From Cypionkella aquatica (lineage in GTDB: Bacteria; Pseudomonadota; Alphaproteobacteria; Rhodobacterales; Rhodobacteraceae): a stretch of DNA of 64,000 nt. The stretch spans positions 248,001 to 312,000 of the forward strand of contig NZ_BSPP01000002.1 of assembly GCF_030161095.1 (NCBI RefSeq), in the 5' to 3' direction. Under the pieces are notes generated by a model that saw only the letters and a list, made by a program, of their open reading frames with translations, did not search any database and was not told the origin of the DNA. Made by a program: the position numbers and the translations under genes. Shown in pieces: positions 1-64,000 of this stretch (the first letter of the stretch is position 1; the number at the start of each line of letters is the position of its first letter).

Positions 1-3000
1 CGGGCTTTGTGGCTGCCGGAAATCGGGATGGAAGCGACAGCCAATGCACGGTTGAAGCGGCCGTCGGTGCAATTGCCGCTGATCATGATTACCGAATATG
101 CGCTGGCGCAGCTGTATATGTCGTGGGGGGTGACGCCTACGGCGCTGGTCGGCCATTCGATGGGCGAGAACACGGCGGCCTGTCTTGCGGGCGTGATCAG
201 CTTTGAAGATTGCATCGGCCTTGTGCATCTGCGCGGCACGCTGTTTGACACGATTGCGCCGGGTGGGATGCTGTCGGTGCCCCTTTCGGAAGCGGATTTG
301 CGCCCGTTTATCGTCGGCGATCTGGATTTGGCTTCGGTCAATGCGCCGGGGCTTTGCGTGGTGTCCGGCCCGGATGCCAGCTTGCTGGCTTTGGCTGCGG
401 AACTGGCGAAGGTCGAGGTTGAGACCCAGCGGATTCAGATCGACATCGCTGCACACAGCCGGATGCTAGAGCCGATTTTGACGCGGTTTGGCGATTACCT
501 AAGAAAAGTTCACTTAAGCGCGCCGCAGATTCCGATTGTGAGCAATCGTTCAGGAATTATGCTGACTGAGGCCGAGGCCACCAGCCCGGACTATTGGGTG
601 CAGCACCTGCGCAACACAGTGAATTTCCAAGCCTGCATGGCCGATCTGATGGCAGAGCCGGGGCGGGTCTACCTTGAAATGGGCCCCGGTCGGGCGCTGT
701 CCTCCTTGGCGCAGGCCAATGGTGTGCCGCAGGGGCAAGTGATCGCGGCGCTGCGGCATCCCGAGCAGAAAATGGCCGATGATGCGTGGCATATGGCCAG
801 CATCGCGCGGCTGTGGGCTTGCGGCGTGGCGGTGGATTGGGAACCGATCTGGGCAGGCGCGCGGCGCAATCGGGTGGTGCTGCCGGGCTATGCCTTTCAG
901 CGCAAACCCTATTTCATCGAACCCGGCAAGGGTGCCGAGGTTGAGGCGCAGGCGCTGCCCGCCCGTATCGAGGATATCGGCGATTGGGGCTGGAAACCGC
1001 ATTGGCGGCCCGCGGCGACGGGATTTGACTTCGCCGCAGATTTTGGGGATGCGCCGAAAGAGAACTGGCTGATTTTCCTTGATAAAGAAGGCCTTGGTGC
1101 GATTTGTGCCGCAAAGCTGCGGGCGGGTGGGCACAATGTACAAACCGTGCGGGCGGCGGATGCCTTTGGCCGCGACGGCGAGGGCGGCTATATGCTGCCA
1201 CCCGAACGTGGTCGCGAAGGCTATGATCTGCTGATCCGCGATCTGGTGGCGCGGGGCCAAACCCCGAACCGGATTGCGCATTTCTGGCTGGTGACGCGGA
1301 GCCCCGATTTCCGCCCCGGATCAAGCTTTTTGCACCGCAATCTGGAGCAGGGCTTTTACAGTCTGATGTTCCTGGCCCAAGCGATTGCCGAGGAAAATCT
1401 GCCGCGCCCGTTGCATATCACCGTGGCCTCGACCGGGGCTTCGCAGGTGAAATCCGAAGCTTTGGCTGACCCGGAAAAGGCGATGATCGCAGGCCCCGCA
1501 CGGGTGATCCCGCGCGAGTTGCCGGGGGTGACGGTTTCGACCCTTGATCTGGCTTTGCCACCGCAGCCGCGTCGTGGCAAAGCCGCACTGGAGCCCTTGG
1601 CCGAGCAGGTGTTGGAAGATCTTCTGGCCGTGCCCAATAGCGTGATCGCAGCCCTGCGCGGTGAAAAGCGCTATGAACTGGGGTTGAAGGCCGCTGACCT
1701 TGGCGAACAAAAATTCACATTGCCGCAGGGCGCGCATGTGCTGATCACTGGCGGCTTTGGCGGCATCGGTTTGACCATCGCGGAAGACCTGATCCAGCGG
1801 TTTGGGGCGAAAATCACGCTGATCGCGCGGCGCAATCTGCCCGATCGGGGCACTTGGGCCAAGTATCTGGCGGCGCATGACCCCTCTGGCCCGATTGCGC
1901 GGCGGATTTTGGCGCTGCAACGGCTGGAAGCCTTGGGCGGCGAGGTTTTGGTCGCCCCAGCAGATGTCTGTAATCTGGAAGATATGCGCGCGGCGGTGGC
2001 TGCGGGCGTCGCCCGATTTGGCGCAGTGCGCGCGGTGATCCATGCGGCGGGCGTGGTGGACGACGGACCGCTGATGCTGAAAACCCCGGCGCATGTCGAA
2101 GAGGTGTTCGCGCCGAAACTGCATGGCACGCTGGTGTTGGATCGCCTGTTCCCGGATGGCACGCTGGATTTGTTGGTGCTGTTTGCCTCAACCTCTACAG
2201 TGACCGGGCCTGCGGGGCAGATCGACTATGTTGCGGCAAATCAATTCCTGAATGCCTATTCACAATCGCGCAGCACTGGCAAAACGCGGGTGATTGCGTT
2301 GAACTGGGGGATATGGACCGGCGTTGGCATGGCGGCCGAAGCTTTGGCTGACCGCACGGGGGCGCCGCCTGCACCGAGGCTGCCGATTTCCGCGCCACTT
2401 CTGGATGAAGCAAGCTTTGACGGCCAAGGAAATCGTCTGTTTACAGCGACTTATGCAATGGACCGTTGGGTGCTGGATGGCCACCGCACCAAGGCAGGTC
2501 AGGCGCTGATCCCCGGCACAGGCACGATCGAGATCGCCGCCGAAGCCCTGCGCGCGCAGGGAGAGACGGGGGCGTTTGAGCTGCGCGATCTGTATTTCTT
2601 CCGGCCCTTGGATGTGGCCGAGGGCGAGGCGCGGCAGATCCGGGCGACGCTGCCGCGCAGCGATGAGGGCTATGGATTTGAGTTGCGCTCTGGTGTGACG
2701 GTGAAAGGGCGGCTTGGTTGGCAGTTGCACGCACAAGCGCGGGCGATTCCGCTGGTAGCGCAGGCCGCGAAGATCGACGTTCTGGCGATTGCGGGTCGTT
2801 TACCTGCGGCAGAAGTGGGGCGCGGTTTGCGCAGCCCGCAGGAAGAGCATCTGAACTTTGGTCCGCGCTGGCGGGTGTTGAACTCGCGCTCTATTGGCAA
2901 AGATGAGGGGCTTGCGCGGCTGGCTTTGCCTGCGGAATTTGCTGACGAGGCGGGACCTTGGCTGCTGCATCCGGCGTTGATGGATTTGGCGACCGGTTGG

Positions 3001-4650
3001 GCGATGGGGCTGATCGACGGCTATCGCCCGGATCATTTGTGGGTGCCGGTGTCCTATGGCCGCATCCGGGTTTTGCGCCCGCTTCCTGCCGAGATTGTGT
3101 CTTGGGTGCGCAATGCGGCGGACAATCGGGCCAACCTGCCGACCGCCAGTTTTGATGTGACACTGGCCACGCCGGACGGCGAGGTTTGCGTGGAAATTGA
3201 AGGCTTTAACATCCATCGGCTGGAAGGGGCATTGAGCTTTACCCAGCCCGATCCGCGCGAATTGAGCTTTGACGAGACGGTGGCAAAGCCGGTTTCCCCC
3301 GCCGAAGAACGCCTGCTGCACAGCTTTAGCTTGGGCATCCAGCCCAGCGAAGGTGCCGAGGCTTTTGGCCGGGCGTTGGCCTTGGGCGGCAGTCAGGTGA
3401 TCGTGTCCAGCCTTGATCTGCCCGCGCTGATCCGGCAAACCGCCGAAGCCGAGGCTGCCAAAATCGAAGGCAAATCCTTTGAACGTCCCGATCTGGACAC
3501 GGCTTATGTGGAGCCGCGCAACGAGGTTGAGCGCACTTTGGTTGGCTTTTGGCAAGAGTTGCTGGGCGTGGCGCAGGTTGGGGTTGAGGACAGCTTCTTC
3601 GATCTTGGCGGCCATAGTCTGATCGCGGTTCGGCTGTTTGCGATGGTCAAAAAGGCCTATCGGGTGGATTTCCCGATCTCGGTTTTGTTTGAAGCGCCGA
3701 CGATTGCGCGCTGTGCGGCGCTGATCGTGGCGCAGATCGGGGATGTGGGCAGCGATCACCCGACGAAACTGGCGGCTCCGACGCGGCGGTTCACGCATCT
3801 GGTGCCAATGCATCAGGGCGAGGGCGGGCCGAAAACGCCGCTGTTCATGGTGGCAGGCATGGGCGGCAACGTGCTGAATCTGCGCCACATGGCAAATCTG
3901 ATGGGTGCGGATCGCCCGTTCTATGGGTTGCAGGCGCGCGGGCTGCTGGGAGATGATCAGCCGCATACCACGCTGCAACAGGCGGCGACTGACTATCTGG
4001 CCGAAGTGCGGCAGGTGCAGCCGCATGGGCCGTATGTGCTGGGCGGCTATTCCGGGGGCGGTCTGACCGCTTGGGATATGGCCCGCCAGTTGGAGGCCGC
4101 CGGCGAACACGTGGCGCTGGTGGTGCTGCTGGACACGCCGTTGCCGATGCGCCCGGTGGTGACTTCGCGCGACAAGGCTGTGATCAAACTGTTGGAGTTC
4201 CGCCGTAAAGGTGTGGGCTACTTGTTTGAATGGATCCAAAAACGCCATGCCTGGAATGTGCAGCAGCGCGCGCTGCGACGGGCTGGCCCCCCTGCCGAAG
4301 CGCCGACCGATTTCCACAATATGGCTGTCGAAGTTGCGTTCCGGGGGGCTTTGCCGCAGATGCAACTGGTCCGTCGGACCGGGGCGGCTGTGCTGTTCCG
4401 CCCGCCGATGGATCTGAAATGGCAGGTGGCTGCGGGCCGTTGGGTCAGCGATGCCAAGGAATACGTCTATCCCGACAATGACTGGGGTCAGTTTGCCCCC
4501 GCTTTGCAAACGATCGAGGTGCCGGGCGATCATGACAGTATGGTGCTCGAGCCGAATGTGCGGGTGCTGGTGGCGAAACTGCGTGCCGTGATTGCTGCGG
4601 CTGAAGCGGGCAGCAATAATATCGTGCCGCTTGCCACAGCGGCGGAGTGA
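1..4650 (+). CDS. Type I polyketide synthase, 5' end outside window (AT-KR-DH-ACP-TE)
   Basis: The reading frame is open through the left edge, so the N terminus (presumably a ketosynthase) is missing; residues here are counted from the codon at nt 7. The acyltransferase carries GHSMGE with nucleophile Ser51 and a later AAHS motif. A ketoreductase follows, with Rossmann motif GGFGGIG near 580 and a Ser/Tyr/Asn set ending in YVAAN near 740. A dehydratase-like double hot-dog starts with DGHRTKAGQALIPG near 820 and has HPALMD near 990. An acyl carrier protein has LGGHS with pantetheine Ser1204, and a thioesterase has GGYSGGG with Ser1349 and a candidate His1509 (PGDHDS). The thioesterase means this protein releases the chain. 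DH after KR is not the usual order (DH before KR). The stop lies 3 nt before the glycosyltransferase start, so the genes are probably co-transcribed. Extender specificity cannot be called from these motifs. Confidence 0.93.
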   Translation, partial: RALWLPEIGMEATANARLKRPSVQLPLIMITEYALAQLYMSWGVTPTALVGHSMGENTAACLAGVISFEDCIGLVHLRGTLFDTIAPGGMLSVPLSEADLRPFIVGDLDLASVNAPGLCVVSGPDASLLALAAELAKVEVETQRIQIDIAAHSRMLEPILTRFGDYLRKVHLSAPQIPIVSNRSGIMLTEAEATSPDYWVQHLRNTVNFQACMADLMAEPGRVYLEMGPGRALSSLAQANGVPQGQVIAALRHPEQKMADDAWHMASIARLWACGVAVDWEPIWAGARRNRVVLPGYAFQRKPYFIEPGKGAEVEAQALPARIEDIGDWGWKPHWRPAATGFDFAADFGDAPKENWLIFLDKEGLGAICAAKLRAGGHNVQTVRAADAFGRDGEGGYMLPPERGREGYDLLIRDLVARGQTPNRIAHFWLVTRSPDFRPGSSFLHRNLEQGFYSLMFLAQAIAEENLPRPLHITVASTGASQVKSEALADPEKAMIAGPARVIPRELPGVTVSTLDLALPPQPRRGKAALEPLAEQVLEDLLAVPNSVIAALRGEKRYELGLKAADLGEQKFTLPQGAHVLITGGFGGIGLTIAEDLIQRFGAKITLIARRNLPDRGTWAKYLAAHDPSGPIARRILALQRLEALGGEVLVAPADVCNLEDMRAAVAAGVARFGAVRAVIHAAGVVDDGPLMLKTPAHVEEVFAPKLHGTLVLDRLFPDGTLDLLVLFASTSTVTGPAGQIDYVAANQFLNAYSQSRSTGKTRVIALNWGIWTGVGMAAEALADRTGAPPAPRLPISAPLLDEASFDGQGNRLFTATYAMDRWVLDGHRTKAGQALIPGTGTIEIAAEALRAQGETGAFELRDLYFFRPLDVAEGEARQIRATLPRSDEGYGFELRSGVTVKGRLGWQLHAQARAIPLVAQAAKIDVLAIAGRLPAAEVGRGLRSPQEEHLNFGPRWRVLNSRSIGKDEGLARLALPAEFADEAGPWLLHPALMDLATGWAMGLIDGYRPDHLWVPVSYGRIRVLRPLPAEIVSWVRNAADNRANLPTASFDVTLATPDGEVCVEIEGFNIHRLEGALSFTQPDPRELSFDETVAKPVSPAEERLLHSFSLGIQPSEGAEAFGRALALGGSQVIVSSLDLPALIRQTAEAEAAKIEGKSFERPDLDTAYVEPRNEVERTLVGFWQELLGVAQVGVEDSFFDLGGHSLIAVRLFAMVKKAYRVDFPISVLFEAPTIARCAALIVAQIGDVGSDHPTKLAAPTRRFTHLVPMHQGEGGPKTPLFMVAGMGGNVLNLRHMANLMGADRPFYGLQARGLLGDDQPHTTLQQAATDYLAEVRQVQPHGPYVLGGYSGGGLTAWDMARQLEAAGEHVALVVLLDTPLPMRPVVTSRDKAVIKLLEFRRKGVGYLFEWIQKRHAWNVQQRALRRAGPPAEAPTDFHNMAVEVAFRGALPQMQLVRRTGAAVLFRPPMDLKWQVAAGRWVSDAKEYVYPDNDWGQFAPALQTIEVPGDHDSMVLEPNVRVLVAKLRAVIAAAEAGSNNIVPLATAAE

Positions 4651-4653
4651 AGC

Positions 4654-5649
4654 ATGGCGGGATTGCTGACGGTTTTGCTGAACTGGCGATCTGCCGAGAT
4701 GACGTTACAGGCGGCCGAAGCGGCGCTTGTGGCGCTGGACGGGATCGCGGGCGCTTTGGTGATCGTCGACAACGATTCCGGCGATGGCTCGTTTCAGGTG
4801 ATGCTGGCCGAGGTGCAGAAACGCGGTTGGGACAAAGGCGCGCAGGCGGTGCGGGTGCTGCAATCGGGGCATAACGGTGGCTTTGGGGCGGGTAATAACT
4901 TTGGCATCAGGGCGGGGATGCCCGATGGCTCGACACCGGATTTTGTCTATATTCTGAACTCGGATGCGTTTCCTGAACCGGATGCGATCCGGGCTTTGCT
5001 GTTGCATTTGCAGGCAAATCCGACGGTGGGATTCGCGGGCAGCTTTATCTATGGCGACGATGGCGCGGCGCATCGCACGGCGTTTCGGTTTCCGTCCATC
5101 GCGTCGGAGTTTGAGGGGCAGTTGCGGTTTGGCCCGGTCAGCCGGGCGCTGAACCGCTTTGTTGTGGCGCAGCCGATTCCGCAGGTGACCGGGCGGGTGG
5201 ATTGGCTGGCGGGTGCCAGTTTGATGATGCGGATGTCTGTGCTGCAGCAGATCGGCCTGTTTGATGAGCAGTTTTTCCTGTATTTTGAGGAAACCGATCT
5301 GTGCCGCCGTGCCGCCCTTGCGGGATTTCCGACCGATTATGTGGTGGAAAGCCGGGTGATGCATATTGGCTCTGTCTCGACCGGGATGCGGGAGTGGCAG
5401 AGGATCCCCAGCTTTTGGTTGGACAGTCGATTGCATTATTTCACGAAAAATCATGGGGTTGCCTATAGCGCGGCGGCGACTTTTTCGGTGCTTGTGGCCG
5501 GTCTTTTGTGGCGGGCACGCCTGTTGATCCAGCGCAAAGACCGTGGCGATCCGCCATTCTATTTGACCGACCTTGCGCGCCATGCTTTGCGCGCGATCTT
5601 TGCCAAGCCCAGAAACACCGCCCAATCACGACCCTCGGTTGAGGGGTAA
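4654..5649 (+). CDS. Family 2 glycosyltransferase (rhamnosyltransferase-like)
   Basis: This 331-residue GT-A glycosyltransferase should transfer a sugar from a nucleotide donor. The N terminus has the GT2 pattern: a short hydrophobic strand ending in NW, then VIVDNDSGDGS near residues 36-46 for nucleotide binding. A metal-binding-type NSDAFPEPD follows near 105, and an acidic acceptor-site stretch FEETDLCRRA near 215. It resembles bacterial WcaE/rhamnosyltransferase-like proteins. A hydrophobic segment near residues 270-285 may attach it to the membrane. It sits 3 nt after the PKS and 8 nt before the NRPS, so it probably decorates the cluster's product or a precursor; the sugar and acceptor are unknown. 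The ribosome site (GGAG) lies within the end of the PKS gene. Confidence 0.88.
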   Translation: MAGLLTVLLNWRSAEMTLQAAEAALVALDGIAGALVIVDNDSGDGSFQVMLAEVQKRGWDKGAQAVRVLQSGHNGGFGAGNNFGIRAGMPDGSTPDFVYILNSDAFPEPDAIRALLLHLQANPTVGFAGSFIYGDDGAAHRTAFRFPSIASEFEGQLRFGPVSRALNRFVVAQPIPQVTGRVDWLAGASLMMRMSVLQQIGLFDEQFFLYFEETDLCRRAALAGFPTDYVVESRVMHIGSVSTGMREWQRIPSFWLDSRLHYFTKNHGVAYSAAATFSVLVAGLLWRARLLIQRKDRGDPPFYLTDLARHALRAIFAKPRNTAQSRPSVEG

Positions 5650-5657
5650 GGACTCAT

Positions 5658-8600
5658 ATGACCCAGTTTTCCGCCTATCTGATCGGCAATGAAACCCTGA
5701 CCCGCCAGTGCGGCGAGGCTATTCTGGCGCGCGGACATCGGTTGGCGGCGGTGGTGACGCGCAACCAGGATGTGCGGCAGTGGGCGCAAAGTCGCGGATT
5801 GCGGGTTGAAGCTTATGGCGCGGATTTGGCGGAACGGCTGGGCGAAAAGGTCGATTGGCTGCTGTCGATTGCCAACCTGTCGGTGATTGCGGCGCCGGTG
5901 CTGGCGCTGGCGCGGGCTGGGGTGAATTTTCACGATGGCCCGCTGCCGCGCTATGCCGGGCTGAACGCGCCGGTCTGGGCCATTCTGGCGGGTGAAACGC
6001 AGCACGGGATTTCATGGCATGTGATCGAAGGCGGTGTGGATGAGGGTGACGTGCTGGAAAGCCGCAGCTTTGACATTGCCGCCGAAGATACCGCGCTGAC
6101 GTTGAACACCCGCTGTTTTGAAGCTGCGATGGAAAGTTTTCCCAGCGTTTTGGCACAGTTGGAAAGCGGCATCTTGCAGCGCAAGCCGCAGGATCTGTCG
6201 CAGCGCAGCCTGTTTCTGCGCAGTGATCGCCCGAAAGATATGGGGCGGATTGATTTTTCACAAAGCGCCGAGGCGGTGGTGCGCCTTGTTCGGGGCTTGG
6301 ATCATGGCCGCTACTGGAACCCGCTGACCACGGCGAAAATCGCTTTTGCAGACCGTGTTGTGAATGTCGGCGCGGCTGAGATTGCTGAGGGTGCAGGGCC
6401 GGTTGGTCAGATTTTGCAGGCAGACGACGCGGGGTTGGTGGTGGCTTGTGGTGCGGGTGCGGTGCGCCTGATGCGGTTAAGCTGTCAGGAAAAGGGGCTG
6501 GCTGTTGCCGCGTCCGCCCTGCACGGCAAAGTGATTTTGGCGCAGGTTGAGGGGCTGACCGCACTGGGGCAGAGCCTTGCTTTGGCTGAACCTGCGTTGC
6601 GTAAGGCATTGAAATCAATGAACCCCGCCGCGATTGGCCATGCCAGTGCTGATGCGGCGCAATGGCAAAGCCTGCCGCTGTCGGGCGGCTTGGCCGATCT
6701 TGCATTGGCCGCCGCTTTGGCAAATGGCGCAGGTGGTGTCGATCTGGCGCAGGCCGCGCAAGGCGTCGCGGGCTATGTCGCGGATTGGCGGCCTTTGCAT
6801 GTGGCCATCGCGGGCAGCGTGACAGAGGCGCGCGCGGCCTTGGATCTGGGTTCGACATCTGGCTTTGCGCTTGATCTGATGACTCGCGATGTCAGTCTGG
6901 CTGGCCTGCATTGTCCGCAGATTGGCGTTGCTGACGCGGGGCCGATTGCGGGGACAGTGGTGACGCTGACCCCAAGCGCGCTGCATTTCGACGCGGCCCG
7001 CCTGCACTTGGCCGAGGCGCAGAGCTATGCCGCGCGCATCGGCCATCTAGTTGCGGCCCTGACTGCTGCGCAGGGGGATGCACCGATTTCCAGCATATCG
7101 ACCCTGACGGATGCCGAGCGTGATCAGGTTTTGCATGGCTGGAACCAGACAAAAACTGATTACGATTCAAGCCTTTGCGTGCATCAGGCCTTTGAAGCAC
7201 AGGCGCTGCGCACCCCCGATGCGGTGGCTTTGGTCTGCAACGACGATAGCCTCAGCTATGCTGCGCTGAACGCGCGCGCCAATCAGGCGGCGCATGTGTT
7301 GATCGAAATGGGCGTGCGTCCGGGCACCTTGGTCGGGCTTTGCGCGCATCGCAGCCTTGATTTGTTGATCGGGGCTTTGGCCATTTTAAAGGCGGGCGGG
7401 GCGTATGTGCCGATGGACCCGGCCTATCCCGCTGATCGCATCGCCTTGTATATTGAGGATTCCGCCTGCCCGGTGATCGTCACCCAAAGCGATATCGCCG
7501 CTGGATTGCCGCAGCATCAGGCACAGGTTCTATGCCTTGATAGCGACACGCGTTTGAGTTTGGCGCGCGATGATAACCCTATATCTGGGGTCACCTCGGC
7601 CGATTTGGCCTATATGATCTATACCTCGGGCTCTACCGGTCGGCCAAAGGGCGTGATGGTGGAACATCGCAATGTCGCCAATTTCTTCACCGGCATGGAT
7701 CAGCGCATCGGTCCAGAGGCGGGGGTTTGGCTGGCCGTTACCTCTCTTTCGTTCGATATTTCGGTGCTGGAACTGTTCTGGACCTTGGCGCGCGGTTTCA
7801 AAGTGGTGCTGACCAGCGATGAGAACCGCGCCTTGGTGTCGGGCGGGGCGATCACGTCGGCGCAGAACATGGATTTCTCGCTGTATTATTGGGGCAATGA
7901 CGACGGCGCTGGTCCGAAGAAATATGAGCTGCTGCTTGAAGGCGCAAAGTTTGCCGACAGCCATGGGTTTTGCGCGGTCTGGACGCCCGAGCGGCATTTT
8001 CACGCCTTTGGCGGCCCCTATCCGAACCCATCGGTGACGGGTGCTGCGGTGGCTGCGGTGACGCAGAATATCGGCGTGCGGGCGGGATCTTGCGTGATGC
8101 CGCTGCACCATCCGGCGCGGATTGCTGAAGAATGGGCGGTGATCGACAACCTGACCAATGGCCGCGCCGGGGTGGCAGTGGCTTCGGGTTGGCACCCGGA
8201 TGATTTCGTGCTGCGCCCCGAAAACACGCCGCCCAACAACAAGGCCGCGATGTTTGCCGCAGCCGATCAGGTGCGCCGGTTGTGGCGGGGCGAAAAGGTT
8301 GGCTTTCCGACGGCGGATGGCGGTGTGTTCGAGTTGATCAGCCAGCCGCGCCCTGTGTCGAAAGAGCTGCCTTTGTGGGTGACGACGGCGGGCAATCCAG
8401 AGACATGGCGCGAGGCGGGGGCGATTGGGGCCAATGTGCTGACCCATCTGCTGGGCCAGTCTGTGGAAGAGGTTGGCGGCAAGATTAAGCTTTATCATCA
8501 AGCGCTTCGCGATGCCGGGCATGACCCGGCAAAGCATGTGGTGACGCTGATGCTGCACAGCTATATCGCGCAGGATCGTGATGCTGCACGCGAAGTGGCG

Positions 8601-10145
8601 CGGGGGCCGATGAAGGAGTACCTGCGCTCGGCTGCGGCTTTGATCAAGCAATATGCCTGGGCTTTCCCGGCGTTCAAAAAGCCGCAGGGCGTGTCAAACC
8701 CGATGCAGATCGACCTGCAATCGCTGAGTGGGGAAGAGACCGAGGCGATCCTCGATTTTGCATTTCAACGCTATTTTGAGGATTCTGGCCTGTTCGGCAC
8801 GGTTGACGATGCGCTGGCGCGGGTGGAACAATTGAAGCGGATCGGTGTTGGCGAAGTGGCCTGTCTGATCGACTTTGGCATCGCACCAGATTTGGTGATG
8901 GCGGGGCTGAAGCCGCTGGCCGAGGTGGTCAAGCGCGCCAATATGGGCGGCGTTGCGGCGGATGATTTTTCAATCGCGGCGCAGATTTTGCGGCATGGCG
9001 TAAGTCATCTGCAATGTACGCCGTCGATGGCGCGCATGATCGCTCTGAACGACGATTCACGTATGGCGCTGTCTGGTGTAAAAACCGTGATGCTGGGCGG
9101 TGAAGCATTGCCAAGCGCCCTGATCGCCGATCTGCGCAGCGCGACTTCGGCGCGGGTGCTGAACATGTATGGCCCGACCGAGACCACGATCTGGTCTTCG
9201 GTTGAAGAGGTGGGCGATGTGGAGGGGGTGTGCAACATCGGCAAACCCTTGGCGAACCAGCAGGTCTATGTGCTGGATAGCGCTATGACTCCGGTCGCGC
9301 CCGGTGTCGCGGGGGAGTTGTGGATTGGCGGCGATGGCGTCACGCGCGGCTATTGGCAACGCCCGGACCTGACGGCTGAGCGGTTTGTGAACGATAGTTT
9401 TGTCACCGCTGATCGGGCCAGTGCCTGGGGTGCGCGGATGTATCGGACTGGCGATCTGGTGCGCTGGCGCAATGATGGCAAGCTTGATTTTCTGGGGCGC
9501 ACTGACCATCAGGTCAAACTGCGCGGTTACCGGATAGAGTTGGGCGAGATTGAATCAGTGCTGGAGGCGCAGGCGGGCATCAAGCAAGCTGTGGTGATGG
9601 CGCGCGAGGACAACCCCGGCGATCTGCGGTTGGTGGCCTATCTGACTGGGCAATGGGCAGAGGCTGATCTGCGCACCAGTCTGGCCGATGCCTTGCCCGA
9701 GCATATGATACCCGCGCATTTTGTTGGGCTGGACAGCTTTCCATTGACACCCAACCGCAAGGTTGATCGCAAGGCACTGCCAGCGCCAAGCGCGAAGCCA
9801 TTGGAAGTGCAAAGCTTTGTTGCCCCAACCTCGGATATTGAAACGCAGATCGCTGCGATTTGGGCGCGGGTTTTGGGCGTGGCGAAGGTAGGCTCCAAGG
9901 ATAATTTCTTTGCTCTGGGTGGCCATTCGCTGCTGGCAGTGCAGGTGCATCGTGAGATCAGGGAAAGCCTTGGCGCGGCAAAGCTGTCGATCACTGACAT
10001 TTTCCGGTTCCCGGTGCTGCAGGCTTTGGCGGCGCATCTGGATGATCGGCCAAAAGCCGCGCCTGCTGTGATGTCGGATCGTGCCGATGCGCGTGCTGAT
10101 GCCATGGCGCGGCGTCGTGCGATGCGCGGTCAGGTGAATGGCTGA
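5658..10145 (+). CDS. NRPS initiation protein: formyltransferase - adenylation (with internal luciferase-like monooxygenase) - PCP
   Basis: Residues 1 to about 310 are a methionyl-tRNA-formyltransferase-like domain with the Asn90-His92-Asp128 catalytic set (NFHDGPLP, then GGVDEGD). Residues about 330-495 look like a condensation-domain remnant without HHxxxDG. The adenylation domain begins near 498, with core A3 near 653 (YTSGSTGRPKG) and A4 near 695 (SFDISVLE). It is interrupted at about 738-1095 by a flavin-dependent luciferase-like monooxygenase of the MupA/Atu3671 type. It resumes before A5 (NMYGPTE, near 1170) and continues through A7/A8 and A10 (NRKVDRKALP). A carrier protein with LGGHS, Ser1424, ends the protein. 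Aligning with GrsA gives specificity residues D-I-L-Q-M-G-M-I-W-K, close to the known glycine code DILQLGLIWK. There is no intact condensation domain, so it should start a chain. Start has AAGGA upstream; the 3' end overlaps the PPTase by 8 nt. Confidence 0.92.
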   Translation: MTQFSAYLIGNETLTRQCGEAILARGHRLAAVVTRNQDVRQWAQSRGLRVEAYGADLAERLGEKVDWLLSIANLSVIAAPVLALARAGVNFHDGPLPRYAGLNAPVWAILAGETQHGISWHVIEGGVDEGDVLESRSFDIAAEDTALTLNTRCFEAAMESFPSVLAQLESGILQRKPQDLSQRSLFLRSDRPKDMGRIDFSQSAEAVVRLVRGLDHGRYWNPLTTAKIAFADRVVNVGAAEIAEGAGPVGQILQADDAGLVVACGAGAVRLMRLSCQEKGLAVAASALHGKVILAQVEGLTALGQSLALAEPALRKALKSMNPAAIGHASADAAQWQSLPLSGGLADLALAAALANGAGGVDLAQAAQGVAGYVADWRPLHVAIAGSVTEARAALDLGSTSGFALDLMTRDVSLAGLHCPQIGVADAGPIAGTVVTLTPSALHFDAARLHLAEAQSYAARIGHLVAALTAAQGDAPISSISTLTDAERDQVLHGWNQTKTDYDSSLCVHQAFEAQALRTPDAVALVCNDDSLSYAALNARANQAAHVLIEMGVRPGTLVGLCAHRSLDLLIGALAILKAGGAYVPMDPAYPADRIALYIEDSACPVIVTQSDIAAGLPQHQAQVLCLDSDTRLSLARDDNPISGVTSADLAYMIYTSGSTGRPKGVMVEHRNVANFFTGMDQRIGPEAGVWLAVTSLSFDISVLELFWTLARGFKVVLTSDENRALVSGGAITSAQNMDFSLYYWGNDDGAGPKKYELLLEGAKFADSHGFCAVWTPERHFHAFGGPYPNPSVTGAAVAAVTQNIGVRAGSCVMPLHHPARIAEEWAVIDNLTNGRAGVAVASGWHPDDFVLRPENTPPNNKAAMFAAADQVRRLWRGEKVGFPTADGGVFELISQPRPVSKELPLWVTTAGNPETWREAGAIGANVLTHLLGQSVEEVGGKIKLYHQALRDAGHDPAKHVVTLMLHSYIAQDRDAAREVARGPMKEYLRSAAALIKQYAWAFPAFKKPQGVSNPMQIDLQSLSGEETEAILDFAFQRYFEDSGLFGTVDDALARVEQLKRIGVGEVACLIDFGIAPDLVMAGLKPLAEVVKRANMGGVAADDFSIAAQILRHGVSHLQCTPSMARMIALNDDSRMALSGVKTVMLGGEALPSALIADLRSATSARVLNMYGPTETTIWSSVEEVGDVEGVCNIGKPLANQQVYVLDSAMTPVAPGVAGELWIGGDGVTRGYWQRPDLTAERFVNDSFVTADRASAWGARMYRTGDLVRWRNDGKLDFLGRTDHQVKLRGYRIELGEIESVLEAQAGIKQAVVMAREDNPGDLRLVAYLTGQWAEADLRTSLADALPEHMIPAHFVGLDSFPLTPNRKVDRKALPAPSAKPLEVQSFVAPTSDIETQIAAIWARVLGVAKVGSKDNFFALGGHSLLAVQVHREIRESLGAAKLSITDIFRFPVLQALAAHLDDRPKAAPAVMSDRADARADAMARRRAMRGQVNG

Positions 10146-10785
10146 CATCGCAGAGCGGCTTCGCGCGGTTTTGCCGGAGGGCGTGGTGCTCGCCGAAGCG
10201 GGTGCAGCGCCCGTGCTGTGGCCGGGTGAAGCGGTGCCGGGTGCTGTTCCTGCACGCTTGGCAGAGTTTTCTGCGGGGCGGGACGCGGCGCGGCGGGCTT
10301 TGCGGGCTTTGGGCTTTGCTGGTGCAGCAATTCCGATGGACGCTGATCGCTCGCCGATTTGGCCGGATGCGGTGACGGGCAGCATCAGCCATTGCGCGGG
10401 GGCCTGTCTGGCAGTTATGGCGCATAGCAGGGCCTATCTGGGGCTTGGCTTGGATGTAGAGCCGCTGAAGGCGCTGCCGCCTGATCTGTGGCCGACCATT
10501 CTGCGGCCCGAAGAAATGCTGCAGCTTGCTGCACTTCCCGCTGCGCAGCATGGCTTGCAGGTTCTGCGGATTTTTGTTGCAAAAGAGGCGGCCTACAAGG
10601 CGCAATACGCAGTGTCGCGGCGTTTGTTCGATTTTCAGATGCTGCGGATTAACTGGCAAGATCAAGGCTTTAACGCCGAATTTTGCAGTGATGTCTCGCC
10701 ATTTGACGCAGGCTTTCAGATCAAAGGCGATGCCGCAGAAGACGCGGATTTCACTGCGGCGGTCTGCTGGCTGCCTATTGCGTGA
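10138..10785 (+). CDS. 4'-phosphopantetheinyl transferase, EntD/Sfp superfamily
   Basis: This 215-residue enzyme moves the phosphopantetheine arm from CoA to the serine of carrier domains. It has the expected motifs: TGSISHC (residues 80-86), the Mg-binding GLDVEP (104-109, Asp106 and Glu108) and FVAKEAAYKAQY (146-157). The last differs from the usual FSAKEA only at the second residue. Length and motif order fit the EntD-type family. The start codon lies inside the NRPS gene (8-nt overlap), which points to translational coupling and to the PKS Ser1204 and NRPS Ser1424 as natural targets. The 3' end overlaps the convergent protease gene by 11 nt. Confidence 0.93.
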   Translation: MADIAERLRAVLPEGVVLAEAGAAPVLWPGEAVPGAVPARLAEFSAGRDAARRALRALGFAGAAIPMDADRSPIWPDAVTGSISHCAGACLAVMAHSRAYLGLGLDVEPLKALPPDLWPTILRPEEMLQLAALPAAQHGLQVLRIFVAKEAAYKAQYAVSRRLFDFQMLRINWQDQGFNAEFCSDVSPFDAGFQIKGDAAEDADFTAAVCWLPIA

Positions 10786-11506
10786 ACATGCCAAAGGTCG
10801 CCAGCGGCACCCGCCGCAACATCGAGCCATAGACCACCGAATAGATGCCCTCGCCACTGCTATCGTCTGGGTCATAGATCCGCAGTGTCGTGGTGCTGCC
10901 ATCGTCGGCATGCGATCCGCGCGCGCCGACGATCACGACGTAATGGCCGGAGGAGCCTGTGCCACGGTTGAAGCTGGCTGGATTATGCAGCAATTCCAGC
11001 ATGATCGGGCCATGACGCAGCAAACCGATCAACACCGAAACCGGCCAGCTTTGCGGCGGTTGGTAGCGCAGGCGATGCAGGCGCGCAAAGGTCTGATGCA
11101 CCTCAAGCCGCTGGCCGCGCTCACTTTCGTTCAGCAATGAACCGTCGGCGGCAAGCAGCCGGGTGGGTGTGGTCATGCGAATGGATTGGATGGAAACCCG
11201 TGTCAGCATCGCCGTCGCAGCAGCCCAGCATGTGGTGGGTGTGGGTTGGCTGATATAGGGCACGTTGTGTAAAATAACCGGCGAAGTTTCGCGACCATGC
11301 AGTGCATCCAAGGTGCAAGGGCCTGCGATCCCGTCCATTTCCAACCAGTTAGAACGCTGAAACGCGACAACGGCACGCTCGGTCTGCGGGGTATAAAGGC
11401 CGTTCACGATCAAATTCGGCGAAGGGTTCAGTCGATTGTTCAGTGCCAATTGCAATTCGCGGACAGATTGCCCGGACGATCCTGGTCGAACAATGACATT
11501 TCGCAT
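10775..11506 (-). CDS. Papain-like cysteine protease with N-terminal peptidoglycan-binding-like domain
   Basis: This protein has 243 residues. Residues 4-70 match the PG_binding_1 helical repeat (GSSGQSVRELQLALN, then TERAVVAFQ and GIAGPCTLDAL). Residues about 80-243 match papain-like cysteine peptidases of the AvrRpt2/C70 kind: YISQPTPTTCWAAA places the nucleophile at Cys93, GHYVVIVG gives His188 and RIYDPDD gives Asp212. No signal peptide or lipobox is visible, so it is cytoplasmic or leaves by a route without a classical signal. The start is supported by CGGAGAC upstream. It is convergent with the PPTase gene and is not obviously part of either neighbouring operon. Substrate unknown; a toxin or effector role is possible but not shown by the sequence. 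Confidence 0.8.
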   Translation of the reverse strand: MRNVIVRPGSSGQSVRELQLALNNRLNPSPNLIVNGLYTPQTERAVVAFQRSNWLEMDGIAGPCTLDALHGRETSPVILHNVPYISQPTPTTCWAAATAMLTRVSIQSIRMTTPTRLLAADGSLLNESERGQRLEVHQTFARLHRLRYQPPQSWPVSVLIGLLRHGPIMLELLHNPASFNRGTGSSGHYVVIVGARGSHADDGSTTTLRIYDPDDSSGEGIYSVVYGSMLRRVPLATFGMFTQ

Positions 11507-11649
11507 GAAACGTCTCCGGTCAAAATAACTTCATAAAATGGCCCGGCAGCGCACAGCACCGTCAGGCTTTCATCAAGCCTAGGATAAAGCGCCTTGTGGC
11601 TCAAGCCTTCGTTTGCAAGGGGTGCGCGGCGCCCGTGCAGAAACTGAGG

Positions 11650-11898
11650 TCAGGCCGCGATGGCGGGGCGCTTGATGGTGGCTGCCGCTTCCAGCACCAA
11701 CGGGCGCAGGCCAGTGCCGCCAGCATCGAGAACCTCGAACAGATGGCGGCGCATCCGGGGTTCCCAGAAATCGTTGATATGCGATGCCAGCAGCGTCAGA
11801 CCTTCGGCATGTGGCTTTGATTCCATGAACTTAGCGATCTGGTTGGCCATATAGATCAGCTTGGCGTGCGGGCCTGCATGGGTGTCATTAAGCGACAT
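11650..11898 (-). CDS. fdsD: NAD-dependent formate dehydrogenase delta subunit
   Basis: This is a small (82-residue) protein at the end of the formate dehydrogenase operon. Its pattern (KLIYMANQIAKFMESKP, then HINDFWEPRMRRHLFEV) is typical of FdsD, which helps assemble or stabilise the molybdenum enzyme and is needed for activity in Rhodobacter capsulatus. The start at 11898 is chosen because AGGAGA lies 6 nt upstream; a longer in-frame version reaching 11943 would run further into fdhD without a better ribosome site. It overlaps the end of fdhD by 11 nt, which implies translational coupling. Confidence 0.9.
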   Translation of the reverse strand: MSLNDTHAGPHAKLIYMANQIAKFMESKPHAEGLTLLASHINDFWEPRMRRHLFEVLDAGGTGLRPLVLEAAATIKRPAIAA

Positions 11899-12685
11899 GG
11901 GCGGTCTCCTGCGAAATGCGGTCGGTGTGGGTGTAGGCCTCAAACCGATCTGGACGGGCGAGGGCGATCAGGGTGATGCCAGCCTGATCGGCGAGGTGAA
12001 CGGCGTGGGCGGTGGGGGCAGAAACGGCAATCAGCATCGGGGCGCCAAGGGCGGCAACCTTCTGCACCATGTCGATGGAAACCCGGCTGGTCAGAATGAT
12101 CGCCCCGGTGGGATGCGGATTGCGGATCAGATGGCCGCAAAGCTTATCGAGCGCATTGTGGCGGCCAACATCTTCGCGCACGGCCAACAGTTTGTCGCTG
12201 AAGTAACCCGCAGCATGGACCGCGCGGGTCGTGTCGTGCAGCGGCTGGGCTGCGGGCAGGGCGGCGATGGCGGCCATAATCGCAGACGGGGCCATGCGGA
12301 AGCTGGTTTTCGGTACGGGCTGCATCACCCGCGTGGCTTCTTCCAGGCTGTCGATACCGCACAAGCCGCAACCCACTGGGCCCGCCATGGTGCGGCGACG
12401 CTTGGCCAGACGGGCTTCGGCCTGAGCTTCCAGCCAGATTTGAACGTCAAGGCCGAGCGGGGTTTCGACCACCTCAACACTTTGAATTTCTTTAGGTTTT
12501 GCGATGCCTTCGGTCAGTGCGAAGCCATAGGCGAAATCCACGAGATCAGACGGCGAGGCCATCATCACCGCTTGGGTCGATCCATTGAACGACAAAGCCA
12601 CCGCGACTTCTTCCGGCAGCTCTCGGCTGGCGGTGCCCGCGCCCGATCCGAAGATCAGGCGCGGCAAAGGGCGGTGGGTTTGCAT
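11888..12685 (-). CDS. fdhD: Formate dehydrogenase accessory sulfurtransferase FdhD (FdsC)
   Basis: This 265-residue protein delivers sulfur to the bis-MGD molybdenum cofactor before insertion into FdsA; in Rhodobacter operons it is called FdsC. The defining CxxC is present as CGLCG (Cys106 and Cys109 with the start used here), and the C-terminal half holds the conserved VREDVGRHNALDKL and ILTSRVS segments. The start is set at 12685, where ATG overlaps the fdsA stop as TGATG. The frame stays open to 12814 inside fdsA, but those residues show no family similarity. It lies fourth in the five-gene operon. Confidence 0.95.
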   Translation of the reverse strand: MQTHRPLPRLIFGSGAGTASRELPEEVAVALSFNGSTQAVMMASPSDLVDFAYGFALTEGIAKPKEIQSVEVVETPLGLDVQIWLEAQAEARLAKRRRTMAGPVGCGLCGIDSLEEATRVMQPVPKTSFRMAPSAIMAAIAALPAAQPLHDTTRAVHAAGYFSDKLLAVREDVGRHNALDKLCGHLIRNPHPTGAIILTSRVSIDMVQKVAALGAPMLIAVSAPTAHAVHLADQAGITLIALARPDRFEAYTHTDRISQETAHVA

Positions 12686-15561
12686 CACTCGGCTGCTGCG
12701 ATGCGGCGCGACATCGCGGCTTGGGCGTTGTATTCCTCTTGCCATTCCGACGGGCCGTTGCTGGGCGAGACTTGCACAGCGGTGACCTTGTATTCGGGGC
12801 AGTTGGTGGCCCAATCCGAGAAATCGGTGGTGATCACGTTGGCCTGCGTGTCGGGGTGGTGGAAGGTGGTGTAAACCACGCCCGGATTAACCTTGTCGGT
12901 GATCGTGGCGCGCAGGGTTGTGTCACCCGAGCGGGATGCCAGACGGACAAAGTCGCCATCCTTGACGCCGCGCACTTCGGCGTCATGCGGGTGGATTTCC
13001 AGCACATCTTCGGCATGCCAAGCGACGTTGCCGGTGCGGCGGGTTTGCGCACCGACGTTGTATTGCGACAGGATACGGCCCGTGGTCAGCAAAAGCGGGA
13101 AGCGCGGGCCGGTTTTCTCATCCGTCGCGACATATTCGGTGTTGATGAATTTGCCCTTGCCGCGCACGAAAGCCTCGACATGCATCAGCGGCGTGCCTTC
13201 CGGGGCGGCGTCGTTGCAAGGCCATTGGATCGAGCCCATCGTTTCCAGCTTTTCATAGTTTACGCCCGCGAAAGACGGCGTGGTCATGGCGATTTCGTCC
13301 ATGATTTGCGTGGGATGCGTGTAGGACCAAGCAGCACCCATCGCATTGGCGAGCATCTGGGTGATCTCCCAATCGGCATAGCCATTGCGCGGGGCCATCA
13401 CTTTGCGGACGCGGTTGATGCGGCGCTCGGCATTGGTGAATGTGCCGTCCTTTTCGAGGAAGGTGGAGCCGGGCAGGAACACATGCGCGTAATTCGCGGT
13501 TTCATTCAGGAACAGATCGTGGACGATCACACATTCCATCGCGGCAAGGCCCGCTGCGACGTGTTTGGTGTCGGGGTCGGATTGCAGGATGTCTTCGCCT
13601 TGGCAATACAGACCCTTGAAGGTGCCCTCGACCGCTGCATCCAGCATGTTCGGGATGCGAAGCCCCGGTTCGTCATCAATCTTGACGCCCCAAGCCTTCT
13701 CGAAAATGTCGCGCACGCCTTCACCTTTGACATGGCGATAGCCCGGCAATTCATGCGGGAAAGAGCCCATATCACAGGAGCCTTGCACGTTGTTCTGCCC
13801 GCGCAACGGGTTCACGCCCACACCGGGGCGGCCAATGTTGCCAGTCATCATCGCCAAGTTAGCAATGCCGATCACGGTGGTCGACCCTTGGGAATGTTCG
13901 GTCACGCCGAGGCCGTAGTAGATCGAGCCGTTGCCGCCCTTGGCAAACAGCCGCGCCGCAGCACGCACTTCAGCAGCGGGAACGCCGGTCAGCAGGGCCA
14001 CGGATTCCGGCGAGTTTTGCGGTTGGCTGACGAATTCGGCGTAGTCCTGGAATTCATCCCAATCGCAGCGGTCTTGGATGAACTGGGCATCGAACAGGCC
14101 TTCGGTCACGATCACATGCGCCAAAGCCGTGACGATGGCGACGTTGGTGCCGGGGGTCAAAGCGAGGTGATGTTCGGCTTTGACATGCGGCGCTTCGACC
14201 ATTTCGGTGCGGCGCGGGTCAATCACGATCAGCTTGGCACCCTGACGCAGCCGCTTTTTCAAACGGCTGGCAAAGACAGGGTGGCCGGAAACCGGGTTCG
14301 CGCCGATCACGATCACCACATCGGTTTCTTCCACCGAATCAAAGTCTTGCGTGCCAGCACTGGTGCCTAGAGTTTGCCCCAGACCATAGCCGGTGGGCGA
14401 ATGGCAAACGCGGGCGCAGGTATCCGTATTGTTGTTCATAAACACGGCGCGGGTCAGTTTTTGAACGAGGTAAGCTTCTTCATTGGTGCAGCGCGACGAG
14501 GTGATCACGCCGACCGAATGGCGACCGTGCTTTTCGATAATGCCCTTCATCCGATTGGCGGTGAAGTCCATCGCCTCATCCCAGGACACTTCCTGCCACG
14601 GATCGTTGATGCTGTCGCGGATCATCGGGTTCAGGATGCGGTCTTTGTGCGACGCGTAACCGTAGGCAAAGCGGCCTTTGACGCAGGAATGGCCACGGTT
14701 GGCCTTGCCGTGTTTGTAGGGCACCATGCGCACCAATTCGTCGCCGCGCATTTCAGCTTTGAAGCTGCAACCGACGCCGCAATAGGCGCAGGTGGTGATG
14801 ACAGAGCGTTCAGGCGTGCCGATTTCGATGATCGACTTTTCTTGCAAGGTTGCGGTCGGGCAGGCCTGCACGCAAGCGCCGCAGGATACGCAATCGGACG
14901 ACAAAGCGGTGTCGGTTTTCGCACCGAAAGACACGCGGCTATCAAAACCACGGCCTTCGATGGTCAAAGCGAAGGTGCCCTGAACTTCCTCGCAGGCGCG
15001 GACGCAGCGCGAGCAGACGATGCATTTTTGCGGATCATAGCTGAAATACGGGTTGGAATCGTCGCGCGGAATGTAGTTCGGGTTGGCGATGCCGGAGGTG
15101 TCTTTGGCTTTGAAATGGGTGTCGATCGCCTCGTACCGCACGTCGCGCAGACCGACCGCGCCCGCCATATCCTGCAACTCGCAATCGCCATTGGCCGAGC
15201 AGGTCAAACAATCCAGCGGGTGGTCCGAGATATAGAGCTCCATCACGCCACGCCGCAGTTGCTTCAGTTTGGCGTTCTGAGTGTGGACTTTCAGGCCGGG
15301 GGCGACCGGGGTGGTGCAAGAGGCCGGAGTACCGTTGCGGCCTTCGATTTCAACAAGGCACAGGCGGCACGAGCCGAAAGCGTCGATGCTGTCGGTGGCG
15401 CAGAGTTTTGGCACCGAAATGCCGATTTCTGCGGCGGCGCGCATGATGCTGGTGCCTTCTGGCACGGTGATGTCAAAGCCGTCGATGGTCAATGTGACCA
15501 TTTGTTTGCTTTTCGCGGCAGGGGTGCCGAAATCGCGATCCGGGATGATGAAGTCTTTCAT
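12685..15561 (-). CDS. fdsA: NAD-dependent formate dehydrogenase alpha (molybdopterin) subunit
   Basis: This 958-residue catalytic subunit oxidises formate to CO2 at a bis-MGD molybdenum centre. The N terminus is a [2Fe-2S] ferredoxin-like domain (Cys54, 65, 68, 82), followed by a NuoG-type His114/Cys118/121/127 cluster site. Two [4Fe-4S] sites begin at Cys180 and Cys224, and the molybdopterin domain opens with CAYCGVGC near 258. The molybdenum ligand is Cys386 in ARVCHSP, followed by the catalytic histidine; R. capsulatus FdsA also uses Cys386, which supports the start chosen. It is a cysteine, not selenocysteine, enzyme. The start overlaps fdsB by 4 nt (ATGA) and the end overlaps fdhD. Confidence 0.97.
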   Translation of the reverse strand: MKDFIIPDRDFGTPAAKSKQMVTLTIDGFDITVPEGTSIMRAAAEIGISVPKLCATDSIDAFGSCRLCLVEIEGRNGTPASCTTPVAPGLKVHTQNAKLKQLRRGVMELYISDHPLDCLTCSANGDCELQDMAGAVGLRDVRYEAIDTHFKAKDTSGIANPNYIPRDDSNPYFSYDPQKCIVCSRCVRACEEVQGTFALTIEGRGFDSRVSFGAKTDTALSSDCVSCGACVQACPTATLQEKSIIEIGTPERSVITTCAYCGVGCSFKAEMRGDELVRMVPYKHGKANRGHSCVKGRFAYGYASHKDRILNPMIRDSINDPWQEVSWDEAMDFTANRMKGIIEKHGRHSVGVITSSRCTNEEAYLVQKLTRAVFMNNNTDTCARVCHSPTGYGLGQTLGTSAGTQDFDSVEETDVVIVIGANPVSGHPVFASRLKKRLRQGAKLIVIDPRRTEMVEAPHVKAEHHLALTPGTNVAIVTALAHVIVTEGLFDAQFIQDRCDWDEFQDYAEFVSQPQNSPESVALLTGVPAAEVRAAARLFAKGGNGSIYYGLGVTEHSQGSTTVIGIANLAMMTGNIGRPGVGVNPLRGQNNVQGSCDMGSFPHELPGYRHVKGEGVRDIFEKAWGVKIDDEPGLRIPNMLDAAVEGTFKGLYCQGEDILQSDPDTKHVAAGLAAMECVIVHDLFLNETANYAHVFLPGSTFLEKDGTFTNAERRINRVRKVMAPRNGYADWEITQMLANAMGAAWSYTHPTQIMDEIAMTTPSFAGVNYEKLETMGSIQWPCNDAAPEGTPLMHVEAFVRGKGKFINTEYVATDEKTGPRFPLLLTTGRILSQYNVGAQTRRTGNVAWHAEDVLEIHPHDAEVRGVKDGDFVRLASRSGDTTLRATITDKVNPGVVYTTFHHPDTQANVITTDFSDWATNCPEYKVTAVQVSPSNGPSEWQEEYNAQAAMSRRIAAAE

Positions 15562-17084
15562 TCGGCGGCTTCCTTCATAGGGGCGAAATCATCGGGAAAG
15601 TGGGTCAGCGCGGACATCACCGGGTAAGGCGTGAAGCCGCCCAAGGCGCAAAGCGAACCGGACTTCATCGTGTTGCACAGGTCGGTCAGCAGCGGGATTG
15701 CCGAGGCGTCACCCTTGGCAATCCGGTCCACGGTTTCAACGCCGCGCACAGCACCAATGCGGCAGGGTGTGCATTTGCCACAGGATTCAATCGCGCAGAA
15801 TTCCATCGCGAAGCGTGCCTGTTTCAGCATGTCGGCAGAGTCGTCAAACACCGTCAGGCCAGCGTGGCCGATCAAGCCATCCTTGCCCGCGAATTCTTCG
15901 TATCCGAATGGCGTGTCGAACAAAGCGCGCGGGAAATAGGCACCCAAGGGGCCGCCAACCTGCACCGCCTTGACCGGGCGACCCGAGGCGCTACCGCCCG
16001 CAATTTTATCAACAATTTCGCCCAAGGTCAGGCCAAAGGCGATCTCAAACAGGCCGCCGTGCTTGACGTTTCCGGCGATCTGCAACGGGATGGTGCCCCG
16101 CGAACGGCCAAGGCCGAAGTCCTTGTAGAACGCGGCGCCTTTCTCGAAAATCACCGGCACCGAGGCCAGCGAAATCACGTTGTTCACCACGGTTGGTTTC
16201 GCCATGAAGCCTTGCAGCGCGGGCAGCGGCGGCTTGGCGCGCACAACACCCCGTTTACCTTCAAGCGAGTTCAGCAGGCTGGTTTCCTCGCCACAAACAT
16301 AAGCCCCGGCACCAACACGAATTTCGATGTTGAACGCGTTGGCCGAGCCCAAAACCGAAGCCCCCAGCACGCCTGCATCGGTGGCAATTTTCACCGCCTT
16401 TTGCATCACTTCAATGGCAATCGGGTATTCTGAACGGATATACACAAATCCCTTGGTGGCCCCGGTGGCAAGGCCTGCGATGATCATGCCTTCGATCAGA
16501 GTGAAGGGGTCGCCTTCCATCAGCATGCGGTCGGCGAAGGTGGCGCTATCGCCTTCATCCGCGTTGCAGACGATGTACTTGCGATCCGCCACAGCCTCGG
16601 ACACGGTTTTCCACTTAATGCCCGTCGGAAAGCCCGCACCGCCACGACCGCGCAGGCCGGAATTGGTGACTTCGGCAACGATGCCAGCTTTATCCATGCC
16701 AAGCGCCAGCGTCAGGCCGGCCAGCCCGCCGTGGGCCTTGTAATCATCAAGCGACAACGGGTCGATCACGCCAACACGCGCGAAGGTCAGCCGGGTTTGG
16801 GCCTTAAGCCACGGTAAGTCTTCGGTTTTTCCCAAAGCCTTCGGATGCGAAGCCAGATCGCCGAACAGCGCAGGCACATCGCTTAATGTCAGCGGGCCGA
16901 ATGCCATGCGACCTGCATCGGTGACGATTTCGGCCATCGGCTCCAGCCAGACCATGCCATGCGAGCCATTGCGAACAAGCGTTAGGTTTACACCGCGCGC
17001 TTTGGCTTGGAACATCAGCGACTCAGCAATTTCATCAGCACCAAGCGCTACGGCGGCGCTATCAAGGGGCAGGTAAATCTTCAT
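15558..17084 (-). CDS. fdsB: NAD-dependent formate dehydrogenase beta (FMN/NAD-binding) subunit
   Basis: This 508-residue protein is homologous to complex I NuoF, preceded by a thioredoxin-like ferredoxin segment. It binds FMN, NAD and a [4Fe-4S] cluster and passes electrons from FdsA to NAD+. The glycine-rich nucleotide site is GRGGAGFPTG (residues 146-155). The C-terminal cluster motif ESCGKCTPCRIG is followed by a further Cys in SLCALGG. ATGA overlaps at both ends (fdsG and fdsA) indicate a tightly coupled operon. Confidence 0.96.
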   Translation of the reverse strand: MKIYLPLDSAAVALGADEIAESLMFQAKARGVNLTLVRNGSHGMVWLEPMAEIVTDAGRMAFGPLTLSDVPALFGDLASHPKALGKTEDLPWLKAQTRLTFARVGVIDPLSLDDYKAHGGLAGLTLALGMDKAGIVAEVTNSGLRGRGGAGFPTGIKWKTVSEAVADRKYIVCNADEGDSATFADRMLMEGDPFTLIEGMIIAGLATGATKGFVYIRSEYPIAIEVMQKAVKIATDAGVLGASVLGSANAFNIEIRVGAGAYVCGEETSLLNSLEGKRGVVRAKPPLPALQGFMAKPTVVNNVISLASVPVIFEKGAAFYKDFGLGRSRGTIPLQIAGNVKHGGLFEIAFGLTLGEIVDKIAGGSASGRPVKAVQVGGPLGAYFPRALFDTPFGYEEFAGKDGLIGHAGLTVFDDSADMLKQARFAMEFCAIESCGKCTPCRIGAVRGVETVDRIAKGDASAIPLLTDLCNTMKSGSLCALGGFTPYPVMSALTHFPDDFAPMKEAAE

Positions 17085-17548
17085 TTCAGACCCCCAATGA
17101 TCGCGTCAATCCGGGCTTCATCGACCCGGCCCACCAGCTTGCCATCGACAATCGCAGCCGGGCCGCAGGCGCACAGGCCAAGGCAGAAAATCGGCTCCAG
17201 CGTCACATTGCCGTCTTTGGTCGTTTCATGCCATTCGATGCCCAGAGCCTTTTGCGCATGGGCGGCGACACGATCTGCCCCCATCGACTGACAGCTTTCG
17301 GCGCGGCAGAGTTTCAGCACATGCTTGCCCGCAGGATGCTCGCGGAAATCGTGATAAAAGCTCATCACGCCATGCACTTCGGCCTTCGACAGGCTCAGAT
17401 CCTGCGCGATGATCGGCAACGCCGCTTGCGGCACATAACCAAATTCGGCCTGAATCGCATGCAGGATCGGAAGCAGAGAACCCTCCATCCCTTTGTGAGT
17501 GTTCAGGATTTCCTCAACCCGGGTGGTGATATCGGCGGAATCAAGCAT
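17081..17548 (-). CDS. fdsG: NAD-dependent formate dehydrogenase gamma subunit (NuoE-like)
   Basis: This 155-residue NuoE homologue carries one [2Fe-2S] cluster in the electron path to NAD. Ligands are Cys81 and Cys86 (CRAESCQS) and Cys122 and Cys126 (CLGLCACGP). The start at 17548 (MLDSADITTRVEEIL) gives the usual family length and has AAAGGG upstream; the frame is open 28 codons further but those residues are not family-like. It is the first structural gene of the operon and follows the lysR gene on the same strand. A palindromic LysR-type site lies in the gap. Confidence 0.93.
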   Translation of the reverse strand: MLDSADITTRVEEILNTHKGMEGSLLPILHAIQAEFGYVPQAALPIIAQDLSLSKAEVHGVMSFYHDFREHPAGKHVLKLCRAESCQSMGADRVAAHAQKALGIEWHETTKDGNVTLEPIFCLGLCACGPAAIVDGKLVGRVDEARIDAIIGGLK

Positions 17549-17622
17549 ATGGCGGCCCTTTGGTAGCTTGGGGCCTGTGATACGCCGTTTGATAGCGAAA
17601 TCAATATGGATATATCGTTGTT

Positions 17623-17641
17623 CAATAGGCATAGCCTATTG
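17623..17641 (-). promoter_or_regulatory. Candidate LysR-type operator upstream of fdsG
   Basis: CAATAGGC-ATA-GCCTATTG is a perfect 8-nt inverted repeat containing ATAG-N7-CTAT, which fits the T-N11-A pattern of LysR-type regulator sites. It lies about 75 nt upstream of the fdsG start and overlaps the last codons of the LysR gene. It could control fdsGBACD. Binding is inferred, not shown. Confidence 0.5.
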
Positions 17642-18526
17642 GCGCAGGCGGGCCGCCAGCTTTGCGGCCTCGTCCATAAGCGCTTGCAGAACAGGGGTTT
17701 GCGGATCCCGCTTGGCGGTGATCAGGCCGACCAGATGCTCGGCCTCTGGCTCGACAATCGGGATCGCTTTCAGGCCCTGGCCTGTGAACATCTCGGCCAG
17801 TTTCATCGGCACCACCGAGGCCCAAAGCCCGGATTTCACATGCGCCACCAAGGCAATACTCGAATTGGATTCTACGGTTGGCGAAATTCGCACGCCGACT
17901 TCGGCCAGATGCTGATTGACGATGCGGCGGTTCTGCATGTCAGAGGTCAAAAGGCACAGGGGTTCATGGATCAGTTCGCTCCACGTCACTTGTGCACGAT
18001 CGGCCAGCGGTGAATTGGGCGCGCAGAGATAGCGGTAGAATTCGGTGTAAAGTGGGGTTTGAGTGACGCGACCAAGGGGTTCGTTGTCGAGATAGGTCAG
18101 GCCAGCATCGAGTTCCAGACTTTCGATGCCCGCAAGGATTTCGGCCGAGGTTCGCGATAGCAAAGTGACGCGCATGTTCGGATGACGGGCGGTGAAGGGC
18201 GCGGTCAGATCGGCGACCATCGGCAAAGCTGTGGGGATCACGCCGATGCGCAGATTGCCCGACAGACCCGAATGAACCGTGCGCATCTCGTCCTTCAGCG
18301 CGCGCATGTCGCCGACGATGCGGCGCGCCCAATCCAGCACGCGCTGGCCCTCCGGGGTCAGACCCTGAAACCGCGAGCCGCGGAACACCAGTTGCACGCC
18401 CAACTGATCTTCCAACTGGCGGATGGCCGACGACAGGCTGGGTTGCGTGACGCGACAAACCTCGGCCGCGCGGCCAAAGTGGCGCTCGTTGGCAAGCGCG
18501 ATGAACATTTCCAGCTTGTCGATCAT
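17636..18526 (-). CDS. fdsR: LysR-family regulator, probable regulator of formate dehydrogenase
   Basis: This 296-residue LysR regulator has an N-terminal winged helix-turn-helix (MFIALANERHFGRAAEVC, VTQPSLSSAIRQLE) and a periplasmic-binding-fold effector domain (NLRIGVIPTALP onward). The start at 18526 (MIDKLEMF) is where family members begin; the frame is open 25 codons further upstream without similarity. It lies directly upstream of fdsG in the same direction, an arrangement seen for fdsR in other bacteria. The symbol rests on context. The effector is unknown; formate or a related signal is plausible. Confidence 0.87.
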   Translation of the reverse strand: MIDKLEMFIALANERHFGRAAEVCRVTQPSLSSAIRQLEDQLGVQLVFRGSRFQGLTPEGQRVLDWARRIVGDMRALKDEMRTVHSGLSGNLRIGVIPTALPMVADLTAPFTARHPNMRVTLLSRTSAEILAGIESLELDAGLTYLDNEPLGRVTQTPLYTEFYRYLCAPNSPLADRAQVTWSELIHEPLCLLTSDMQNRRIVNQHLAEVGVRISPTVESNSSIALVAHVKSGLWASVVPMKLAEMFTGQGLKAIPIVEPEAEHLVGLITAKRDPQTPVLQALMDEAAKLAARLRQ

Positions 18527-18651
18527 TCGGGCAGGGTGGCGGGGAATGGCGTGATGCGCAAGGGTTGGGTTGACGGATCCGCGGGCGAGTATTTGGGCCA
18601 ATGTGAATGGCTAGCGTTGTGCTTTGAGGGGGGAGCGCTTAGCTTTGCGGG

Positions 18652-19440
18652 ATGATGAAATTTATCCCCTTTGTGAAGAAATCCCCTGTCGTTCCGGTGA
18701 TCCGGTTGGCGGGGACAATTGGCGGCGGGCGCAATGCGCTGAGTGATGCGGGGCTGGCCGCGATCATCGAAAAAGCCTTCAAGATGAAGCCTGCGGCGGT
18801 GGCGCTGGTGGTGAATTCTCCGGGCGGGTCGCCAGTGCAATCGAGCCTGATCGCGGCGCGTGTGCGGCGGTTGGCGGAGGAGAAATCTGTCCCCGTGCAT
18901 GCCTTTGTCGAGGATGTCGCAGCCTCGGGCGGCTATTGGCTGGCCTGTGCGGCGGATCAGATCTGGGTCGATCCGTCGTCGATTGTGGGGTCAATCGGCG
19001 TGATTTTCGCCAGCTTTGGCTTTCCCGAGCTGATGGCCAAGCAGGGAGTGGAGCGGCGGGTGGTCGCCGCTGGCACGCAGAAAAGCTTTGCCGATCCGTT
19101 TCTGCCGCAAAAACCCGAGGATGTAGAGCGGTTGAAGGCTTTGCAGGCGCCCATTCACGAGGCGTTCATTGCGCATGTGAAAGCGCGACGCGGCAGCCGA
19201 TTGGCCGATGCTGATCTGTTTAACGCCGATATTTGGGTGGGGCAGCGGTCTGTTGATCTGGGGCTGACCGACGGAGTGGCGCATCTGGTCCCCAAACTTA
19301 AGTCGCTGTATGGCGACAAGGTAAAGCTGGTGCCGCTGGGGCAAAAGCGCGGGTTGCTGGCCCGGTTTGGCCTGAATATAGCCGAAGATGCGCTGGCATC
19401 GGTCGAAGAACGCGCGCTTTGGGCGCGATACGGATTGTAG
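18652..19440 (+). CDS. S49 family peptidase (SppA/SohB-like)
   Basis: This 262-residue single-domain Clp-fold serine protease has its nucleophile in VAASGGYWLACA (Ser92) and the general-base lysine in AAGTQKSFADPF (Lys144). That Ser/Lys pair and single domain match the short SppA type rather than the duplicated 67-kDa enzyme. The oxyanion-type NSPGGS and VGSIGV strands are present. No N-terminal membrane anchor or signal peptide is visible, unlike many SppA proteins, so it may act on the cytoplasmic side. Start ATGATG has two possible codons 3 nt apart. Confidence 0.9.
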   Translation: MMKFIPFVKKSPVVPVIRLAGTIGGGRNALSDAGLAAIIEKAFKMKPAAVALVVNSPGGSPVQSSLIAARVRRLAEEKSVPVHAFVEDVAASGGYWLACAADQIWVDPSSIVGSIGVIFASFGFPELMAKQGVERRVVAAGTQKSFADPFLPQKPEDVERLKALQAPIHEAFIAHVKARRGSRLADADLFNADIWVGQRSVDLGLTDGVAHLVPKLKSLYGDKVKLVPLGQKRGLLARFGLNIAEDALASVEERALWARYGL

Positions 19441-19441
19441 A

Positions 19442-19627
19442 ATGATCAAAGCCGTCATCGTCTTTCTGTTGGTCATGGTCGCCATTGGCATGGTCGGCAA
19501 CGCATTATTTCCCGGCAAACTTGGCTATTCGGTAAAAAAGCGGCTGGGCTTGGCAAATCCTGCTACCTGCAAGCGCTGCGGGCGCTATGTGATCGGCTCG
19601 AAGGGCTGCGATTGCAAAAAGGGGTGA
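19442..19627 (+). CDS. Small membrane protein with C-terminal cysteine motif
   Basis: This 61-residue protein starts 1 nt after the S49 peptidase stop. Residues 2-23 form one hydrophobic segment, followed by a basic linker (KKRLGL). The C-terminal CKRCGRYVIGSKGCDCKK has four cysteines arranged CxxC...CxC, suggesting a small zinc site. Function unknown. Tight packing between the peptidase and the downstream SDR suggests one transcript and supports it being a real gene. Confidence 0.7.
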   Translation: MIKAVIVFLLVMVAIGMVGNALFPGKLGYSVKKRLGLANPATCKRCGRYVIGSKGCDCKKG

Positions 19628-19629
19628 CA

Positions 19630-20406
19630 ATGCGGGCATTGGTGACAGGGGCGGGCAAACGGCTGGGCCGCGAGATGGCGCTGTATCTGGCGCGGCGCGG
19701 CTATGATGTGGCCGTGCATTATGCAAGCTCGCGCAAAGAGGCCGAGGCCGTGGCGAAAGAGATCACCGCGATGGGGCGCAAGGCGGTGGCTTTGCGGGCC
19801 GATCTGTTGATTGAAACGCAGGTGGAAAAGCTGGTGCCGATGGCGGTACAGGGTTTGGGCGGGCCGCTGACGGTGCTGATCAACAATGCTTCGATCTTTG
19901 AGAATGACTCTGTCGCGACGGCGACCCGCAAAAGCTGGGATCGCCATATGGAAAGCAACCTGCGCGCGCCGTTTGTGCTGACGCAGGCCTTTGCAGCGCA
20001 GGTGCCGCCGCCAGTGCTGGACTATCATGGCGAACCGGTGGCCTGCGGTATGGTGCTGAACATGCTGGATCAGCGGGTGCATAAGCTGACTCCGCAGTTT
20101 ATCTCTTACACTTTGGCCAAGATGGGGCTTTGGGCCCTGACGCGGACAGCGGCGCAGGATCTGGCGCCGCGGGTGCGGGTGAATGGCATCGGGCCGGGGC
20201 CAACGCTGCAAGGCATCCGACAAAGCGATGAAAGTTTCAGTCAGCAGCGCGCGGCAACCATTCTGAAACGCGGCTCAAATCCTGCCGATATCACTGCGGC
20301 GCTAGGGTTTTTTCTCGATTCAGTGGCGGTGACAGGGCAAATGATCTCTGTTGATGGCGGCCAGCATCTGGCTTGGAAAACCCCGGATGTGATGGATTTT
20401 GACTAG
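19630..20406 (+). CDS. SDR family oxidoreductase, pteridine reductase/FolM-like
   Basis: This is a 258-residue classical short-chain dehydrogenase. The cofactor motif TGAGKRLGRE has the TGxxxRxG form typical of pteridine reductases (PTR1/FolM) rather than TGxxxGxG. The catalytic YTLAKMGLW and a C-terminal GQMISVDGGQHL are present. A role in pterin or folate reduction is the best guess from the motif, but other carbonyl substrates are possible. The start at 19630 has AAGGGG about 8 nt upstream and follows the small membrane protein by 2 nt. A short hairpin (AGGCGAA-AA-TTCGCCT, 20405-20420) covers the stop. Confidence 0.82.
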   Translation: MRALVTGAGKRLGREMALYLARRGYDVAVHYASSRKEAEAVAKEITAMGRKAVALRADLLIETQVEKLVPMAVQGLGGPLTVLINNASIFENDSVATATRKSWDRHMESNLRAPFVLTQAFAAQVPPPVLDYHGEPVACGMVLNMLDQRVHKLTPQFISYTLAKMGLWALTRTAAQDLAPRVRVNGIGPGPTLQGIRQSDESFSQQRAATILKRGSNPADITAALGFFLDSVAVTGQMISVDGGQHLAWKTPDVMDFD

Positions 20407-20716
20407 GCGAAAATTCGCCTCGCTTGAAAGTTGTCCACTTTTTGCAATGCCTTCACAGGTGCGTTACAAAAAGTTCTGATTTATCAGGGATTTGCCAAGG
20501 GTTAATAAATCTTTCGTTTGTTTTCAGTGGCTTATTATTTCGCCTAAAAAATAGGCAATTCGGCGAATGGGGCCAAAAACAAGGGAAATTTGGCGGTTCT
20601 GAAATCTTCTCCGCAATGTTATCCACAGAAATCGGGGATAGCTTTGCTCTTGTCCTGCCCCATTTATCATTGCAGCTAGCGTGTAGAATCGACGAATCTT
20701 CGGGGGGTGTTTTCGT
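20407..20716. other. AT-rich intergenic region upstream of uvrC, with one consensus DnaA box
   Basis: These 310 nt lack a convincing gene and are visibly richer in A and T than the surroundings. They contain TTATCCACA (20619-20627), an exact DnaA-box consensus, and a short inverted repeat GCCTA-AAAAA-TAGGC (20542-20556). The rest presumably carries the uvrC promoter. A single box does not make an origin, and no cluster of further boxes was seen. Confidence 0.5.
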
Positions 20717-22588
20717 ATGACTGAGATCAGCCTTACCGAGGTCGGCTTGACCGGGCACGACCTTATTCAGGATTACCTGAAAACGCTGGACGGCAGCCCC
20801 GGCGTCTACCGCATGCTGAACGCGGCGTCCGAGGTGCTTTACGTTGGCAAGGCGCGGAATTTGCGGGCGCGGGTGTCGAACTATGCCCGACCTTCGGGGC
20901 ACTCTGGCCGGATCGCGCGGATGATTTCGGAAACCGTCTCGATGATGTTTCTGACCACGCGGACGGAAACCGAGGCTTTGCTGCTAGAGCAGAACCTGAT
21001 CAAGCAGTTGAAGCCACGCTATAACGTGCTGCTGCGCGACGACAAAAGCTTTCCGAATATTCTGATAAGCACCGAGCATCCGTTCCCGCAGTTGAAAAAG
21101 CATCGCGGCAAGCGCAGCGAAAAGGGCAGCTATTTCGGACCGTTTGCCTCTGCTGGGGCGGTCAATCGCACGCTGAACCAGCTGCAAAAGGTATTCCTGC
21201 TGCGCAACTGTTCGGATTCGATGTTCGACAGCCGCACCCGGCCTTGTCTGCAGTATCAGATCAAGCGCTGTGCAGCACCTTGCACCGGGCGGATTGATGG
21301 GCCGGGCTATGCGACCTTGGTGGCGGATGCCGAGCGGTTTTTGCAGGGCAAGACCACGACTGTTCAATCGAACTTGGCGGCGGAAATGAATATCGCCTCG
21401 GAAGCGATGGAATTTGAGCGCGCCGCGGCGTTGCGGGATCGGATCAAGGCGCTGACTCAGGTGCAGCAATCGCAGGGGATCAACCCGGCGGGGGTGGCCG
21501 AGGCGGATGTGATCGCCCTGCATCTTGATGCCGGGCAGGCGTGCGTGCAGGTGTTCTTCATCCGCGCCAATCAAAGCTGGGGCAACCGTGACTTCTATCC
21601 GCGCACCGGGGCGGGGGCGGATGAGGCCGAGATTTTGGAAGCCTTCGTTGCGCAGTTTTACGACGATAAGGAACCGCCCCGGCTGATCCTGTTGTCGCAT
21701 CCGGTGGAGAATGAGGATCTGGTGACGGACCTTTTGTCCGAGCGGGCCGGGCGCAAGGTGGAACTCGCGGTGCCGCAGCGGGGTGAGAAGGCCGAGTTGG
21801 TGGAAAACGCGGTCAGGAATGCCCGCGAAAGTCTGGCGCGGAAGATGTCGGAAAGCTCGACCCAGAACAAGTTGTTGGCAGGGCTGGCCGAGGCGTTTGA
21901 TCTGGATGCGCCACCCACGCGGATCGAGGTTTATGATAACGCCCACATTCAAGGATCTGACGCGGTTGGGGGTATGATCGTGGCGGGGGCGGAAGGTTTC
22001 CTGAAATCGCAGTATCGCAAGTTTAACATCAAATCGGCGGCGGGGAAGAATTCCGACGATTTCGGCATGATGCGCGAGGTGATGACGCGGCGGTTTGAGC
22101 GGCTGTTGAAGGAAGACCCCGAGCGGAGTTCGGGAAGCTGGCCGGACCTGCTGTTGATCGACGGCGGGGCTGGGCAGGTTTCGGCTGTCGCGGGGATTCT
22201 GGCGGAACTTGGCGTCGATGATATCGCGATGGTGGGGGTGGCCAAGGGGATTGATCGCGACGCGGGCAAGGAAGAATTCTACCGCACGGGCATGCCGGTG
22301 AAGGCGTTGCAGCGCAATGATCCGGTGCTGTATTTCATCCAAAGGCTGCGGGATGAGGCGCACCGCTGGGCGAATGGGGCGCATCGGGCGAAGCGGGCCA
22401 AGCAGGTCTCGATCACACCGCTGGATGATATTCCGGGGGTGGGCGCGGTCAGGAAGCGGGCCTTGCTGGCGCATTTCGGATCTGCCAAGGCGGTGTCTCG
22501 GGCAGGGGTGCCGGATCTGATGGCGGTGCCGGGGGTGTCCGAGGCGATGGCACGTGCGATCAGCGATTTCTTCAGCACGCGGGGCTAG
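20717..22588 (+). CDS. uvrC: Excinuclease ABC subunit C
   Basis: This 623-residue protein makes the two incisions around DNA lesions in nucleotide excision repair with UvrA and UvrB. Domain order is canonical. An N-terminal GIY-YIG nuclease ([22 protein letters not shown]) is followed by a cysteine-bearing linker ([13 protein letters not shown]) and a UVR helix pair that contacts UvrB (residues about 210-245). The RNase H-like nuclease follows ([26 protein letters not shown]). A C-terminal helix-hairpin-helix pair completes it ([22 protein letters not shown]). Length is typical. Confidence 0.98.
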
Positions 22589-22837
22589 TGTCCACGCGTG
22601 GGCAGGGCTTTGGGTCTATATATATCAATGGTTTAAGATGGGGTTGTTCATAAAGCCTTAACTTTTGCCCCGCAATTGAACGGGCAGAACCAGCAAGCTT
22701 GTGGGCGCGCAGCTGCGGCTTTCAAGCCCCTGCGCCCGTGCATTGTTGCACAGGCGGTAGGGCCGAAACAGGCGTTGTCTTGGCGGGAAAATCAGCCAGA
22801 CTGTTCAGTTCAGATTTCTGTCAAAGGATATGACATC

Positions 22838-23920
22838 ATGACGGCTTCGATTTTTGCCCCTACCAAAATGGGCCCCCATTCCTTGCAAAACCGGGTGGTG
22901 ATGAACCCTATGACCCGCTCGCGCGCTGACGTTGATGCGGTGCCGACGCCGATCATGGCGGAGTATTACGGCCAGCGTGGCACGGCTGGGTTGATTGTCA
23001 CCGAAGGCACCGCGCCAAGCCCGAATGGCCGTGGATATGCCCGCACGCCGGGGCTGTGGAATGACGCGCAGGTTGCGGGCTGGACGCCGGTGACGGCGGC
23101 GGCGCATGCCAAGGGAGCGAAGATTTTCGCGCAGATCATGCATACCGGTCGGGTCAGCCATGCCGGCAACATGCCTGAGGGGGCGAAGATTGTCGCGCCT
23201 TCGGCCATCGCTTTGGCGGGGCAGATGTATACCGACGCTGCGGGCATGCAGGATTATCCGGTGCCGCAGGAAATGACCGAAGCGGATATTCAGCAAGCCA
23301 AGGCCGAGTTTGTCACCGCCGCAAAAAATGCGATTGCTGCGGGGTTTGACGGGGTCGAGCTGCACGCGGCGAACGGGTATCTGCTGGAGCAGTTCATCTC
23401 GCCCGATACCAACAAGCGCGTGGATGGCTGGGGCGGATCGGTGGCCAATCGGTCGCGGTTCTTGCTGGAGGTTGCGCAAGAGGTCGTCGCGGCGATTGGT
23501 GGCGATAAGGTTGGGGTGCGGATTTCGCCTTATGGGATGGCATCGGGGATGGCGGCCTATGCCGAGGTGGACGAGACTTATCTGGCGTTGATGGCGCGCC
23601 TTGCTGAGATCGGCTTGATCTATGTGCATCTGGTTGATCACGCGGCGATGGGCAATCCGGCGATTCCGGCAGAGTTCCGCGCCAAGTTGAAAGCAGCCTG
23701 GCCGCGGACCTTTATCGTCGGCGGCAGTGTGGATGCGGCTTCGGCGCAGGCGGCGGTCGATGCGGGCGCGGCGGATCTGGTTGGATTTGGCCGGGCATTC
23801 ATCGCCAACCCGGATCTGGTGGCGCGGATGCAGGCGGGGGCCAGCTTGGCTGCGCCGGATTCTGCCACCTTCTATACGCCGGGCGAAAAGGGCTACACGG
23901 ATTACCCTGCCTTGGGCTGA
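22838..23920 (+). CDS. Old Yellow Enzyme family alkene reductase (NemA-like)
   Basis: This 360-residue FMN-dependent TIM-barrel enzyme probably reduces electrophilic alkenes, nitro compounds or maleimides with NAD(P)H. Family segments are APTKMGPHSLQNRVVMNPMTRSRA at the FMN-binding start (described by its residues 6-29), QIMHTGRVSH with the substrate-binding histidine, FDGVELHAANGYLLEQF and a C-terminal GFGRAFIANPDL. The start at 22838 is supported by AAAGGA; the frame is open 54 codons further upstream but those residues are not conserved. A strong intrinsic terminator follows 32 nt after the stop. The 249 nt upstream hold no other gene. Confidence 0.92.
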   Translation: MTASIFAPTKMGPHSLQNRVVMNPMTRSRADVDAVPTPIMAEYYGQRGTAGLIVTEGTAPSPNGRGYARTPGLWNDAQVAGWTPVTAAAHAKGAKIFAQIMHTGRVSHAGNMPEGAKIVAPSAIALAGQMYTDAAGMQDYPVPQEMTEADIQQAKAEFVTAAKNAIAAGFDGVELHAANGYLLEQFISPDTNKRVDGWGGSVANRSRFLLEVAQEVVAAIGGDKVGVRISPYGMASGMAAYAEVDETYLALMARLAEIGLIYVHLVDHAAMGNPAIPAEFRAKLKAAWPRTFIVGGSVDAASAQAAVDAGAADLVGFGRAFIANPDLVARMQAGASLAAPDSATFYTPGEKGYTDYPALG

Positions 23921-23952
23921 AGCCGTCCGGAGCGATTGCTTGAAAATCTGGA

Positions 23953-23982
23953 AAGGCCGCGCGGGATGCGCGGCCTTTTTTT
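23953..23982 (+). terminator. Intrinsic terminator of the Old Yellow Enzyme gene
   Basis: AAGGCCGCGC, loop GGGAT, GCGCGGCCTT: a perfect 10-bp stem followed by a run of T. This is the strongest intrinsic terminator seen in the window. Confidence 0.93.
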
Positions 23983-23999
23983 ATGGGGGCAATTTCTAC

Positions 24000-24016
24000 G
24001 GTCCCAACTCGGGACC
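24000..24016. promoter_or_regulatory. Inverted repeat in the azoreductase upstream region
   Basis: GGTCCC-AACTC-GGGACC is a perfect 6-bp inverted repeat about 215 nt upstream of the azoreductase start, in an otherwise gene-free 247-nt stretch. It has no T-run and lies after the preceding terminator, so an operator is more likely than a terminator. The binding protein is unknown. Confidence 0.35.
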
Positions 24017-24229
24017 ATATTCGGGTATTTGGAATCAATGGGTTACACTGCCAGCTTTAGGCTTTCTTAACGATTGCGCCAAGACTGGGGGTTTTCGCTG
24101 TTGTGCCGTGCAGGCTATTTCTGTGCATAGATGCGCAATGGAGGTGCGATTCCTCTAATTGCGCAGAGAGGAGAAAGCGCGCATCTAGGGTGCATAGAAT
24201 TCCTCCTTATGCTGAAATGGACCCTGAAA

Positions 24230-24820
24230 ATGACCAATATCCTGCGCGTTGAATCTTCGATCAAACCGGCTGGCGCGGTGTCGCGTCGGCTGACCGACCG
24301 GATCATGGACCGTGTTCTGGCGGCCAACCCCGGTGCAACTGTTGTGACCCGCGACCTGTCGGCTGGCGTTGCCGCGATTGACGGCGCTTGGTTGGGCGCG
24401 ATGTTTACCCCGGCGGATGCCCGCAATGACGATCAAAAAGCCACTGCGGCCTATGCCGATGCGCTGCTGGCCGAAGTCAAAGCCGCTGACCTGCTGGTGA
24501 TCGCGCTGCCAGTGTATAACTTTGGCGTGCCGTCGCAGTTGAAATCGTGGATTGATCAGCTGGCCCGCAAAGGCGAGACCTTCAACTACACCGAAACCGG
24601 CCCGGTTGGCCTGTTGACCGGCAAGCGCGCGATCGTGGCCTATACCTCGGACGGCACCAAGATTGGCTCGGAAATTGACTTTGCTTCGGGCTATGTGCGC
24701 CACATGCTGGGCTTTTTTGGCATCACCGATGTGCAATTCGCAGCGGCTGACGCGATGGCTTTTGGCCCCGAAGCTGCGATTGCCAAGGGTGAATCGGAAG
24801 TGGACGCTTTGGCAGCCTAA
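24230..24820 (+). CDS. azoR: FMN-dependent NADH-azoreductase
   Basis: This 196-residue flavodoxin-fold protein of the AzoR family reduces quinones and azo compounds with NADH. Matching segments are the N-terminal phosphate-binding ILRVESSIKPAGAVSRRLTD (residues 4-23), the central ALPVYNFGVPSQLKSWID that shapes the flavin site, and GYVRHMLGFFGITDVQF near the C terminus. The start at 24230 matches where AzoR proteins begin; an ATG at 24209 is also in frame, but neither has a strong ribosome site. An inverted repeat upstream may be an operator. It is followed by a repeat element and an intrinsic terminator. Confidence 0.93.
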   Translation: MTNILRVESSIKPAGAVSRRLTDRIMDRVLAANPGATVVTRDLSAGVAAIDGAWLGAMFTPADARNDDQKATAAYADALLAEVKAADLLVIALPVYNFGVPSQLKSWIDQLARKGETFNYTETGPVGLLTGKRAIVAYTSDGTKIGSEIDFASGYVRHMLGFFGITDVQFAAADAMAFGPEAAIAKGESEVDALAA

Positions 24821-24836
24821 GCCTGCTGGGCTGGCC

Positions 24837-24891
24837 CTGGAGGGTTTCACACCCTCCAGACCACCCGTGGAATATTTGCGCCAATGTGAAC
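24837..24891 (+). repeat. Hairpin-plus-TATTT repeat, family A, copy 1
   Basis: A perfect stem CTGGAGGG / CCCTCCAG around TTTCACA is followed by CCCGTGGAATATTT and CCAATGTGAA. A near-identical copy lies at 37134-37184, also just 3' of a gene. It starts 17 nt after the azoR stop, as REP-type elements do. Confidence 0.75.
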
Positions 24892-24915
24892 GCAAATTTT
24901 AATCGAATTTGAGTG

Positions 24916-24944
24916 AAAGGCCCTGCGGTTGCGTGGGGCCTTTT
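24916..24944 (+). terminator. Intrinsic terminator downstream of azoR
   Basis: AAAGGCCC pairs with GGGGCCTTTT across a 12-nt loop and ends in a short T-run. It lies about 95 nt after the azoR stop. Confidence 0.75.
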
Positions 24945-24980
24945 GCGTTTGGTTTGATCTGATCTGCTTGTGGCGCAAAG

Positions 24981-25012
24981 CAAAACGGGGGCAGCTTGCG
25001 CTACCCCCGTTT
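24981..25012 (-). terminator. Intrinsic terminator of the cold-shock gene
   Basis: On the minus strand AAACGGGGG and CCCCCGTTT form a 9-bp stem, extended inside by AGC/GCT pairing, and the 3' side runs into TTTT. It lies 36 nt after the cold-shock gene stop. Confidence 0.8.
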
Positions 25013-25047
25013 CAAATTTCACTGCGCAGGCTGGCTGCGCGGTTGGC

Positions 25048-25254
25048 TTATGCCAGAGCGAGGTTGATCGCCGACTCGCGGCCGTCACGGCCTGCTTCGA
25101 TGTCGAAGGTCACGGCTTGGCCGTCATTCAGTTGACGGATGCCAGCGCGTTCCATAGCGGAAATGTGCACGAACACGTCTTTGTTGCCGTTTGCCGGGGC
25201 GATAAAGCCGAAGCCTTTGGTGGCGTTAAACCATTTCACGGTGCCGTTAGCCAT
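25048..25254 (-). CDS. Cold-shock protein, CspA family
   Basis: This is a 68-residue single cold-shock domain that binds single-stranded nucleic acid and acts as an RNA chaperone. RNP1 is KGFGFIAP and RNP2 is VFVHISAM. The start at 25254 ([10 protein letters not shown]) has AGGAGA upstream and matches the family. It has its own intrinsic terminator, so it is monocistronic. The 172 nt upstream hold the promoter and no other gene. Confidence 0.97.
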
Positions 25255-25426
25255 CGTGTGTCTCCTAAGTTTGGTGTGCCATCCGCAGTATGCGATGACG
25301 TGGCTCAGTCGTAGCAATCGATAACTGAGGCCCGTATAGGAGACAGATGTTCGATAGATAGCGTTTCGCCCTGCCTACATGCGCCGTTTTGGCCGAGAAA
25401 ACAAGGGGGGCGTGAAAAGAATCAGG

Positions 25427-27874
25427 TTAGAACAGGTCAAGCAAGCGGTTGAGATAGCTGCGTTCCTGATCCGGGCGGGATTGATCGGCAGAGCGTTTGC
25501 GAATCTGGTCGAGCAATTCTTGCGCGCGTTTGTAGATCTCTTTGTTCTCGGCCAGGTTGCCGTCGGAACCGATGCGCAGGCCGTTGTCGGGGCCAAGCGG
25601 ATTGCGCGGGCCGCCGCTTTCGGGAGCCTCGGTCTGTTCAGTGCCATCGGGGGTGCTGCCGCGCTGGCGTTCCTGATCGGCCAGAGCATCGCCGAAATCG
25701 CGCATGCCTTGGCGCATTTTATCCATGGCTTCGGCTTGTTTGTCCAAAGCGCCGGGCAGATCGCCGTCTTTCAGCGCGTCTTCAGCGTCTTTCATCGCGC
25801 GTTCGGCATCATTGAGGGCCTGTTTGCCATCGCTGCCTTTGTCGCTGCCCTGACCGGGCAGCTTGCCGCCGTCGCGCAGTTGGTTCAGGCGCTCGCGCAG
25901 CTCTTGTTGGCGTTGCGACAGGGTTTTGCCGTCGGGGCCGGGGCTTTCTTGGCCGTCTTGCAGATCGCGGAAGCTGTCGTCGGACAGGCCCTGTTGGCCG
26001 CGCAGGGTGTCGCCAAGGTCTTTCATCGCCTGCTTGCCGGGGCTGCCTTTGCCGCTTTGACCGTCGCCTTGCTGCACCTTCATGCTGTTCATAAGCTCTT
26101 GAAGTTGCTTCATCAATTCGGCGGCTTCGGCAGTTTTGCCTTCTTCCATCAGCTTTTGCAGTTTATCCAGCATCTGGTCGATCTGATCTTGGGTGATCGA
26201 CGGCCCTTGCTGTTGGGGCGAGGTTTCGTCGTTGGGATCGGCCGGATTTTTCTTGGCTTCTTCGGCCATATAGTCGTCGAGGGCGTCGCGCAGCTCGTCC
26301 ATCAGTTTCTGGATTTCTTCGGGCGAGGCGCCTTTGCGGATGGCTTCGGCAAGGCGGTCTTGCGCGCGCATCATACGGTCTTTGGCGTTGGACAGCTTGC
26401 CGTCCTCGATCATCAGGGAAATCTCCCAAAGTTCCTTGGCTATCTCGTCGCGGGCTTTGGGGGTGAGGCTTGCGGCCTCGGCATCCAGCCGTTTAATCAC
26501 GGCTTTCAGGCGGGTGTAGGATTTGTCATCGGGGAAGATGTCGCCGGGCTGGTTCGACACCGCTTTCAGGATTTCCAGCGTGGCGGGCGCATTGCTGCGT
26601 GACCACAGGATGTTGCGGCGCATCTCGATCAGAGCATCGGCGAGTGGGTCGAAAAAGCGTTTACCGGGCAGGATCAGGTGCAGAGGTTCGGCGGTGCCAG
26701 TCTGGCCCGCGGCATCGGTGGCGGCATAGGTCAGGGTGACCGGCAGGTTTGACAGCACCGATTCGGAGAGATCATCGACGAGGGTGGAGGCGATCTCGGC
26801 CCGGCTGCCTTTGACAGGCAGCGGCAGGTCGAGCACCACGGCGGGAATCGATTCGGGCTCGGTCTTGAGGCCGTAGATGCGGGGGACTGCGGCGAGGTCG
26901 AGGGCGATGGTGACTTGGCCTTTGGTGACGCCGTAATCGTCTTTGGCGCTGAACTTTTGTTTGAAGCGGCCGTCGCCGTCGCGGCTGATCTCTGCCGCGG
27001 GGGTGATGCTGGGGGCGCGGTCAGGGGTGGCGATGATGCGCCATGTGCGGCCAGCGGCACCTTCGATGGCGAGTTTGCCCGAGGTGGTGACGGTGAAATC
27101 CTGAGCCGGTTGGCTGGCTGGCGGGGCGTCGGTGCGGCCCGAGACGGTTTCGCTGACGATCAGCGCACCCGGTTCGCCATACAGGCGGATTTGCAGGCGG
27201 GTGCCGGTGGGCAGGGTCAGGGCGTCGGCGGTTTGGTCGTTGAGATAGAGCGCGGGTTTGCCGGTATAGGCGGGCGGCTGTGCCCAGCCTTCCCACGCGG
27301 GACCAGCGGCGGCGTTCGCGGTGCCGCCGGGTGCGATGCCTGCGACCGATGTGACGCGCCAGATCGAGCCGAACAGCAGCGCCATCACCAGCGCGGTGAG
27401 GGCAACGTAGCGCAACGCGTAGCGGTCGCGGCTGGCCAATTGCAGATCGGGTTGCACCGGGCGGGCGGTGGAGGCACGGGCGGCCATGCGGGCGCGGTGG
27501 GCGGCCCAGACGGCTTTTGAAGCGTCGTCACTGATGCCGATGGCTTGGGTGTCGCGCAGCGCCGCGATGGGTTGGCCGGGAAGTTTGCTGTCCAGACGGA
27601 TCAGGGCATCCACGCGGCTGGGGCGGCGGAAGGCGCGAAAGCCGTGGATAATCCCCCAGATCAGGCCCAGCGTGGCGGTGACCATCAGGAACCAAGCTGC
27701 CTCTAGCGGCAGGGCGTCTTGCAGGCCGAACGCGGCGGCGGCGAGGCTGGCGGAGGCGATGCTCCACAGTGGCCAGAACGCGCGGGTGATACGCTCGGCC
27801 CAAAGCCCCGCAAGCGTGATCCGCAGCGGGGTTTCGATCTTCTTCAGGGCCTGAGCTTCGCTGGGTTCGGTCAT
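25427..27874 (-). CDS. DUF4175 / TIGR02302 family membrane protein
   Basis: This 815-residue protein belongs to a family known mainly from alphaproteobacteria and of unknown function. Hydrophobic segments lie near residues 30-50, 58-80 and 155-175. A periplasmic-like beta-rich middle follows (about 190-420). The C-terminal half is helical and of low complexity, rich in Gln, Gly, Asp, Glu and Lys with long runs of MQKLMEEG-type heptads, suggesting coiled coils. The high Gln/Asp content after residue 560 differs from the neighbours but is a family trait. It lies 13 nt downstream of lysA on the same strand, probably in the same transcript. Confidence 0.87.
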   Translation of the reverse strand: MTEPSEAQALKKIETPLRITLAGLWAERITRAFWPLWSIASASLAAAAFGLQDALPLEAAWFLMVTATLGLIWGIIHGFRAFRRPSRVDALIRLDSKLPGQPIAALRDTQAIGISDDASKAVWAAHRARMAARASTARPVQPDLQLASRDRYALRYVALTALVMALLFGSIWRVTSVAGIAPGGTANAAAGPAWEGWAQPPAYTGKPALYLNDQTADALTLPTGTRLQIRLYGEPGALIVSETVSGRTDAPPASQPAQDFTVTTSGKLAIEGAAGRTWRIIATPDRAPSITPAAEISRDGDGRFKQKFSAKDDYGVTKGQVTIALDLAAVPRIYGLKTEPESIPAVVLDLPLPVKGSRAEIASTLVDDLSESVLSNLPVTLTYAATDAAGQTGTAEPLHLILPGKRFFDPLADALIEMRRNILWSRSNAPATLEILKAVSNQPGDIFPDDKSYTRLKAVIKRLDAEAASLTPKARDEIAKELWEISLMIEDGKLSNAKDRMMRAQDRLAEAIRKGASPEEIQKLMDELRDALDDYMAEEAKKNPADPNDETSPQQQGPSITQDQIDQMLDKLQKLMEEGKTAEAAELMKQLQELMNSMKVQQGDGQSGKGSPGKQAMKDLGDTLRGQQGLSDDSFRDLQDGQESPGPDGKTLSQRQQELRERLNQLRDGGKLPGQGSDKGSDGKQALNDAERAMKDAEDALKDGDLPGALDKQAEAMDKMRQGMRDFGDALADQERQRGSTPDGTEQTEAPESGGPRNPLGPDNGLRIGSDGNLAENKEIYKRAQELLDQIRKRSADQSRPDQERSYLNRLLDLF

Positions 27875-27887
27875 CGGCCTCTACGTT

Positions 27888-29153
27888 TCACAGCCAGAGC
27901 GGAATGGTATCGCGGTTCAGGATTTCTTCATAGCTGGGGCGGGCGCGGATGACGGCGAATTGATCGTCTTTCACCAGCACTTCGGGGATCAGCGGCCTTG
28001 TGTTGTATTCGGACGCCATCACTGCGCCATAAGCGCCTGCCGAGCGGAACGCGATCAGATCATCTTCGGCCAAGGGAGCCAGTGGCCGGGCCTTGGCGAA
28101 AGTATCGCCAGTTTCACACACCGGGCCGACCACATCATAGGTGTGGGCTTCGGTGGCGGCTTTGGATTCAGTCACCGGGATGATGTCGTGATGCGCGCCA
28201 TACATCGACGGGCGCACAAGGTCGTTCATCGCGGCATCGACGATCAGGAAATCGCTGATCTCTCCGGATTTGACGTAGATGACTTTCGACACCAGCAGGC
28301 CGGAGTTGCCCGAGATCAGGCGACCGGGTTCGATCTCAATCTCGCAGCCGAGATGGCCGACGGTGCGTTTGATCAGCGCGCCGTAGTCGTGGGGCAAGGG
28401 TGGGGCGGAGTTCGAGCGTTCGTAAGGAATGCCCAAGCCGCCGCCGAGGTCCAGGCGGGAAATGGTATGCCCTTCGCTGCGCAGGCGCAGGGTCAGGTCC
28501 GCGACCTTTTTATATGCCTGTTCAAAGGGTTCAAGTTCGGTCAGCTGGCTGCCGATATGCACGTCGATCCCGATCACCTGTAGGCCGGGCAGTTTGGCGG
28601 CCTCGGCATAGACTTCGGACGCGCGGCTGATCGGGATGCCGAATTTGTTGTCTTTCTTGCCGGTGGCGATTTTCTCATGCGTGCGGGCGTCGACATCGGG
28701 GTTAACGCGAATGGTGATGGGGGCGGTGGTGCCCATGCTGCTGGCCACTTCGGAAAGCGCGCGCAGTTCGGGTTCGGATTCGACGTTGAACTGGCGGATG
28801 CCGCCTTCAAGTGCGAGGCGCATTTCCTCGCGCGTTTTGCCGACGCCGGAAAACACGATGCGATCGCCGGGTACGCCTGCGGCAACGGCGCGGCGGTATT
28901 CGCCACCCGACACCACATCCATGCCCGCGCCCAGATCGCCCAGCAGTTTCAGCACCGCGACATTGGACAGCGATTTGATCGCAAAGCAGACGAGGTGGGG
29001 GAGGGGGGAGAGCGCTTCGGTGAACAGGGTGTAATGCCGGGCCAAGGTGGCGGCGGAATAGACGTAGAACGGGGTGCCGACCTGCGCTGCAATATCAGCC
29101 ACGGCCACGTCTTCGGCATGCAATGTGCCGTTGCGATACAGGAAATGGTCCAC
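27888..29153 (-). CDS. lysA: Diaminopimelate decarboxylase
   Basis: This 421-residue PLP enzyme of the alanine-racemase fold converts meso-diaminopimelate to L-lysine. The PLP lysine is Lys60 in CFAIKSLSN. HIGSQ, a glycine-rich phosphate site DLGGGLGIPY and the active-site cysteine of GPVCETGD are present. The start is GTG at 29153, with AAGGGG about 9 nt upstream. It is the last biosynthetic gene of an argH - lipoprotein - lipoprotein - lysA run. Confidence 0.96.
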   Translation of the reverse strand: MDHFLYRNGTLHAEDVAVADIAAQVGTPFYVYSAATLARHYTLFTEALSPLPHLVCFAIKSLSNVAVLKLLGDLGAGMDVVSGGEYRRAVAAGVPGDRIVFSGVGKTREEMRLALEGGIRQFNVESEPELRALSEVASSMGTTAPITIRVNPDVDARTHEKIATGKKDNKFGIPISRASEVYAEAAKLPGLQVIGIDVHIGSQLTELEPFEQAYKKVADLTLRLRSEGHTISRLDLGGGLGIPYERSNSAPPLPHDYGALIKRTVGHLGCEIEIEPGRLISGNSGLLVSKVIYVKSGEISDFLIVDAAMNDLVRPSMYGAHHDIIPVTESKAATEAHTYDVVGPVCETGDTFAKARPLAPLAEDDLIAFRSAGAYGAVMASEYNTRPLIPEVLVKDDQFAVIRARPSYEEILNRDTIPLWL

Positions 29154-29224
29154 CGGGCGGCCCCTTATGAAATCAGTCGCTTGGGGTATAGCAGAAGCCT
29201 AGGCACACGCAATTGTGTGTGGGT

Positions 29225-29359
29225 TTACGGCATTTTCCCCGAGGTGACGCCGGCGCGCATATCGCCCGACATCGAGATGCCGGATTGCGGCGGGGTGGGT
29301 TTGCCGTCGGCGCCGCACGCGGTCAGCAGGGCGATGGCAAGCAGGGAGAGGTATCTCAT
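29225..29359 (-). CDS. Very small lipoprotein between argH and lysA (44 aa)
   Basis: ATG at 29359 encodes a 44-residue product beginning MRYLSLLAIALLTACGADGK. The basic start, hydrophobic core and LTAC lipobox (Cys15) mark a lipoprotein signal peptide. Only about 30 residues remain after acylation, ending GDMRAGVTSGKMP. AAGGA precedes the start, and the SD region overlaps the stop of the next lipoprotein upstream. Function unknown; position in the arg/lys run suggests co-transcription. Confidence 0.75.
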   Translation of the reverse strand: MRYLSLLAIALLTACGADGKPTPPQSGISMSGDMRAGVTSGKMP

Positions 29360-29368
29360 CTTTGGTCC

Positions 29369-29515
29369 TTAAGGAGAGTAGCTGATGCGACCGTTGCCGA
29401 TTGCGCCCGAGATCACCGGGCGCACGGTTGCGCCGTTCGGGCCAAAGCCGACGCCTGCACCGATGAACGGGTCAGAGCAGGCGGTCAGCAGCAGGGCGGC
29501 GATGAGCAGGCGCAT
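29369..29515 (-). CDS. Very small lipoprotein downstream of argH (48 aa)
   Basis: ATG at 29515 encodes 48 residues starting MRLLIAALLLTACSDPF, with lipobox LTAC (Cys13) followed by a glycine-rich tail (IGAGVGFGPNGATVRPV). No strong ribosome site is visible. The 45 nt between it and argH hold two tandem copies of GGCTTTCGCGGT (29519-29542). It resembles the neighbouring lipoprotein in form and size but not in mature sequence. Confidence 0.65.
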   Translation of the reverse strand: MRLLIAALLLTACSDPFIGAGVGFGPNGATVRPVISGAIGNGRISYSP

Positions 29516-29560
29516 AATGGCTTTCGCGGTGGCTTTCGCGGTGGTTTTGGCGAGGGTGCC

Positions 29561-30958
29561 TTAGGCCAGCAGGGATTTCCAGCGGGCGATTTGTTTGGCC
29601 ACGCAGTCCGGCGAGGTTCCGCCGTAAGACGTGCGTGAGCGGACCGAGTTTTCGACGCCCAGAACCGAATACACCTCTTGGGTGATGCCATCGTGGACGG
29701 ATTTCATCTCGGTGATCGACAGGTCAGGCAGATCGCAGCCTTTGGATTCCGCAAGCGCCACAAGGGTTCCTGTGACGTGGTGGGCCTCGCGGAACGGCAG
29801 GTTCAGCGCGCGCACCAGCCAATCGGCAAGGTCGGTGGCGGTCGAGAAGCCCGAGGCTGCCGAGGTGGCCAGAACCTCGCGGTTGGCGGTCATATCGCCG
29901 ACCATGCCCGTCATCGCCGCAAGCGCCAGCATCAGGGTGTCGGCGGCGTCAAAGACCTGCTCTTTGTCTTCCTGCATGTCCTTGGAATAGGTCAGCGCCA
30001 GACCCTTCATGATGGTGAACAGGGCGACGGTTGCCCCAAGGATACGGCCCAGTTTGGCGCGCAAAAGCTCTGCCGCATCGGGGTTTTTCTTTTGCGGCAT
30101 GATCGAGGAGCCGGTGGTCCATTTGTCCGACAGTTTGACGAAACGGAACTGGGCCGAGGACCAGATCACCAGTTCTTCGGCAAATCGCGACAGGTGCATG
30201 GCGCAGATGCTGGAGGCTGACAGGAATTCCAGCGCGAAATCGCGGTCAGAGACGCTATCGAGAGAGTTCGCGGTGGGACGGTCGAAGCCCAAGGCTTTGG
30301 CGGTCATGTGGCGGTCGATGGGGAAGGAGGTGCCTGCAAGGGCGGCGGCCCCCAAGGGACATTCGTTCATCCTTTTGCGGGCGTCTTCAAAGCGGGATTT
30401 GTCGCGGGCCAGCATCTCGACATAGGCCAGCATGTGGTGGCCCCAGGTGACGGGCTGGGCGGTTTGCAGATGGGTGAAGCCGGGCATCACCCAATCGGTG
30501 CCAGCCTCGGCTTGGGCAAGGAAGGCGCGCATCAGGGCGGTGAGGCCACTGATCGCGGCATCGCATTGATCGCGCACCCAAAGGCGGAAATCGACGGCGA
30601 CTTGGTCATTGCGGCTGCGCGCGGTGTGCAGGCGGCCAGCGGGGGCACCGATCAGGTCTTTGAGGCGGGATTCGACGTTCATGTGGATGTCTTCAAGCGC
30701 GGTCGAGAAGGTGAAATTCCCAGCCTCGATCTCTGACAACACCGTGAGCAGGCCTTCCCCGATGGCCTCGGCATCGGTAGAAGTCAGGATGCCGGTGGCG
30801 GCGAGCATGGCGGCATGGGCGCGGCTTCCGGCAATGTCTTGCGCGTAAAGCCGCTGGTCAAAGCCGATCGAGGCATTGATCGCGGTCATGATCGCGTCAG
30901 GGCCAGAGGCAAAGCGGCCGCCCCACATCTGGTTGGCGGAATTTTCGGGTTTGGTCAT
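29561..30958 (-). CDS. argH: Argininosuccinate lyase
   Basis: This 465-residue member of the fumarase/aspartase superfamily splits argininosuccinate to arginine and fumarate. The signature [12 protein letters not shown] is intact, with the catalytic serine in the flexible loop, and [16 protein letters not shown] and [18 protein letters not shown] are present. The start [16 protein letters not shown] at 30958 matches the family; the frame is open far upstream into the tlpA gene but without similarity. Its start codon lies only 15 nt from the divergent tlpA start, so its promoter must lie inside tlpA. Confidence 0.97.
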
Positions 30959-30973
30959 GGAAGGGCCTTCGAC

Positions 30974-31525
30974 ATGATGCGCAAGATGCTGTTGGTGGTT
31001 CTGTATACGGCCTTTGCGGCTGGTGCAAATGTTGGGGCGGCATTTGCAGGCAGCGTTGATGGGCTGCTGACCGGCGATATGAAGAAGCTGGCGGTGCATG
31101 CCGAGGCGATTGCTTTGCCCGAAGCGGTGCTTTTGGACGAGGCCGAGGCGGAACATTCTCTGGCCGAGTATCAGGGCAAATGGGTGGTGCTTAACTTCTG
31201 GGCGACATGGTGCGCGCCGTGCCGCAAGGAAATGCCATCTTTGGATCGCTTGGCCGTGGCTATGCCAGAGTTGGCGGTGGTGCCTGTGGCAACCGGGCGC
31301 AATGATGTCGGCCAGATCACCAAGTTTTACGGCAATGCGGGCGTGGTGGCGCTGCCGGTGCTGCGCGACCCGAAATCGGCTTTGGCGCGGCATATGGGGG
31401 TGTTGGGGCTGCCGGTGACGGTGATCCTGAACCCCGAGGGGCAGGAAGTGGCGCGGCTGATCGGTGATGCCGAATGGGATTCGGCTGAGGCGCAGGCGGT
31501 GCTAAAGGCGATGATGGCGGAGTGA
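30974..31525 (+). CDS. TlpA-like thiol:disulfide interchange protein
   Basis: This 183-residue periplasmic thioredoxin-fold protein has an N-terminal hydrophobic signal or anchor ([21 protein letters not shown]), then a TlpA/ResA-type domain with active site [15 protein letters not shown] and the cis-proline loop [12 protein letters not shown]. It probably reduces periplasmic thiols, for example in cytochrome maturation; the partner is unknown. ATG codons at 30974 and 30977 are both possible. Divergent from argH with only 15 nt between start codons, sharing a palindromic GAAGG/CCTTC sequence. Confidence 0.9.
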
Positions 31526-31620
31526 TCGCGGCAAAGGCGAATTTCAAGAAAAGGCGAAATTCGGCTCTGCACAGGCTTGGGATTTCAGCGTCTGGCGTTG
31601 CTCGGCGCATTTGCGTCCGT

Positions 31621-31695
31621 CGCCTCCGGCGGGAGTATTTTGAAAAGAGCAACCTCTTTGGTCATCCTCTCTGCCTAAGTATCCCCGCCGGAGGC
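31621..31695. repeat. Inverted pair of GCCTCCGGCGGG repeats, family B
   Basis: The left arm carries GCCTCCGGCGGGAGTATTT then GAAAAGAGCAA (to 31652); the right arm is CTAAGTATCCCCGCCGGAGGC read inverted (31675-31695). The 12-bp arms GCCTCCGGCGGG/CCCGCCGGAGGC can pair. The left half recurs at 51917-51947. The pair lies between convergent genes and its right arm is inside the 3' end of the downstream coding region. Confidence 0.75.
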
Positions 31696-32801
31696 TTCTG
31701 CGCTGTCTCTGGGGCGCTGCGTTTCAGGGATGTGCGCAGGCGTTTGATCAGGGCGTGTTGGATCATCCCGGCGATCAGGCTGGCTGTTGAAAGCAGCAGG
31801 CCGACCAGCCCCGCGCCCAGCGCCCATGCGGTTTCGGACAAGCGCAGGGTGGCGCGGAACAGGCGAGCTTTGCCCAAGACTTCGGCGCGACCGACAAGTT
31901 TTGGGCCAAGCGCGTCTGCGGCGTTTGCAAGGCGGCGGGCGTCTGCGGCGTCATCGACCATCGGCAGCAGGTGCAGCGCGGTGGTGGCATCAGTGGCGGT
32001 GTTCAGCCGGTTCAGGTCGGTCAGCGTGTTGGTCAGGGGCAGGAAAGCTTCGGTGCGGATCGCGGCGGTCAGGTCGTCGAGGTTGCGCACGCCGGGCAGA
32101 GCGGCCCAGTTGACGCCGGTGCGGGCGGCATCCACCGCCATATCGACCAATCGCGGCGACAGCCGACCCATTTTGCGGGCGAGTTTGGCGAGGCCGGCAC
32201 CTGCTTTGACCAGGCCTGAGGTGCCGCCAGAGGCAAGGATTGCGGCGGTGGCGCCAAGGCCTACGACAGACAGGGCAAGGTCGATCTGGTCGACTTCGCC
32301 ACCGCTGGCATAGGTCACTCCGGCCCGGGTGATGCCTGCGATGTCGCCGATCGGGGTCAGGGCGATGGGGGCTTGGCAGATCATGACTTGAGACAGCGCG
32401 CATTGCGCCGGATCATAGGCGCAGGCGGCGCAAGAGGTGAGGGTGGCGTAGGTGCTGTGATCCTCTTCGCGCGCGGTTTGGACGGCGGCGTTGAGGGCGG
32501 AATCGATGGGAATTTTGCGCTCGTAGGCCAGATCGACCAAGGCGTCCAGCGCCAGCCAGTTGCGCCGGGTTTCGGCCAGACGGTTGGCGAGATGGGCGTG
32601 AAGGGTCTCGGGCGTGGCTGCGGTGATCAACAGCTTTTCGGTGGCAGCCTCGATCTGGTCCTTGCTCGCTTCGACAAACGGCGTCAGCAAAGGATCAGCG
32701 GCGATGCGGGCGGCGGTGAGGGCGGTTCCGGCAAGCGAGCCTGCCAGAACCATCAGCAAAATCAGGCGGGTCAGCTTGCGCCACGCGCCAGTGCCGCGCA
32801 T
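31662..32801 (-). CDS. Membrane-anchored protein of unknown function
   Basis: This 379-residue protein is not one I recognise. Residues 9-30 are a strongly hydrophobic N-terminal segment (signal anchor). The middle is helical with a cysteine group (TSCAACAYDPAQC), and a glycine/alanine-rich hydrophobic stretch lies near 180-200. A second transmembrane segment lies near 330-355 (TAWALGAGLVGLLLSTASLIAGMI region), followed by a basic tail. The last ten codons (PPAGILRQRG) fall within a family B repeat. The start overlaps the trpS stop (TGATG), so it is translated from the trpS transcript. Confidence 0.7.
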   Translation of the reverse strand: MRGTGAWRKLTRLILLMVLAGSLAGTALTAARIAADPLLTPFVEASKDQIEAATEKLLITAATPETLHAHLANRLAETRRNWLALDALVDLAYERKIPIDSALNAAVQTAREEDHSTYATLTSCAACAYDPAQCALSQVMICQAPIALTPIGDIAGITRAGVTYASGGEVDQIDLALSVVGLGATAAILASGGTSGLVKAGAGLAKLARKMGRLSPRLVDMAVDAARTGVNWAALPGVRNLDDLTAAIRTEAFLPLTNTLTDLNRLNTATDATTALHLLPMVDDAADARRLANAADALGPKLVGRAEVLGKARLFRATLRLSETAWALGAGLVGLLLSTASLIAGMIQHALIKRLRTSLKRSAPETAQKPPAGILRQRG

Positions 32802-33847
32802 CAGATTTGGCGCGAACGGATCATGCCAACAATATCATAGACTTGATCGACGATGGGCCGGGCAATGGCATCAGCGCGCGCGGCGCCTTCGCCAAGGATG
32901 CGGTCGATTTCGCCGGGGTCTTGCATGAGTTGGCTCATCTTGGTGGTGATCGGGGACAGCTTTTCCACCGCTAAATCGGCCAATGCGGGCTTGAACGTGC
33001 CAAATTGTGCGCCTGCATACTGGGTGATCACCGCCTCGGGCGTCATTTCGGCGAGGGCGGCGTAGACGTTGATCAGGTTGCGGGCATCCGGGCGACCGGC
33101 GAGGCCTTCGAGGCTGTCGGGCAAGGGTTCGCTGTCGGTTTTCGCCTTGCGGAACTTCTGCGCGATTTTGTCGGCGTCATCGGTAAGGTTAATGCGCGAC
33201 TGATCCGAGGGGTCGGATTTCGACATCTTTTTGGTGCCATCGCGCAGAGACATCACGCGGGTGGCAGCGCCTTCGATCACCGGTTCGGTGACGGGGAAGA
33301 AGTTCACCTTGTAGTCATTGTTGAACTTCAGCGCGATGTCGCGGGTAAGCTCGATATGCTGCTTTTGATCCTCGCCCACCGGGACATGCGTGGCTTTGTA
33401 GGCCAGAATGTCGGCGGCCATCAGTGCGGGGTAGGCATAGAGACCAAGCGAGACGTTCTCAGAATTCTTGCCCGCTTTGTCTTTGAACTGGGTCATCCGG
33501 CTCATCCAGCCCATGCGGGCTACACAGTTGAAAATCCAAGCCAATTCGGCATGGGCTGTCACTTGGGATTGGTTGAACAGGATCGAGCGCGCGGGATCAA
33601 TACCAGCCGCGATAAAGCCTGCGGCGGCCTCGCGGGTTTGGTGGCGCAGTTTTTCAGGGTCTTGCCAGGTGGTGATTGCATGCATGTCCACGAGGCAATA
33701 GATCGTCTCGATGCCTTCATCCTGCTTTTGCACAAAGCGTTTCAGCGCGCCCAGATAGTTGCCAAGCGTCAAGCCGCCAGAGGGCTGGATGCCGGAAAAG
33801 ATGCGGGTTTGGAAGGTGGTCTGAGGCGTTTGGACCGGCTCGGACAT
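32801..33847 (-). CDS. trpS: Tryptophanyl-tRNA synthetase
   Basis: This is a 348-residue class I aminoacyl-tRNA synthetase. The HIGH-equivalent is TLGN in [18 protein letters not shown], and [10 protein letters not shown] is the KMSKS loop. Length is typical. The start at 33847 is preferred because GGAG lies 8 nt upstream; an ATG at 33859 is in frame but would lose that spacing. The stop shares one base with the start of the downstream membrane protein. Confidence 0.96.
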
Positions 33848-33931
33848 GGGATACTCCATCTGGAAAATACTGCGCTTTCGGCTTAACGAAGGCAGGGGGG
33901 GGCGTCAATCATGGGGCCTGAAGGGGATGCA

Positions 33932-34663
33932 ATGCAGGACGATGTAAGACCGGATCAGATAGCGCCGATCAATCCATTGCCGGGCGTGGTGTGGCTGCTG
34001 GCTTTGCCGATGATCGGGCTGGAGATTTTGTTCAGCCTTGCCGATGCCGAACTGATCGGCGGCGTGCAGGCGGTGGGGTGGCGGATTGCGGCCATTCAGG
34101 ATTATGGAGTGTTTCCAGAGTTTTGGCGGCAGAGACTGGCGGCAGGGGCGGTCGATCAGAGCGTGTTGCTGCGGTTTTTGAGCTTTGCCTTCGTGAACGG
34201 ATCCGCAACGCAGGCTTTGTTCGGGGTGGCGATGTTGCTGGCTTTGGGCAAGTTTGTCGGCGAGGTGTTCCGGGCTTGGGCGGTGGCTTTTGTGTTTTTA
34301 GCCTCGGGCGCGCTGGGCGGGCTTGTTTATGCGTATCTGGTGCCGAATCAGCCGCTTTATGGTGCATTTCCGGGGGTTTATGGCTTGATCGGGGCGTTTT
34401 CGTTCTTGATCTGGGTGAAGCTGGCGGGGACGGGGGTGAACCAGTTGCGGGCGTTTACCATGATCGGTGCGCTGATGCTGATACAGGCGCTGTATGGCGC
34501 GTTTTTCACGGTGCTGCCGATGCTGATGCCCAGTATGGGCGATGTGGGCCATGACTGGTCTTGGGTTGCCGATCTGCCGGGATTTGCGGCGGGGTTCTTG
34601 CTGTCGTTTGTGGTCAGCCCGGGCGGATTTGCGCGGGTGCGGGACAGGGTGCGCAATCGCTGA
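33932..34663 (+). CDS. Rhomboid-fold membrane protein lacking catalytic residues
   Basis: This 243-residue protein has about six hydrophobic helices in rhomboid order. At the usual GASG serine motif it reads GAFPGVYGLIGAF, so the nucleophile position is Phe/Pro. In the last helix the usual AHLGGFLAG histidine motif reads ADLPGFAAGFLLSF, with Asp in place of His. It should therefore not be a serine protease. Similar degenerate rhomboids are, as I recall, common in Rhodobacterales and often annotated as peptidases. The start at 33932 has AAGGGG at good spacing; an ATG at 33911 is the alternative. Confidence 0.75.
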   Translation: MQDDVRPDQIAPINPLPGVVWLLALPMIGLEILFSLADAELIGGVQAVGWRIAAIQDYGVFPEFWRQRLAAGAVDQSVLLRFLSFAFVNGSATQALFGVAMLLALGKFVGEVFRAWAVAFVFLASGALGGLVYAYLVPNQPLYGAFPGVYGLIGAFSFLIWVKLAGTGVNQLRAFTMIGALMLIQALYGAFFTVLPMLMPSMGDVGHDWSWVADLPGFAAGFLLSFVVSPGGFARVRDRVRNR

Positions 34664-34743
34664 CAGGCGGGCTCGGGCAGAGTTTGGCGGGCTGATGCGG
34701 CGATCAGGGGTTAATCGGCGGAAATCCTTGGCAAAACGCTGTC

Positions 34744-34780
34744 CGGAAAGCGGCCATAAACCGTATGGAAAGCGGCCATA
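34744..34780. repeat. Two direct copies of GGAAAGCGGCCATA
   Basis: CGGAAAGCGGCCATA (34744-34758) and TGGAAAGCGGCCATA (34766-34780) lie 22 nt apart, two helical turns, in the gap between the rhomboid gene and murJ. The same 15-mer occurs at 49962-49976 upstream of the amino-acid binding protein. Spacing on one face of the helix suggests a protein-binding site, but a dispersed repeat is equally possible. Confidence 0.5.
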
Positions 34781-34821
34781 CTTTTCCCCGTGATCTGCCG
34801 GGTTAACGCGGCGCGCGGCGC

Positions 34822-36363
34822 TTAGCGGCGGCGGCGCAGAGTGCGAAAATCTGACAGCCGGAAGGCGCCGATGGCGCTGCCTGCGGCGTAATAGCTGAGC
34901 ACGCCCGCAAGAATCAGCAGGCCAAGCCCGGCATAGCGCCAGCCGTGGCTTGCCAGCATATCGCCAAGCGCCACTTGGGCGGCGTAAAGCGCGAAACCCA
35001 TGACGATGCTTGCGATGACGATGCGGGGGGCGCGGCTGCGAAAGCGGGTGTCAAAGCGGGCGGCGTCGCCCATGGTCCGGGTGCCAAGCCAAAGCTGTGC
35101 GGCCATCATCCAGCCTGCGAATGTGGTCGCAAGGGCGGCGGCGGCAAAGCCGATATAGGGCATCAGGCCGACGGCAATCACCGCGTTCAGGATCATCGAG
35201 ACCACGGCGAAGCGGAACGGCGAGCGGCTGTCTTCGCGCGCGTAATACAAAGGCTGATAGACTTTGTGCAGCACGAAGGACGGCAGGCCCGCTCCGTAGA
35301 TCGCCAGCACAAGGGCGGTGGCGGCGGTGTCATCGGCGGTGAAGGCGCCGCGTTGGTAGAGAACGGCGGTCAGCGGCAGCGCGATCACGACTAGGGCAAC
35401 CGCACAGGGGAAGGTCAGGGCGAGGGCCAGTTCGGTGCCCCGGTTGAAGGACTCGCGGCTGCCAGCCTCGTCGCCCGCGCGCAGGCGGCGGCTGAGGTCT
35501 GGCAGCAATACGGTCCCGATAGCGATGGCGACGACGCCGAGCGGCAGTTGATACAGACGATCAGCGTAAACCAGCCAGCTGACCGCGCCTTCGGTGTAAG
35601 AAGCGACTTGGCGACCGACGAGCATGTTGATTTGCACGACGCCGCCCGACAGGATCGCCGGGCCCGCGATGATGGCAAGGCGTTTCAGCTCGGGGGTGAT
35701 TTTCGGCCAACGCGGCGCGAAGGTCAGGCCGAGCTTGGCGGCGGAATACCAAGTGAAGCCAAGTTGCGCGATGCCAGTTATGGGGACGGCCCAAGCGAGG
35801 GTCAGGCCCATATCCCAGCCGAATTTTGCGGCCATGAACATCATGGCAATGAAGATCAAGTTCATCAGCACCGGGACAAAGCCTGCCTCGGTGAAGTGGC
35901 CATAAGCGTTCAAGACGCCCGACAGCAGGGCGACAAGGCTGATGAACAGGATGTAGTTAAAGCCAATCTGGCCATAAAGCACCGCCAGATCAAAGCGTTG
36001 ATCCCCCGCAAAGCCAGAGGCCATCGCCCAGACCAGCCACGGCATCGCCAAAGTGCCTATGATCGAGAATACGATCAGGATGGCGGCAAGACCGTTGAAC
36101 GCGTCGCGGGCAAAGCCGTTGGCATCCTCGCCGCCCTCTAGCTTTTTGGCGAACATTGGCACGAAGGCCATGTTGAACGCGCCCTCGGCGAAAAAGCGGC
36201 GGAACATGTTGGGCAGGCTGAAGGCGACGTTGAACGCATCGGCGATGGGGCCTGCGCCAAGGTAGGCGGCCATCATCATGTCGCGGGCAAAACCTGCGCC
36301 GCGCGACAGCAGCGTCCAGCCGCCGACGGTGAGGATAGAGCGCAGCAGGCTGATCGGTTTCAT
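34822..36363 (-). CDS. murJ: Lipid II flippase MurJ
   Basis: This 513-residue polytopic MOP-superfamily protein moves lipid II across the inner membrane for peptidoglycan synthesis. It shows about 14 hydrophobic helices and the MviN signatures: SRGAGFARDMMMAAYLGAG at the first helices (residues 20-38) and FNVAFSLPNMFRRFFAEGAFN in the second helix-loop. The charged residues lining the central cavity in MurJ (for example RD near 27 and RR near 56) are kept. The tail ends in RTLRRRR. Length is typical. Confidence 0.95.
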   Translation of the reverse strand: MKPISLLRSILTVGGWTLLSRGAGFARDMMMAAYLGAGPIADAFNVAFSLPNMFRRFFAEGAFNMAFVPMFAKKLEGGEDANGFARDAFNGLAAILIVFSIIGTLAMPWLVWAMASGFAGDQRFDLAVLYGQIGFNYILFISLVALLSGVLNAYGHFTEAGFVPVLMNLIFIAMMFMAAKFGWDMGLTLAWAVPITGIAQLGFTWYSAAKLGLTFAPRWPKITPELKRLAIIAGPAILSGGVVQINMLVGRQVASYTEGAVSWLVYADRLYQLPLGVVAIAIGTVLLPDLSRRLRAGDEAGSRESFNRGTELALALTFPCAVALVVIALPLTAVLYQRGAFTADDTAATALVLAIYGAGLPSFVLHKVYQPLYYAREDSRSPFRFAVVSMILNAVIAVGLMPYIGFAAAALATTFAGWMMAAQLWLGTRTMGDAARFDTRFRSRAPRIVIASIVMGFALYAAQVALGDMLASHGWRYAGLGLLILAGVLSYYAAGSAIGAFRLSDFRTLRRRR

Positions 36364-36541
36364 GGGCTTGGCCTTTTGGTTTGGGGCAAGGCTTACAGGG
36401 GATTGCGGGCAGGGTGAATTGACAAAGTGTTGGGGTGTTGGGGGAGGCGCTGCGCGACGCGGGTGGAACCGGATCGGCTTGGGGGGCGTTTAATCTATGA
36501 TGCAGATGCAAGCTGTCTGCCGGATCAGAAAGGGAATCCAG

Positions 36542-37069
36542 ATGACCGAGCAAGTAAAAGTGACCCAGCAAAAGAAATCGGACCAAATGAATGTCGTCCC
36601 GAAGGCCGAGCGGGTTCACACCGGGGTGAAGGACGCCAAGGCCTTGGCCGAAGCGCTCAGCCGGGCGGTGGCAGATACCTACCGCTTGATCTTCAAGACC
36701 CATGCCTATCACTGGAATGTCGAGGGGCCGCTGTTCTACTCAGTCCACAACATGACGGATGCGCAGTATAATGAGATGTTCCCGGCGGCGGATGAGTTGG
36801 CCGAGCGTATCCGGTCGTTGGGGCAACTGGCACCCCATTCCTTTGCCGAGGTGATGAAGATGTCGGTGATCAAGGATCTCGACACCTTGCCGACCACGCA
36901 AGAAATGATCGAGGATCTGGCCAAGGATCATGAGGCAGTGGCGTCGGGGTTCCATGATCTGTTCAAGCTGGCCGAAGAGAACCGCGACCCGGTGACCTCC
37001 GATCTGGCAACGCGCCGGGCTGCGTTCCACGAGCAGGCGGCCTGGATGCTGCGCGCTACTGTGAAGTAA
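36542..37069 (+). CDS. dps: Dps family DNA-binding / iron-storage protein
   Basis: This 175-residue four-helix ferritin-like protein oxidises and stores iron and protects DNA. The Dps signature is clear: THAYHWNVEGPLFYSVHNMTD followed by YNEMFPAADELAERIRSLG, giving the inter-subunit ferroxidase ligands His and Asp/Glu. A lysine-rich N-terminal tail (KVTQQKKSDQ) may bind DNA. The start at 36542 follows AAAGGG; an upstream in-frame ATG (36497) adds residues not typical of Dps. Regulation is not evident in the 178 nt upstream. Confidence 0.95.
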   Translation: MTEQVKVTQQKKSDQMNVVPKAERVHTGVKDAKALAEALSRAVADTYRLIFKTHAYHWNVEGPLFYSVHNMTDAQYNEMFPAADELAERIRSLGQLAPHSFAEVMKMSVIKDLDTLPTTQEMIEDLAKDHEAVASGFHDLFKLAEENRDPVTSDLATRRAAFHEQAAWMLRATVK

Positions 37070-37133
37070 GGTTTGGGCGGCAGGGGGTTACTAACCGCCA
37101 GTCCGCCTGCACCAGATGGTTGGCGGGGTAAGG

Positions 37134-37184
37134 CTGGGGGTTTCACACCCCCAGACCCCCGTGGAATATTTAAGCCAATGTGAA
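37134..37184 (+). repeat. Hairpin-plus-TATTT repeat, family A, copy 2
   Basis: Stem CTGGGGG / CCCCCAG around TTTCACA, then CCCGTGGAATATTT and CCAATGTGAA. It matches the copy at 24837-24891 with a compensatory change in the stem (A:T to G:C), which argues that the hairpin matters. It lies 64 nt after the dps stop. Confidence 0.75.
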
Positions 37185-37225
37185 CTGCGCCGGGGCGTTG
37201 CTTTGGGAGCGCTGCAGCGTGAGGC

Positions 37226-40009
37226 CTACCCCGCGTTCTGCGCGCGCTCGGCCCCTTCGGCGATGGCTTGGCGAAGTTTGCGGTCCAAGGCTTCTTGTTT
37301 GCTTTTGGTGTAAAGTTTCAGGCCGAACATGTCTTTGACATAGAAGGCATCGACGACTTGTGCGCCGTAGGTGGCGATTACGGCGCTTGCGATATAGATG
37401 TTGTTCGCGGCCAAGGTCCGGGTCAGATCGTAGAGCAGTCCGGGGCGGTCGCGGGTGTCGACCTCGATGATCGTGTAGATTTCCGAGCCTTCGTTGTCGA
37501 AGGTGATATGAGTGGGAAAGCGGAACTCGCGTTCGCGCTTTTTCACCTTATCGCGGCCAGCGAGGGCCTCGCGCGGCAGCACTTCGCCCTTCAGGGTTTT
37601 CTCGATCATGCCGCGCAGGCGGGGCAGGCGTTCGATGTCATAGGGTTTGCCATCGGCGTCTTGAATCCAGAACACCGGGGTCGCGTAGCCGTCTTTCGAC
37701 GTATAGGTGCGGGCATCGACCACGTTGGCCCCAACCAAGGCCAAGGCCCCGGCAAGCCGCGAGAAGATGCCGGGGTGATCGCCCAATGCAAAGCAGGCGC
37801 GGGTGGCGTCGCGGGCGGGTTCGGGGTGCAGATCTATGCGGATTTCATGATCACCAAGGCCGCGCAGCAGGCGGGCGAACACCTCTTGCGTGTCGGTAGA
37901 CAGGCCCTGCCAGTAAGGGGCGTAGTGGCGGGCTTTCTCGGTTCTGATCTCGGCTTCGGACCAGTCATGCAGGCGCAGGCGGAGCGCGGCTTTGGCCTCG
38001 TCCTCGCGTTTGTCGCGGTTGATGGTTTCCAAACCGCCTTGCAGGGCTTCGGCGGTCAGGCTGTGCAATTGCCGCAGCAGCATGGCCTTCCAGTTGTTCC
38101 ATGTGGTCGGACCGACGCCGCGAATGTCGCAGACGGTCAGCACGGTCAACAGATCAAGCCGTTTGCGTGTCTTCACCGCCTTGGCAAAGTCGCGCACCGT
38201 GCGCGGATCGCCGATGTCGCGTTTCTGCGCCATGTCGGACATCAGAAGATGATAGCGGACCAGCCATTCGACGGTTTCGGTTTCCTCGGCATCCAACCCC
38301 AGACGGGGTGCGATGCGGCGGGCCATTTGCGCGCCGATGATCGAGTGATCTTCCGGGCGGCCTTTGCCGATGTCATGCAGCAAGAGGGCGACATAAAGCA
38401 CGCGGCGGTTGACGCCTGATTTCAGGATTTTAGAGGACAGCGGCAGATCTTCGACCAGCTCTCCGCGTTCGATTTGCGCCAGAATACTGATGGTCTGGAT
38501 GATATGTTCGTCCACCGTGTAGTGGTGGTAGACGTTGAATTGCATCATGGCGACGATGTTTTCAAACTCGGGGATAAACGCGGACAGCACGCCCAATTCG
38601 TTCATCCGGCGCAGGGCGCGTTCCGGGTTGCCGTGTTTCAGCATCAGATCCAGAAAGATGCGCTGGGCTTCGGGGTTGTCGCGCAGATCATCGTCGATCA
38701 GCGCCAGATTGGCCGCAATCACCCGCATGATATTGGGGTGCAGCAGATGGCGCGAGCGCAAAGCCTCTTCAAAGGCGCGGAGCAGGTTCAGCGGATCTGA
38801 CAGGAATTGCGCCTGATCAAGCACGTCGATGCGGTTTTGCAGCAGCTTGTAGGGCGGTTTGATGCGTTTGCGGTTGAACACGCCCAGCAGGCGGGATTCG
38901 GGTTTGGCGTGGCGGGCTTCGAGTTCGGTCAGGAAAATCCGGGTCAGCTCGCCAACATGGGTGGCGTGGCGGAAGTAGTCTTGCATGAACAACTCGACCG
39001 CGCGGCGGCCTGCGCTGTCATGGTAGCCCATGCGTTCGGCCACATCCACCTGAGCATCAAAGGTTAGTTGATCGACGGCGCGGTGGGTGATGTAATGCAG
39101 ATGGCAGCGCGCGGCCCAGAGGAAATTTTCGGCGCGTTCAAACTTATCGTATTCTTCGCGGTTCAACAGGCCAGCGGCAACCAGCCCCGCCGAAGAGGAC
39201 ACCCGCAGCAGGTATTTCCCGATCCAATACAGCGTTTGCAGATCGCGCAGGCCGCCCTTGGCCTCTTTGACATTGGGTTCCAGCACATAGCGCTGACCGC
39301 CTTGGCGCTTGTGGCGTTCGGCCCGTTCGGCGAGTTTGGCCTCGATGAATTCGGGGCCAGAGTTGCGGAAAAGATCGGTCCACAGGCGTTCGTTCAGCTC
39401 TGCCGCAAGCGAGGCGTCGCCTGCGATGAAGCGGTGTTCCAGAAGTGCGGTGCGGATGGTGATGTCTTCACGCCCCAAACGGATGCAATCGGCCACGGTG
39501 CGACTGGAATGGCCGACCTTCAGCTTTAGATCCCACAGCATGTAAAGCATGGATTCGATGACGGATTCCGCCCAAGGTGTGATCTTCCACGGGGTCAGGA
39601 ACAACAGATCGACATCGGAATGGGGGGCCATTTCAGCGCGGCCAAAGCCACCGACGGCCAGCACGGTCAGACGCTCGGCCGTGGTGGGGGACTGGGCGCG
39701 GTGGAGATGGTCGCGGGCGATCAACAGCGCGGTTGTGACCAGAACATCGGTCAGATGCGACTGCGCCGAGACCAGCGCGCGGGCGTTCAAAGGGTGTTGG
39801 CGGAAGGCGGCTTCGAGCGCCTCGTTGGCGCGGTTTTTCGCCAGAACCATGTGGCGCACGGCGATGGCACGCCCGGCGCGGGCATCGGTGGCGGGCAGCT
39901 CGGCGGTGATGGCTGCCAGCAAAGCCCCGCCGTCGATCAACTCGGCGGCGGGGATCAGCAGATTTGGGGCTGCGCTGGGGTTGGGCGCAGGTGCCACGGC
40001 GTTTTTCAT
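37226..40009 (-). CDS. glnD: [Protein-PII] uridylyltransferase / uridylyl-removing enzyme
   Basis: This 927-residue bifunctional nitrogen sensor adds or removes UMP on PII proteins according to glutamine level. The nucleotidyltransferase motif GGFGRAEMAPHSDVDLLF lies near residues 120-137. A PII-uridylyltransferase helical region follows, then an HD domain with LLHDIGKGRPEDHS that removes UMP. Two C-terminal ACT domains sense glutamine (GIFSRLAGALALVGANVV and RPGLLYDLTRTLAANNI). Length and order are standard. Confidence 0.97.
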   Translation of the reverse strand: MKNAVAPAPNPSAAPNLLIPAAELIDGGALLAAITAELPATDARAGRAIAVRHMVLAKNRANEALEAAFRQHPLNARALVSAQSHLTDVLVTTALLIARDHLHRAQSPTTAERLTVLAVGGFGRAEMAPHSDVDLLFLTPWKITPWAESVIESMLYMLWDLKLKVGHSSRTVADCIRLGREDITIRTALLEHRFIAGDASLAAELNERLWTDLFRNSGPEFIEAKLAERAERHKRQGGQRYVLEPNVKEAKGGLRDLQTLYWIGKYLLRVSSSAGLVAAGLLNREEYDKFERAENFLWAARCHLHYITHRAVDQLTFDAQVDVAERMGYHDSAGRRAVELFMQDYFRHATHVGELTRIFLTELEARHAKPESRLLGVFNRKRIKPPYKLLQNRIDVLDQAQFLSDPLNLLRAFEEALRSRHLLHPNIMRVIAANLALIDDDLRDNPEAQRIFLDLMLKHGNPERALRRMNELGVLSAFIPEFENIVAMMQFNVYHHYTVDEHIIQTISILAQIERGELVEDLPLSSKILKSGVNRRVLYVALLLHDIGKGRPEDHSIIGAQMARRIAPRLGLDAEETETVEWLVRYHLLMSDMAQKRDIGDPRTVRDFAKAVKTRKRLDLLTVLTVCDIRGVGPTTWNNWKAMLLRQLHSLTAEALQGGLETINRDKREDEAKAALRLRLHDWSEAEIRTEKARHYAPYWQGLSTDTQEVFARLLRGLGDHEIRIDLHPEPARDATRACFALGDHPGIFSRLAGALALVGANVVDARTYTSKDGYATPVFWIQDADGKPYDIERLPRLRGMIEKTLKGEVLPREALAGRDKVKKREREFRFPTHITFDNEGSEIYTIIEVDTRDRPGLLYDLTRTLAANNIYIASAVIATYGAQVVDAFYVKDMFGLKLYTKSKQEALDRKLRQAIAEGAERAQNAG

Positions 40010-40027
40010 GGCGATACCTTGGGCAGC

Positions 40028-41203
40028 TTAAGAGCCAAAGCCGCCAAAGCTGCGCGGAGCAGGGTCGATCACAACGGCGCGGCCGTTTAGGATTTGCGCA
40101 ATGGCAAGCCCGCGCTCATTGGTGCCATCGCCGCGCAGGCGGAACACGCCGTTGACGCCGACGAAGCCCGCACTTTGGGTCAGCGCTTGCTTTGACAGCG
40201 GGCCGGGGCCGGCCTTTTTCATCAAAGCGCCTATGGCTGCGATGCCGTCATAAGCAAGGCCCGAAATCGGATGCGGCGGCTCGTTGAAGGTAGATTGGTA
40301 GCGGCTTTGGTATTGCGCATAAAGGGCAGGATCGGGCAGCGCAAACCAACCACCTTGCACGCCGGGCAGACCCAGAGTTGCGGCCGGGATGTCCCAACGG
40401 GTCAGGCCGATGAACTGTGCCGAGGCCGAGGACAGGCCGTTGTCGGCCAAAAGCTGGCTGATCAAAGGCAGGGCCCCAGCGGTATCGGCGGTCAAAAACA
40501 CCGCCTGCGCGCCAGCGGCCCTGGCCGAAGCCGCGATGCCGGGGGCGGCGGCCATAACGCCGTTTTGCGAGAATTCGTAATTGCCGCTTGCGACAACGGT
40601 GCCGCCCGAAGCAGACACCGCCTGCGCGATGGCTGCGCGGCCGATCTCGCCTGCGCTGTTGCGGTCATTGACGATCATTACCTTGGATTTGCCTTGCCGC
40701 ACGGCATAGGATGCAAGGCGGCTGGCGGTATTACCAAAGGTTGGGCCCAACACGAAGACGTTGTTGCCCGCGATATCGGGGTTGTTCGAGAACGCCAGCA
40801 CGTTGACGCCCGAAGCGGCCACGGCGACGCCAGCGGCATTGGCCTCTTGCGCGAACACCGGGCCAAGGATGACCTGCGCGCCTTCGGCAACGGCTTTGGT
40901 CGCCATTGCAGCGGCAGTCGCGGGGCTGCCTGCGGTGCTATACACCCGCAGATCGACCTGCGCCGAGCCGCCCAGATCGGAAATCGCCATCCGGGCTGCG
41001 TTTTGCAACGACCGCGCCAGCAGCTCGTCACTGGCCTGACCTGACCCTGCAGGCACCAGCAAAGCCACCTGAATCTTGCCCGAGGCATTGCCTGCGCCCG
41101 GCGTGGGCCCAGCTGCAGGCACGCAAGCGGCCAAGACAACCGCAGAGGCGGCAACAAGAATTTGGCCCAGCGACTTGCGGGCCCGCATCAAAACGGACAA
41201 CAT
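40028..41203 (-). CDS. LpoA-like penicillin-binding protein activator lipoprotein
   Basis: This 391-residue lipoprotein has a signal peptide ending in VVLAAC (Cys27). The mature part is a type I periplasmic binding fold (KIQVALLVPAGSG start, VILGPVFAQEA, FSNNPDIAGNNVF) like the LpoA C-terminal domain and Leu/Ile/Val-binding proteins. It lacks the TPR-like N-terminal domain of enterobacterial LpoA. The gene is divergent from rsmI, the arrangement also seen for yraM (lpoA) in E. coli, which supports the assignment. AGGGAG precedes the start. Confidence 0.85.
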   Translation of the reverse strand: MLSVLMRARKSLGQILVAASAVVLAACVPAAGPTPGAGNASGKIQVALLVPAGSGQASDELLARSLQNAARMAISDLGGSAQVDLRVYSTAGSPATAAAMATKAVAEGAQVILGPVFAQEANAAGVAVAASGVNVLAFSNNPDIAGNNVFVLGPTFGNTASRLASYAVRQGKSKVMIVNDRNSAGEIGRAAIAQAVSASGGTVVASGNYEFSQNGVMAAAPGIAASARAAGAQAVFLTADTAGALPLISQLLADNGLSSASAQFIGLTRWDIPAATLGLPGVQGGWFALPDPALYAQYQSRYQSTFNEPPHPISGLAYDGIAAIGALMKKAGPGPLSKQALTQSAGFVGVNGVFRLRGDGTNERGLAIAQILNGRAVVIDPAPRSFGGFGS

Positions 41204-41285
41204 GGAACTCCCTCACCCTTGGCGGATCGGCCTTCAGGTTAAGCGCATTGGGCGGGGAAGTAAACTTGTCAGGGAGGCCATAGGC

Positions 41286-42158
41286 GTGACGATGACCAAA
41301 GCCACGCCACAGATGCAACGCCTTGCGGCAGGCCTGTATTTTATCGCGACCCCGATTGGGGCGGCGCGCGATATCACGCTTCGGGCGCTGGATATTCTGG
41401 CCTCGGCCGACGTGCTGGCGGCAGAAGACACAAGGACCTTGCGGCATCTGATGGAGATTCATGGGGTTAGTCTGGGCGATCGCCCGCTGGTCGCCTATCA
41501 CGAGCATAACAACGATGCCGCCCTGCCACGGCTGATGCGCGCGATTGCCGAGGGCAAATCGGTGGCCTATGCGTCCGAGGCCGGCACGCCGCTGATCTCG
41601 GATCCCGGTTTTCAGCTGGGCCGGGCCGCGATTGCCGATGGCTATCCGGTGCTGTCTGCCCCCGGCGCGTCTGCGGTGCTGTGCGCGCTGACAGTGTCAG
41701 GGCTGCCGTCAGATCGGTTCATGTTTGCAGGATTTCCACCCGCAGCAAAAGGCGCGCGCGAGACATTTATCCGCGAACTGGCGCAGGTACAGGCGACGGT
41801 CATTCTGTATGAATCGCCAAAACGCGTTAAGCAATTATTAGATGATTTGGTGCAGGGTCTGGGAGAAGGGCGTAAATCTGTGGTGTGCCGCGAACTCACC
41901 AAGCGATTCGAGGAAATCTCACGCGGCACGTTGGGCGAATTGGCGGCAGCGTTTGACGGGCGGGCCGTAAAGGGCGAAATTGTGGTGTTGATTGATCGTG
42001 CGCCCGAACAGGCGGCGGATGCGGCAACGGTGGAACAGGCATTGGATCAGGCTTTGACGCATATGACGATGAAGGATGCGGCGGCGGCGGTGGCGCAGGC
42101 TTATGGTTTGGCGCGGCGCGATGTGTATCAATTGGCATTGAAAAGGGCAGGCGCATGA
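41286..42158 (+). CDS. rsmI: 16S rRNA (cytidine-1402-2'-O)-methyltransferase
   Basis: This 290-residue SAM-dependent enzyme of the tetrapyrrole-methylase fold modifies C1402 in the ribosomal P site. Family motifs are LYFIATPIGAARDITLRALDIL near the N terminus, AEDTRTLRHLM, SEAGTPLISDPG with the SAM loop, and GFPPAAKGAR. A GTG at 41286 is chosen because GGGAGG lies 8 nt upstream; ATG at 41292 would be 14 nt from it. The stop overlaps the yraN start (ATGA). Confidence 0.96.
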   Translation: MTMTKATPQMQRLAAGLYFIATPIGAARDITLRALDILASADVLAAEDTRTLRHLMEIHGVSLGDRPLVAYHEHNNDAALPRLMRAIAEGKSVAYASEAGTPLISDPGFQLGRAAIADGYPVLSAPGASAVLCALTVSGLPSDRFMFAGFPPAAKGARETFIRELAQVQATVILYESPKRVKQLLDDLVQGLGEGRKSVVCRELTKRFEEISRGTLGELAAAFDGRAVKGEIVVLIDRAPEQAADAATVEQALDQALTHMTMKDAAAAVAQAYGLARRDVYQLALKRAGA

Positions 42159-42508
42159 GCGGGGCACGGTCTTATCACGCAGGATTTGCCGCCGAAGATC
42201 AGGTGGCGCAGTTTTATGATCGTTCGGGCCGGGCGGTCTGTGCGCGGCGTTGGCGCGGATCTGCCGGGGAAATCGATCTGATTGCCCGCGACGGTGCCGA
42301 AGTGATTTTTATTGAGGTCAAGCAAAGCAAGACGCATGCGATGGCCGCCGAACACCTGACCCCGCGGCAAATGGCGCGGATTTATGGCGCGGCGTCAGAG
42401 TTTTTGGCGGGCGAACCTTCGGGCCAGATGACTGATGTGCGCTTTGACGTGGCCTTGGTCGATGCTTTGGGGCGGATCGAAGTGTTGGAAAACGCTTACG
42501 CCGCCTGA
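42155..42508 (+). CDS. yraN: YraN / UPF0102 family endonuclease-fold protein
   Basis: This is a 117-residue protein with the PD-(D/E)XK-like core of the UPF0102 family: [12 protein letters not shown], then [29 protein letters not shown], which supplies the Glu, Asp and Glu-x-Lys positions. Function is not established; a Holliday-junction-resolvase-like fold is known for relatives. It overlaps rsmI by 4 nt, as in many proteobacteria where yraN follows rsmI/yraM. Confidence 0.93.
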
Positions 42509-42564
42509 TTGCATCTGGCCGAGGCTTGCGGCATCAAGTGGGCAACGAAGCCCCGGAGAGTCTT

Positions 42565-43506
42565 ATGTCGCTTAAGGTCGCCCTGCAGATGGACCCGATC
42601 GGGTCGGTCAATATCAACGCTGACAGTACGTTCCGCATTGCGCTTGAAGCGCAGGCGCGGGGACATTCGCTGTTTTTCTACACGGCCGACAAGTTGGCCT
42701 TTGTGGAAGGCCGGGTGATGGCGCGCGGATTTCCGATCACGTTACGGCGGGAAATCGGCAATCATGTCAGCTATGGGCCAGAGGCTGAGGTGGATCTCAG
42801 CGAGTTTGACGTGGTCTGGCTGCGGCAGGACCCGCCGTTTGATATGGGCTATATCACCACCACGCATCTGCTGGATATGATCCACCCAAAGACTTTGGTG
42901 GTGAATGATCCGTTCTGGGTGCGCAATTATCCTGAAAAACTGCTGGTGCTGCGGTTTCCTGATCTGACGCCGCCGACCGCCATCGCGCGGGATTTGCAGA
43001 CCATTCGTGACTTTAAGGCGCGGCATGGCGACATCATTCTGAAGCCGCTTTATGGCAATGGCGGGGCTGGGGTGTTCCGGCTGGATGCGAATGACAAAAA
43101 CCTCGCGTCGCTGCATGAGATGTTCACCGGTATCAACCGCGAGCCTTTGATCGTGCAGAAGTTCCTGCCTGACGTGTCCAAGGGCGACAAGCGGGTGATT
43201 CTGGTCGATGGCGAACCGGTGGGCGCGATCAACCGGGTGCCGCAGGCTGGGGAAACCCGGTCGAACATGCATGCGGGCGGGCGGCCAGAGAAGGTCGGTT
43301 TGACGCCGCGCGATCTGGAGATTTGCGCGGCGATTGGGCCGACCCTTCGTGAGCATGGCCAGATTTTCGTCGGCATTGACGTGATTGGCGATTATCTGAC
43401 AGAGATCAACGTGACCTCGCCGACCGGGATTCAAGAGTTGGAGCGGTTTGATGGCACCAACACTGCCGAGCGGATCTGGCAGGTGATCGAGGCCAAGCGC
43501 GCTTAG
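42565..43506 (+). CDS. gshB: Glutathione synthetase
   Basis: This 313-residue ATP-grasp enzyme joins gamma-glutamylcysteine and glycine. [23 protein letters not shown] (residues 1-23) is the typical N terminus. [31 protein letters not shown] with the ATP-grasp loop, and [16 protein letters not shown] at the C terminus are all present. The start at 42565 follows GGAGAG. The stop overlaps the convergent comM stop. Confidence 0.97.
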
Positions 43507-45017
43507 TTTTTCGCACCTACGGCCAAACGATAGCTGACGGCCTCGGCGATATGCGGCAGGCGCACCGTCGGCGAGGCATCCAGATCGGCAATCGTGCGGG
43601 CGACGCGCAGCACGCGGTGATAGCCTCGCGCTGACAGGCCGAACCGTTCGGCGACTTTGGCCAGCAAATCCCGGCCTTCAGGATCGGGGCTTGCCACTTG
43701 TTCCAGCAGGCTGCCTTCCATATCGGCGTTGACGCGGGTGTTCGGGGTGGATCTAAAGCGCGCGGTTTGCAGCGCGCGGGCGGCTTGCACGCGGGCCGCG
43801 ACCGTGGCGGAGCTGTCGCCCGAGGATGGCAAATCAAGGTCGGTGTAGGCGACCGGTGGCACTTCGACGCGCAGATCAAAGCGATCCATCAACGGCCCAG
43901 AAATGCGGCCCAGATAATCCTCGCCACAGATCGGCACTTTGGCGCAGGCACGGGCGGGATCTGACATATAGCCGCATTTACAAGGGTTTGCGGCGGCGAT
44001 CAGCAGAAAGCGGCAGGGATAGCGGATATGGGCATTGGCGCGGGCGACCATGATCTCGCCCGTCTCAATCGGTTGGCGCAGGGTTTCCAGCACGGCACGG
44101 GGAAATTCGGGAAACTCGTCCATGAACAGTACGCCATTATGCGCAAGGCTGATTTCGCCGGGCTTGGCACCTTTGCCCCCGCCGACGATGGCCGCCATCG
44201 AGGCAGTGTGATGCGGTTCGCGGAACGGCCGGGCGCGCGAGATGCCGCCTTCGGACAACAGCCCGGCCAGCGAATGGATCATCGAGGTTTCAAGTGCCTC
44301 TTGTGCGGAAAGTGGCGGCAGGATTCCCGGCAAGCGCGCCGCAAGCATGGATTTCCCCGACCCCGGTGTGCCCACCATCAGCGCGTGGTGGCGGCCCGAG
44401 GCAGCGATTTCCAATGCTCGTTTCGCGCGTTCCTGGCCTTTGACATCACGGAAATCGCGGCCCGTGGATTCGGCTGCGACCTCTCCTGCTTCGGCCGGGG
44501 TGATTGGAATCTGCCCGGTGTAGTGGCGCACCACATCGTTCAGCGTGGCGGCAGCCAGCACTTGCGTGGCCCCCACCCAAGCCGCTTCGGCCCCGCAGGC
44601 TTTGGGGCAAAGCAGGATGCGGTCCGCTTCGGCGGCGGCCATGGCGGCGGGCAGGGCGCCAAGCACGGCGATCAGGCGACCATCCAGCGACAGTTCCCCA
44701 AGGGCGACCGTGCTTTCGGCGGCGTCTTTCGGAATGATGTCGAGCGCCGCCAGCAGTGCCAGCGCAATGGGCAGATCGAAATGCGAGCCCTCTTTCGGCA
44801 GATCGGCGGGGGAGAGGTTGACCATGATGCGCTTGGACGGCAGCGCGATCGACATGGCCGCCATCGCGGCACGCACGCGCTCTTTCGCCTCGGATACCGC
44901 TTTGTCAGCCAAGCCTACGATGCCGAAATAGGGCATGCCGGGGGCAACCGCGCATTGCACCTCGACGATACGCGCCTCGACGCCCTCAAAGGCGACCGTA
45001 TAGGCCCGTGCAACCAT
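43503..45017 (-). CDS. comM: YifB/ComM family Mg-chelatase-like AAA+ ATPase
   Basis: This 504-residue protein has a Lon-like N-terminal domain (residues 1-170). An AAA+ core follows with Walker [17 protein letters not shown], Walker [10 protein letters not shown] and sensor residues, then a cysteine-containing insertion ([15 protein letters not shown]) typical of the family. ComM is a hexameric helicase that aids branch migration during natural transformation. The start follows GGAGG. Downstream of the GST gene on the same strand. Confidence 0.95.
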
Positions 45018-45085
45018 TGCATCCTCCGCGTTAAGTTTGATTAACGGCTAGGGTGCAATGGTTTACGAATGGTAAAGATGCGGCG

Positions 45086-45958
45086 TCAGGGTTGATAAAT
45101 TGCCATGAATTTCGGCCATGCCTCGGGATCGGCCACGGTCTTGTCGCGGCAAAAGGCATTGCAGAAACCAATGCGACGGCCTGCAATTTCAAGCACATGG
45201 CTGACGGGCTTGCCAGAATAGGGGCAGGCGGTGTTCTCGGCAGTGGTGCCGTCGACGGGCCGGGCGGCAAGTGGGACCGGGCCGGGCCAGGGCCTGCCAG
45301 GGTAGCTGCGGCGGTAAAACTCTTGATCCGCGCCGTCAATCATCCCCATCGCACGCCAGCGCCGGAAGGAAGGATGCGCCAGATGCGCCTGAACATATGC
45401 CATCACTTTGGCCGAAACCGGCAGATTATAGCCAGCGATGCGGGCGGCGACCGGGGCAAAGAAGGCATCTGCGGCGGAATAATCACCGCACAGCCAAGTC
45501 GTTGATCCTGTTTGCGATTGTGCCCATTGCCAGAGCACTTCCAGACGCTTGAGATCGGCCAGCACTTCGTCGGGGCGCGCGCAGTCGGTATAGCTGACGC
45601 GCAAATTCATCGGGCAATGGCTGCGCAAGGCGACAAATCCGGCGTGCATTTCGGCGGCAAGCACACGGGCGATGGCGCGGGCGGCTGGGTTAGCGGGCCA
45701 GATACCAGCCTCGGCGTGGCGCGAGGCCAGTTCTTCGGCGATGGCGATGGTTTCGGGCACGACAACGCCCTCGGGCGTGCGCATGGTGGGCGCGGTTTTG
45801 GCAGGGAAGAAGTCTTTGAGAAGATTGGAAAGCTCATCCGTATAAAGCCGCGCGGTGTGCAGCTTGACCGGAAGGTTGAACGCATCAAACAGCAACCAGC
45901 CCCGCAAGGACCAACTGGAATAGGCGCGGTCGCCGATGACAAGATCGTAGGGGGACAT
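45086..45958 (-). CDS. Glutathione S-transferase with C-terminal cysteine-containing extension
   Basis: This 290-residue protein has a GST thioredoxin-fold start, YSSWSLRGWLLFDAFNLP, in which Ser/Ser replaces the usual catalytic Tyr. GVVVPETIAIAEELA carries the conserved (V/I)PE-T(S) glutathione contact, and the helical C-terminal domain has GDYSAADAFFAPV. After residue about 245 comes an extra segment, CPYSGKPVS...GFCNAFCRDK, with spacing like a YHS/TRASH-type metal-binding module. The combined length is about 60-70 residues over a normal GST. Substrate unknown. Confidence 0.87.
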   Translation of the reverse strand: MSPYDLVIGDRAYSSWSLRGWLLFDAFNLPVKLHTARLYTDELSNLLKDFFPAKTAPTMRTPEGVVVPETIAIAEELASRHAEAGIWPANPAARAIARVLAAEMHAGFVALRSHCPMNLRVSYTDCARPDEVLADLKRLEVLWQWAQSQTGSTTWLCGDYSAADAFFAPVAARIAGYNLPVSAKVMAYVQAHLAHPSFRRWRAMGMIDGADQEFYRRSYPGRPWPGPVPLAARPVDGTTAENTACPYSGKPVSHVLEIAGRRIGFCNAFCRDKTVADPEAWPKFMAIYQP

Positions 45959-46033
45959 TGGACGCTCCGATTTAGGGTGAGGGCAGGGTAAGTCATGCGT
46001 TTGTCATATGGAAAGTGCTATTTTGTGCGCGAG

Positions 46034-46054
46034 TCCATCACGCGAATTGATGGA
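46034..46054. promoter_or_regulatory. Inverted repeat in the rpoH upstream region
   Basis: TCCATCA-CGCGAAT-TGATGGA is a perfect 7-bp inverted repeat about 105 nt before the chosen rpoH start. It could be an operator or a leader hairpin. No T-run follows. Confidence 0.35.
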
Positions 46055-46160
46055 GCGAAGATTATTTGCGGCTTTTGCGCGGCTCATGGATCCAAACCGG
46101 GTCGGGCGGCGTATCACCTGTACACCCGGCACACGGGACATCCGACGATTGGGGGATCAG

Positions 46161-47036
46161 ATGGCACTTGACGCACCCTATCAGCAAGTCTTGTCGCGCC
46201 AAGCGCGCGCTGCAGAATTGCTGGATGCCGAAACTGAATTGCAACTGGCCTATGCGTGGCGCGATCACCGCGACGAGGCGGCGCTGCATCGGTTGATCAC
46301 CGCCTATATGCGGCTGGCGATTTCGATGGCTGCGAAGTTTCGCCGCTACGGTGCGCCGATGAATGATTTGATCCAAGAGGCGTCCTTGGGCTTGATGAAA
46401 GCCGCAGAGAAATTTGACCCGGATCGGGGCGTGCGGTTTTCGACCTATGCAGTGTGGTGGATCAAGGCCAGCATCCAGGACTATGTGATGCGGAATTGGT
46501 CGATGGTGCGGACGGGCAGCACTTCTGCTCAAAAGTCTTTGTTTTTCAATATGAAGCGCGTTCAGGCCAAGATGGAGCGCGAAGCTGCCGCCGAAGGTTT
46601 GGTGCTGGACCGCTATCAGCTGCGCGAGAAGGTCGCGCATGAAATCGGTGTGCGGGTGGCGGAAGTTGAGATGATGGAGGGCAGGCTTTCCGGCTCGGAC
46701 GCATCGCTGAACGCTACGCAGGCGGCGGATGACGACGGCCGCGAATGGATTGATGTGCTGGAGGATGACGCGCCGCAAGCCGCCGAGCGGGTTGAGATTT
46801 TGCACGATCAGGCGCGGCTGCGGGGATGGTTGGTTGCGGCGATGCAGGGCCTGAGCGCGCGCGAGCGGCATATCGTGGCCGAGCGCCGTTTGCGTGAGGA
46901 ACCGCGCACGCTGGAATCGCTGGGCGTCGAGTTGGGTCTGTCGAAAGAGCGGATCCGGCAGCTTGAGGCCGCAGCCTACGGCAAGCTGCGCCGCGCGCTT
47001 GAGGCGCAGTCGCCCGAAGTGATTGCCTTGCTTTAG
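46161..47036 (+). CDS. rpoH2: RNA polymerase sigma-32 factor, RpoHII type
   Basis: This 291-residue group 3 sigma factor starts MALDAPYQQVLSRQARAAE. Region 2 reads LITAYMRLAISMAAKF, DLIQEASLGLMKAAEKFDPDRGVRFSTYAVWWIKASIQDYVMRNWS (residues about 70-115), including the RpoH-box neighbourhood. Region 4 has EEPRTLESLGVELGLSKERIRQLE. It closely resembles Rhodobacter RpoHII, which serves the singlet-oxygen and heat response. The start at 46161 is chosen because GGGGGA lies 5 nt upstream and family members begin there; the frame is open back to 46008. In R. sphaeroides rpoHII depends on RpoE; no convincing RpoE promoter was seen. Confidence 0.93.
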   Translation: MALDAPYQQVLSRQARAAELLDAETELQLAYAWRDHRDEAALHRLITAYMRLAISMAAKFRRYGAPMNDLIQEASLGLMKAAEKFDPDRGVRFSTYAVWWIKASIQDYVMRNWSMVRTGSTSAQKSLFFNMKRVQAKMEREAAAEGLVLDRYQLREKVAHEIGVRVAEVEMMEGRLSGSDASLNATQAADDDGREWIDVLEDDAPQAAERVEILHDQARLRGWLVAAMQGLSARERHIVAERRLREEPRTLESLGVELGLSKERIRQLEAAAYGKLRRALEAQSPEVIALL

Positions 47037-47093
47037 GTCGTTGAATTTGCGCGGACGGCCCCCTACACCTATGCAAGGTTATGGGAGCATGTG

Positions 47094-48287
47094 ATGCTGG
47101 CGAACAAGCGAATTCTGCTGATCATTGGCGGCGGCATTGCGGCCTATAAGTCTTTGGCATTGATCAGACTTTTGAAAAAATCCGGGGCTGCGGTGACGCC
47201 GGTTCTGACCCGCGCAGGAGCGGAGTTTGTAACGCCGTTGTCGGTCAGCGCCTTGGCCGGTGAGAAGGTTTACTCTGCGCTGTTCGATTTGACCGACGAA
47301 GCCGAGATGGGCCATATTCAATTGTCCCGCGTCGCTGATCTGATCGTGGTGGCCCCGGCAACTGCTGATTTGATGGCGAAAATGGCGGGTGGGCGGGCGG
47401 ATGATCTGGCTTCGACCCTGCTGCTTGCGACAGATACCGCGGTGCTGGCGGCGCCTGCAATGAACGTGCGGATGTGGCAGCACGCGGCGACGCAGCGCAG
47501 TCTGGCGCAACTGCGCGAGGATGGCGTGCGGTTTGTCGGCCCCAATGACGGCGACATGGCTTGCGGCGAATTTGGGCCGGGGCGGATGGCCGAACCGGAA
47601 GAGATTGTCGCAGCGATTGAGGCGGCTTTGGCGGTGGGGCCATTGGTCGGCCGGCATGTGCTGGTGACATCGGGGCCGACGCACGAACCTATTGATCCAG
47701 TGAGATATATTGCCAACAGATCATCGGGGGCGCAGGGCACGGCGATTGCGGTGGCGCTGCGCGATCTGGGGGCGACAGTGACGTTTGTGACCGGGCCCGC
47801 AGCGGTGCCCGCCCCCAATGGAGTGGCGGTGGTGCGGGTAGAGACTGCGGCGCAAATGCTGGCGGCTGTCGAGGCCGCTTTGCCCGCCGACGCGGCGGTC
47901 ATGGCGGCTGCGGTCGCCGATTGGCGGGTGGCGAATGCCAGCGGTCAAAAGATGAAAAAGCACGGATCAGGGCAAGTGCCAAGCTTGGAGTTTGCCGAAA
48001 ACCCGGATATTTTATCCAGCGTTTCCAAGGGGCTGATGCGACCCAAACTGGTCGTAGGCTTCGCTGCCGAAACCGAGCGCGTCGCGGAATATGCCGCCGC
48101 CAAACGCTTGCGCAAGGGCTGCGACTGGATTGTCGCCAATGATGTATCGCCGCAGACGGGCATCATGGGCGGAACTGAAAATGCGGTGACGCTGATCACC
48201 GAAGCGGGCGCCGAGGTTTGGCCGCGCATGGGCAAGGATGCAGTGGCGCGGGCCTTGGCGGCCCGGATTGCGGCCTCCTTGGCCTAA
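47094..48287 (+). CDS. coaBC: Phosphopantothenoylcysteine decarboxylase / phosphopantothenate-cysteine ligase
   Basis: This 397-residue bifunctional CoA-biosynthesis enzyme (Dfp) has an N-terminal flavoprotein decarboxylase: GGGIAAYKSL, the active-site histidine in MGHIQLSRVADLIVVAPATA, PAMN, and the redox cysteine in GDMACGEFGPGRM. The C-terminal ligase begins VLVTSGPTHEPIDPVRYIANRSSG. Start ATG at 47094 is favoured over GTG 47091 because GGGAG would otherwise be only 3 nt away. The product also feeds the CoA used by the carrier-protein systems and carnitine enzymes in this window. Confidence 0.97.
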   Translation: MLANKRILLIIGGGIAAYKSLALIRLLKKSGAAVTPVLTRAGAEFVTPLSVSALAGEKVYSALFDLTDEAEMGHIQLSRVADLIVVAPATADLMAKMAGGRADDLASTLLLATDTAVLAAPAMNVRMWQHAATQRSLAQLREDGVRFVGPNDGDMACGEFGPGRMAEPEEIVAAIEAALAVGPLVGRHVLVTSGPTHEPIDPVRYIANRSSGAQGTAIAVALRDLGATVTFVTGPAAVPAPNGVAVVRVETAAQMLAAVEAALPADAAVMAAAVADWRVANASGQKMKKHGSGQVPSLEFAENPDILSSVSKGLMRPKLVVGFAAETERVAEYAAAKRLRKGCDWIVANDVSPQTGIMGGTENAVTLITEAGAEVWPRMGKDAVARALAARIAASLA

Positions 48288-48401
48288 GGAAAAGCAACAT
48301 AGATTCATTGGATTAGGCTTGATGGATTTCGATAGAGCGTGATCTTGTAACTGCCGGGCCGTCGCCGTTTTGGCAGCAAGAGGATCGCAAAGGGGACGGT
48401 G

Positions 48402-48866
48402 ATGACCTTGGTGCAAGTGATGTGGGAAGATTGGGCGGACCGCGCGGTGCCGCTGCCCAGCTATCAGACCGCCGGATCGGCGGGGGCGGATGTCTGCGCC
48501 AACTTGGCCTTCGCCGACCGGGCGGGCGGAATCGTCATCGCGCCGATGGCACGGGTTGTGGTGCCGACTGGAATTCGTGTTGCGATTCCAATGGGCTATG
48601 AGATGCAACTGCGGCCCCGGTCTGGCTTGGCGCTGAAATTCGGCATCACATTGCCAAACACGCCGGGCACGATCGACAGTGACTATCGCGGGCCTTTGGG
48701 GGTGGCCTTGATCAATCTGGGCACGTCACCCTACACGGTGCAGCACGGCGACCGGATTGCGCAAAGCGTGATTGCGCCCGTCGTGCAAGCAAGCTTTCAA
48801 GTGGTTGATATATTGGATGAAACCGGACGCGGTCAGGGCGGTTTCGGCTCCACAGGGCTGCGCTGA
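48402..48866 (+). CDS. dut: Deoxyuridine 5'-triphosphate nucleotidohydrolase
   Basis: This is a 154-residue trimeric dUTPase with all five motifs in order: [37 protein letters not shown] (uridine pocket and catalytic Asp), [10 protein letters not shown] and the C-terminal [11 protein letters not shown] arm. AGGGGA lies 5 nt before the ATG at 48402. It removes dUTP and supplies dUMP. The stop overlaps the next start (TGATG). Confidence 0.97.
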
Positions 48867-49897
48867 TGCTGGTTTTGTGGCTTATGCTTGGATTGTGGTG
48901 TCTGGGCTGGGTGATGGGCACGCCAAAGCGGGTCCGATGGGGGGCGATTGCCGCGCTCTGGGTGGCAGTGATCTTGGCCAATCTGGCGCTGCCTTTGGGG
49001 CATCCTGTGCGCACAGCGACGGGCGGAGACGCGCGGGTTTGGGGCGTGGCAGCTTTGGCCCTAGGGGTGATCTTGGGGTATCGGTACATCCTTAACTATC
49101 TGAAAAATAGTATTAAACTGACCAGCCCGGCAGAGGCGCCAGCCGCTTTTTCCGACGGCGAAGTGGCGCGATATGCCCGTCATATCTTGCTGCGCGAGAT
49201 TGGCGGCCCGGGACAGCGCAAGTTGAAAGCGGCGCGGGTTTTGGTGGTGGGGGCTGGCGGGCTTGGCTCGCCGGTGCTGCTGTATCTGGCGGCGGCCGGG
49301 GTGGGGGAAATTACGGTGATCGACGATGACAGGGTCGATACCAGCAATTTGCAGCGCCAGATTATTCATAGAGATCAGCATATTGGCATGACTAAGGTGC
49401 AATCTGCGGAAATTGCGATGCGTGCGCTTAACCCGTTTGTCACCGTGACACCCCATAGGCTGCGCTTGGATGAATCCTCGGCTACGATGGTGGCGGCGCA
49501 TGATCTTGTGCTGGATGGCTCGGACAATTTCGACACCCGCTATCTGGTCAACCGGCTGTGCGTGCAGGCTGGCAAGCCGTTGATTGCGGGCGCAATTACG
49601 CAATGGGAAGGGCAGCTTTCGATCTATGACGCGGCGCAGGAAAGCCCTTGTTATGAATGTGTTTTTCCGGTGCGGCCCGCGCCCGGCATGGTGTCCAGTT
49701 GCGCGGAGGCCGGGGTCGCTGCAGCCTTGCCGGGGGTGGTCGGGTCGATGATGGCAATGGAGGCGATCAAGCTGATCACCGGGGCGGGCGCGCCGCTGCG
49801 GGGGCGGTTGCTGATCTATGATGCGCTTTATGCTGAGACGCGGGTGATCGTTGTGAAGCGGCGGGAAGATTGCGCAGTTTGTGGTGTAAGCCATTGA
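48866..49897 (+). CDS. moeB: ThiF/MoeB-type adenylyltransferase with N-terminal membrane segments
   Basis: This 343-residue E1-like enzyme adenylates the C terminus of a ubiquitin-fold sulfur carrier such as MoaD or ThiS. Residues 1-80 hold two hydrophobic segments (about 2-20 and 28-45), with a third weaker one near 60-75. From about 100 the MoeB core follows: GAGGLGSPVLLYLAAAGVG for ATP, IDDDRVDTSNLQRQIIH, and DGSDNFDTRYLVN. CYEC and CAVC form the zinc site. A cysteine in SSCAEAGVAAALPG aligns with the conserved active-site region. Starts on the dut stop. Confidence 0.87.
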   Translation: MLVLWLMLGLWCLGWVMGTPKRVRWGAIAALWVAVILANLALPLGHPVRTATGGDARVWGVAALALGVILGYRYILNYLKNSIKLTSPAEAPAAFSDGEVARYARHILLREIGGPGQRKLKAARVLVVGAGGLGSPVLLYLAAAGVGEITVIDDDRVDTSNLQRQIIHRDQHIGMTKVQSAEIAMRALNPFVTVTPHRLRLDESSATMVAAHDLVLDGSDNFDTRYLVNRLCVQAGKPLIAGAITQWEGQLSIYDAAQESPCYECVFPVRPAPGMVSSCAEAGVAAALPGVVGSMMAMEAIKLITGAGAPLRGRLLIYDALYAETRVIVVKRREDCAVCGVSH

Positions 49898-49906
49898 GGG
49901 TGCTTT

Positions 49907-49935
49907 GTTAATTTTCTGGTTTCTGAAAAATTAAC
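49907..49935. repeat. AT-rich inverted repeat after moeB
   Basis: GTTAATTTTC and GAAAAATTAAC pair with one bulged A across an 8-nt loop, 10 nt after the moeB stop. It may cap the transcript, but there is no T-run, so terminator activity is uncertain. It is followed by GGAAAGCGGCCATA at 49963-49976; the rest of the 294-nt gap shows no gene. Confidence 0.4.
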
Positions 49936-49961
49936 GATATGGAAAAGATACAGGAACGATA

Positions 49962-49976
49962 CGGAAAGCGGCCATA
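49962..49976. repeat. Third copy of the GGAAAGCGGCCATA motif
   Basis: CGGAAAGCGGCCATA, identical to the first copy at 34744-34758. It lies 216 nt upstream of the amino-acid binding protein gene. Confidence 0.5.
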
Positions 49977-50191
49977 TCTCTTGCCGTTTGGCTTGCGTTA
50001 ATCTTTCTCGGGCAAGCTGGACGAATCAGGAGGTTACAAGGTTTGAACTCATGAGTTGGCTTGCAATGTGGATGCGATGGCGCAGGTGGTTTATCTTGCA
50101 ACTGGTGCAGTGGGCCGATTTGCGCCCCCTTGCCCCCGGTATGCAATCCCGGTCATACTCTTGCATCCACTCTGTGACAGGGAGTTCACAT

Positions 50192-50980
50192 ATGAAGATT
50201 TCTGCCGCCCTTGCCGGGCTTGCCTTTGCTGCGATGAGCGTTTCTGCCGTTTTTGCAGAGGATTTGCCGGATATGGCTGGCAAAGAGATCACCATTGTCA
50301 CCGAGAACGCCTATCCGCCGCTGCAATTCGTCGACAAATCGGGCGCTGCGGTCGGCTGGGAATATGACGCAATCGCCGAAATGGCGAAGCGGATGAATTT
50401 CAAGGTGAAATACGAGAATACCTCTTGGGATGCGATGATCCCAGCGGTGTCGGACGGTCAGTATGATATGGGGATGACCGGCATCACCATCACGGATGAG
50501 CGTAAGGGCAAGGTGGATTTCTCGGAGCCTTATCTGCGCTCGGAAATGCTGATGATCGTGCGCGGCGATGAGACTCGGTTCACTGATGCCGCAAGTTTTG
50601 CGGCGATGCCGGATCTGCTGGTTTCGGCCCAACCCGGCACCTCGCCGTTTTATGCGGCGATTTACAACGTGTTGGATGGCAATGAAGAGAACCCGCGCGT
50701 GGTCAAGTTTGAAACCTTTGGCGCAGGTCTTGAGGCCCTGAAAACGGGCGATGTCGATCTGACCTTGTCGGATTCGACGGCGGCGCAAAGCTATGTTGCG
50801 GCCTCGGACGGCAAGTTGAAGCTGATCGGCGGGCCGCTGGCCAGCGAGGATTTTGGCTTTATCTTTCCGAAAGGTTCCGAGTGGGAAGCGCCGATCAATG
50901 CCGGGATTGCGGCACTGAAGGCGGATGGCACGTTGGATGCGCTGAATCAGAAATGGTTCGTCGAATACAAGGCCGAATGA
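50192..50980 (+). CDS. ABC transporter substrate-binding protein, polar amino acid family
   Basis: This 262-residue periplasmic binding protein has a Sec signal peptide ([22 protein letters not shown], cut near residue 22). A family 3 bilobed domain follows: [33 protein letters not shown], then [27 protein letters not shown], where the Asp and Thr/Arg positions bind the amino-acid alpha groups. GGGAG precedes the start. A strong hairpin between this gene and the permease should keep permease levels lower than binding protein levels. Confidence 0.92.
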
Positions 50981-50987
50981 AGTCAGC

Positions 50988-51013
50988 GGCCCCGGCAAAA
51001 CCCGGGGCCTTTT
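50988..51013 (+). terminator. Intercistronic hairpin with T-run (attenuator)
   Basis: GGCCCCGG pairs with CCGGGGCC across CAAAAC and ends in TTTT, between the binding-protein stop and the permease start 4 nt later. Partial termination here is a common way to make more binding protein than permease. Confidence 0.8.
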
Positions 51014-51016
51014 CCC

Positions 51017-51808
51017 ATGAAGGCATTGAAAGACCCTGATTTTCCGTGGTGGCTGGTGGCGCTTGGCGGCATTGGCCTTGTGCTGTTTTATCAGATCTGG
51101 GCGAGCGAGGTTTATTCCTCGGCGATGCGATTGCTGGCCAAGGGGATCTGGCTGACGGTTTTTGTGACCGTGGTGGCGTTTGCGATGGCCTGCGTGCTGG
51201 GGCTGCTGCTTGCAGTGGCGGGCATGTCGCGGTTTCGCGCGGTGCGGCAGGTGGCGCGGTTTTACATTGAGGTCGTGCGCGGCGTACCGATCATGGTGTT
51301 GCTGCTGTACGTGGCCTTCGTGTTGGCGCCGGGGGTGATCTATGGTTGGAACTGGTTGACCGGCCCGCTGGGGTTCGAGCCGTTGCGGACGCGCGATTTT
51401 CCACTGTTGGGGCGGGCGGTTCTGGCATTGACCTTGGCCTATTCGGCGTTTTTGGCCGAGGTGTTTCGGGCAGGTTTGCAAGCGGTGGATAAGGGGCAGA
51501 TTGAGGCCGCGCAGGCTTTGGGGCTGTCGGGCTGGCAGCGGTTTCGGTTTGTGGTCTTTCCGCAGGCGTTTCGGATGATTTTGCCGCCCTTGGGCAATGA
51601 CTTTGTGGCGATGGTGAAGGATTCGTCCTTGGTGTCGGTGCTGGGCGTCGCGGATATCACGCAACTGGGCAAGGTTACGGCGGCGGGCAATTTTCGGTAC
51701 TTTGAGACCTATAATCTGGTGGCTTTGCTGTATTTGACGATGACGGTGGGCCTGTCTTTGGTGCTGCGGCGGCTAGAGGCGCGGTTGAAGGCGCGTGATC
51801 AGCGCTGA
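51017..51808 (+). CDS. ABC transporter permease, polar amino acid (HisMQ) family
   Basis: This 263-residue inner-membrane permease has about five to six hydrophobic helices. The HisMQ signatures are IEVVRGVPIMVLLLYVAF and the EAA loop AEVFRAGLQAVDKGQIEAAQALGLSGWQRFRFVVFPQAFR, where the ATPase docks. It should pair with the upstream binding protein. No second permease and no ATP-binding gene follow, so those must be encoded elsewhere or shared. The ribosome site is poor because the attenuator occupies the leader. Confidence 0.92.
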   Translation: MKALKDPDFPWWLVALGGIGLVLFYQIWASEVYSSAMRLLAKGIWLTVFVTVVAFAMACVLGLLLAVAGMSRFRAVRQVARFYIEVVRGVPIMVLLLYVAFVLAPGVIYGWNWLTGPLGFEPLRTRDFPLLGRAVLALTLAYSAFLAEVFRAGLQAVDKGQIEAAQALGLSGWQRFRFVVFPQAFRMILPPLGNDFVAMVKDSSLVSVLGVADITQLGKVTAAGNFRYFETYNLVALLYLTMTVGLSLVLRRLEARLKARDQR

Positions 51809-51916
51809 TCTGAAGGCGCGCGTGCCGCGCAAGTTTTTTGAGCGCTGGCGCGCGGTGGGTGCTTGGTGCGCCGCGCGGTTTTGGCTTGTGGGGCTGCGCT
51901 TTACGCGTGGGGCGAT

Positions 51917-51947
51917 GCCTCCGGCGGGAGTATTTCAAAAAGAGCAA
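51917..51947 (+). repeat. GCCTCCGGCGGG-AGTATTT repeat, family B, second locus
   Basis: GCCTCCGGCGGGAGTATTT followed by CAAAAAGAGCAA, nearly identical to 31622-31652. It lies 109 nt after the permease stop and before the M3 peptidase. Only the forward half is present here. Confidence 0.75.
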
Positions 51948-52005
51948 TGCTGAGGCTGGACCTTGGGTGGTGGCGTGCCTAGCTTTGGCGCAAAGGAGAT
52001 TTGCG

Positions 52006-54018
52006 ATGAATGTTTTGTTGGGCGCTTGGGACGGGGAATTTGGGCTGCCGCCGTTTGCGGTGATTGAAGACGCGGATTTTGCACCGGCTTTTGATGCAGC
52101 TTTGGCGGAAGCGCGGGCGAATATTGCGGCGATCACAGCGCAGGCGGAGGTGACGTTTGCCAATACGATTGAGGCGATGGAACTGGCCGAAGGAGCGTTG
52201 GACCGGGTGGGCGGGGTGTTTTACAACCTTGCTGGTGCAGATTCGACCGCGGCGCGTGAGGCGTTGCAAATGGAGCTTGCGCCGAAGATGTCAGCTTTCG
52301 CGTCAGAAGTGACCAACAACGCCGCGCTGTTTGGCCGGGTGGAAGATTTGTGGCAGCGGCGTGATGGCTTGGGTCTTTCGGCGGAGCAACTGCGGGTTTT
52401 GACGCTGTATCGGCAGATGTTTGTGCGATCGGGGGCGTTGTTGGCCGGGGATGAGGCCGCGCGGTTGACGGCGGTGAAATCTCGGCTGGCGGTATTGGGC
52501 ACCACGTTCAGCCAGAACTTGCTGGCGGATGAGCGGTCTTGGTTCATGGAATTGGCTGAGGCTGATCTTGAGGGGTTGCCGGATTTTGTGGTGGCTTCGG
52601 CGCGGGCGGCGGGGCTTGAAAAGGGTGCGTCTGGGCCGGTTGTGACTCTGTCGCGGTCATTGATCGTGCCGTTTTTGCAGTTTTCACCGCGACGGGCGTT
52701 GCGGCAGAAGGCTTATGAAGCTTGGGGGCTGCGCGGGGCGAATGGCGGCGCGACCGACAATCGCGCGGTGGCGGCAGAGATTTTGGCTTTGCGGGCCGAG
52801 CGGGCGGCGTTGCTCGGCTATGCCAGTTTCGCCGATTACAAGCTGGAGCCGGAAATGGCGAAAACGCCTGCGGCGGTGCGGGATTTGTTGATGCGGGTTT
52901 GGGCGCCGGCCAAGGCGAAGGCTTTGGAGGATGCGGCGGTTTTGGAGGCACGCTTGCACGCCGATGGCATTGCCGGGCCGCTTGAGCCTTGGGATTGGCG
53001 CTATTATTCCGAGAAGCGGCGGGTGGCAGAGCATGATCTGGATGAGGCAGTGTTGAAGCCGTATCTGGGGCTGGAGGCAATGCTCGCGGCGCAGTTCGAT
53101 TGTGCCAATCGGCTGTTTGGCTTGGAGTTCCGGGCCTTGGACATCCCGCTTTATCATGCCGATGCAAGGGCTTGGGAGGTGACGCGGAATGGTGTGCATA
53201 TTGCGGTGTTCATTGGCGATTACTTTGCGCGGGGATCGAAACGCTCGGGGGCTTGGTGTTCGGCGATGCGGTCGCAGCGCAAATTGGGTGGTGATCAGCG
53301 GCCCATCGTGGTGAATGTGTGCAATTTCGCCAAGGGTGATCCGGCGCTGTTGTCTTATGACGATGCGCGCACGCTGTTTCATGAATTTGGCCATGCGTTG
53401 CATCAGATGCTGTCGAATGTGACTTATGGGTTTATCAGCGGCACATCGGTGGCGCGCGATTTTGTCGAATTGCCGAGCCAGCTTTACGAGCATTGGATGG
53501 AAGTGCCGGAGGTGTTGGAGAAGCACGCGCGGCATTGGCAGACGGGGGCGGCGATGCCTGCCGATCTGATCAAGCGCTTGCTGGATGCCGGGACCTATGA
53601 TCAGGGGTTCTCGACAGTGGAGTTTATTTCCTCGGCCTTGGTCGATCTGGCGTTTCACGAGGGGGCGGCACCCGCTGATCCGATGCAAAAGCAGGCCGAG
53701 GTGTTGGAAGCTTTGGGCATGCCGCGCGCGATCAGGATGCGGCATGCGACGCCGCATTTCGCGCATATCTTCTCGGGTGACGGCTATTCCAGCGGCTACT
53801 ATTCCTACATGTGGTCTGAGGTGATGGACGCCGATGCGTTTGCGGCGTTTGAAGAGGCGGGGGATGCGTTTGACCCCGCGACGGCGGCGCGGCTGGAGCA
53901 GTTTATTCTGTCGGCGGGTGGGTCGGAAGAGCCGGATGTGCTCTACACCAAATTCCGCGGGCGGATGCCGGGGGTGGAGCCATTGTTGAAGGGCCGCGGT
54001 TTGTTGGAAGAAGTCTAG
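52006..54018 (+). CDS. M3 family zinc metallopeptidase (oligopeptidase A / Dcp-like)
   Basis: This 670-residue thimet-oligopeptidase-type enzyme degrades short peptides in the cytoplasm. The zinc site is HEFGHALHQ at residues 459-467, with the third ligand glutamate about 25 residues on in FVELPSQLYEHW. The substrate-binding HATPHFAHIFSGDGYSSGYYSYMWSE follows near 580-605. No signal peptide is visible. Start 52006 has AAAGGAG at good spacing; the frame is open further upstream through the family B repeat without similarity. Confidence 0.95.
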   Translation: MNVLLGAWDGEFGLPPFAVIEDADFAPAFDAALAEARANIAAITAQAEVTFANTIEAMELAEGALDRVGGVFYNLAGADSTAAREALQMELAPKMSAFASEVTNNAALFGRVEDLWQRRDGLGLSAEQLRVLTLYRQMFVRSGALLAGDEAARLTAVKSRLAVLGTTFSQNLLADERSWFMELAEADLEGLPDFVVASARAAGLEKGASGPVVTLSRSLIVPFLQFSPRRALRQKAYEAWGLRGANGGATDNRAVAAEILALRAERAALLGYASFADYKLEPEMAKTPAAVRDLLMRVWAPAKAKALEDAAVLEARLHADGIAGPLEPWDWRYYSEKRRVAEHDLDEAVLKPYLGLEAMLAAQFDCANRLFGLEFRALDIPLYHADARAWEVTRNGVHIAVFIGDYFARGSKRSGAWCSAMRSQRKLGGDQRPIVVNVCNFAKGDPALLSYDDARTLFHEFGHALHQMLSNVTYGFISGTSVARDFVELPSQLYEHWMEVPEVLEKHARHWQTGAAMPADLIKRLLDAGTYDQGFSTVEFISSALVDLAFHEGAAPADPMQKQAEVLEALGMPRAIRMRHATPHFAHIFSGDGYSSGYYSYMWSEVMDADAFAAFEEAGDAFDPATAARLEQFILSAGGSEEPDVLYTKFRGRMPGVEPLLKGRGLLEEV

Positions 54019-54043
54019 GAACCAACGCAAGATCAAGGCGTTA

Positions 54044-54076
54044 TCGCCGCGCAGTATTTTGGAGTTCGCGCGGCGA
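54044..54076 (+). promoter_or_regulatory. Hairpin covering the mgtC-like ribosome site and start
   Basis: TCGCCGCGC (54044-54052) pairs perfectly with GCGCGGCGA (54068-54076) across a 15-nt loop. The loop contains GGAG (54061-54064), the likely ribosome site, and the last stem base is the A of the first start codon. The hairpin could limit translation of the MgtC-like gene. Confidence 0.45.
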
Positions 54077-54591
54077 TGATGAATTATTTTGACCTGACGT
54101 TTGATGCGCAGGAAACCGCGTCGCATCTGATCAAGCTGGTGCTGGCTTATCTTTTGGCATTGCCAATCGGGTGGAACCGCGAGCGGGAAGAGCGCAGTGC
54201 GGGGATCAGGACGTTTCCGCTGGTGGCGATGGCGGCTTGTGGGTTTGCGATCATTGCGATTGGGGTTTTGGGCAAGGACAGCCCCGAGCAGGCCAAGGTG
54301 TTGGAGGGCTTGATCACCGGGGTTGGCTTTATCGGTGGCGGTGCGATCCTGAAGCAAGGCGCGCAGGCGCGGGGCACGGCGACGGCGGCGAGCCTGTGGG
54401 CGACCGGGGCCTTGGGCGCGGCGGTCGGCTATGGTTTGGTTGATATTGCGGTGATTTTGAGCGTGGTGACCTATGTGGCGCTGCGGATCCTGTCGCCGCT
54501 GAAAGAGGCAACGCGGGATATGTCAGTGCCGCAGGGTGCTGGGCGGGATGCCGAATTGGGCGCGGAAGGCGCGGGACAGGCTGGAAGCTGA
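54076..54591 (+). CDS. MgtC/SapB family membrane protein
   Basis: This is a 171-residue protein with about four to five transmembrane helices. The MgtC signatures are IGWNREREERSAGIRTFPLVAM near residues 32-53 and GVGFIGGGAILKQG...GTATAASLWATGALGAAVGYG. MgtC proteins modulate the F1Fo ATPase and survival at low Mg in some pathogens; its role here is unknown. ATG codons at 54076 and 54079 are possible and sit at the edge of a GC hairpin. The last 69 nt overlap, antisense, the end of the downstream regulator gene. Confidence 0.9.
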   Translation: MMNYFDLTFDAQETASHLIKLVLAYLLALPIGWNREREERSAGIRTFPLVAMAACGFAIIAIGVLGKDSPEQAKVLEGLITGVGFIGGGAILKQGAQARGTATAASLWATGALGAAVGYGLVDIAVILSVVTYVALRILSPLKEATRDMSVPQGAGRDAELGAEGAGQAGS

Positions 54592-55503
54592 GGAAAAGCC
54601 GCAGCGCAAAGCCACTTCGGCCAAGGGGTGGCGGGTGTCATTGATCATCCGGCGCGCGGCGGCAAGGCGCAGGCCAAGCGCATGGGCGGCGGGGGTCAGA
54701 CCCAGATTTTCATAGAAAATCTGCTCTAACCGGCGCGGCGAAAGCCCAATGGCGGCGGCGATCTCGGCTGTGGTTTCGGGCGCATCCAGCCGCGCCTCCA
54801 TCCGGGCGATGGCGCTGGCGACGCGGGTATCAAGGCGGGGGTCGGGTTTGGTCGCGGCCATCTGCGGCTCGGCTCCATCGCGGGCGGTGGTGATGAAGCT
54901 GGCGGCGACTTGCAGCGCCAAAGCCGGGCCATGGCGGGCGCGGATCAGGTGCAGCATCAGATCGCAGGCCGGGGCGGCGCCACCTGCGGTAAAGCGGTTG
55001 CGGTCGATGACAAAGCGGTCGGGGGCGACGTCGATCTGCGGATGTTGGCTGGCGAAATCCTCAAGATCCTCCCAATGCACGGTGGCTTTATAGCCGTTGA
55101 GCAGTCCCGCGCGGGCCAGAACCCAAGCGCCTGCGTCGATGCCCCCCATGGCCGCAAAACGCGGTGCATTGCGGGCAAGGTCGCGGATCAAGGGTTGCGG
55201 TGCGGCCTGCCATTGCTGAAAACCAGCGATCACCACCAGCGCATCGGCACCCTCGGCGGCGGTCAGCGGGCCGTTCGAGGGCAGCTCTATCCCGCAGGTC
55301 AACGGCACCGGGCGGCCATCAGGCGAGACGACGCGCCAGCGGTAGGCCTCGTGTCCGATATGGCGGTTGGCCGAGCGGAGCGGGTCGAGGGTTGAGGCGA
55401 CTTCGAGGATTGACGACTGCGGCAGCACCAGCAGGGCCAGCGTCAAGGGCGCTGTGGCGGCGCTGAAGATTGGGCCTGTGAAGATTTTTGCGGGTTTTGC
55501 CAT
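54523..55503 (-). CDS. GlxA-family regulator (DJ-1/PfpI + AraC HTH), probable carnitine regulator
   Basis: This 326-residue protein has an N-terminal DJ-1/PfpI-like sensor domain (LALLVLPQSSILEVASTLDPLR, ALVVIAGF, GGIDAGAWVLARAGLL). It lacks the nucleophilic cysteine at the elbow (Asp/Ala instead). A C-terminal AraC-type double HTH follows (TAEIAAAIGLSPRRLEQIFYENLG, LAEVALRCGFSSASSLSRAFRAQFG). It matches regulators of the CdhR/GbdR type, which respond to carnitine or betaine. It is divergent from the BKACE gene with a 73-nt gap, which supports control of the carnitine genes. The start at 55503 fits the family. Confidence 0.88.
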   Translation of the reverse strand: MAKPAKIFTGPIFSAATAPLTLALLVLPQSSILEVASTLDPLRSANRHIGHEAYRWRVVSPDGRPVPLTCGIELPSNGPLTAAEGADALVVIAGFQQWQAAPQPLIRDLARNAPRFAAMGGIDAGAWVLARAGLLNGYKATVHWEDLEDFASQHPQIDVAPDRFVIDRNRFTAGGAAPACDLMLHLIRARHGPALALQVAASFITTARDGAEPQMAATKPDPRLDTRVASAIARMEARLDAPETTAEIAAAIGLSPRRLEQIFYENLGLTPAAHALGLRLAAARRMINDTRHPLAEVALRCGFSSASSLSRAFRAQFGIPPSTLRH

Positions 55504-55576
55504 GAATGTTGCGTAAATCGTCAAGCGCGGCGTTGCAAGGCCGCTATGGTGTGGGCAACCGAATTGGAGGATTCCC

Positions 55577-56491
55577 ATGCCCTTGGCCATGAACCGCGAA
55601 GTTTTCATCACCGCTGCTGTCACCGGATCGGGCGGCACGCAGGACCGCAGCCCGCATGTGCCGCGCTCGCCCGAACAGATTGCGAAATCGGCGATTGATG
55701 CGGCGAAGGCGGGGGCGGCGGTGGTGCATTGCCATGTGCGCGATCCGGAGACGGGGAAGCCTTCGCGTGATCTGGCTTTGTATCGCGAATTGACCGAGCG
55801 CGTGCGCGACTCTGGCACCGATGTTGTGCTGAACCTGACTGCGGGCATGGGCGGCGATCTGATGTTCGATGGCACCGAAAAGATGGGTCAGATGGCGGGC
55901 CATTCCGACATGGCCGGGGCTACGGCGCGGGTGGCGCATGTGCTGGAATGTCGGCCCGAGATTTGCACGCTTGATTGCGGCACGATGAATTTCAACGAGG
56001 CCGATTATGTGATGGTCAACACCCCCGGCATGTTGCGGGATATGGCCAAACGCATGACAGCGGCGGACGTGCGGATCGAGATTGAGGCGTTTGACACCGG
56101 GCATCTGTGGTTGGCGAAAGAGTTGGCGCGCGAAGGCGTGATCCCGGCGCCGACCTTGGTGCAGCTGTGCATGGGCGTGCCATGGGGTGCGCCGGACGAT
56201 TTGAACACCTTCCTTGCGATGGTCAACAATGTGCCAGCCGACTGGCATTGGAGCGCTTTTGCGATTGGCCGCAACCAGATGCCCTATGTCGCGGCTTCTG
56301 TCTTGGCCGGGGGGAACGTGCGGGTCGGGTTGGAAGATAACCTGTGGCTGGACAAGGGCGTGCTGGCGACCAACGCGCAACTGGTCGAGCGGGCGGTGAC
56401 CATCATCTCGAACCTTGGCGCGCGGGTGATTACGCCTGCCGAGGTGCGGGCGAAGCTGAAGCTGGAGAAGCGGGCGCCGTTGGCGAAATGA
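55577..56491 (+). CDS. BKACE (DUF849) enzyme, probable dehydrocarnitine cleavage enzyme
   Basis: This 304-residue zinc-dependent beta-keto-acid cleavage enzyme condenses its substrate with acetyl-CoA. The zinc histidines are His51 and His53 in VVHCHVRDPETG, with GGGLTPS-type core strands replaced by LNLTAGMGGD and ending LEDNLWL. Next to carnitine dehydrogenase it most likely turns 3-dehydrocarnitine plus acetyl-CoA into betainyl-CoA plus acetoacetate, as shown for other BKACE members in carnitine clusters. GGAGGA lies 6 nt before the start. The stop overlaps the lipoprotein gene (ATGA). Confidence 0.92.
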   Translation: MPLAMNREVFITAAVTGSGGTQDRSPHVPRSPEQIAKSAIDAAKAGAAVVHCHVRDPETGKPSRDLALYRELTERVRDSGTDVVLNLTAGMGGDLMFDGTEKMGQMAGHSDMAGATARVAHVLECRPEICTLDCGTMNFNEADYVMVNTPGMLRDMAKRMTAADVRIEIEAFDTGHLWLAKELAREGVIPAPTLVQLCMGVPWGAPDDLNTFLAMVNNVPADWHWSAFAIGRNQMPYVAASVLAGGNVRVGLEDNLWLDKGVLATNAQLVERAVTIISNLGARVITPAEVRAKLKLEKRAPLAK

Positions 56492-56838
56492 GGCCCATGT
56501 TGAAGCCCGCATTTCTGGTCTTCGCTGTGATGTTTCTGGTTTCTTGCGTGGACGGATATGAGCGGCCGCCAAAGACCAGCGACGAGAAGGCGATGGCCGC
56601 AAGCTGTCAGGCGGAAGGTGGGCAGTTCGCACGGACCGGAATCGCCGCGCAAATGACTTACTGCAAAAAGCCGGAGCAACCTGCAAAGGATGCGGGGAAA
56701 TCCTGCTCTGACGGTAGCCAATGCGAAACTCAAACTTGCCTCGCCGCGACCAAAACCTGCGCGCCGGTTGTCAACCGATCCTACTGCGAGCCGATCTTGG
56801 AGCGAGGCGAGACTATCAATGTGCTTTGTGCCGATTGA
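56488..56838 (+). CDS. Cysteine-rich small lipoprotein in the carnitine operon
   Basis: This is a 116-residue lipoprotein of unknown function. The signal peptide ends in FLVSC (Cys20). The mature part has eight further cysteines (40, 59, 73, 79, 84, 91, 100, 114), which could form four disulfides; the second half reads CSDGSQCETQTC...TKTC. The start overlaps the BKACE stop as ATGA; ATG at 56497 is an alternative. It separates two enzymes that act in successive steps, so it is probably co-transcribed, but no link to carnitine is visible in the protein itself. Confidence 0.72.
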   Translation: MRPMLKPAFLVFAVMFLVSCVDGYERPPKTSDEKAMAASCQAEGGQFARTGIAAQMTYCKKPEQPAKDAGKSCSDGSQCETQTCLAATKTCAPVVNRSYCEPILERGETINVLCAD

Positions 56839-56881
56839 GATAAATCAATGGGCAAGCAAACGATATGAAACGGATGGAACG

Positions 56882-58348
56882 ATGACCAGAAAAGCAGCAA
56901 TCATTGGTGGCGGTGTAATCGGCGGCGGCTGGGCGGCGCGGTTTTTGCTCAACGGCTGGAACGTGTCGGTGTTCGACCCGGACCCGCAGGCGGAACGCAA
57001 GATCAGCGAAGTGATGGCCAATGCGCGGGCGGCTTTGCCGGCGCTGAGTGATGTGCCGATGTGTGCCGAGGGCGTGCTGTCCTTCGCACAGACCATCACC
57101 GAAGCCGTCGAAGGCGCGCATTACATTCAGGAAAGCGTTTCTGAACGGCTGGATCTGAAGCATCGCGTGTTTGCACAGATCCAACAATCGGCGGAATTGG
57201 GCACGCCGATTGGTTCATCAACCTCTGGCTTCAAGCCATCCGAGTTGCAGGAGAATGCCGCGAACCCGGCGACGATCTTTGTCGCCCACCCGTTCAACCC
57301 GGTTTACCTTTTGCCACTGGCCGAGGTTGTGCCCTCGCCGAAATCCGACCCGGCGGTGATCGAGAACGCCAAGACAATCCTGCGCGAAATCGGCATGTTC
57401 CCGCTGCATGTGCGCAAGGAAATCGACGCCCATATCGCCGACCGTTTCCTGGAAGCCGTCTGGCGCGAGGCGCTTTGGCTGGTGAAGGATGGCATCGCCA
57501 CCACCGAGGAAATCGACGAAGCGATCCGCATGGGCTTTGGTCTGCGCTGGGGTCAGATGGGGCTGTTTGAAACCTATCGCGTCGCGGGCGGCGAGGCCGG
57601 GATGAAGCATTTCATGGCGCAGTTCGGCCCCTGCCTGACCTGGCCCTGGACCAAGCTGATGGACGTGCCCGAGTTCAACGACGAACTCGTGGACCTGATC
57701 GCGGGCCAATCCGATGCGCAATCGGGCCACCACACCATCCGCGAGTTGGAGCGGATCCGCGACAGCAACCTGATCGGCTTCCTGCGCGCGCTGAAGGATC
57801 GCAACTGGGGCGCGGGCAAGGTCCTGCGCGAGCATGACGCGGCCCGCGCTGTTGCTTTCCATGCTGAAATCGACACCGCACCGAAAGCCGAGCCTTTGGT
57901 ATTGGCGCATATGCAGGTGCTGCCGGTGTGGATCGACTACAACGGCCACATGACCGAAAGCCGCTATTACTTCGCCAATTCCGAAACCGTCGACGCCTTC
58001 CTGCGGCTGATTGGGGCGGGGATGGATTATGTGGCGGCGGGGAATTCGTTCTACTCGGCCGAAACCCATATCCGCCATCTGGGCGAGGCCAAGCTGGGCG
58101 ACAAGCTGACCGGCACGATCCAGATCATCAGCGCCGATGAAAAGCGCTTTCGTTCCTTCGTGCGGATCATGAAGGGCGACGATTGCGTCGCCACGATTGA
58201 GCAGCTTTGCTTGCATGTGAACATGGCCACGGGCAAATCCGCCCCCGCTTCGGCAGAGGTTTGGGGCAAGCTGAAAGCCATCGCTGATGGTCACGCCGCG
58301 CTGCCGTTGCCCGAAGGTGCGGGCCGTGCTGTGGGGCAGAAAAAGTGA
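56882..58348 (+). CDS. Carnitine 3-dehydrogenase fused to a hot-dog thioesterase
   Basis: This 488-residue two-domain enzyme has residues 1 to about 320 as an L-carnitine dehydrogenase of the 3-hydroxyacyl-CoA dehydrogenase superfamily. It has NAD motif GGGVIGGGW (9-17), a catalytic-type His136 in AHPFNP, and a C-terminal helical domain. Residues about 336-480 are a hot-dog thioesterase with DYNGHM (352-357). The first domain makes 3-dehydrocarnitine; the second should hydrolyse betainyl-CoA to glycine betaine after the BKACE step. This fusion is known in alphaproteobacteria. The GTGA overlap with the SDR couples translation. Confidence 0.93.
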   Translation: MTRKAAIIGGGVIGGGWAARFLLNGWNVSVFDPDPQAERKISEVMANARAALPALSDVPMCAEGVLSFAQTITEAVEGAHYIQESVSERLDLKHRVFAQIQQSAELGTPIGSSTSGFKPSELQENAANPATIFVAHPFNPVYLLPLAEVVPSPKSDPAVIENAKTILREIGMFPLHVRKEIDAHIADRFLEAVWREALWLVKDGIATTEEIDEAIRMGFGLRWGQMGLFETYRVAGGEAGMKHFMAQFGPCLTWPWTKLMDVPEFNDELVDLIAGQSDAQSGHHTIRELERIRDSNLIGFLRALKDRNWGAGKVLREHDAARAVAFHAEIDTAPKAEPLVLAHMQVLPVWIDYNGHMTESRYYFANSETVDAFLRLIGAGMDYVAAGNSFYSAETHIRHLGEAKLGDKLTGTIQIISADEKRFRSFVRIMKGDDCVATIEQLCLHVNMATGKSAPASAEVWGKLKAIADGHAALPLPEGAGRAVGQKK

Positions 58349-59097
58349 AACGCGTTCTGATCACCGCAGGCGCGACTGGCATTGGTCTGGTGATGGCGCA
58401 AGCCTTTGCCGGGGCGGGCTATCGCGTGTGGGTGACGGATGTGGATGCGGGCATGGTGAGCGCTTTGCCCGCAGGAATCCGTGGCTCGGTCTGCGATGCC
58501 AGTCAGGAACCCGCGATGCAGGCGCTGTTTGCCGACGTGGCGCGCGACTGGGGCGGGCTGGATGTGCTTTGCGCCAATGCCGGGATCAAAGGGCCGACGG
58601 CGGGCATTGAGGATATGCCGCTTGACGGTTGGCATCAGTGTCTGGCGGTTAATCTCGATGGCGCGATGCTGGCCGCGAAGCACGCCGCAAGGCTGATGAA
58701 ACCGGCGAAATCGGGCGTGATGATTTTCATCTCGTCCACCTCGGGCCTCTATGGCACACCGTTCCGCGCGCCCTATGTGGCGGCGAAATGGGGCGTCATT
58801 GGGCTGATGAAAACCGTGGCGATGGAGCTGGGGCCGCATGGCATCCGCGCCAACGCGATCTGCCCCGGCTCGGTCAATGGCCCGCGCATCGACCGGGTGA
58901 TTGAGGCGGAGGCGCAGGCCAAGGGCATGACGCCCGATGCGGTGCGCCAAGGCTATGCGGCGGGCACGGCGCTAAAACGGCTAAGCGACCCCGAAGATGT
59001 GGCAGCGATGGCGCTGTATCTGGCCTCTGACGGCGCGCGCATGGTGTCGGGTCAGGCGCTGGCTGTCGATGGCATGACGTATAATGTTGATCCGTAA
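58345..59097 (+). CDS. SDR family oxidoreductase in the carnitine cluster
   Basis: This is a 250-residue classical SDR with TAGATGIG cofactor loop, NAG motif CANAGI, catalytic SSTSGLYG...YVAAK and C-terminal VSGQALAVDGM. The start is GTG, overlapping the carnitine dehydrogenase stop. Substrate is not evident. A 3-hydroxybutyrate or acetoacetate reductase would fit, since the BKACE step yields acetoacetate, but this is inference from position only. Confidence 0.85.
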   Translation: MKRVLITAGATGIGLVMAQAFAGAGYRVWVTDVDAGMVSALPAGIRGSVCDASQEPAMQALFADVARDWGGLDVLCANAGIKGPTAGIEDMPLDGWHQCLAVNLDGAMLAAKHAARLMKPAKSGVMIFISSTSGLYGTPFRAPYVAAKWGVIGLMKTVAMELGPHGIRANAICPGSVNGPRIDRVIEAEAQAKGMTPDAVRQGYAAGTALKRLSDPEDVAAMALYLASDGARMVSGQALAVDGMTYNVDP

Positions 59098-59108
59098 GGA
59101 AAAGTAAG

Positions 59109-60272
59109 ATGAATTTTGGTCTGTCTGAAGAACAACAGATGATCGTGGACACCACCCGCGCCTTTGTGGAGAACGAGTTGTTCCCGCATGAGGCCGAGGT
59201 CGAACGCACCGGGGTTCTGCGCCGCGAACTGTTGAAGGAAATCTCGAAAAAGGCGGTGGAGGCCGGGCTTTACGCCGCCAATATGCCCGAAGAGGTCGGC
59301 GGCGCTGGCCTCGACACCCTGACGTGGTTGCTTTACGAAAAGGAACTTGGCAAAGCCAACTATGCGCTGCACTGGAACTGCGTGGCACGGCCTTCCAACA
59401 TCCTTCTGGCCTGCACACCAGAGCAGCGCGAGAAGTATCTGTTCCCCTGTATTCGGGCGGAAAAGCACGACTGTCAGGCGATGACCGAACCGGGATCAGG
59501 CTCTGATCTGCGCTCGATGAAGGCTTTCGCGAAGGCAGATGGCGACGATTATGTCCTGAATGGCACCAAGCATTTCATCAGCCACGCGGACGTGGCCGAT
59601 TTCGCGATTGTCTGGGTGGCGACGGGCGAGGAAGACACGCCGCGCGGCCCGAAAAAGCTGATCACGGCGTTTCTGGTCGATAAAGGTACGCCGGGTTTCA
59701 CCGTGCGCGAGGGTTATCGCAACGTGTCGCACCGTGGCTACAACAACATGATTCTGGAGTTTGACGATTGCCGACTGCCTGCCAGCCAGATCCTCGGCGA
59801 GGTGCATAAGGGCTTTGAGGTCGCCGGCAAATGGCTGGGGGCGACGCGGTTGCAAGTGGCGTCAACCTGCCTTGGGCGGGCAGAGCGCGCGCTGGGCCAT
59901 GCGATCAGCTATGCTGCCGAGCGCAAGCAGTTCGGCCAGCAAATCGGCAAATTCCAAGGCATCAGCTTCAAACTGGCCGATATGGCGATGGAGTTGAAGG
60001 CTGCGGAATTGCTGACACGCGAGGCCGCTTGGAAATACGATCAGAACACGGTGACCGAGGCCGATATGTCGATGGCCAAGCTGAAAGCGACCGAAGTGCT
60101 GGCGATGATCGCGGATGAGGCAATCCAGATCCACGGCGGCATGGGGTTGATGGACGAATTGCCGCTGGAACGCATCTGGCGCGATGCGCGGGTGGAGCGT
60201 ATCTGGGAAGGGACTTCGGAAATCCAGCGCCACATCATCAGCCGCGAGTTGTTGCGGCCCTTTGGCGCCTAG
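59109..60272 (+). CDS. Acyl-CoA dehydrogenase (probable gamma-butyrobetainyl/crotonobetainyl-CoA oxidoreductase)
   Basis: This 387-residue FAD enzyme has signatures AMTEPGSGSDLRSM (FAD/substrate loop), the RKQFGQQIGKFQ segment and IQIHGGMGLMDELPLERIWRDARVERIWEGTSEIQ, which holds the catalytic Glu in the EGTSEIQ loop. Next to a CaiD homologue and a CoA ligase, the likely reaction is interconversion of gamma-butyrobetainyl-CoA and crotonobetainyl-CoA, the role CaiA plays in E. coli. It follows the SDR by 11 nt. Confidence 0.9.
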   Translation: MNFGLSEEQQMIVDTTRAFVENELFPHEAEVERTGVLRRELLKEISKKAVEAGLYAANMPEEVGGAGLDTLTWLLYEKELGKANYALHWNCVARPSNILLACTPEQREKYLFPCIRAEKHDCQAMTEPGSGSDLRSMKAFAKADGDDYVLNGTKHFISHADVADFAIVWVATGEEDTPRGPKKLITAFLVDKGTPGFTVREGYRNVSHRGYNNMILEFDDCRLPASQILGEVHKGFEVAGKWLGATRLQVASTCLGRAERALGHAISYAAERKQFGQQIGKFQGISFKLADMAMELKAAELLTREAAWKYDQNTVTEADMSMAKLKATEVLAMIADEAIQIHGGMGLMDELPLERIWRDARVERIWEGTSEIQRHIISRELLRPFGA

Positions 60273-60287
60273 TGAAAGGCCTTGAAC

Positions 60288-60590
60288 ATGACGGAAACAC
60301 CGCGTCCGGTGATCACGTTAAGCTATTGCACCCAATGCAACTGGCTTTTGCGCACGGCTTGGATGGCGCAGGAATTGCTGTCGACTTTTGGGCAAGACAT
60401 CGCCTCTGTCACGCTGATCCCGGCGACGGGGGGGCTGTTTCAGATCACGCTGGATGGCGAAGTGATCTGGGATCGCAAGGAAAAGGGCGGCTTTCCTGAT
60501 GTGAAGGTGCTGAAGCAAATGGTGCGGGATCGGGTGTGGCCAGAGCGTGATCTGGGGCATATCGACAGGGCGACAAAAGATCAGGGCTAG
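60288..60590 (+). CDS. SelT/SelW/SelH (Rdx) family redox protein
   Basis: This 100-residue thioredoxin-like protein carries the Rdx-family CxxC as YCTQCNWLLRTAWMAQELL near residues 14-32, where selenoproteins have CxxU. It continues with GGLFQITLDGEVIWDRKEKGGFPD, a family signature. Function is generally unknown; a thiol redox role is likely. AAAGG precedes the start at 60288. It is 15 nt after the acyl-CoA dehydrogenase, so it is probably in the same transcript. Confidence 0.93.
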   Translation: MTETPRPVITLSYCTQCNWLLRTAWMAQELLSTFGQDIASVTLIPATGGLFQITLDGEVIWDRKEKGGFPDVKVLKQMVRDRVWPERDLGHIDRATKDQG

Positions 60591-60603
60591 CGCCTGCCGC
60601 CAG

Positions 60604-60651
60604 CCCCGGGGCGCTGCCCCGGACCCCGGGATATTTAGGAACAGATGAAAG
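60604..60651 (+). repeat. CCCCGGGATATTT repeat, family C, left copy
   Basis: GC hairpin CCGGGGCGCTGCCCCGG then CCCCGGGATATTTAGGAAC and AGATGAAAG. An inverted near-copy lies at 60767-60812. It begins 14 nt after the SelW-like gene. Confidence 0.8.
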
Positions 60652-60728
60652 TAACGCGATGTTAAGCTCTTTGCGTCAGAATCACATCACCGAACAGGCG
60701 GGGACGCCGATGACGGTAACGGGTGAAA

Positions 60729-60754
60729 CCTCCCTGTCCGTGTTGGCAGGGAGG
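60729..60754. repeat. Perfect hairpin nested between the family C copies
   Basis: CCTCCCTG-N10-CAGGGAGG is an 8-bp perfect inverted repeat midway between the two family C elements. No T-run follows on either strand. An open frame covers this area (60659-60844) but has no gene-like features. Confidence 0.6.
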
Positions 60755-60766
60755 CGCCCACTTTGC

Positions 60767-60812
60767 CTTTCATCCGTTTCTAAATATCCCGGGGGCCGGG
60801 GCAGCGCCCCGG
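60767..60812 (-). repeat. CCCCGGGATATTT repeat, family C, right (inverted) copy
   Basis: Read on the minus strand it repeats the left copy with a few changes (GATATTTAGAAACGGATGAAAG). It ends 28 nt before the CoA-ligase start. Confidence 0.8.
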
Positions 60813-60840
60813 TCGCGGATGCAGGGTGCGGAGGTTGGGC

Positions 60841-62829
60841 ATGAAGAACCTCGACCGTCTGTTGCGCCCGAAATCCATTGCCGTGCTGGGGGCTGGTTGG
60901 GCGCTGAATGTCATCGAGCAATGCCGCAAGATGGGCTTTGCCGGAGATATCTGGCCTGTGCACCCGACCAAGGCTGAGATTGGCGGGTTGCGCGCCTATG
61001 CCAGCCTTGCCGACCTGCCAAGCGCGCCGGATGCGACCTTTATCGGCGTCAATCGCTTTGCGACGATTGAGGTGGTGGGGGAACTGGCGGCGATGGGGGC
61101 GGGTGGCGCGATTTGTTTTGCCTCGGGTTGGACGGAAGCGGGTGCGCCTGATTTGCAGGCCAAGCTGGTGGCGGCGGCGGGGGATATGCCGATCCTTGGG
61201 CCGAATTGTTATGGGGTGATCAATTACCTTGACGGGGCGCTGTTGTGGCCGGATCAGCATGGCGGGATTCCGGTGACAAAGGGTGTGGCTTTGGTCAGCC
61301 AATCCTCGAACATCGTGATCAATCTTGGCATGCAGAAGCGGGCTTTGCCGGTGGCCTATGTGGCGTGCTTGGGCAATGCGGCGGTGGTGGGGCTTGCTGA
61401 TCTGGCGGGCGCTTTGCTGGATGATCCGCGCGTGACGGCTTTGGGCATGTATATTGAAGGCATCGACGACGCCGTTGCCTTTGCGGCTTTGGCGGAACGC
61501 GCGCGGGCGATGGGCAAGGGCGTTGTCTGTATCAAGTCGGGCAAGACCGAGTTGAGCCGGACGGCAGCTGCCAGCCATACCGCATCCTTGGCGGGCGGCG
61601 GGGCGGCGTCTTCGGCGTTTCTGCGCCAGATCGGTGTGGCAGAGGTGAACACGCCGTCGGAGCTGATTGAGACGCTGAAGATTTTCCACACCCACGGCCC
61701 GCAGATTGGCACGCGCATTTGTAGCCTGTCGTGTTCGGGCGGTGAGGCGGGGTTGGTGGCAGATTTGGCGGCACCTTATGGGATTGATTTCCCGCCGGTG
61801 CCGCAGGCCACGCATGATCGCTTGTTCAACGTGCTGGGCGAGATTCCGACGATTTCCAATCCGCTGGATTACCATACTTTTATTTGGGGTGATGGGCCGA
61901 AAACCACCGAGGTTTTCACCGCGATGCTCGAGGCTTATGACGCGGGGCTTTACATCATCGACCCGCCGAGAGGCGACCGCTGTGATCCGGCAGGGTATCA
62001 GCCTGCGCTGGATGCCATCGTGTCTGCGCAGAAGGTCAGCGGCAAGATCGCTTTGCCTGTCGCCTCGATGCCCGAAAACTTCGATGAGGCTGCGGCGATT
62101 GCCTTGATGGATCAGGGTGTCGTAACGCTGATGGGGTTGGAGACGGCGCTGGCTGCGGTGAAGGCGGCGCAACTGGCGCCGGGAGTGGCGGGTTGGCGTC
62201 CGGCGCGGGCTTTGCCGCCGCGCGACAGTGCGATGCTGTCCGAGGCCGAGGGCAAGGCTTTGCTGGCGACAGCCGGTGTGGCTGTGCCGCGTGCGGTGTC
62301 TGGGATCTTTGCCGAGGTGGTCGCGGGGGCTGCGGGACTGACCGCGCCGTTTGCCCTGAAAGGCTTGGGGTTTGCGCATAAGACCGAAGCGGGCGCGGTG
62401 CGTCTGGGGCTGACCAGCCTTGCGGGGCAAGCCGAGATGCCGGGGGCGACGGGCTATCTGGTTGAGGAAATGGTGACGGGCACGGTGGGCGAAATCCTGC
62501 TGGGGTTGCGGCGTGACCCGATTTATGGCGTCAGTCTGACGCTGGGGATGGGCGGAGTGACGGCTGAGGTTCTGGCCGATACCGTGACGCTGATCTTGCC
62601 CGCCACGCAGGCGCAGATTCTGCAGGCGATGCGGGGCTTGCGGCTGTGGCCGTTGCTGGATGGCTACCGGGGCCGCCCGCGCGCCGACATGGCGGCGGTG
62701 GCGGATATTGCCGTCACTTTGGGCAATCTGATGCTGGCCGACCAAAGCCTTGAGGAAATTGAGATCAATCCGATCCTTGTGCGCCAAAGCGGTGCCGTGG
62801 CGGTCGATGCCCTAATCAGGAAGGTGTAA
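60841..62829 (+). CDS. Acetate-CoA ligase (NDP-forming) family protein, probable betaine-acid CoA ligase
   Basis: This 662-residue protein is a fusion of succinyl-CoA-synthetase-like alpha and beta parts. The CoA-binding Rossmann start is LLRPKSIAVLGAG; the phosphohistidine site is in AAASHTASLAGG near residue 250. An ATP-grasp domain occupies the last 220 residues (FALKGLGFAHKTEAGAV, EEIEINPILV). In this cluster it most likely activates gamma-butyrobetaine, crotonobetaine or carnitine to the CoA thioester, a job done elsewhere by CaiC (AMP-forming) or CaiB. GGAGG precedes the start at 60841. Confidence 0.88.
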   Translation: MKNLDRLLRPKSIAVLGAGWALNVIEQCRKMGFAGDIWPVHPTKAEIGGLRAYASLADLPSAPDATFIGVNRFATIEVVGELAAMGAGGAICFASGWTEAGAPDLQAKLVAAAGDMPILGPNCYGVINYLDGALLWPDQHGGIPVTKGVALVSQSSNIVINLGMQKRALPVAYVACLGNAAVVGLADLAGALLDDPRVTALGMYIEGIDDAVAFAALAERARAMGKGVVCIKSGKTELSRTAAASHTASLAGGGAASSAFLRQIGVAEVNTPSELIETLKIFHTHGPQIGTRICSLSCSGGEAGLVADLAAPYGIDFPPVPQATHDRLFNVLGEIPTISNPLDYHTFIWGDGPKTTEVFTAMLEAYDAGLYIIDPPRGDRCDPAGYQPALDAIVSAQKVSGKIALPVASMPENFDEAAAIALMDQGVVTLMGLETALAAVKAAQLAPGVAGWRPARALPPRDSAMLSEAEGKALLATAGVAVPRAVSGIFAEVVAGAAGLTAPFALKGLGFAHKTEAGAVRLGLTSLAGQAEMPGATGYLVEEMVTGTVGEILLGLRRDPIYGVSLTLGMGGVTAEVLADTVTLILPATQAQILQAMRGLRLWPLLDGYRGRPRADMAAVADIAVTLGNLMLADQSLEEIEINPILVRQSGAVAVDALIRKV

Positions 62830-62832
62830 GCG

Positions 62833-63627
62833 ATGGAAATGCGCAGCGAAGGCCCGATCAAAACCCGCCGTGAGGGCGCTATCCTTGAAGTGACGCTCGA
62901 CGCGCCCAAGGCCAATGCGATCAGCCTGAAAACCAGCCGGGTGATGGGCGAAGTGTTCCGCGATTTCCGCGATGATGACAGCCTGCGGGTGTGTATCCTG
63001 CGCGCGGCGGGTGAGAAGTTCTTCTGCCCCGGTTGGGATTTGAAGGCGGCGGCGGATGGCGATGCGGTGGATGGCGATTACGGCGTGGGCGGCTTTGGCG
63101 GCTTGCAGGAATTGCCGAACCTGAACAAGCCGGTGATCGCGGCGGTGAATGGCATCTGCTGTGGTGGCGGGTTGGAATTGGCGCTCTCCGCCGATCTGAT
63201 CCTGTGTTCGGCTAACGCCACTTTTGCGCTGCCAGAGATCCGGTCGGGCACCGTGGCCGATGCGGCCAGCATCAAGCTGCCCAAGCGTATTCCCTATCAT
63301 GTTGCGATGGATTTGCTGCTGACGGGCCGCTGGTTTGACGCCGAAGAAGCGCTGCGCTGGGGGATCGTGAAGGAAATCACCACGTCCGAAGAGCTGCTGC
63401 CCAAGGCTTGGGATCTGGCGCGGCTGCTCGAATCTGGCCCGCCGCTGGTCTATGCCGCGATCAAGGAAGTGGTGCGCGAAGCCGAGAACATGCGCTTTCA
63501 AGACGCGCTGAACCGGGTGTCCAAGCGGCTGCTGCCAACGGTGGATAAGCTGTATTCCTCTGAGGATCAGCTAGAGGGCGCAAAGGCTTTTGCCGAAAAG
63601 CGTGATCCGGTGTGGAAGGGGCGCTAG
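62833..63627 (+). CDS. caiD: Carnitinyl-CoA dehydratase / crotonobetainyl-CoA hydratase
   Basis: This 264-residue crotonase matches E. coli CaiD closely from end to end, as recalled: ILEVTLDAPKANAIS, MGEVFRDFRDDDSLRV, GEKFFCPGWDLKAAADG and the C-terminal AFAEKRDPVWKGR. Two active-site glutamates are kept (GGGLELAL and ALPEIRSG), while the following GIVPDSGG is GTVADAAS here. It interconverts crotonobetainyl-CoA and L-carnitinyl-CoA. It follows the CoA ligase by 3 nt. Confidence 0.93.
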   Translation: MEMRSEGPIKTRREGAILEVTLDAPKANAISLKTSRVMGEVFRDFRDDDSLRVCILRAAGEKFFCPGWDLKAAADGDAVDGDYGVGGFGGLQELPNLNKPVIAAVNGICCGGGLELALSADLILCSANATFALPEIRSGTVADAASIKLPKRIPYHVAMDLLLTGRWFDAEEALRWGIVKEITTSEELLPKAWDLARLLESGPPLVYAAIKEVVREAENMRFQDALNRVSKRLLPTVDKLYSSEDQLEGAKAFAEKRDPVWKGR

Positions 63628-63743
63628 GCCCCGAGAATGTGTCCCCGCTGAGACAAATTTCTGTAGGTGGTAGGTTTGTAAAAAGTGATAGCAGGATGTA
63701 GTGCAAGGCTGCTATTCGGCACCGCTACAGCGACAACATTCGG

Positions 63744-64000
63744 CTATTTATCTGCAAAATCTGCATCCTCATACATCGGGCGGATTTCGATTTCAGACGG
63801 GCCGGGCATCGGATTGGGGCAACGGGTGACCCAATCCACTGCCTCGGCCATATCCTTGACCTGCCAGATCCAGAAGCCTGCGATGACCTCGTTGGTCGCG
63901 GCGAAGGGGCCATCGGAAATGGTGCGTCCCGTGCCATCAAAACGCACGCGTTTGCCAAGGCTGGACGGCTTTAATCCACCCATGGCGCGGGTGATGCCTG
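63744..64000 (-). CDS. YciI-like (YCII/DGPF domain) protein, 5' end outside window
   Basis: The frame is open through the right edge, so the N terminus is missing. The visible 85 residues carry the family signature: GGLKPSSLGKRVRF, DGPFAATNEVIAGFWIWQVKDMAEAVDW, RCPNPMPGPSEIEIRPMYE. DGPF proteins are often fused to or paired with ECF sigma factors, which would lie outside this window. The 116 nt between it and caiD hold no gene. Confidence 0.88.
   Translation of the reverse strand, partial: GITRAMGGLKPSSLGKRVRFDGTGRTISDGPFAATNEVIAGFWIWQVKDMAEAVDWVTRCPNPMPGPSEIEIRPMYEDADFADK

Follow-up and report, generated by a model that had tools for sequence, protein, structure and literature searches.

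The window analysed here, a stretch of 64,000 nucleotides from one contig of the Cypionkella aquatica genome, carries at its left end an operon with a polyketide synthase (PKS) gene and an NRPS gene. The NRPS gene is an open reading frame of 1495 amino acids (5658-10145, + strand), and its product is called the loader below. The features of the operon, numbered from the first letter of the window, are:

1..4650, +: 3' part of the PKS gene (Pfam); the whole gene (G000:C2:246258-252650, 2130 aa, KS-AT-KR-DH-ACP-TE) begins some 1.7 kb before the left window edge
4654..5649, +: glycosyltransferase family 2, between the PKS and NRPS genes (PF13641, PF00535; a rhamnosyltransferase match is far below cut-off)
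5658..10145, +: putative loading module, formyltransferase (FT) - probable condensation-lobe remnant - adenylation domain (A) with luciferase-like monooxygenase (LLM) - carrier protein (PCP) (Pfam, NCBIfam, ortholog alignment)
5658..6545, +: FT domain, approximately residues 1-296, Fmt/ArnA fold, N90 H92 D128
6522..7154, +: probable C-terminal lobe of a condensation (C) domain, approximately residues 289-499, with the HHxxxD lobe missing (hhalign, hmmsearch)
7170..7871, +: first part of the A domain, A1-A4 (Pfam)
7875..8927, +: LLM insert, TIGR04020, PuwE-like (NCBIfam; PuwE 6ket, E 8.3e-100)
8952..9782, +: second part of the A domain, A5-A10
9846..10040, +: PCP, Ser1424 (Pfam, ortholog alignment)
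10138..10785, +: 4'-phosphopantetheinyl transferase, 3' of the loader (PF17837, PF01648)

Upstream of the operon are genes for Wzz, a kinase-like protein, WecG, an acyltransferase and a glycosyltransferase. Beyond these come a flippase, a GT4, a sugar transferase and sugar genes of Rml type; at this locus, the names "kinase-like" and "Rml" come from Pfam matches and from relatives. The initial annotation of the loader missed the probable C-lobe remnant, the upstream PKS, the family 2 glycosyltransferase, the phosphopantetheinyl transferase and the polysaccharide locus. Past the operon, the minus strand encodes a small protein with PG_binding_1 and papain-like Peptidase_C70 matches (10775-11506; PF12385, E 4.2e-9). 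It also carries NAD-dependent formate dehydrogenase-like genes (12685-17632), whose position near a predicted formyl-using enzyme is probably a coincidence.

Domain structure and conservation of the loader

Pfam matched Formyl_trans_N at residues 63-165 of the loader, Formyl_trans_C at 193-284, AMP-binding in two stretches, Bac_luciferase at 748-1064 and PP-binding at 1397-1461. The NCBIfam model TIGR04020, to which we take the published MOx domains (myxothiazol, melithiazol and the PMC12283262 set) to belong, matched at 740-1090 with 475 bits against a cut-off of 244. The LLM lies 3' of A4 (code residues 700, 701 and 704) and before A5 (1145 onward). Its nearest solved structure is PuwE (PDB 6ket), and the top PDB match of the A-PCP part is LgrA. 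The Pfam and NCBIfam results bear out the initial annotation, which had placed FT, A and PCP in one protein with an LLM between A4 and A5. Reading the ten-residue specificity code again gave the same residues, DILQMGMIWK. The comparison made there to "the known glycine code DILQLGLIWK" held only in part: this literal code was absent from our literature search, but it occurs exactly in an LLM-less relative (L100).

The loader has no condensation-domain match in Pfam, and has an FT and a probable C-lobe remnant instead. When the linker between FT and A was searched alone (about residues 285-505), Pfam also gave no match. Among 48 single orthologous linkers, one matched Pfam Condensation (E 0.035); a few linkers scored as well or better with unrelated families. 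Then 77 linkers, of which filtering kept 74, were combined into a profile and compared by hhalign with a profile of eight condensation domains. The probability was 94.6 (E 6.6e-8), and the linker aligned to the C-terminal lobe (template 186-446 of 446). As controls, the linker was set against six profiles of PKS domains, the C profile was set against profiles of three other NRPS domains, and columns were shuffled five times; none of these controls scored above 1.1. Linkers trimmed at one or both ends gave probabilities of 70.7, 69.6 and 92.5. In the PDB, the linker profile (hmmsearch) picked out the closing stretch of solved C domains together with the C-A linker, with a best E of 2.5e-10; these matches cover mainly profile positions 176-239 and were accompanied by one weak unrelated match. 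A fold search with a structure model of FT and linker together returned a list filled by formyltransferases, with no condensation domain among the matches listed. The linker is probably a C-lobe remnant, supported strongly at the end of the lobe and moderately in its middle. In the eight reference C domains, HHxxxD is found at residue 111-134, which is the part absent from the linker. Since the linker resembles the C-terminal lobe and the HHxxxD-bearing part is missing, the FT very likely stands where a C domain once had its catalytic half.

Conservation was read from a 77-row alignment, consisting of the query and 76 of the 80 best-scoring loci, a sample that leans towards close relatives. 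Four loci (L026, L064, L065 and L066) were omitted because the longest-ORF pick fell on the opposite strand. FT residues N90, H92 and D128 are kept in 77/77 rows, and the PCP Ser is kept in 76/77, the remaining row having a gap. The code is DILQMGMIWK in 64 rows, DILQLGMIWK in 6 and DILQFGMIWK in 4, with 3 others (2 of these with a gap or X). An LLM is present in all 80 best-scoring loci and lies within the A domain of the loader in the aligned rows. At the level of sequence, the intact triad supports the formyltransferase, and the conserved code supports the glycine activation, that had been proposed for this protein.

Loader matches with an E value of 1e-100 or better were found in at least 145 of 394 family genomes, and 65 of 198 genomes, counted by hand, had some 1100 aligned residues or more. 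Databases already label such proteins by their LLM domain. Gene fragments occur among the loader matches; these fragments, and matches beyond those listed, may hide more LLM-less cases. One genome (G630) has a partial second copy. In the C. aquatica genome, two pairs of matches with identical scores (G000 C7:682346 and C14:3501; C1:125132 and C6:15779) suggest redundant contigs. The same cluster was found in four Hydrogenophaga (Betaproteobacteria) records (L038, L039, L040 and L044). The two of these loci in the tree, L039 and L044, nest inside Rhodobacterales loci, which suggests horizontal transfer. A Rhodobacteraceae-type cluster is also found in L050, a record titled Exiguobacterium profundum MAG, whose assembly is probably mixed or wrongly labelled.

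The PKS partner and the polysaccharide locus

The PKS was aligned with 69 others (+ strand, longer than 1900 aa). Catalytic residues of KS, AT, KR, DH and ACP are present in 70/70 of these proteins, and the TE Ser and TE His are each present in 69/70. A genome-wide search of the C. aquatica genome detected no condensation domain (PF00668). An assembly gap was considered as the cause and dropped, as the genome is 99.91% complete. Two relatives, G144 and G498, have genes for KS-AT-KR-DH-ACP-C-A proteins after the loader gene, and in these two genomes and in G225 a KS gene comes directly after it. This order in G144 and G498 argues that the loader would feed the KS of the neighbouring PKS. The starter role suggested in the initial annotation is favored by the gene order in relatives and by the lack of a detected C domain in the same genome, but the order in the window is not collinear, with the PKS gene upstream in the same operon. 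Among longer relatives, loader and KS-AT-KR-DH-ACP-C-A genes occur together in L102/L103 and L140, and L161 has a 3082-aa PKS-NRPS. These loci are without the tested polysaccharide neighbours and perhaps make free metabolites. An ordinary C-A(LLM)-PCP protein with the code DILQLGMVWK was found in G485; in this analysis it is the closest link between the LLM and the published MOx domains.

At least one of Wzz, Wzx, WecG, sugar transferase and kinase was found in 65 of the 80 best-scoring loci. Among loci of 24 kb or more, 58/68 have polysaccharide markers; the 15 loci of the 80 without any tested marker include 5 short ones and 10 of 24 kb or longer. The only Wzz over cut-off in the C. aquatica genome is 6.7 kb from the PKS start. 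Five loader-bearing genomes were also in our Wzz survey, and all five have Wzz within 15 kb of the loader (1-3 Wzz matches per genome, one of the five borderline). Aminobacter MSH1 and Shinella, which belong to another order, have such polysaccharide neighbours too, in a rearranged gene order. In 15 other loci, markers were found in ten and none were found in G144, G225, G525, G498 and Aliiroseovarius M344, a division drawn after inspection of the loci. Four of these five marker-less loci form one A-domain clade (bootstrap 99), and the tree leaves the group of G144, G498, G225 and M344 placeable inside or outside the polysaccharide-linked loci. In this genome, as in most but not all relatives, the operon is part of a polysaccharide locus of the Wzx/Wzz type.

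If these neighbours are a genomic-island coincidence, the product could be a free diffusible small molecule, such as a metal binder, a signal or an antibiotic. PKS-NRPS clusters usually yield free metabolites, and the TE, with Ser and His kept in 69/70, could simply hydrolyse. The marker-less loaders (G144, G498, G225, G525 and Aliiroseovarius M344), the 15/80 loci without markers and the extra C-A module fed in G144 and G498 point the same way. Coincidence does not readily explain why loci from two orders, with their genes rearranged, share the markers (Aminobacter, Shinella and the window) or why Wzz is within 15 kb in all five surveyed genomes, one of them borderline. We consider a free product unlikely.

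Natural losses and the site of oxidation

Two LLM-less relatives, G085 and G097, were seen among the matching genomes (at least 145/394). A third candidate, G629, was dropped since a contig end falls inside its gene. G085 has the code DILQLGLIWK and intact FT, PCP, KS, AT, ACP and TE residues; its KR is without S, Y and N, and its DH is gone. Its congener G799 has kept LLM, KR and DH, and the two are sisters with an ultrafast bootstrap of 100. In G097 (L101 8189-18511), the residues of FT, KS, AT and KR are lost, as are the PCP Ser and the DH His, and this locus nests among LLM-bearing loci (bootstrap 100). KR and DH are intact in LLM-bearing loci, in the 70/70 aligned and in eight more that were read. 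Given the joint loss of LLM and KR/DH in G085 and G097, and the intact KR/DH where the LLM is present, LLM and beta-processing go together.

The losses in G097 are uneven. Its A domain is 77 and 71% identical to that of L054, compared to 69 and 73% between L054 and L087. For ACP and TE, identity to L054 is 71 and 65% (72 and 68% for L054-L087); for KS, AT and FT, it is 48, 35 and 43% (84, 81 and 58% for L054-L087). Overall, A, ACP and TE are at 65-77% and KS, AT, FT and PCP at 35-48%. This pattern, which comes from one genome without a second species of its genus, suggests that only A, ACP and TE are constrained in G097 and that the TE may transfer to an acceptor. Even with little more than glycine activation, ACP and TE left, the line seems to be of use, as would be expected if the TE transfers its load to an acceptor. 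With a free product, such a line would release just glycine, which speaks against the diffusible molecule considered above. These natural losses, of the LLM with KR/DH and of everything except A, ACP and TE, offer a direct way to test how labour is divided along the line.

The position oxidised by the LLM, on which the initial annotation did not commit itself, can be approached through published monooxygenases in glycine A domains; these point to Calpha. The MOx of myxothiazol and melithiazol is described as acting at the end of a peptide line, where Calpha is hydroxylated, the N-Calpha bond breaks and glyoxylate stays on the carrier (PMC11342130). A survey gives four MOX-bearing glycine A domains with the code DILQLGMIWK, reports that all MOX modules in its set are glycine A domains, places the inserts between A8 and A9 and names beta-hydroxylation (PMC12283262), which is at odds with the A4-A5 position of the LLM. 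The query code differs from this published code by one change (L299M), and 6/77 rows are identical to it. By analogy, the LLM should oxidise Calpha of N-formylglycyl-S-PCP. Oxidation by the inserted domain, as proposed in the initial annotation, finds sequence support here, since the MOX-bearing A domains of the survey are all glycine domains. Our literature search found no case of a MOx acting on formyl-glycine.

Acyl-chain hydroxylation, rather than hydroxylation of glycine, has been proposed for the LLMs of puwainaphycin (PMC4219810) and palmerolide (PMC8739492), so oxidation could follow KS extension. The LLM would then alpha-hydroxylate the extended acyl thioester on the PKS ACP, and the joint disappearance of LLM and working KR/DH would fit. 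We find this improbable given that the LLM is in 80/80 best-scoring loci, in place inside the loader A domain in the aligned rows, and that, for MOx in glycine A domains, the reported substrate is PCP-bound glycine (PMC11342130). Hydroxylation of nitrogen, giving an N-formyl-N-hydroxyglycyl (hydroxamate) starter, is more doubtful still. An FT and a flavin monooxygenase acting on one amine recall the N-hydroxy-N-formyl ornithine units listed in PMC12283262, but the LLM has PuwE as its nearest solved relative, and for PuwE and MOx domains it is carbon that is described or proposed to be hydroxylated.

Oxidation of glycine at Calpha leaves two outcomes, which are branches of the same explanation. 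If the N-Calpha bond breaks, as reported for the MOx of myxothiazol and melithiazol (PMC11342130), the formamide would be lost and glyoxylyl-S-PCP would be the true starter. This outcome is possible, although we do not expect it. G085, which has no LLM, keeps its FT residues intact; the formyl group thus seems to be of use even where the LLM is missing, and N-acyl hemiaminals can be stable. The G085 residues mildly favor a retained formamide over a glyoxylyl unit.

We propose the following route, with oxidation at Calpha of PCP-bound formylglycine. Judging from its code, the A domain would activate glycine and load its own PCP. The FT, from its fold and triad, would formylate the amine using formyl-THF, so that the N-acyl group comes from a domain standing in for the lost catalytic half of a C domain. 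The LLM inside A would hydroxylate Calpha of N-formylglycyl-S-PCP, as reported MOx domains in glycine A domains suggest, to give an N-formyl-alpha-hydroxyglycyl unit, or a glyoxylyl unit if the N-Calpha bond breaks. This unit would pass to the KS of the neighbouring PKS, in the direction suggested by gene order in relatives, for one extension followed by reduction and dehydration. The TE would then move the short acyl group to a surface-polysaccharide acceptor, as synteny and the one stripped variant suggest. We rate at about even chances that a formylated, Calpha-oxidised glycyl starter undergoes one PKS extension and is delivered by the TE, probably to polysaccharide. The earlier reading of a formyl-glycine starter with built-in oxidation is partly supported by these comparisons.

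More tentatively, many Rhodobacterales and some Hyphomicrobiales may carry a two-protein NRPS-PKS line for decorating surface polysaccharide. In such a line, an FT would have replaced half of a C domain, a MOx-glycine module would have become an N-formyl-alpha-hydroxyglycyl (or glyoxylyl) polyketide starter, and the PKS TE would serve as an acyltransferase onto sugar. If this is true, assembly-line biosynthesis would be a common means for marine and freshwater bacteria to edit their sugar coats, and not just a source of free metabolites. It would also explain why the gene is found in about a third of the sampled family genomes.

Comparison with known systems

Roseobacter PKS and NRPS genes as such are already in print (PMC4062626). 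Our search of open-licence papers found none on FT with LLM and A domain and none on FT with an N-formylglycine polyketide; a formyltransferase mentioned in one paper on roseobacters proved unrelated. An FT-for-C-lobe starter or a polysaccharide link was not found described in the text that the search covered, and no product, mutant or assay for this line was found. Such a search is weak evidence of absence.

The locus resembles Wzx/Wzy-type exopolysaccharide loci in its flippase, Wzz, kinase-like protein, sugar transferase, Rml-type sugar genes and glycosyltransferases. To our knowledge, a PKS-NRPS pair is not a usual component of such loci. The loader shares with LgrA, of linear gramicidin synthetase, an FT fused ahead of A-PCP. 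LgrA formylates valine and hands it to a C domain; the loader differs from LgrA in its glycine code, LLM insert, C-lobe remnant and a KS as the likely acceptor. The oxazolomycin and conglobatin PKSs use N-formylglycine starters made by FT-A-PCP loading, which is the arrangement of the loader. Their formylglycine unit becomes an oxazole, unlike what we propose here, and we know of no LLM in either loading protein.

In PuwE, the oxygenase domain is located between an aminotransferase and the NRPS module of a PKS-NRPS (PMC4219810), whereas the LLM of the loader is inside the A domain. A monooxygenase (MOx) inside a glycine A domain is also the arrangement in myxothiazol, melithiazol and some corallorazine-like NRPSs (PMC11342130, PMC12283262). 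The four published MOX cases have the code DILQLGMIWK compared to DILQMGMIWK in the loader, and their insert is placed at A8-A9 compared to A4-A5 (PMC12283262). In the MOx systems as described, glycine is at the end of the peptide line and is cleaved, and glyoxylate is released by a TE; the loader, in contrast, seems to start a polyketide, with an FT in the place of the C domain.
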